This document shows positions 1 through 20,926 of a stretch of DNA of 20,926 nucleotides, in pieces. The notes under the pieces were generated by a model, which had not been told where the DNA came from, ran no database searches, and worked only from the letters and a program-made list of their open reading frames with translations. The stretch is from positions 1 through 20,926 of the IMG/VR virus record IMGVR_UViG_3300031758_011105; one strand, written 5' to 3'. Within the stretch, counting starts at the first letter, position 1; each line of letters begins with the position of its first letter. The DNA is from a virus. Made by a program: the position numbers and the translations under genes.

Positions 1-676
1 AGCTGATTACTTCTTGCTTAGAGGAAACTGGGATTGGGGGTTCCATTTTAGATATTCAAATAAGAATCAGTATTCTCCAGTATCCGGTGCTCTTAGAGTA
101 GAAGAGGACGAATCATTTGTCTCAAAGTTAATAACTCTACCTGAATTCATTGAGCTTGAAAACTTTCAAGTAGTAAATGTAGCGGAGAACGCAGATCTCT
201 CAACAATAGACATTGATCAAGTAGAGATGGTGGTGAAGGAGACTCCAATACAAGTAGAAGGCTATATCAATGTGAGTAACGCTTTAACTCGATACTTTAT
301 TGAGGACGGAATCTCAGCTAAGTTTAATGAATTCCTCATAAACTCTAACGAGTATATCGGAAACTTTAATTCTATCGAAGATTATGTTAGAGCATACACC
401 GATGCAAATATTCTTAAGCTTTACGAGATCTATGAAAATGCTTTTTTCTTCAAGGAAAACGCATCACTAGTGTCAACGATCACACAGTCGCAGACCAATC
501 CAAATACGATAGAGTTTGTCTTTTTAAATGATCAACAACGCTTTACTCAAGGCTACGATCTACTAAAGGCTTTGCAAATAAATAAAAGAGAAAGATTGGT
601 GTTAAAATTCAATTTCAGTAAAAAACCTGGAAAAGGATTGTCAATCAGTCCAAAGATAAAAATTAAATTCATCTAG
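1..676 (+). CDS. C-terminal part of an unrecognised phage structural protein (5' truncated)
   Basis: The frame is open to the left edge of the window, so this is the last ~225 residues of a longer gene. A TTG at 14 could serve as a start, but the upstream codons read through in frame, so a truncated gene is more likely. The product is soluble, with no signal peptide or membrane segment, rich in Asn, Phe and acidic residues, and ends in a basic beta-like tail (GKGLSISPKIKIKFI). I do not recognise the family. It ends 2 nt before the tail-fibre gene at 679, so it is probably a baseplate or fibre-attachment component of the same late transcript. Structural role is inferred from position only. Confidence 0.6.
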   Translation, partial: ADYFLLRGNWDWGFHFRYSNKNQYSPVSGALRVEEDESFVSKLITLPEFIELENFQVVNVAENADLSTIDIDQVEMVVKETPIQVEGYINVSNALTRYFIEDGISAKFNEFLINSNEYIGNFNSIEDYVRAYTDANILKLYEIYENAFFFKENASLVSTITQSQTNPNTIEFVFLNDQQRFTQGYDLLKALQINKRERLVLKFNFSKKPGKGLSISPKIKIKFI

Positions 677-678
677 AG

Positions 679-3600
679 ATGCCAATTAGAGTAAACTTAA
701 AGGAGATCTTTCCTTCAGATTCACAGGAAATCACAGTTGACAAAGTCAATTTTAATTTCAATAAGTTATTGGAGTTAGGAGTAGGGGATCCTGGGATACA
801 GGGACTTTCAGGAATACAGGGCCCAGCTGGGCCGACTGGCCTAGGCGGACCTGCTGGCTTACGAGGATCTACTTGGTTTGTGGATGCAGGAGATCCAAAT
901 ACTCTTACTGGATTCATCGATCTTATCGATAATGATCTCTACTTAGATTCTTTATCATTTGATGTGTGGCAATACGATCTAGCGACTGATACCTGGTCAC
1001 TAGTCACCAGCATATCCACATTAGTTAATAATTATCTTTCAACCACTTCTTCTCCTTTTAAGAGAGGAATAGGTTTAAGTAGTCCGAGTGATGATCGGTT
1101 CATTACCTTTAATCGTCGTGGAGAGACTTATTTAGAGACACAGCTTGATGTGAATTTAGGAACTCTAAATACTTCAAATAACGATACGCTTTTTCTAAAT
1201 AATTTTAATGAGGACGTTCTTTCCAATAGCTTAACTAACTTTTATTTTACAGCAAATCCTGGAGAGTTATTCAATTCTCTATTATCCATCTACTCAAACC
1301 ATAGTGAAGGCGCAGCTGTCATTCAAGGAAGATATCACCTTGAAATGGGATCACTCTACGAAAACACAGAAGTAAGTCCCAGTCAAGTTGAGATGAGTGA
1401 TATTCGACACAATCTAAAGGTAAAGTTCCTAAAGGAAGACGTTAGCCTATCAACCCCATTGCCGAGTACTAACTATTGGTTAAATACTGCAAGATTCTCT
1501 TTAAGTAAATTAGAATCGACCTCAATCGCAACTATTGATCAAAACGGAAGATTTGAATTTGTAGTTCCAAAGTATAACGACGAAGGGCTGAGCACAATTC
1601 AGTCTGAGGTAACAATTCGATTAGGATCGGCCGAGTCTCTAATTGAACAGTCAGCAGTTCCGCCTATCGTACCTGACGGAATCAGCATTTCTTCTGCAGT
1701 AAACGGTCTTATCTTTGGTCTTAAGGAGGGTCTTGAAAATGAATTGACTCTGCCTTATTCTGCAGGAAACGCTGATTTTGCTCTATTTGATGTTTCAAGC
1801 GGACTAAATGGTTTCTTCTTTAATGACCGTCTTGTACAGACTGCTGGCAACATTGAGCAGATTCACACAACACCTGCTGAATTTGTCTCTAAGGCGCTGT
1901 TTGGAGTCGGCTATCCAGGTAATGCTAACCGCTATTATACTTCGATATTCTCCAATGGTAAATACTTAATACAGACTTTTGCTGGACCTAATGACATATA
2001 CGGCGGAAGTAACTTGACTACTTCTCAGGGTGCAATCCAACTTAGAGCACTAGACTCAGCGCTTACTGTTCTTAATACGGTTACTACTGACTCTGAGCAA
2101 AATCTTCTTATTCCACTTGCATTCGATAACCATGGCCACACAATCTCTGGAGTACTTCAAGACATTCCCGCAACTAGTGTGACTGACGCAAAGATTGCTG
2201 GTAAGTACATCTATCTAACTAGAGTCAGACCTTCTACTCCAGGCAGTGCACCAGGTGTAGGTATCAATCGAAATTATAATACTTTCATCATAGCTGAGGC
2301 CGACTCCAATGGAAATTCTATGGTACCGGTATCAATTGATACTCCAGGAAACAGTTTACAGCGAGTTGAGATAGTTGGGTCAATTGCTTACGTAATCAAT
2401 AAGAGACAGGCTGCCGCTCCATGGTCTACTCTTAACTCAACTATAATCGCTATTGATGTTTCCGATCCGACGAATCCTGTAGTAATATGTAGTCTCGGTT
2501 CGCCCACATCATATGGTAGAAACGATGATAATTACTTGGACCTTGAGATAGTTGGAGAAAGAGCGTTTGTTTCTACTTTTACTGAGAGCTCAAACAGCAT
2601 TCGAATCAAGCAGTTTGATATCCATGATCCTTATAACATAACTTATCGACCTGCTTCAAATAGCGGGACCGTTGTTGTTGCCAGTGGTGCTAATGAAAAA
2701 CCTGCACAGCTCAAGGCTCTGGGGACCTGGTTATTCTGCTCTTACGATAATGATGTTTATGTATACAACATTGATGTGAACAACACTCAAAACTTGTCTC
2801 TAGTCTCTTCATTTGAAGTGGACACAAATATCGATATTACTGACATAATAGTTAGTGATCGTTACTTATATGCGCTAGGTGAGAATAAAGTGAGCGGAAT
2901 TGGGATGCTTGCAACAGTCGATATTTCTGACATCCTAAATCCATTTACTGTCGCAATTGAGTCTAGAGGTGAGATAACTGCTGCTGGAAAGATGACGATG
3001 GTAGGAAACAAGATTTACGTTTCCACCTCAAACGGAACAGGTTCATATGCTGCAACGATTGGAGGTATTTCTGTGTTTGAAGTTGACGGAATAGTTTCTG
3101 CAAATGCCGACCTGTCTATGATAAGATCTAATGAGATCAAAGTATTCAAAAACGCATACGTTGGAGAATCATTAGAGGTCGGGAACTCAATAAACGTGGG
3201 TCAGGGAGGAGTATACATCGATCGCGGTCAGGGACTAGCGGTAGACGGCCCAATAAAGGTAAGATTCTCTGATCCTAATATGGTACTCACCAGTGCTCCT
3301 GATCCATTGACAATCATTGAAACTAAGCTGGAAGGAATCACACAAAGCTCTCCAACTGGTGCTCCAAAAATACGATTGAATAGAAAGTGGTTAGACACCG
3401 TTGCGCTCGCTGATGAGATCCTAATCGATACTACTGATTTAGATTCAGTTGATTTACAAGCAGTTAACTGTAATAGAATTAGACTCAGCGGAACAAATGA
3501 CATCAATGGGGGATGGGTCACCTCTCAACTCATAGGAGCGACTGGCGTTGGAGAATCTACTACCTTTCATTCAGACTTTGTGGGTCACTGGCAAAAATTT

Positions 3601-4200
3601 GGTATTGGTGGCGATACCACAACCTTTGATGGATGGGTGCTTTCCAACTGGGTAGAAATTGGCCCGGGAGTTACTGCCAATTCTAGCCTTTGGGGATATA
3701 ACTTTAAGTTTACTGGAAACAATACAGCCGGCGATGTTTATGGAGTATATGTTGACTATGCAGGAGCGACTGCTGTGAACAAAGCATACGGTATTTGGGT
3801 AAGAGACGCTGATGAGAATATATTAGATGGAAAGCTTACAATCAATGATCATCCTCATCTATACCTTAATGCTAGAGATCCAAACCAATTTAGTGGCAGT
3901 AATCAATTCATAAGCGGTAGATATGATGAGGCTAACTCTGATTATACATTTACTAGAGTAGGAGACGTTGTCACTTGTACTGGAAAAACTATTGCCGGTG
4001 GAAATCCAACAATCAATATTCCTCTTGGAACGATCGCTCCTAATCAGGCTTGGGGAGTAGCTTCATTTAATGTTGGAAATACCGCTTGTAAAGTAGGATA
4101 TAAAAACGCAACTCAAGTAGAAATAAAAAAGGCAGATGACTCAGCAATAGGCATCGGTGATGGCACCCAGTGGTTCACATTCTCGTACGTGATTGCATAA
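679..4200 (+). CDS. Large tail fibre: collagen-like triplets plus LVIVD-type beta-propeller
   Basis: A 1173-residue protein, read as a long tail fibre or receptor-binding protein. Residues 1-35 form a short head (MPIRVNLKEIFPSDSQEITV at the start) that probably anchors it to the baseplate. Residues 36-63 are nine Gly-X-Y triplets, a trimerising collagen-like rod. Residues ~64-410 are beta-rich with no recognisable domain. Residues ~415-805 hold five or six repeats of the form (V/I)xGxxxYV...(I/V)xDVSDPxNP, as in LVIVD beta-propeller repeats; IAIDVSDPTNPVVICSLGS is the clearest. Residues ~805-1050 look like a beta-helical shaft (GESLEVGNSINVGQGGVYID), followed by a compact beta-rich tip. It has only five cysteines, unlike the - strand fibres. 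ATG at 679 follows the previous stop by 2 nt with no Shine-Dalgarno. Fibre role is well supported; the ligand is unknown. Confidence 0.8.
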   Translation: MPIRVNLKEIFPSDSQEITVDKVNFNFNKLLELGVGDPGIQGLSGIQGPAGPTGLGGPAGLRGSTWFVDAGDPNTLTGFIDLIDNDLYLDSLSFDVWQYDLATDTWSLVTSISTLVNNYLSTTSSPFKRGIGLSSPSDDRFITFNRRGETYLETQLDVNLGTLNTSNNDTLFLNNFNEDVLSNSLTNFYFTANPGELFNSLLSIYSNHSEGAAVIQGRYHLEMGSLYENTEVSPSQVEMSDIRHNLKVKFLKEDVSLSTPLPSTNYWLNTARFSLSKLESTSIATIDQNGRFEFVVPKYNDEGLSTIQSEVTIRLGSAESLIEQSAVPPIVPDGISISSAVNGLIFGLKEGLENELTLPYSAGNADFALFDVSSGLNGFFFNDRLVQTAGNIEQIHTTPAEFVSKALFGVGYPGNANRYYTSIFSNGKYLIQTFAGPNDIYGGSNLTTSQGAIQLRALDSALTVLNTVTTDSEQNLLIPLAFDNHGHTISGVLQDIPATSVTDAKIAGKYIYLTRVRPSTPGSAPGVGINRNYNTFIIAEADSNGNSMVPVSIDTPGNSLQRVEIVGSIAYVINKRQAAAPWSTLNSTIIAIDVSDPTNPVVICSLGSPTSYGRNDDNYLDLEIVGERAFVSTFTESSNSIRIKQFDIHDPYNITYRPASNSGTVVVASGANEKPAQLKALGTWLFCSYDNDVYVYNIDVNNTQNLSLVSSFEVDTNIDITDIIVSDRYLYALGENKVSGIGMLATVDISDILNPFTVAIESRGEITAAGKMTMVGNKIYVSTSNGTGSYAATIGGISVFEVDGIVSANADLSMIRSNEIKVFKNAYVGESLEVGNSINVGQGGVYIDRGQGLAVDGPIKVRFSDPNMVLTSAPDPLTIIETKLEGITQSSPTGAPKIRLNRKWLDTVALADEILIDTTDLDSVDLQAVNCNRIRLSGTNDINGGWVTSQLIGATGVGESTTFHSDFVGHWQKFGIGGDTTTFDGWVLSNWVEIGPGVTANSSLWGYNFKFTGNNTAGDVYGVYVDYAGATAVNKAYGIWVRDADENILDGKLTINDHPHLYLNARDPNQFSGSNQFISGRYDEANSDYTFTRVGDVVTCTGKTIAGGNPTINIPLGTIAPNQAWGVASFNVGNTACKVGYKNATQVEIKKADDSAIGIGDGTQWFTFSYVIA
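784..867 (+). repeat. Collagen-like Gly-X-Y tract in the tail fibre
   Basis: Nine consecutive Gly-X-Y triplets (residues 36-63, beginning GDPGIQGLSGIQGPAG). Such tracts in phage fibres form trimeric rods. It joins the short N-terminal anchor to the beta-rich body. Confidence 0.85.
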
Positions 4201-4219
4201 TAATAAAAAATAAAATAAA

Positions 4220-4525
4220 ATGGGACTAAAGATAACTAGTGAAATTTACACAGACGGAGGCACAACATCTGATGCCTATGTAAACATCGAAACAGTAAAG
4301 GTTTCAAAGAGCGGCACAATAAATGCATTCTTAAACTTATACTTAAATGAGGAGGCTAGACTGGCTGATCCTACCAAGACTGTGACAAGTCAGCAGGTTT
4401 ATTCTAGAGTAGGAAAGACTGATGATTCAGCATTCACATTAACTGGTAATGTTTATGAGGTTGCCTACGCGCTAACTAAGGAAAAGCTAGAAGCATTTGG
4501 ACTCACAGTGATTGATTCGATCTAA
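4220..4525 (+). CDS. Small conserved-type phage protein after the fibre gene, function unknown
   Basis: A 101-residue protein beginning MGLKITSEIYTDGGTTSDAY, with alternating beta-like segments and no membrane segment. Proteins with this kind of start are familiar from tail-fibre neighbourhoods of large marine phages, but I cannot name a function. It starts 19 nt after the fibre stop, behind a pure A/T leader with no Shine-Dalgarno. Its TAA stop interlocks with the TAG stop of the opposing gene. It may be a fibre tip, a fibre chaperone or a minor baseplate subunit; this rests on position only. Confidence 0.65.
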   Translation: MGLKITSEIYTDGGTTSDAYVNIETVKVSKSGTINAFLNLYLNEEARLADPTKTVTSQQVYSRVGKTDDSAFTLTGNVYEVAYALTKEKLEAFGLTVIDSI

Positions 4526-5322
4526 TCGATCCATTGAGAAAGAGTAAAGGGCATCAGGTTCTCAACAACAAGTAGAGCCTGAAGCTCAGCGATGATGTTT
4601 GTCTCAAAGGCTATTCCCTTAGCAATCCCCTTGTTTAGCAAAATTGTGTCTTTCACGACATTTGCCGCAATTTTTTGATCGACTTCTTCAGTTATTGCAA
4701 AAACGACATTCTTCTTGTCCTTCATTCTATTTAAGGTCGGGTGATTCATCTCACTCAACTTTTCTTTGAGAGCGTTTTCCTTGATCTCATCAAGGACGAT
4801 CGTTTTTACTTTTCTAAATGAGACTCCATAATCCTTAGTAAAGTCTTCTTTCACGCACCAAATCGAGTATTGCTTGCTTCCGACCTCATTCATCACTATG
4901 AATATCTCCTGTTGTTCATGAATCATCTCATTCATATAAAAGATCTCCATTAAGTCAAAAGCGGCTAGCTGCTGATCCATGTATTCTAGGATCAGGTTTA
5001 AGAAGACGTAATTTGCATTTCTAAATATCTCAACGACCTCCGTCTTTCTCTCAAAGATCTGTCGTAATTCTTTCTTTATTGCATTCAATCTTTCGTTCTG
5101 CCAGATGGGATGAAGCTTTGAATCAAATAAGCTACCGTCTATCGCCAAGTTATTTAGGTTCAAGCTATGAAAGAAGAGCTCATAAAAGTAGCGAAGGTCT
5201 CCTTCTTCAAGATCCTTTCTGTACTTTTGGCTTGCTGCCAAGAGTATGTAGCTAAAGTATTCTGGATCTAGATAACTGCCCTTAGTTATCCATAGAGGAT
5301 CGAGTATCTGTTTTTCTTTCAA
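4522..5322 (-). CDS. Orphan reverse-strand gene of unknown function, TTG start
   Basis: A 266-residue protein, mostly alpha-helical by composition and rich in Glu, Lys, Leu and Phe, with no signal peptide, membrane helix or catalytic motif that I recognise. The first codon is TTG: an in-frame TAA lies two codons upstream (TAA GCT TTG) and the next in-frame ATG is about 100 codons in, so TTG is the only credible start for the full frame. It is the only - strand gene between two + strand structural blocks, diverges from the gene at 5417 and interlocks stops with the gene at 4220. This lone, inverted position suggests an independently expressed accessory gene, but no role can be assigned. Confidence 0.7.
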   Translation of the reverse strand: MKEKQILDPLWITKGSYLDPEYFSYILLAASQKYRKDLEEGDLRYFYELFFHSLNLNNLAIDGSLFDSKLHPIWQNERLNAIKKELRQIFERKTEVVEIFRNANYVFLNLILEYMDQQLAAFDLMEIFYMNEMIHEQQEIFIVMNEVGSKQYSIWCVKEDFTKDYGVSFRKVKTIVLDEIKENALKEKLSEMNHPTLNRMKDKKNVVFAITEEVDQKIAANVVKDTILLNKGIAKGIAFETNIIAELQALLVVENLMPFTLSQWID

Positions 5323-5341
5323 AGCTTAATGCTCTTTTTAT

Positions 5342-5349
5342 TATTTATT
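5342..5349 (-). promoter_or_regulatory. Late-promoter-like box AATAAATA for the orphan gene
   Basis: On the - strand this reads AATAAATA, 7 of 8 matches to the T4 late promoter box TATAAATA. It ends 19 nt before the TTG start at 5322. The same spacing and box precede the genes starting at 5417, 9598 and 16447. The region is A/T rich, so chance is possible. Confidence 0.35.
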
Positions 5350-5387
5350 TCACTGAAGCACGATTCCAAGTTTAGTGTAAAAAATCA

Positions 5388-5395
5388 AATAAATA
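5388..5395 (+). promoter_or_regulatory. Late-promoter-like box AATAAATA for the 714-residue structural gene
   Basis: AATAAATA within AAATAAATAAAC, 7 of 8 matches to the T4 late box, ending 21 nt before the ATG at 5417. It faces away from the matching box at 5342-5349, so the 94-nt gap reads as a divergent promoter pair. Confidence 0.38.
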
Positions 5396-5416
5396 AACTA
5401 AAGAAAAAGCTTCTCA

Positions 5417-7561
5417 ATGATTAAGACTACTGTCAAATTACTGATAGATCCCCAGAAAAACTCGCTGACTTTTAGTAAGAATTTTAGGATATTTTCAACG
5501 ACTGAGCCTGTGACAGGAATCACTGAGTTCACAGACTTCCTAGAAGATCTTATGTTTACTTCACCAGAAGCGATCGATCTTACTAATCTCAAGAGATACT
5601 TTAGATATTCCAGGAACAAGTTAGACTGGTCACTATGGTATGAGGTCTCTCCAGGTAACTTAGGGGACGCTGCAGGAATCTATTTAGACGCAAACGATCA
5701 GTTCTATTTCGAGGTGAAATATGAGTACGACGACGGCACTTCTAATGAGATGCCGACCGTCATTCAGGTAAACGAAGTGAAACTAAGGTTTAAGCAGGCA
5801 GGAAACGTTGCGAATACCTACTGTCCTGTGACCCAATGTTCAGATGAGAAATGCACATCAATCATTACAAACAGGGATCCGAGTTTTAGGCCATACAACG
5901 TGGATAGCGCAATTGGACTCTATAATGAGCTCTCATTCTTTACTAATCAGCTATACGGCCATCAAGTAGTTTATTTTAGGACTGTTCCTGAATCAGATAG
6001 CGGTGACTATGTCTTTAAGGAATGGACTCTCTACAAAAACGTGGATCGCAAATGTATAAAGGTTTTAGTGCCAGGTAATACCTTTCCTGATAACGTGCCT
6101 AAATACACAGAATTTGGCATAGACTTTCAGATGCCATTTGAGATTCATGTAGATCACAAATACTTTCAATCAATCTTTGGAAGCGAGTCTGAGCCTAGGA
6201 AGAGAGACTTTCTCTACTTTCCTCTGCTTAATAGGATGTTTGAGATCCAGGGATCTTACCTCTTTCGCAGCTTCATGATGACTCCTAGTTATTGGAAGAT
6301 TCAGCTTAAGAAGTACAATCCAAACATCGATATGCTCCTTACTGATGAGACTCGTACCTTCTTGGATAACGTGATTCTCTCAGCAGAGCAGCTATTTGGA
6401 CCTGAAGTAGAGAAAGATATTAAGGACGGCACAATGCCTGAGCAGTATTCAAAGATAACAACGACCTTTGATCCTTCCCGAAAGGCGATTCATCCTGACA
6501 CAACGCTAAGACCTTTGAAATATACTTACAATTTTGCACCCTTAATAGAAAACTATTATGATCTTGGAGGAGTTCCCAGCACAGACATAACTGTTGCTTT
6601 GACTCCTGCTTCTCCAGTCACCTCAACTAGCCAATACGTTGCAAGTTTACCTAGCTTAGACAAGGTTCCGCCTCCTCAAAATGACGTGATACTTGCGTAT
6701 GAGGGTAGCGATCTCTATGCTACTTGGAAGAATGGAGGACTCATCACTAATGACAAGAACATTCGAGGAACCAGCATGAGGTACTGCAGAATAAGGGGAC
6801 CATTCGATTATATTCCAAATAACATCGGACAGTCTGAACCCAATAGGTACATTAGGATAGAGGCATATCGAGACATGAGATTCAATGATCAGCGGGACGT
6901 CCTAACTGATACGTTAGGTCCAGACACGATCACTACGTTTAGGGTAAGGGAGTCTGCTGTGATTTATAACGCCACTCCAAAGTTCAATACGACAAACATT
7001 AAAAACCTTTCGTTCACTTGTCTCTTTAACGTGCCTACATCTGCGGATATCGTTAGCTTTATCAATGGATACGACAATGAATTACAAGCAGGGCTAAGAA
7101 TAACAGGAAGCTTTAATCGTTACAACCTTTCTAATCCTGAGGGAGATCTTATCCTGTTGATTGAGATAAACGGTCAGAACAAGATATACACAATCAACAA
7201 CTTTATTAGCGGCACGTGGCACGCAATGGTGGTTTCCATATCTAACGAGTTCTTACAGATAGGAACCTATGTTTATCGAATCACTGAAGATCCAAGCGAC
7301 ATCATAAATCACAGTGATTTTAATAAGATATTTGGTGCGACATCATCCTTATCTCAAGAGACGTTTGATCTAGACCAAAACTATGTGTTACAGAACTCCC
7401 TGCTCCTGATCACGAACTTGCGTCTTTTCAACACCATGCTTAGGGAAGAAGAACACGAGTTTATACTAAGTCAGCAATTCCTAAAGGACGAGTCAATGTT
7501 GATCCTAATCGATAACTGCAGACCTCAAACGAACCTGCCGTACATCGCTAAAAACAGATAA
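5417..7561 (+). CDS. Large baseplate/tail structural protein with C-terminal LamG-like domain
   Basis: A 714-residue protein with no signal peptide or membrane segments. Residues ~1-130 are beta-rich (LDWSLWYEVSPGNLGDAAGI). A small cysteine cluster with C-x4-C-x4-C spacing lies near residues 136-148 (CPVTQCSDEKC) and could bind a metal or form a disulfide. The middle contains long amphipathic and Pro-rich stretches. Residues ~525-695 resemble a LamG/concanavalin-like jelly roll: the GTWHAMVVSI strand followed by LLITNLRLFNTMLREEE is the typical end of such domains. It heads a tight + strand run ending in tail-like proteins, and its stop is 5 nt before the next ATG. The likely role is a baseplate wedge or adhesin-like tail component with carbohydrate-binding potential. 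I do not recognise a specific T4 homologue. Confidence 0.65.
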   Translation: MIKTTVKLLIDPQKNSLTFSKNFRIFSTTEPVTGITEFTDFLEDLMFTSPEAIDLTNLKRYFRYSRNKLDWSLWYEVSPGNLGDAAGIYLDANDQFYFEVKYEYDDGTSNEMPTVIQVNEVKLRFKQAGNVANTYCPVTQCSDEKCTSIITNRDPSFRPYNVDSAIGLYNELSFFTNQLYGHQVVYFRTVPESDSGDYVFKEWTLYKNVDRKCIKVLVPGNTFPDNVPKYTEFGIDFQMPFEIHVDHKYFQSIFGSESEPRKRDFLYFPLLNRMFEIQGSYLFRSFMMTPSYWKIQLKKYNPNIDMLLTDETRTFLDNVILSAEQLFGPEVEKDIKDGTMPEQYSKITTTFDPSRKAIHPDTTLRPLKYTYNFAPLIENYYDLGGVPSTDITVALTPASPVTSTSQYVASLPSLDKVPPPQNDVILAYEGSDLYATWKNGGLITNDKNIRGTSMRYCRIRGPFDYIPNNIGQSEPNRYIRIEAYRDMRFNDQRDVLTDTLGPDTITTFRVRESAVIYNATPKFNTTNIKNLSFTCLFNVPTSADIVSFINGYDNELQAGLRITGSFNRYNLSNPEGDLILLIEINGQNKIYTINNFISGTWHAMVVSISNEFLQIGTYVYRITEDPSDIINHSDFNKIFGATSSLSQETFDLDQNYVLQNSLLLITNLRLFNTMLREEEHEFILSQQFLKDESMLILIDNCRPQTNLPYIAKNR

Positions 7562-7566
7562 AAATA

Positions 7567-8352
7567 ATGAAGATCTCAAAGAACGAAAACATACGAAACG
7601 AGAACGTACAGGACATATTCTTAAGAAATGCTACCCTGTCACTGCTTGACCTACTCAATAGAGAAGTCATAATTAGCTTAAAGAGAAACGACGAAGTCAC
7701 CTATCATGAGGTTCCATTCTTCTATAATTTCGGAGGAGACGAAGGATTCATGAAAGACTTTTTTCTTGAGATACCTGGAGACTGTAAGTGTCCTAGTCAT
7801 GCTGAGGGTAACTATGAACAGATGCCCAGGGGAATAGTCACATTAGGCGGATTTCAGATAAAGTCAAGCGATATTACAAACAAGTTCGTTCGAGGAAGCT
7901 TCAATCAGGAAGTAAGGGACGAGAATGATCAAAAGCAACTAAAAGCTTTTTCGTCTAGGCTCTTTACGTTACCGATGGCTTTGAGCTTTTCAATAAAGAT
8001 AGAGAGCGATAACATCAATAAGACCTTTAAGATCATGGAAAAGATCTTTGATTTTTATTATAAGAATCAGGTAAGATACTTTCAGTTTAGAGGAATCCGA
8101 ATTCCAGCACAGGTGACTTTTCCTGAGACTGCTCAGTTCCAAAAGACTTATAGCTTTACCTATACTGATTCAAACATCGTATCCATCTCTCTTGACCTTC
8201 AAATGGAGACCTACTTTCCTAGCTTTGACGATCACTCTACTTTCTATAAAGGCAATACGATTAAACAAATAAACTTAAGAGAGAACTCCGGTCTTACTGG
8301 ATCAACTCTCGATGACGTGTGGATAGATCGGGACTTTCCGCCAAGCGAATAA
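7567..8352 (+). CDS. Candidate tail completion / sheath-stabiliser protein (gp15-like)
   Basis: A 261-residue soluble protein. The pattern of an N-terminal helix, a segment VPFFYNFGGDEGFMKDFF, a segment on membership of the ring (RGIVTLGGFQIKSSDITNKF), then FTLPMALSFSIKIESDN and an amphipathic helix FKIMEKIFDFYYKN resembles the T4 gp15 family of tail-terminator proteins as I know it from marine T4-like phages. This is a pattern-level match, not an alignment. The ATG follows the previous stop by 5 nt (AAAAATAATG) with no Shine-Dalgarno. A tail-tube-like protein lies four genes downstream, which fits a tail-assembly role. Alternatively it is another baseplate subunit. Confidence 0.5.
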   Translation: MKISKNENIRNENVQDIFLRNATLSLLDLLNREVIISLKRNDEVTYHEVPFFYNFGGDEGFMKDFFLEIPGDCKCPSHAEGNYEQMPRGIVTLGGFQIKSSDITNKFVRGSFNQEVRDENDQKQLKAFSSRLFTLPMALSFSIKIESDNINKTFKIMEKIFDFYYKNQVRYFQFRGIRIPAQVTFPETAQFQKTYSFTYTDSNIVSISLDLQMETYFPSFDDHSTFYKGNTIKQINLRENSGLTGSTLDDVWIDRDFPPSE

Positions 8353-8355
8353 ATA
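8348..8355 (+). promoter_or_regulatory. AATAAATA box before the gene at 8363
   Basis: AATAAATA overlaps the stop codon of the preceding gene and ends 7 nt before the next ATG. The match is as good as at the other sites, but the spacing is too short for a promoter of the annotated start. It may be an A-rich translation leader instead. Confidence 0.2.
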
Positions 8356-8362
8356 ATTAAGT

Positions 8363-8929
8363 ATGGAAGCTAGAATAAAGAGTTACTCACAGTTTTTAGG
8401 TCATCAGGCAATCTCTGAGGGTCTAGACTATCACATAAGCAGGGGATACAGCATCACAGAGTCAGTGTATCGACCTGGAAGCAAAGCTCACCTTGAGATC
8501 TTAGCAGAAGCTAGGAGCCTTTACTTTAGTGGATCTCTGCTAGTCGAAGGAGTCGACCGTCTTCTATTGGAGACGACTGACCTTGGTAAGACTGGTTTCT
8601 ATCAAGGGCAAGAAGTTTCATTAGACCTTCCGTTAGAGGAATTAGATATCAATGAAGAGAAAAAACCTAAGCTTGGATACCCAACTAGGGGAGGCTCTAA
8701 AAAATACGTAGTATACGTTAGAAATCCACAAACCGGAAACATTAAGAAGATTCAGTTCGGAGACCCTGGACTCAACGCAAAGGTTTCCAATCCCAAGGCT
8801 AGAAAGTCATTTGCCGCGAGACATAATTGTGCTGAGAAGAAGGACCGGACGAAAGCCGGTTATTGGGCATGTCGAATAAACAGATACGCTCACCTATGGG
8901 GAGGTAAAACATATCCTGGATTCTGGTGA
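8363..8929 (+). CDS. Small phage protein: capsid-targeting-like N-terminus and conserved basic C-terminal domain
   Basis: A 188-residue protein. Residues 5-12 (IKSYSQFL) resemble the capsid-targeting start of T4 internal head proteins (MKTYQEFIAEA-type). They are followed by ISE-G (17-20), ITE-S (31-34) and LVE-G (60-63), which fit the (I/L)-x-E rule of the T4 prohead protease. Residues ~113-188 form a basic domain (KKYVVYVRNPQTGNIKKIQF, then RHNCAEKK, GYWACRINRY and a GGKTYPGFW end) of a kind common in large tailed phages, annotated as a structural or unknown domain. Its two cysteines, at 156 and 170, could pair or bind metal. The stop overlaps the next start as TGATG. An internal head protein is a reasonable but untested reading. 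Confidence 0.65.
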   Translation: MEARIKSYSQFLGHQAISEGLDYHISRGYSITESVYRPGSKAHLEILAEARSLYFSGSLLVEGVDRLLLETTDLGKTGFYQGQEVSLDLPLEELDINEEKKPKLGYPTRGGSKKYVVYVRNPQTGNIKKIQFGDPGLNAKVSNPKARKSFAARHNCAEKKDRTKAGYWACRINRYAHLWGGKTYPGFW

Positions 8930-9198
8930 TGATTTATAGAGAGGTTGAGAATATCGATTATGTGATTAGGACTTTTGACGAATCTATCGATCCTATCAAT
9001 CTCCAATGGCACCGCGATGATGAGGATCGAATGGTAGTCTCAATTCAACCTACTGACTGGAAGATACAGTTAGAGAATAGGTTACCTCAAAGCTTGAATT
9101 CAGCAGTCTTTATTGCTAGGGGAGAGTGGCATCGAGTGATAAAAGGAACAGGCGAATTAAAAGTAAAAATAGTAAAGAGTTATGAATTCGATAAATGA
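8929..9198 (+). CDS. Small cupin-like phage protein
   Basis: An 89-residue protein if the ATG at 8929 is used; a GTG one codon upstream (8926) is in frame, but the TGATG overlap with the previous stop favours 8929. It contains WHRDDEDRMV near residue 27 and FIARGEWHRVIKGTGELKVK near the end. This histidine spacing and the all-beta character resemble small cupin-like proteins found in T4-like marine phages. The core GD/PG loop of classical cupins is weak, so enzyme activity is doubtful. It overlaps the next gene by 17 nt in a different frame, indicating translational coupling. Confidence 0.6.
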   Translation: MIYREVENIDYVIRTFDESIDPINLQWHRDDEDRMVVSIQPTDWKIQLENRLPQSLNSAVFIARGEWHRVIKGTGELKVKIVKSYEFDK

Positions 9199-9592
9199 AA
9201 CGATAGAGAAGCACGGAAATAAGGCAAAGCAAACAATGGACAAGTTTTCTGAATTCGCAGACACTAGAGAAGCGGGAGCGGAAAAAATCGTAGATAACGC
9301 TAAGAGAAAAGGAGGACTTGCAATGTTAACCTGGCACCATTTCAATGTAAAGCTTCCTTATTACAAGAGAGCGGCAGCCGGTAAGTTTGATTTAGTTGAG
9401 GCCAAAAAAGAATTTAAGAAAACTTACGACAAAATATCTACTTCCATGTCTCAAATAGATTTTCAGACTGAGATGGGAAGATTAGAAGTATTGGGAGAAC
9501 TTATCATAAAGGAGGAAAGTTTGCCTAAAAAGATGAACGAGTCACAAGTCTTGTCTTACTCTCAATTCATAAATAAAAAGAAAAATAATTAA
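9182..9592 (+). CDS. Small Lys-rich phage protein with a C-terminal targeting-like motif
   Basis: A 136-residue, basic, largely helical protein of unrecognised family. The ATG at 9182 lies inside the previous gene; the next in-frame Met is at residue 19. Near the N-terminus is MDKFSEFADTREAG, and the C-terminus reads NESQVLSYSQFINKKK. The SYSQF(I/L) core is the same as at the N-terminus of the protein starting at 8363. Here it sits at the wrong end for a classical capsid-targeting peptide, preceded by the protease-like site MNE-S. The charge and size fit a prohead core or internal protein, by inference only. Confidence 0.6.
   Translation: MNSINETIEKHGNKAKQTMDKFSEFADTREAGAEKIVDNAKRKGGLAMLTWHHFNVKLPYYKRAAAGKFDLVEAKKEFKKTYDKISTSMSQIDFQTEMGRLEVLGELIIKEESLPKKMNESQVLSYSQFINKKKNN
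9568..9575 (+). promoter_or_regulatory. Late-promoter-like box CATAAATA
   Basis: CATAAATA matches the T4 late box at 7 of 8 positions and ends 22 nt before the ATG at 9598. It lies within the last codons of the preceding gene. Confidence 0.33.
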
Positions 9593-9597
9593 AAAGT

Positions 9598-10077
9598 ATG
9601 GACAAGAATAATTCCATTTTTACTTTTAATCAGTGGCTCAATGAAAGCAAAAAGAGCAAACCTCATCCTGCCCAATATAAAGCTCCGAAGGGGAGTACGC
9701 GTGCCAAGAAACTAGACAAAGCACAAGATCTACTTAAGTCTGGTAACAAAGAAGAAGCATATAGACTTAGGGATGAAATGGAAAAGGCTGAGCGTGAAAA
9801 ACCTGGCTTTAAAAACACTCCACGTAAGGATTCCAAAGTCAATGAGGCTAAAAAATCAAACACGTTAAGCAAGGAGACCTTAGCTAAGATTAGAGCAGTC
9901 GCTACCAAGAAAGGCTATTCTTTTTCTGACTTGAAAAGAGAATACATTAAAGGACTGGGTGCGTACTATTCTTCAGGATCTAGGAAAGGAATGACTTCTC
10001 ATCAATGGGCAATGGCTAGGGTAAATGCAGCAAGTCCAAGCAAGTCTTGGGCAAAGGTTAGATCAACTAAAAAGTAA
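9598..10077 (+). CDS. Basic phage protein: capsid-targeting-like N-terminus and DUF5824-type domain
   Basis: A 159-residue, strongly basic protein. Residues 7-17 (IFTFNQWLNES) resemble T4 capsid-targeting peptides, with a candidate prohead-protease site LNE-S at 14-17 and a second, VNE-A, at 81-84. Cutting at both would release a short peptide and a Lys-rich linker and leave residues 84-159. That remaining part (AVATKKGYSFSDLKREYIKG, then SSGSRKGMTSHQWAMARVNA) looks like the DUF5824-type domain seen in T4-like phages; I recall the family name from memory and it should be checked. It is a plausible DNA-binding or internal head protein. It starts 5 nt after the previous stop and ends 6 nt before the tail-tube-like gene. 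Confidence 0.65.
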   Translation: MDKNNSIFTFNQWLNESKKSKPHPAQYKAPKGSTRAKKLDKAQDLLKSGNKEEAYRLRDEMEKAEREKPGFKNTPRKDSKVNEAKKSNTLSKETLAKIRAVATKKGYSFSDLKREYIKGLGAYYSSGSRKGMTSHQWAMARVNAASPSKSWAKVRSTKK

Positions 10078-10083
10078 TAGAAA

Positions 10084-10632
10084 ATGTTATTAAATGTAAG
10101 ACAAAACGGTTTCATATTCAACTTTCCTCCAGACTATTTCACTGAGGAAGTAAAGGAAAAATACAAGAAGTACTATCAAAGCCTCATATTGCCATATGAT
10201 TCGATTAGTGATTTCATGTCTGCAACAATCCAGAGCATAGACTTTCCGGGATGGAACATGGACCTTGCTTCTCAGACTAGGATCTTGGGTAAGAAACAAG
10301 AATACAAGAATGCAACTCAAGTAGTAGACCTATTCACCAAGGAGTTCACCATTACTTTTAAGATGACCGATGCATACTTGAACTATTTCATCTTTTTTGA
10401 AAACAGTCTAAAGTTTCTAGATTTTAGTAACCCTCAACAGACTTACGATCCGATGAGACTCTCCTTATTGGACAATGAAGGATATTTAGTGTGCTCTATC
10501 ATCTTTAAGAGACCTATCCTAAAGGGAGTCGATGGGTTCAAGTTATCGTACAGTTCAAGCACACCAGACTTTAAAACATTTAATGCTAAATTTAGCTACT
10601 TTGATTTTGACATAGAATTAGATTTTAACTAA
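10084..10632 (+). CDS. Tail-tube-like / baseplate tube protein
   Basis: A 182-residue protein. The order of elements resembles the tail-tube family (T4 gp19 and the gp54/gp48 tube-initiator fold): an early strand ending ATIQSIDFPGWNMD, a TKEFTITFKMTDAYLNYFIF strand-helix unit, then LSLLDNEGYLVCSIIFKRP, GVDGFKLSYSSSTPDFKTF and a final strand FSYFDFDIELDF. Its length is close to that of gp19 (about 163 residues). This is a fold-level guess by eye. It is the last structural gene before the metabolic cassette; a 45-nt gap with a small inverted repeat follows. The leader is A-rich with no Shine-Dalgarno. Confidence 0.5.
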   Translation: MLLNVRQNGFIFNFPPDYFTEEVKEKYKKYYQSLILPYDSISDFMSATIQSIDFPGWNMDLASQTRILGKKQEYKNATQVVDLFTKEFTITFKMTDAYLNYFIFFENSLKFLDFSNPQQTYDPMRLSLLDNEGYLVCSIIFKRPILKGVDGFKLSYSSSTPDFKTFNAKFSYFDFDIELDFN

Positions 10633-10646
10633 GAACTATTCTTTCT

Positions 10647-10668
10647 GTTTGTAGTAAAACATACAAAC
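10647..10668 (+). terminator. Perfect 7-bp inverted repeat in the gap before the sulfation cassette
   Basis: GTTTGTA and TACAAAC flank an 8-nt loop (GTAAAACA) and are followed by TATTTTCTA. It lies between the tail-tube-like stop (10632) and the APS kinase-like ATG (10678). The stem is A/T-rich with two G-C pairs and the T run is short, so it is a weak terminator at best. An operator or a leader hairpin controlling the cassette is equally possible. Confidence 0.35.
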
Positions 10669-10677
10669 TATTTTCTA

Positions 10678-11115
10678 ATGATAATTCATTTTATAGGTCA
10701 GCCTGGTGCTGGAAAGTCTACCCTTGCGGCAGAGATCGCAAAAATCGTTCCTAATCCCATGATAATCGATGGAGATGAGATGCGAGAAATATTCAAAAAT
10801 AAGGATTATAGCCAAGAGGGACGTCGTCGAAACCTTACTAATGCTTACAATATCGCTAGATTCTTGGACGCTAAGGGGTTTACTCCTATTCTTGCACTAG
10901 TTAGCCCTTATCTAGATCTTAGAGAAGAGCTAAAGGAATCTGCAGAAACAGTTGAGATATTCTTACAAACGAGCGACATTAGAGGAAGAGAAAACTTTTT
11001 CGTCAGCGATTATGAAGAACCTGTGAATGATTACCTTCCAATTGATACTAAGGCAAGCGAGTTAGACTGCCTACGAATCATTAAGGCTCACCTAATATTG
11101 AGAGGATGCATCTAG
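10678..11115 (+). CDS. cysC: Adenylylsulfate (APS) kinase-like protein
   Basis: APS kinase phosphorylates APS with ATP to give PAPS, the sulfuryl donor. The 145-residue protein has the P-loop GQPGAGKST at residues 7-15, the family motif DGDEMREIF at 31-39 (compare DGDxxRxxL), a helix with GRRRNLTNAYNIARFL matching the APS-binding region, and ALVSPYLDLREEL matching the SPYxxxR segment. A YEEPVNDYLPIDT stretch near the end matches the family's YExPxxPxxxIDT. It is shorter than typical APS kinases (about 200 residues), mainly in the C-terminal half, so the lid may be reduced. It opens the cassette and overlaps the next gene by 10 nt. APS kinase family membership is likely; activity is inferred. 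Confidence 0.8.
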   Translation: MIIHFIGQPGAGKSTLAAEIAKIVPNPMIIDGDEMREIFKNKDYSQEGRRRNLTNAYNIARFLDAKGFTPILALVSPYLDLREELKESAETVEIFLQTSDIRGRENFFVSDYEEPVNDYLPIDTKASELDCLRIIKAHLILRGCI

Positions 11116-11549
11116 TCAAGATACGATATAATCATGATGCTGGTGATTCAGGCCTCTTTTGGCGAGTCATCATAAACGGTGTTGAACACCTAGCTAGCGA
11201 TCTTGAGATTCATGGAGCGGCGTACACCACTCAGGATGAAGTCGAGGGAGTCGGAAAGAAGTATCACATCACGTGTGAGGTTGATTCCATTCACTGGGAC
11301 AAAAACAAGATAGTTCTGGTTCGAGAAAAGAATAGAGTCTCTAAACTTAGACACATCTTAAAATCAATAACTTACCGTTTCTATTCCTCTACGATAACTT
11401 CGTTAATCGCCGCATTTCTTACCGGGAGCATCACGATAGGTTTTTCGATAGGGACAGCTGATTTCTTTATCAAGATATTTACATACTACATACACGAAAG
11501 GATTTGGTACAAGATACCATTTGGACTAGAAAAAATAAAGAAAAAATGA
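11106..11549 (+). CDS. Two-part protein with a C-terminal DUF2061-type membrane domain
   Basis: A 147-residue protein. Residues ~1-72 are a small soluble beta domain (HLVKIRYNHDAGDSGLFWRV, then KKYHITCEVDSIHW) of a type found alone in other phages. Residues ~82-145 match the DUF2061 pattern: LRHILKSITYRFYSSTITS, a hydrophobic segment LIAAFLTGSITIGFSIGTAD, then IKIFTYYIHERIWYKIPFG. DUF2061 proteins are two-helix inner-membrane proteins that often adjoin sulfate-activation genes, and here the gene sits between an APS kinase and a nucleotidyltransferase. The start overlaps the previous gene by 10 nt, and the stop overlaps the next start as ATGA. It may be a membrane anchor or a sulfate/PAPS-linked factor; its biochemical role is unknown. 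Confidence 0.75.
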   Translation: MHLVKIRYNHDAGDSGLFWRVIINGVEHLASDLEIHGAAYTTQDEVEGVGKKYHITCEVDSIHWDKNKIVLVREKNRVSKLRHILKSITYRFYSSTITSLIAAFLTGSITIGFSIGTADFFIKIFTYYIHERIWYKIPFGLEKIKKK

Positions 11550-11950
11550 CGTATAACATGTTTATTGGGAGATATCAGTCTCCTCACAAGGGTCACATGA
11601 CCATCTTTAACGAATACTTAGGCAAGGGCAAGCCCATCTTAATTGCTATTCGAGATGTTGAGCCAGACGATAAAAATCCTCTCTCTGCAGCAGAAGTATC
11701 TGAGATTTGGCTGGAAATCTATAAAGGAGACCCATTAGTAAAAATCATCATCATACCTGATATTGCTAGCGTAAATTACGGAAGAGGTGTCGGATATGAG
11801 GTAAAGGAGATCCAAGTAGACTCGCAGATCGCGAACATCTCAGCAACAGAGATTCGTCGACAGATACACGCAGGTGAGACTGGATGGCACGATCTAGTGG
11901 ATCCAAAGGGACATGAAATACTTGAAAAACTACTAAAAAGCAAGAAATAA
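11546..11950 (+). CDS. HxGH-class nucleotidyltransferase
   Basis: A 134-residue member of the cytidylyltransferase-like superfamily, which transfers a nucleotidyl group from NTP. It shows GRYQSPHKGH at residues 8-17 (HxGH motif), a mid-protein DDKNPLSAAE and ISATEIR at 98-104 (the ISxTxxR phosphate-binding motif). GRxQPxHxGH proteins closest by eye are NMN adenylyltransferases. A longer frame from 11504 exists, but the ATGA overlap with the previous gene and the position of the first strand fix the start at 11546. Context with an APS kinase and sulfotransferase raises the possibility of a role in sulfate activation (ATP sulfurylase belongs to the same superfamily), but the substrate cannot be read from the sequence. 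Confidence 0.75.
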   Translation: MTYNMFIGRYQSPHKGHMTIFNEYLGKGKPILIAIRDVEPDDKNPLSAAEVSEIWLEIYKGDPLVKIIIIPDIASVNYGRGVGYEVKEIQVDSQIANISATEIRRQIHAGETGWHDLVDPKGHEILEKLLKSKK

Positions 11951-11952
11951 AA

Positions 11953-12837
11953 ATGGAAAAATACTCAATCTTTCACCTAGAAGGTGGACTCGGCAAACAC
12001 ATCGCAGCAACAGCTGTTGCAAAGTGCATCAAAAATAATCATCCGGATAGGGAGCTCATCGTAGTATGTGCGTATCCAGAAGTCTTCTTAAACCTTCCAT
12101 TCGTGGACAGAGTCTATCGAATTGGAATGACTCCATACTTTTATCAAGACTATGTTAAGGGCAAGGATACCATGATATTCAAACATGAGCCATACTTTAC
12201 GAATGAACACATACACCAGGAACTTCCGCTAGTCGAGAATTGGTGTAAGTTATATCAGTTAGACTATTCTGGAGAGACTCCTGAGCTTCTCTTCAATGTT
12301 AGACAGAGACAGTATGGATTTAGAAAATGGTCCAGAACTAAACCCATCATGGTGCTTCAAACAAACGGCGGCCCTCTCAAGGATCAGCCTTATCCCTATT
12401 CCTGGACTAGAGACATGCCGCATGACATAGCAGAGAAAATAGTTAGGACTTTTTCAAATGACTATCACATCTTACAGGTGTGTCGTCTTCCTGAACAAGC
12501 GATCGAAGGAGCTGAGGCAGTCATTGAACCTATGTCTAACATGGAATTTCTTTCAATGCTTCTCTTTTCATCAAAGAGAGTCTTGATAGATTCGTGCCTT
12601 CAGCATGCAGCTGCGGCTTTGGGAGCACCTTCTACTGTTCTTTGGGTTGGAACGAGTCCTAAGACCTTTGGTTGGTCTTTACATAACAATATAACAGCAA
12701 CACTACCTGACACAGTTAAGCTACCAGACAGTTATCTGTTTGATTACAACTTCCATGGAACCTTACATGAGTGTCCTCTACTTGACTTGAACGTGTTTGA
12801 TGAATCAGACGTATTAAACTCAATTGCCTTAACCTAA
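11953..12837 (+). CDS. GT9-like (heptosyltransferase-type) glycosyltransferase
   Basis: A 294-residue protein with the two-Rossmann layout of GT-B enzymes. The N-terminus has HLEGGLGKHIAATAVAKCI (residues 8-26), matching the GxGD/GLGxH nucleotide-side loop of ADP-heptose:LPS transferases, and a first domain up to ~160. The C-terminal half has LIDSCLQHAAAALGAPSTVL (211-230), the counterpart of the DSGPxHxAAALGxP motif, followed by LWVGTSP. The usual GxxH proton-acceptor context is less clear. The donor may be a nucleotide sugar other than ADP-heptose. It starts 2 nt after the previous stop and overlaps the next ATG by one base. The likely role is glycosylation of virion or cell-surface glycans; the acceptor is unknown. 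Confidence 0.75.
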   Translation: MEKYSIFHLEGGLGKHIAATAVAKCIKNNHPDRELIVVCAYPEVFLNLPFVDRVYRIGMTPYFYQDYVKGKDTMIFKHEPYFTNEHIHQELPLVENWCKLYQLDYSGETPELLFNVRQRQYGFRKWSRTKPIMVLQTNGGPLKDQPYPYSWTRDMPHDIAEKIVRTFSNDYHILQVCRLPEQAIEGAEAVIEPMSNMEFLSMLLFSSKRVLIDSCLQHAAAALGAPSTVLWVGTSPKTFGWSLHNNITATLPDTVKLPDSYLFDYNFHGTLHECPLLDLNVFDESDVLNSIALT

Positions 12838-13472
12838 TGGATTTTACCTATCGTCCAGTAAACATTAATGAGTACTTTGACAAGATACTCTATATCAACA
12901 TGGATAAGGACGTTTCTCGTGATCATGGCATGCTCAAGCAGTTTGAAAAGTTTGGAATCACGAACTTTCAAAGGATCGCAGGAAGTGACTTGATATCTCT
13001 ACCTCAACCGATAAGTTATCGTAATTTCATAAAGGACGATGAAAAGTACATCAAGGGCCAGCTAGGTTGTAGACAATCTCATCTCAATGCTATTCAGTAT
13101 GCTAAGAATCAAGGATATCAGCGAGTCTTAATACTTGAAGACGACGTTGAATTCCTGATCGACCCTAGTGAATTACTCACAATAAACCAGGAGATCCTTA
13201 ATGATTGGGACATGCTCTATTTCGGTGGGTTGATTGAACCCTTCTTTAGGAATCAGATAGTCTGTGCTCATGCGTATGGAGTGACTGCAAACTTATACGA
13301 CGATATCTTAGAGATGGGAGCTCATTCAGGAATGGAAATAGACAATTTCTACGCAAAGGTGATACAGCACATGAGTTACAATCATACTAACATAGGCAAG
13401 TACAGGATCAGGATAATCCAGCCTTTCAATCAAGTAATACAAAACAAAAGTTACTCATCAAACATAATATGA
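12837..13472 (+). CDS. GT25-like glycosyltransferase (LPS biosynthesis type)
   Basis: A 211-residue protein with the layout of family 25 transferases: YFDKILYINMDKDVSR near residues 13-28 (the YVINLxxRxxR-type opening), then GQLGCRQSHLNAIQYAKN (~74-91), YQRVLILEDDVEF (~95-107, with the EDD metal/nucleotide motif) and DWDMLYFGG (~123). GT25 enzymes add galactose or related sugars to lipooligosaccharides or proteins. At 211 residues it is close to the short bacterial and phage forms. The start overlaps the previous TAA as TAATG and the stop overlaps the next ATG as ATGA, so it is translated coupled to both. Sugar and acceptor are unknown. Confidence 0.8.
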   Translation: MDFTYRPVNINEYFDKILYINMDKDVSRDHGMLKQFEKFGITNFQRIAGSDLISLPQPISYRNFIKDDEKYIKGQLGCRQSHLNAIQYAKNQGYQRVLILEDDVEFLIDPSELLTINQEILNDWDMLYFGGLIEPFFRNQIVCAHAYGVTANLYDDILEMGAHSGMEIDNFYAKVIQHMSYNHTNIGKYRIRIIQPFNQVIQNKSYSSNII

Positions 13473-14284
13473 AACAGATATTCTTTCAATCGTCCCTGCC
13501 AAGAGCAGGATCAACTCTCTTACAAAACGTCCTGGGCCAGAATCCTGACTTCTATGTCACGCCCACTTCGGGAGTCCTGGAGTTAGTGTATGCGGCCAGA
13601 AACAATTACACTAATTCTCCTGAGTTTAAGGCACAGGACTCATCCCTGATGAGAGCAGGATTTACTCGATTCTGTCACGACGGGGTACATGGATTCTTCA
13701 ACGCGATCACCGACCGACCGTATGTCATGGATAAGAGTAGAGGTTGGGGAATCCACTATGGATTTCTTAATGAGTTCTATCCAGACCCCAAGATCGTCTG
13801 CATGGTCAGGGACCTTCGCGGAATCTTTGCCTCAATGGAGAAGAACTTTCGCAAGAACCAGCACATGGATTCTGGAATAGTCGATCACTCAAAGATGACT
13901 GGTACAACCACTGAGAAGAGGATTGACGTATGGGCACAGGGCCAGCCAGTAGGTCTTGCGATAGAGAGGCTCTATCAGATATTCAAGGAGGGAATCGACA
14001 AGAAGATGCTTTTTGTCAAGTACGAAGACCTGACTGAAAATCCCCAAAGGGAAATGAAAAGGATCTATCAGTACTTGGGAGTTCCTGAATTCTCTCATGA
14101 CTTTGATAACGTTGAACAGATAACCGCTGAAGACGACTCAGTATACGGTATCTATGGCGACCATAAGATTCGCACAAAGATCTCGCCACTCAAGCCCGAT
14201 TACAAGGATGTGCTTGGAGTAAACGTCTGTAACTGGATCAAGACCAATTACAAGTGGTTCTACGATGAGTTTAAGTATTATTAA
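13469..14284 (+). CDS. PAPS-dependent sulfotransferase
   Basis: A 271-residue member of the sulfotransferase family, which moves a sulfuryl group from PAPS to a hydroxyl or amine of an acceptor. The 5'-phosphosulfate loop is SSLPRAGSTLL (residues 8-18) and the 3'-phosphate motif is CMVRDLRGIFASM (~111-123). A downstream VKYEDLTENPQREMKRIYQY (~180-200) is the family's usual (Y/R)YEDLxxxP segment. Length is typical of bacterial carbohydrate or protein sulfotransferases. It is the last gene of the cassette and interlocks stops with the opposing gene. Its base composition stands out: rows from 13501 to 13980 hold 45-53% G+C against 35-38% in sampled neighbouring rows, suggesting recent or separate acquisition. 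Family call is secure; the acceptor is unknown. Confidence 0.88.
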   Translation: MKQIFFQSSLPRAGSTLLQNVLGQNPDFYVTPTSGVLELVYAARNNYTNSPEFKAQDSSLMRAGFTRFCHDGVHGFFNAITDRPYVMDKSRGWGIHYGFLNEFYPDPKIVCMVRDLRGIFASMEKNFRKNQHMDSGIVDHSKMTGTTTEKRIDVWAQGQPVGLAIERLYQIFKEGIDKKMLFVKYEDLTENPQREMKRIYQYLGVPEFSHDFDNVEQITAEDDSVYGIYGDHKIRTKISPLKPDYKDVLGVNVCNWIKTNYKWFYDEFKYY

Positions 14285-14592
14285 CTGATGGTAGCAGAGT
14301 ACAGTTCCTGAATCAGGCTTTCCAAGATACTCGTGTCGATCTGGTCAAAGTCAATAGTAAAGGTTCTCTTTTCTTCTTGCGATTCTGACTGAGACAAGTA
14401 CATTACCTTTGCTTCATTGAATACGTGAATCACGTGATAGTCTGATTCAAGCACATCGCTAGGACGTAGGCTCTTTATGTGATCTACAAAAGGAGTTAGT
14501 GTAGTTAGAGTAGAGGAACTTATTTTTAAGTTAAGCTCACTTCCGATGATTTGAGTCTCACCGTATCCGAAAATGTGAATAGTATTAAACAT
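14281..14592 (-). CDS. Small protein of unknown function
   Basis: A 103-residue soluble protein (MFNTIHIFGYGETQIIGSEL at the start), mixed alpha/beta by appearance and acidic in the C-terminal half, with no motif I recognise. It is the last gene of the - strand block, downstream of the fibres, and interlocks its TAA with the sulfotransferase stop. It may be a fibre-associated or assembly protein by position only. Confidence 0.6.
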   Translation of the reverse strand: MFNTIHIFGYGETQIIGSELNLKISSSTLTTLTPFVDHIKSLRPSDVLESDYHVIHVFNEAKVMYLSQSESQEEKRTFTIDFDQIDTSILESLIQELYSATIS

Positions 14593-14607
14593 GTTTTTAT
14601 ATTTTTA

Positions 14608-15072
14608 TTAGACAGTAGTTTCTTGTTGTCTAGCTAACTTATCAACGTTATTAAAGAAATCCGTCACAGTTCCCTCAAAACCATCCCCAATCGTATTAAA
14701 GGTCACCTTATTCCAATTAGAATTGTTTCCCCTAAGATTAGGACTGCTTTGAACTTTTTCCAGAGTCTTCGGTAATCTAAAAGTCACAGTGGTTGGAGTA
14801 AAATAAATGGAACCTAGAGTAGGAGAGACCTGTTCAGTCTTTGAAGATACGTATTGCTGAAGGGAAGAATACACTTCTGCAAAACCTAACTCATCATACT
14901 GCATTTCTGATATTGAGATATCAGTCGTTAAATTAACGTCGTCAATAATCACATATTTTAATCGACCCGAGTAGGTGGTCGCAGGTTCTGGTTTAGGCTC
15001 AGCTTTAGGTTGAGCTTTTTTACTTTGAGTATTAAAAGCTATTATGTTTAAACAGTCAAATTTTATCGCCAT
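14608..15072 (-). CDS. Small protein of unknown function with Pro/Lys linker
   Basis: A 154-residue protein. Residues ~18-31 are a low-complexity KAQPKAEPKPEPA linker between a short hydrophobic N-terminus (FDCLNIIAFN) and a beta-rich body (YSGRLKYVIIDDVNL, then GSIYFTPTTVTFRLP). No family is recognised. It sits 16 nt downstream of a fibre gene and 15 nt upstream of the 103-residue gene. The layout suggests an N-terminal anchor peptide joined to a folded domain, possibly a minor fibre or neck component. Confidence 0.6.
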   Translation of the reverse strand: MAIKFDCLNIIAFNTQSKKAQPKAEPKPEPATTYSGRLKYVIIDDVNLTTDISISEMQYDELGFAEVYSSLQQYVSSKTEQVSPTLGSIYFTPTTVTFRLPKTLEKVQSSPNLRGNNSNWNKVTFNTIGDGFEGTVTDFFNNVDKLARQQETTV

Positions 15073-15088
15073 TTCTTTTTCTCTATTT

Positions 15089-16447
15089 TTATGCTATGTA
15101 AAGCCTTCCTCCCTCAGCCGTGCACGAGTAAACTGTTCCTGCAGGTAACGGTAAAGCGGAATCGTCAGGAAGATCCTTTAACCAGAGACAGTTTGCATGC
15201 AGAGTACAGTTGGCTACTGCGCAAATATTTGAGCCGACTATTGTTGCACAGGCAAAGCTGCAAGTATTATTACACTGTCCTCCAAGAATTGCTCCATATA
15301 ATGAGTCAGCGAAGTTTCCGTATCCTCCACTGACTGTTGAATAGTCTCCACACGTTGTATTAAAAGCTCCTCCGCTGATCACTGAAGTTGTACTACAAGA
15401 ACAGTTGCATAACCCTCCACCAACGAATGACAATTCTTTAGTCACCGTATTGAAACAACCTCCACCAATGATTGAACAACTTGCACAAGACCCTAATGTA
15501 TTGTCAACTCCTCCGACTACTGCTGACCCGCAACCTCGGACTATGTTATTCGCTCCGCCGCTCACTGTTGAACACTGGGCACACGCTGCATTATCATATC
15601 CTCCACTGACTGTTGAATAGCTTCCGCTCGCAACATTACCGTAACCTCCACTGACTGTTGAGTAATAAGCGGAAGAAGTATTGAAATAACCTCCGCTGAC
15701 CGTTGAATAGCCTCCGCTCGCAGTATTGCTGAATCCTCCTCCAACAGTTGATGGATTATACCCAGACGCAGTGTTGTTTATTCCACCACCAATTGTTGCA
15801 CCGTTGTAACCAGACGCAGTGTTATTGAATCCTCCGCCGATCACTGAATACTGACACTGTATTGAGTTAAACGCTCCTCCGCCGATTACTGAATAGTATC
15901 CGCTTGTCGTGTTAGCGACTCCGCCGGAAATTGTCGCTCCTGCACCGGTCGCTGAATTACCGTATCCACCAGAGACAGTCGCTGCGAGATTGGCTGCTGA
16001 GTTTCCATAACCTCCACTAGATGTTGAATAGTCAGATAGCGCCGTGTTGTATGCACCTCCACCGACCACTGAATAGTACCCGCTTGAGGTGTTTCCATAT
16101 CCTCCGGAAACCGTAGAGAGATCAGAGCTTACAGTATTATTATATCCTCCCGAGACAGTCGCTCCATACCCACTAGCACTATTAGCATAGCCGAAGGCTG
16201 TTGAGTATGGGCCAGACGCATTATTACTTGTGCATATCCTATAAGTTGAATAGGTGCCTGAACCAGTATCAACTACTCCTCCGCCACCTGCTCCTTCGAT
16301 CACAGTGACTGCTCCTGTGTTGTCCATTTTTGAAAGGGCACCAGCATTATCCAAGTCAAAACCAAAGAAAAAGCTGTTTGCTGGAATCTGTGCGTAGTCT
16401 ACTGTTGAAAAAGCAATCCTAGGTATCTGTATTCCCGATCCGTACAT
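15089..16447 (-). CDS. YadA-head-like repeat tail fibre, paralogue 3 (452 residues)
   Basis: Residues 1-~70 are a head and entry cap (GVVDTGSGTYSTYRI). Residues ~74-408 are about 21 copies of a 15-residue repeat with consensus GG-x-x-N-T-A-S-G-x-Y-S-T-V-S, as in the head of trimeric autotransporter adhesins (YadA/Hep_Hag type), predicting a left-handed parallel beta-roll trimer. A short end module (HANCLWLKDLPDD) and a 30-residue tip close the protein. It has 19 cysteines, 17 of them after residue 285. The start is ATG, no signal peptide is present, and there is a GATAAATA box 19 nt upstream. Two paralogues lie directly upstream. Fibre role is strongly supported; the receptor is unknown. Confidence 0.8.
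   Translation of the reverse strand: MYGSGIQIPRIAFSTVDYAQIPANSFFFGFDLDNAGALSKMDNTGAVTVIEGAGGGGVVDTGSGTYSTYRICTSNNASGPYSTAFGYANSASGYGATVSGGYNNTVSSDLSTVSGGYGNTSSGYYSVVGGGAYNTALSDYSTSSGGYGNSAANLAATVSGGYGNSATGAGATISGGVANTTSGYYSVIGGGAFNSIQCQYSVIGGGFNNTASGYNGATIGGGINNTASGYNPSTVGGGFSNTASGGYSTVSGGYFNTSSAYYSTVSGGYGNVASGSYSTVSGGYDNAACAQCSTVSGGANNIVRGCGSAVVGGVDNTLGSCASCSIIGGGCFNTVTKELSFVGGGLCNCSCSTTSVISGGAFNTTCGDYSTVSGGYGNFADSLYGAILGGQCNNTCSFACATIVGSNICAVANCTLHANCLWLKDLPDDSALPLPAGTVYSCTAEGGRLYIA
15224..16228 (-). repeat. About 21 tandem 45-bp (15-residue) repeats
   Basis: The conserved Asn recurs at residues 104, 119, 134, 149, 164, 179, 194 and 209, exactly 15 apart, with occasional 16- and 17-residue units afterwards (225, 241, 256, 271, 286, 301, 316, 333). 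Copies are diverged at the DNA level. Confidence 0.9.
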
Positions 16448-16466
16448 CTATTAAAATCTTTTTTAT

Positions 16467-16474
16467 TATTTATC
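16467..16474 (-). promoter_or_regulatory. Late-promoter-like box GATAAATA for the 452-residue fibre
   Basis: On the - strand this reads GATAAATA, 7 of 8 matches to the T4 late box, and ends 19 nt before the ATG at 16447. It overlaps the stop of the upstream fibre gene. It may let the third fibre be transcribed separately. Confidence 0.35.
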
Positions 16475-18261
16475 TATGGAACGAATTTAACTGTGCAGCT
16501 GTCTGCTGAATCATACCATAATGCACCGGATGGAAGTCCTGCACTAGAGCTTGGTAGGTTCACGATGGAGAGCTGGTTCACGAATGTTGCTGCCGCTCTG
16601 TTTGATGTGAGTCCACATCCAAGCACGATAGCATAATCATGACATGCAGTATTGCATTGGCCTCCAACAAGCGTCGACACGCATTGTGCTGAGTTGTACT
16701 GGCCGCTGACTATGCCTGCAGATGCGCCTGACGCAGTATTACGGTATCCTCCGCTAATGGTTGAACTAGCTCCACTCGCAACATTACAGTATCCTCCGCT
16801 AATTGCTGCGTACGGTTGAGTCGATGAGTTTCCTAACCCTCCGCCGACTGTTGAATCAGATCCACTTGCAGTGTTTTGTCTCCCCCCACTAACAGTCGCA
16901 GTGTTGGCACTAGCAGTATTTACCGTCCCTCCCCCAACGACTGATCTTGCTCCAGAAGAAACGTTCGAGTGCCCTCCAGCAATTACGTTACATGAAGAAG
17001 TGATGCAGTTGTTATATCCACCGCCTATTGCTGAATACGAACCTACTGCCGAGATATTATTAAGATATCCTCCACTTATTGTTGAGCAAACAGCGGCTGT
17101 TGCGTTTCTTCTACCCCCGCTCACAGTCGCTGAATAACCTGAAGCAGTATTACAACAACCTCCACTAACCACTGAATAGTCACTGGATGCCGTGTTTCGT
17201 CGACCTCCGCTTACTGTTGCGAAACCGCTAGTTGCATTGTTACAAAAACCTCCTACAATAACTGAGTGATTTCCGCTTGCTATATTGATTGAACCGTTTC
17301 CGACTATCGAATAGCTGCCGCTTGCTGTATTATTACTACCTCCTCCAACGAGTGCGAAATTTCCTGAAGCTGAGTTATTACTGCCATTTATAACAGTGGA
17401 GTAAATTGCAGTGACTGAGTTTAAATTTCCGCTACTTACCAGTGACGATATTGAACATGCGAAGTTTGATGCGCCTCCGCTAATTATAGAAAAATATCCA
17501 GATGCAGTGTTACATCGTCCTCCTCCTATTGCTACGAAGCTGTTATTTGAGCTATTGAAGTAACCTCCACTGATCGTTGATCCACAGCCGGAAACGTAAT
17601 TTTTGCCTCCGCCGCCGATGACTGATAATGGCGATGTTGCTTGATTACAGTAACCTCCGCCAATTGTTGAATAAGTGCAGGATGAAACGTTGCACAATCC
17701 TCCTCCCAACGTTGATACATATCCACTAGACGTATTATTGGATCCTCCACTTATCACTGACGCTGAACCGCATGCAGAGTTTAAACATCCTCCACCAACA
17801 ACTGATGCGGCTCCATTCACTGAGTTAGCGCAGCCTCCGCCAATAGTTGGATATGTTGAAGCACCATCACTTACGTTATTGCACCCACCTGAAATAGTCG
17901 AACCTAATCCGAATCCGTTATTCCCTCGACCTCCACCAACAGTTGATGTGTAGCCTGCAGTATTATTACAACCTCCACTGATCGTAGAGTATTGACTACA
18001 TGAGTTATTACATCTGCCTAATGCAGTCGAATAATTGGAACTCGCAGTATTACAATTATTTATCCTAAGGCTTGAGTTTGGTCCGCTCCCCACATCGATT
18101 ACTCCTCCTCCTCCGCCTAACGGATACTCGTTACCTGAGTCGTCAAGTCGATACCAACAACCATTTGATTTTACGTAGATCTTACTGTAGCCTGCATCCG
18201 GAGTAGCTGGTGTACTACATACTGTCTTGTGTTGAGAAATGCTTAAAATCTTCTTGCTCAT
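16474..18261 (-). CDS. YadA-head-like repeat tail fibre, paralogue 2 (595 residues)
   Basis: Residues 1-~55 are a short head (YSKIYVKSNGCWYRLDDSGN) ending in a Gly run. A cap shared with both paralogues follows (GVIDVGSGPNSSLRI). Residues ~68-550 hold about 32 copies of the 15-residue GG-x-x-N-T-A-S-G-x-Y-S repeat, the longest array of the three. The tip is only ~45 residues (LSIVNLPSSSAGLPSGALWY). It has 28 cysteines, many at the one or two positions before the conserved Asn (for example 70, 84, 98, 127, 144, 159, 190, 205, 250, 340, 370, 492, 536). There is no signal peptide. It starts 16 nt after the upstream fibre stop, behind an A/T leader without a clear promoter box, so it is probably co-transcribed with that gene. 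Confidence 0.8.
   Translation of the reverse strand: MSKKILSISQHKTVCSTPATPDAGYSKIYVKSNGCWYRLDDSGNEYPLGGGGGVIDVGSGPNSSLRINNCNTASSNYSTALGRCNNSCSQYSTISGGCNNTAGYTSTVGGGRGNNGFGLGSTISGGCNNVSDGASTYPTIGGGCANSVNGAASVVGGGCLNSACGSASVISGGSNNTSSGYVSTLGGGLCNVSSCTYSTIGGGYCNQATSPLSVIGGGGKNYVSGCGSTISGGYFNSSNNSFVAIGGGRCNTASGYFSIISGGASNFACSISSLVSSGNLNSVTAIYSTVINGSNNSASGNFALVGGGSNNTASGSYSIVGNGSINIASGNHSVIVGGFCNNATSGFATVSGGRRNTASSDYSVVSGGCCNTASGYSATVSGGRRNATAAVCSTISGGYLNNISAVGSYSAIGGGYNNCITSSCNVIAGGHSNVSSGARSVVGGGTVNTASANTATVSGGRQNTASGSDSTVGGGLGNSSTQPYAAISGGYCNVASGASSTISGGYRNTASGASAGIVSGQYNSAQCVSTLVGGQCNTACHDYAIVLGCGLTSNRAAATFVNQLSIVNLPSSSAGLPSGALWYDSADSCTVKFVP
16612..18060 (-). repeat. About 32 tandem 45-bp (15-residue) repeats
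   Basis: Repeat units of GG-x-(x/C)-N-(T/N/S)-(A/S)-S-G-x-x-(S/A)-(T/V)-(V/I) run from residue ~68 to ~550 with few insertions. The coding periodicity also creates long spurious frames on the + strand. Confidence 0.9.
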
Positions 18262-18277
18262 CTAAGTTATATTCTTT

Positions 18278-20809
18278 TTAATAGTTCTTGTTTACGACAA
18301 ATATGTTAGAATAGATGTTATTCGTCGCGTTCGTCGATCCCCATTGGGCAGTAACCGTTAGCGTGTTTGAGGCAGTAGTATCAAAGAGAGTGTTTTCAAC
18401 TCCTCCCAAGTCAGCGCCAAGTATGTCGAATCCAGAAGAAGAGAATGAAAACATTCCGTTTGCCGCGATGGAAGCAACTCCTGCTGCTCCAATGGCTCTT
18501 ATTGTAAACTGTACTTGTAGGGACCAAAATCTACCGGATAGTGCGGGTAGAGATACTGTGCCGGTGTCTGCAAGTAATACTGAGCCTGATTTTATTCTAA
18601 TTCTAACAGTCTCACCATTTGCCGACGAGATCACTCCCCCGACTGAAACTCCAAAGCTGTCGCCGACCGCGAAGCCATTCGCAGGTACAGTAAGAGTCCC
18701 AACACCAGTTGAGATCACCGAGGTTTCAGTAATCGTTCCAGTTATCGGCGTGCTTGAAGTGGTCTGTGCAAAGATCCCTCCCTGATATCTAACTTTTACT
18801 TGGCCAGTCACAGTGTCTCTTACTAGCGATGCGGTGTTTGAAGTCGCTGACTCTGGTGTGTTGTATAGGTTCAAGTAATTAGCATGAAAGGTATTATCAC
18901 ATACTGAGGTAATGTTACAGCCAAATGCACCAGAGTTAAAGTTTGACATTGTGTTACAATATCCTCCAAGAACAGCTGAGCCGTATCCGCTAGCAACGTT
19001 CATGAATCCTCCACCTACTGTTGAATCAGTATTTGATGCTGTGTTATTTCTACCACCAAGTATTGCTGAATTCAGGCCGGTCACTGTGTTAACTTTTCCT
19101 CCACCTATTGTTGAACAATCTGCATTTGCTATGTTGCAATAACCTCCACTAATCGTTGATCTATTACATGATGAAATATTTCTAAATCCTCCGCCGATCA
19201 CTGAATCTGTTCCTGAAGATAGGTTTATGTAACCTCCACCAATTACTGAGTAATTTCCTGAACTAGTATTACAATATCCTGCACCAATGAATGATCCACT
19301 ACAGGATGAAGTATTGCAGAATCCTCCAGCCAACGCTGAGAAAAATCCACTAGATAGATTGCAAGTTCCTCCGGTGATAACTGAATAGCATCCAGATGAA
19401 GTATTATATCTTCCTCCACCGACTGTTGAAAAGCAATCTGATGCTGTGTTACAACAGCCTCCATCGACTACTGAAAACGCTCCAGACGCTGTGTTACAAT
19501 ATCCTCCACTAATCGTTGACTGTGCACCCAATGCCGTATTTAAGTATCCTCCACCGACGGCTGAACCGTATGAACTTGAAGTGTTGATTCTTCCTCCGCT
19601 GATTACTGAGTAATTTCCTGAGCTAGTATTACAACAGCCACTGCCGATGAATGATCCATATCCAGATGAAGTATTGCCGCATCCTCCACTGACCGCTGAC
19701 CAACAGGCAGTTGCCGAGTTTGACTGACCTCCACTTACTGTTGAGCAATCTGAGCTTGCGGTATTACATAATCCTCCTCCGACAAAGCTTTCGTTTCCGT
19801 TAGAAATGTTTGAGTTTCCTCCAGCAACTGCTGATTGATAGCCGCTTGCTGTGTTACCTAACCCTCCGCCGACTGTCGAATAGTATGCAGATGCAGTATT
19901 TAAGTATCCGCCACTCACAGTTGAATAAGGTCCGCTTGCAGTATTAAGATTATTGATTCTAATACTGGACCCTGTTCCTGCGCCCACTTGAATGACTGCT
20001 GGATTTGGTACATTTTGCCAGTCTGGACCAACATATGCTAGTACTTCTCCTGGATTTGGAGAAAGGATAGTGACATCAGATAAGTCATCTAGCGCTCCAA
20101 CGTTTGAGTCAATTTGTACCGTTACTTTACTGTTTATCACGTCGTCTAGCACAGTAAGTGTTGAGTTCGATCCAGTTATAAAGTCGACCTTTCCTCTAGC
20201 TGCCACTAAGACTCCGTCCTTTTCAATCTGTAGAGGCGAGGTCACCGCCTCTGCAGTTAGGGTGTTTAGGGAATCGTTATAGGTCCAGGTAACAGACGCT
20301 GAGTTTTGAATTAATGCTGCAACTCTATCGTCCACTCTCTCGTTCGTGAAATAGAGCCTAGACCCTTCTACAAGATCAGTAGTGCTAAATGGTACTAGCG
20401 TGACTCCTAGAGTCAGGGAGTCTGCTCCATCATTGTATGACTTAGTAATTCCAGTCCCAGCAAGAAGTAGAGCATTGACTCGGTCGTCAACTCTTTCGTT
20501 AGTAAAGTAGAGACGACTTCCCTCAACTAGGTTAGTCGTGCTAAATGGAGAAAGACTAACGTCGCCTCGTAATATTCCCGGAGAGATCTGAGTCCACGTT
20601 AATCCTGTGCCGTTTACTATGCTAGAAGGATTAAGCAAACCTAGAGATGAGATGTTAACGAATGAAAGGTTTCCCACTCCATCAGTCGAAATGAGCTGGC
20701 CAGCTAATCCGTCAGTTAGAGGCAAGGAATACTCTCCATCAACTGTGATCTTCTTTCCAGTTATCTCGCCGTCTGCATATAGATCTGAATAAACTTTCTT
20801 TGATGCCAT
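18278..20809 (-). CDS. YadA-head-like repeat tail fibre, paralogue 1 (843 residues)
   Basis: The largest of the three fibres. Residues 1-88 are a beta-rich head with GLAGQLISTDGVGNLSFVN, typical of phage fibre shafts. Residues 89-111 and 141-163 are a duplicated (T/S)TxLVEGSRLYFTNERVDD unit that is common in phage fibres. Residues ~190-288 end in the shared cap (AVIQVGAGTGSSIRI). About 23-24 copies of the 15-residue repeat fill ~289-640, then an end module (HANYLNLYNTPE) at ~642 and a separate 165-residue beta-rich domain (679-843; GTLTVPANGFAVGDSF, FTIRAIGAAGVASIAANG). That last domain is the likely receptor-binding tip. All 21 cysteines lie in the repeat region and its end module. It starts 8 nt after the preceding - strand stop. 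Confidence 0.82.
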   Translation of the reverse strand: MASKKVYSDLYADGEITGKKITVDGEYSLPLTDGLAGQLISTDGVGNLSFVNISSLGLLNPSSIVNGTGLTWTQISPGILRGDVSLSPFSTTNLVEGSRLYFTNERVDDRVNALLLAGTGITKSYNDGADSLTLGVTLVPFSTTDLVEGSRLYFTNERVDDRVAALIQNSASVTWTYNDSLNTLTAEAVTSPLQIEKDGVLVAARGKVDFITGSNSTLTVLDDVINSKVTVQIDSNVGALDDLSDVTILSPNPGEVLAYVGPDWQNVPNPAVIQVGAGTGSSIRINNLNTASGPYSTVSGGYLNTASAYYSTVGGGLGNTASGYQSAVAGGNSNISNGNESFVGGGLCNTASSDCSTVSGGQSNSATACWSAVSGGCGNTSSGYGSFIGSGCCNTSSGNYSVISGGRINTSSSYGSAVGGGYLNTALGAQSTISGGYCNTASGAFSVVDGGCCNTASDCFSTVGGGRYNTSSGCYSVITGGTCNLSSGFFSALAGGFCNTSSCSGSFIGAGYCNTSSGNYSVIGGGYINLSSGTDSVIGGGFRNISSCNRSTISGGYCNIANADCSTIGGGKVNTVTGLNSAILGGRNNTASNTDSTVGGGFMNVASGYGSAVLGGYCNTMSNFNSGAFGCNITSVCDNTFHANYLNLYNTPESATSNTASLVRDTVTGQVKVRYQGGIFAQTTSSTPITGTITETSVISTGVGTLTVPANGFAVGDSFGVSVGGVISSANGETVRIRIKSGSVLLADTGTVSLPALSGRFWSLQVQFTIRAIGAAGVASIAANGMFSFSSSGFDILGADLGGVENTLFDTTASNTLTVTAQWGSTNATNNIYSNIFVVNKNY
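18890..19945 (-). repeat. About 23-24 tandem 45-bp (15-residue) repeats
   Basis: Repeats of the same GG-x-x-N-T-A-S-G type as in the two downstream paralogues, including cysteine pairs such as SGCCNTSSGN and GGCCNTASDC. Boundaries are approximate. Confidence 0.88.
20321..20545 (-). repeat. Duplicated LVEGSRLYFTNERVDD unit in the fibre head
   Basis: Two near-identical 23-residue units (coded by 20477-20545 and 20321-20389) start 52 residues apart. Their DNA differs at many third positions, so the duplication is old or the protein sequence is under selection. Confidence 0.85.
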
Positions 20810-20817
20810 TTACTTAA

Positions 20818-20926
20818 TTATATTTTTGCCTGGAATATCATCACTCCAGCACTAACGTTTCCAGTAGTCGTCACTTGAATGGTATTACTGTCAATTATCG
20901 TGTAATCGATATCGATAAGGCTTCCG
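20818..20926 (-). CDS. C-terminal end of a further - strand structural gene (truncated by window edge)
   Basis: A frame open to the right edge encodes 35 residues ending SNTIQVTTTGNVSAGVMIFQ-AKI and a TAA at 20818-20820. The stop is 8 nt before the 843-residue fibre start. The alternating hydrophobic/Thr pattern is typical of the last strands of phage fibre or baseplate domains. It is probably another member of the fibre block. Confidence 0.6.
   Translation of the reverse strand, partial: GSLIDIDYTIIDSNTIQVTTTGNVSAGVMIFQAKI

Follow-up and report, generated by a model that had tools for sequence, protein, structure and literature searches.

A phage gene block that probably makes and uses PAPS for sulfation, with a candidate compact ATP sulfurylase

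The six-gene block

The window considered here, meaning the whole 20.9-kb stretch of DNA that was analysed, is an IMG/VR virus fragment from an uncultivated aquatic phage. Its + strand carries six consecutive open reading frames, which encode an APS-kinase-like P-loop kinase of 145 amino acids (10678..11115), a small DUF2061 membrane protein with an N-terminal extension (11106..11549), a compact HxGH adenylyltransferase of 134 amino acids (11546..11950), a GT9-like (heptosyltransferase-like) glycosyltransferase (11953..12837), a GT25-like glycosyltransferase (12837..13472), and a predicted PAPS-dependent sulfotransferase (13469..14284). From 5' to 3', the junctions are a 10-bp overlap, ATGA, a 2-nt gap, TAATG, and ATGA, and reading of the sequence has borne out the original prediction as to the six frames, their coordinates and strand, and their tight spacing. 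The family assignments made at that time hold for five of the products, which exceed their Pfam cut-offs (APS_kinase, DUF2061, CTP_transf_like, Glyco_transf_25, and Sulfotransfer_3), but the Glyco_transf_9 match of the remaining one falls below.

Two relatives (L006 and L007) contain the identical six genes in identical order, alongside the same upstream structural-type genes; consequently, the block is not a chance arrangement. A hairpin (10647..10668, + strand; RNA fold of -8.3 kcal/mol, z -2.25) lies in the 45-nt gap ahead of the cassette. At the equivalent position, L006 and another relative, L008, have inverted repeats of differing sequence. A scan for promoters and terminators was uninformative, with fewer promoter-like matches than in shuffled sequences.

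The sulfotransferase and the glycosyltransferases

The product of the last gene matches Pfam Sulfotransfer_3 with an E of 7e-22 (79.2 bits, above a cut-off of 27). In an alignment of about 84 relatives, the 5'-PSB motif PRAGST (P11, R12, and G14-S15-T16), K89 and R91 of the DKSRGW segment, the 3'-PB residues R114...S122, and H232 are all kept. Because the 5'-PSB, the 3'-PB, K89, and H232 have been retained, the predicted use of PAPS by this enzyme is well supported. The GT25-like protein matches Pfam Glyco_transf_25 (E 2e-9, 38.1 bits against a cut-off of 24) as well as the glucosyltransferase family phrog_2835 (E 7e-17). For the GT9-like protein, the family match is weak (E 0.015, 15.0 bits against 22, across a 42-residue stretch only), and its assignment also draws on its place near the sulfotransferase.

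Given this neighbourhood, the product would be a sulfated glycan, carried on a fibre, on another part of the virion, or on the host surface. Alternatively, the sulfotransferase might sulfate protein directly, at tyrosine or another fibre residue, with the glycosyltransferases acting separately. The solved structures nearest to it in sequence are tyrosylprotein sulfotransferases (TPST1/2), to which it is weakly similar, and fibre genes are close by; in addition, Bacteroidota relatives of the upstream genes have, as read by eye, tail-collar-like genes and a hydroxylase-like one in their vicinity. However, in a pairwise alignment judged by eye, the region of the TPST catalytic Glu (GEETR) is not conserved, and in the viral survey described below a GT9-like gene usually accompanies the sulfotransferase. 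Direct sulfation of protein thus seems unlikely, and a glycan is preferred as the acceptor.

Two modules across viral contigs

At least 237 relatives of the sulfotransferase are present in viral contigs. The surroundings of 83 loci were compared, these being the best 80 together with a few others, including the window itself (L001) and one contig that appears twice (L003/L005). Near the sulfotransferase there was a GT9-like gene in 57 of the 83 loci, a kinase gene in 29, and DUF2061 and HxGH genes in 27 each. Because these counts differ, the block is best regarded as two modules, one consisting of the GT9-like and sulfotransferase genes and the other, a donor module, of the kinase, DUF2061, and HxGH genes. 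The co-occurrence of kinase and sulfotransferase in related viral contigs is therefore real, and, together with the conserved motifs, it supports the earlier idea that the block is a sulfation cassette which provides its own PAPS and whose genes are probably translated together. The same survey contradicts the view that a sulfotransferase beside its donor-making kinase is unusual, since the combination is widespread in viral contigs. It also qualifies the notion of one six-gene cassette: the gene order is genuine, but the kinase/DUF2061/HxGH and GT9/GT25/sulfotransferase portions are separable.

This separability is seen directly in several contigs. In L008, L010, and L011, the GT9, GT25, and sulfotransferase genes occupy the equivalent syntenic place without the donor module, and a search of the whole 176-kb record of L008 gave no HxGH match. 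In L003/L005, a contig that closely resembles the window in other respects, 919 bp have been deleted, so that the beginning of the kinase runs into the latter half of the HxGH protein and both DUF2061 and the HxGH motif are lost, while the sulfotransferase is retained. The destruction of the donor module in L003/L005 and its absence from L008 suggest that it is dispensable or replaceable, perhaps by host PAPS. In the other direction, a sulfotransferase of the window's family was absent from the fetched flanks in 58 of 80 viral loci with the donor triad, where flanks were limited and contigs fragmentary. Whole records of triad loci without a nearby sulfotransferase contained some PF13469 protein in 8 of 30 cases, and a relaxed regular expression for other sulfotransferases near triads produced a few diverged candidates, two of which were confirmed by Pfam and two of which were given no family.

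Viral APS kinase has already been described among the sulfur-cycling genes of viromes, and has been interpreted as serving sulfate assimilation (PMC7940616). By this usual reading of viral cysC, the phage genes would be an auxiliary metabolic set that feeds PAPS to the host for the synthesis of cysteine. However, the window has neither cysH nor a sulfite reductase gene, and the set adjoins a sulfotransferase and glycosyltransferases, so that a role in assimilation appears improbable and sulfation remains the favoured purpose.

The APS-kinase-like protein and DUF2061

The kinase matches Pfam APS_kinase above the cut-off (E 1e-11), and when its profile is compared with the PDB, APS kinases are at the top (E 9e-34) and account for every strong sequence match to a solved structure. 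Its AlphaFold2 model (pLDDT 95.6) has an APS kinase as the best structural match (Z 21.2, rmsd 1.7, 145 residues aligned); APS kinases as a whole give Z values of 17-21 across about 130-145 residues, and gluconate kinase is next at 17.0. Among 88 relatives, the P-loop, DGDxxR, and the Arg/Asn motifs of the APS site (R49 and N52) are kept, so that the P-loop and PAPS-loop residues, on which the original prediction depended, persist in relatives of both enzymes. The lid, however, reads RGRENFF where the canonical motif is KGLYKKA, and the replacement of this motif marks the protein as a divergent relative of APS kinases. It reaches 45.0 bits with TIGR00455, for which the cut-off is 138.7, and a tblastn search of annotated phages with the kinase alone gave no match. 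From its sequence and its modelled fold, the phage protein resembles an APS kinase and probably works like one, though it is not a canonical member of the family.

The DUF2061 protein matches its Pfam family at E 9e-14 (52.0 bits, cut-off 23.1). In two ordinary flavobacteria (L244 and L246), a DUF2061 gene lies directly upstream of cysC and overlaps it, followed by cysD and cysN; none was found in the other 18 such flavobacterial cysC regions. In four Bacteroidota loci (L169-L172), DUF2061 is fused to the N-terminus of an APS kinase, which is followed by an HxGH gene, and by sequence inspection a sulfotransferase-like gene adjoins in each; the one in L169 matches Pfam below the threshold. Judged by these fusions and neighbourhoods, DUF2061 is part of the sulfate-activation unit.

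The HxGH protein as a candidate compact ATP sulfurylase

The third protein of the block had been described as an HxGH nucleotidyltransferase, and this placement within the superfamily stands: the HxGH motif, the adenylyltransferase fold, and the ISxTxxR motif are all present. Pfam CTP_transf_like is matched at E 1e-4, just over the cut-off. Across an alignment of 43 sequences, H14, G16, H17, and R104 are invariant, and S99 and T101 are found in at least 90%. The predicted model (pLDDT 93.2) has the NMNAT/PPAT fold (Z of about 14). With 134 amino acids, compared with about 155-170 for NMNAT/PPAT, the protein is some 30 residues shorter, and this difference indicates that much of the substrate-side insert of those enzymes is missing. 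The description is generic, however, and comparative evidence now favours a more specific identity, that of a compact ATP sulfurylase.

The first line of this evidence is partnership. The HxGH gene is accompanied by an APS kinase gene in 78 of the 80 viral loci and in 54 of the 62 cellular ones. The two are also fused, both as kinase-HxGH (L107, L153, L174, L180, L183, L198, L217, and L219) and as HxGH-kinase (L202, L211, L213, L220, and L227-L229), and the fusions of both orders come from different lineages. In the archaeal fusion L213, the partner of the HxGH domain is a genuine ApsK (TIGR00455 E 9e-63, over the cut-off). In a tree of ApsK, the HxGH partners span several branches, which include those of phage and Marinimicrobia, Bacteroidota DUF2061 fusions, Acidobacteria-type fusions, and archaeal fusions, besides the flavobacterial clade discussed below.

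A second line comes from operons of sulfate assimilation. In three Nitrospirae loci (L182, L194, and L199), the genes for sulfite reductase/TusA, a CysH-type protein, and the HxGH protein follow one another directly, and in L182, NIR_SIR, TusA, and APS reductase were confirmed with Pfam and NCBIfam. Other cellular neighbours are a CysQ-type gene in nine loci (one of these confirmed over the cut-off), metK, and sulfotransferase genes. Furthermore, 50 HxGH-bearing genomes show a gap in the pathway: all 50 contain APS kinase, 7 contain Sat, 7 a strong PF01507 (CysD/CysH-type) match, and 40 neither. Since most of these are metagenome-assembled or single-cell genomes, a single gene absence means little, though the pattern is consistent.

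The final line is replacement. ApsK was found over the cut-off in 102 of 246 genomes sampled from the order Flavobacteriales. Where HxGH is lacking, CysD is present in 94 of these 94 genomes; where HxGH is present, all 8 lack both CysD and Sat. The slot after cysC is often occupied by cysD in ordinary flavobacteria (L231, L244, and L246) and by the HxGH gene in the members that carry it. All eight HxGH genomes form one clade in the ApsK tree, and consequently a Fisher p of 5e-12 overstates their independence, there having been one replacement event and not eight.

Some findings count against a sulfurylase. The HxGH-bearing Nitrospirae genomes also carry Sat, and the nearest folds and sequences to the HxGH protein are NMN and pantetheine-phosphate adenylyltransferases, not Sat. 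No NCBIfam or Pfam model of Sat/MET3 (TIGR00339-type, ~380 amino acids) is matched by the 134-residue protein. An hhalign comparison with Sat gave a probability of 70%, which is suggestive only; the PDB matches listed by Foldseek for the model hold no ATP sulfurylase, and homology to the Sat catalytic domain is therefore unproven. Taken together, partnership, operon, pathway gap, and replacement make a compact ATP sulfurylase the most likely identity of the HxGH protein, its sulfate adenylyltransferase activity being deduced from genomic context and from the substitution for CysD.

It has also been considered that the kinase/HxGH pair might make a donor similar to PAPS but with a different group or nucleotide, the last enzyme then transferring that group. 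An analogy is offered by Campylobacter, whose phosphoramidate pathway has a CysC-like kinase for cytidine diphosphoramidate, and both the altered lid of the phage kinase and the many triads with no recognisable sulfotransferase nearby could be explained in this way. However, the cellular neighbours of the HxGH family include canonical ApsK, CysH, and CysQ, and the sulfotransferase has retained its PAPS motifs; a different donor is thus very doubtful. NadR-like NAD salvage, in which the kinase would be of nicotinamide-riboside type, the HxGH protein an NMN adenylyltransferase, and DUF2061 a membrane helper, all unrelated to the sulfotransferase, takes its appeal from the kinase-plus-NMNAT layout of NadR and from NMNAT and PPAT being the nearest named families and folds of the HxGH protein (the only name offered by NCBIfam and PDB searches is NMN adenylyltransferase, at weak scores well under the cut-offs). 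It is, however, highly improbable, and was discarded in view of what the kinase is and of the genes that accompany HxGH in cells, since the kinase matches APS kinases above all others in sequence and fold, cellular HxGH relatives adjoin or are fused to bona fide ApsK, adjoin CysH, and replace CysD, and the protein, besides being shorter than NMNATs, scores 26.9 bits against 181.2 with TIGR01527 and 33.2 against 127 with PRK01153.

A proposed sulfation pathway

These results have led to a model in which the block is, quite probably, a sulfation operon of two modules, the first making PAPS from sulfate and ATP and the second using it on a glycan. In the first module (10678-11950), the HxGH protein would adenylylate sulfate with ATP to yield APS, and the kinase would phosphorylate APS at the 3'-OH to yield PAPS. 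DUF2061 would assist, and either membrane anchoring of the pathway or supply of sulfate would fit. In the second (11953-14284), the GT9-like and GT25-like transferases would build or extend a glycan, probably the acceptor, onto which the sulfotransferase would place sulfate with PAPS as donor. The likely purpose would be sulfation in hosts that make little PAPS, resulting in altered phage fibres or an altered host surface.

Two types of ATP sulfurylase are recognised, Sat and CysDN. We think it rather likely that the HxGH protein founds a third, compact class (~135 amino acids), unrelated to CysDN and far smaller than Sat, which is distributed among phages, marine Bacteroidota, Marinimicrobia, Nitrospirae, Acidobacteria, and DPANN archaea, and that in phages it travels with APS kinase and DUF2061 as a mobile set that supplies PAPS for sulfation. 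The activation of sulfate is central to the sulfur cycle. If this view is correct, a small third enzyme would account for the step that seems to be missing from many streamlined marine bacteria and archaea, viral cysC genes would be read as serving sulfation rather than sulfur assimilation, and enzymologists would gain a minimal ATP sulfurylase. Phages, in turn, would seem to carry an entire sulfation pathway, from inorganic sulfate to the finished modification.

Relation to known systems

A literature search that covered few subscription papers, and so does not prove novelty, found no description of a compact ATP sulfurylase, of a phage set with one, or of DUF2061 in sulfur metabolism. The proposed donor module resembles PAPS synthase (Sat-APS kinase; human PAPSS1/2 and Aquifex 2gks) in placing two successive activities, the adenylylation of sulfate and the 3'-phosphorylation of APS, within a single unit or fusion. 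It differs in that the HxGH protein has an NMNAT/PPAT-like fold, lacks the rest of Sat, and falls below every family model, and in the altered lid of its kinase. With the flavobacterial CysD-CysN-CysC system it shares the slot behind cysC, the CysQ neighbourhood, and, in some genomes, DUF2061 upstream of cysC, but one small protein stands in place of CysD (PP-loop fold) and CysN (a GTPase).

Among phages, the phrog_10255 'kinase' of the Stenotrophomonas/Xanthomonas phages DLP6, Suzuki, and AhaSv unites APS-kinase-like and HxGH domains in a single protein; it is fused and diverged, unlike the window's genes, and the annotation of DLP6 shows no adjoining sulfotransferase or DUF2061. Phage sulfotransferases have been reported previously, with a function described as unclear (PMC10580990). 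In cyanophage S-SCSM1, the sulfotransferase is flanked by core T4-like genes, with no donor module annotated next to it, and the enzymes of S-SCSM1, S-SKS1, and S-SRM01 are about 28-30% identical to that of the window.

Proposed donor module and its surroundings

One contig that is closely related to the window, and is represented twice (L003 and L005), carries a 919-bp in-frame deletion that fuses the start of the kinase gene to the end of the HxGH adenylyltransferase-fold gene (L003 8001-8348, equivalent to L005 6136-6483). A hairpin occupies the gap preceding the cassette (window 10647-10668), and an inverted repeat is kept at the corresponding site in two relatives, L006 (~5178-5201) and L008 (~6454-6477), despite differing sequence. 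The hairpin may be a regulatory element.

In Chitinophagaceae MAGs (L169-L171), the donor module is accompanied by tail-collar-like, hydroxylase-like, and sulfotransferase-like genes, and sulfation of collar-type proteins is possible there. At another Bacteroidota locus (L172 2967-7888), inspection by eye places the DUF2061-ApsK fusion and HxGH after genes resembling those of sphingolipid-type synthesis (acyltransferase-like and SDR-like) and also after a sulfotransferase-like gene; judged from its sequence, this region could be a sulfolipid operon.

Other genes of the window

The window also encodes a 1173-aa fibre-like protein (679-4200, + strand), which has weak tail-fibre PHROG matches and a short collagen-like stretch near its N-terminal start. 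A gene with a weak, sub-cut-off gasdermin match (4522-5322, - strand; Pfam E 0.004) is flanked by fibre-like and structural-type genes. Three large proteins (15089-20809, - strand) consist of short repeats of the GGGxxNTASGxxSTVSGG type that resemble YadA-type heads, and at further viral loci, such as L106, comparable repeat proteins again lie close to the donor module.
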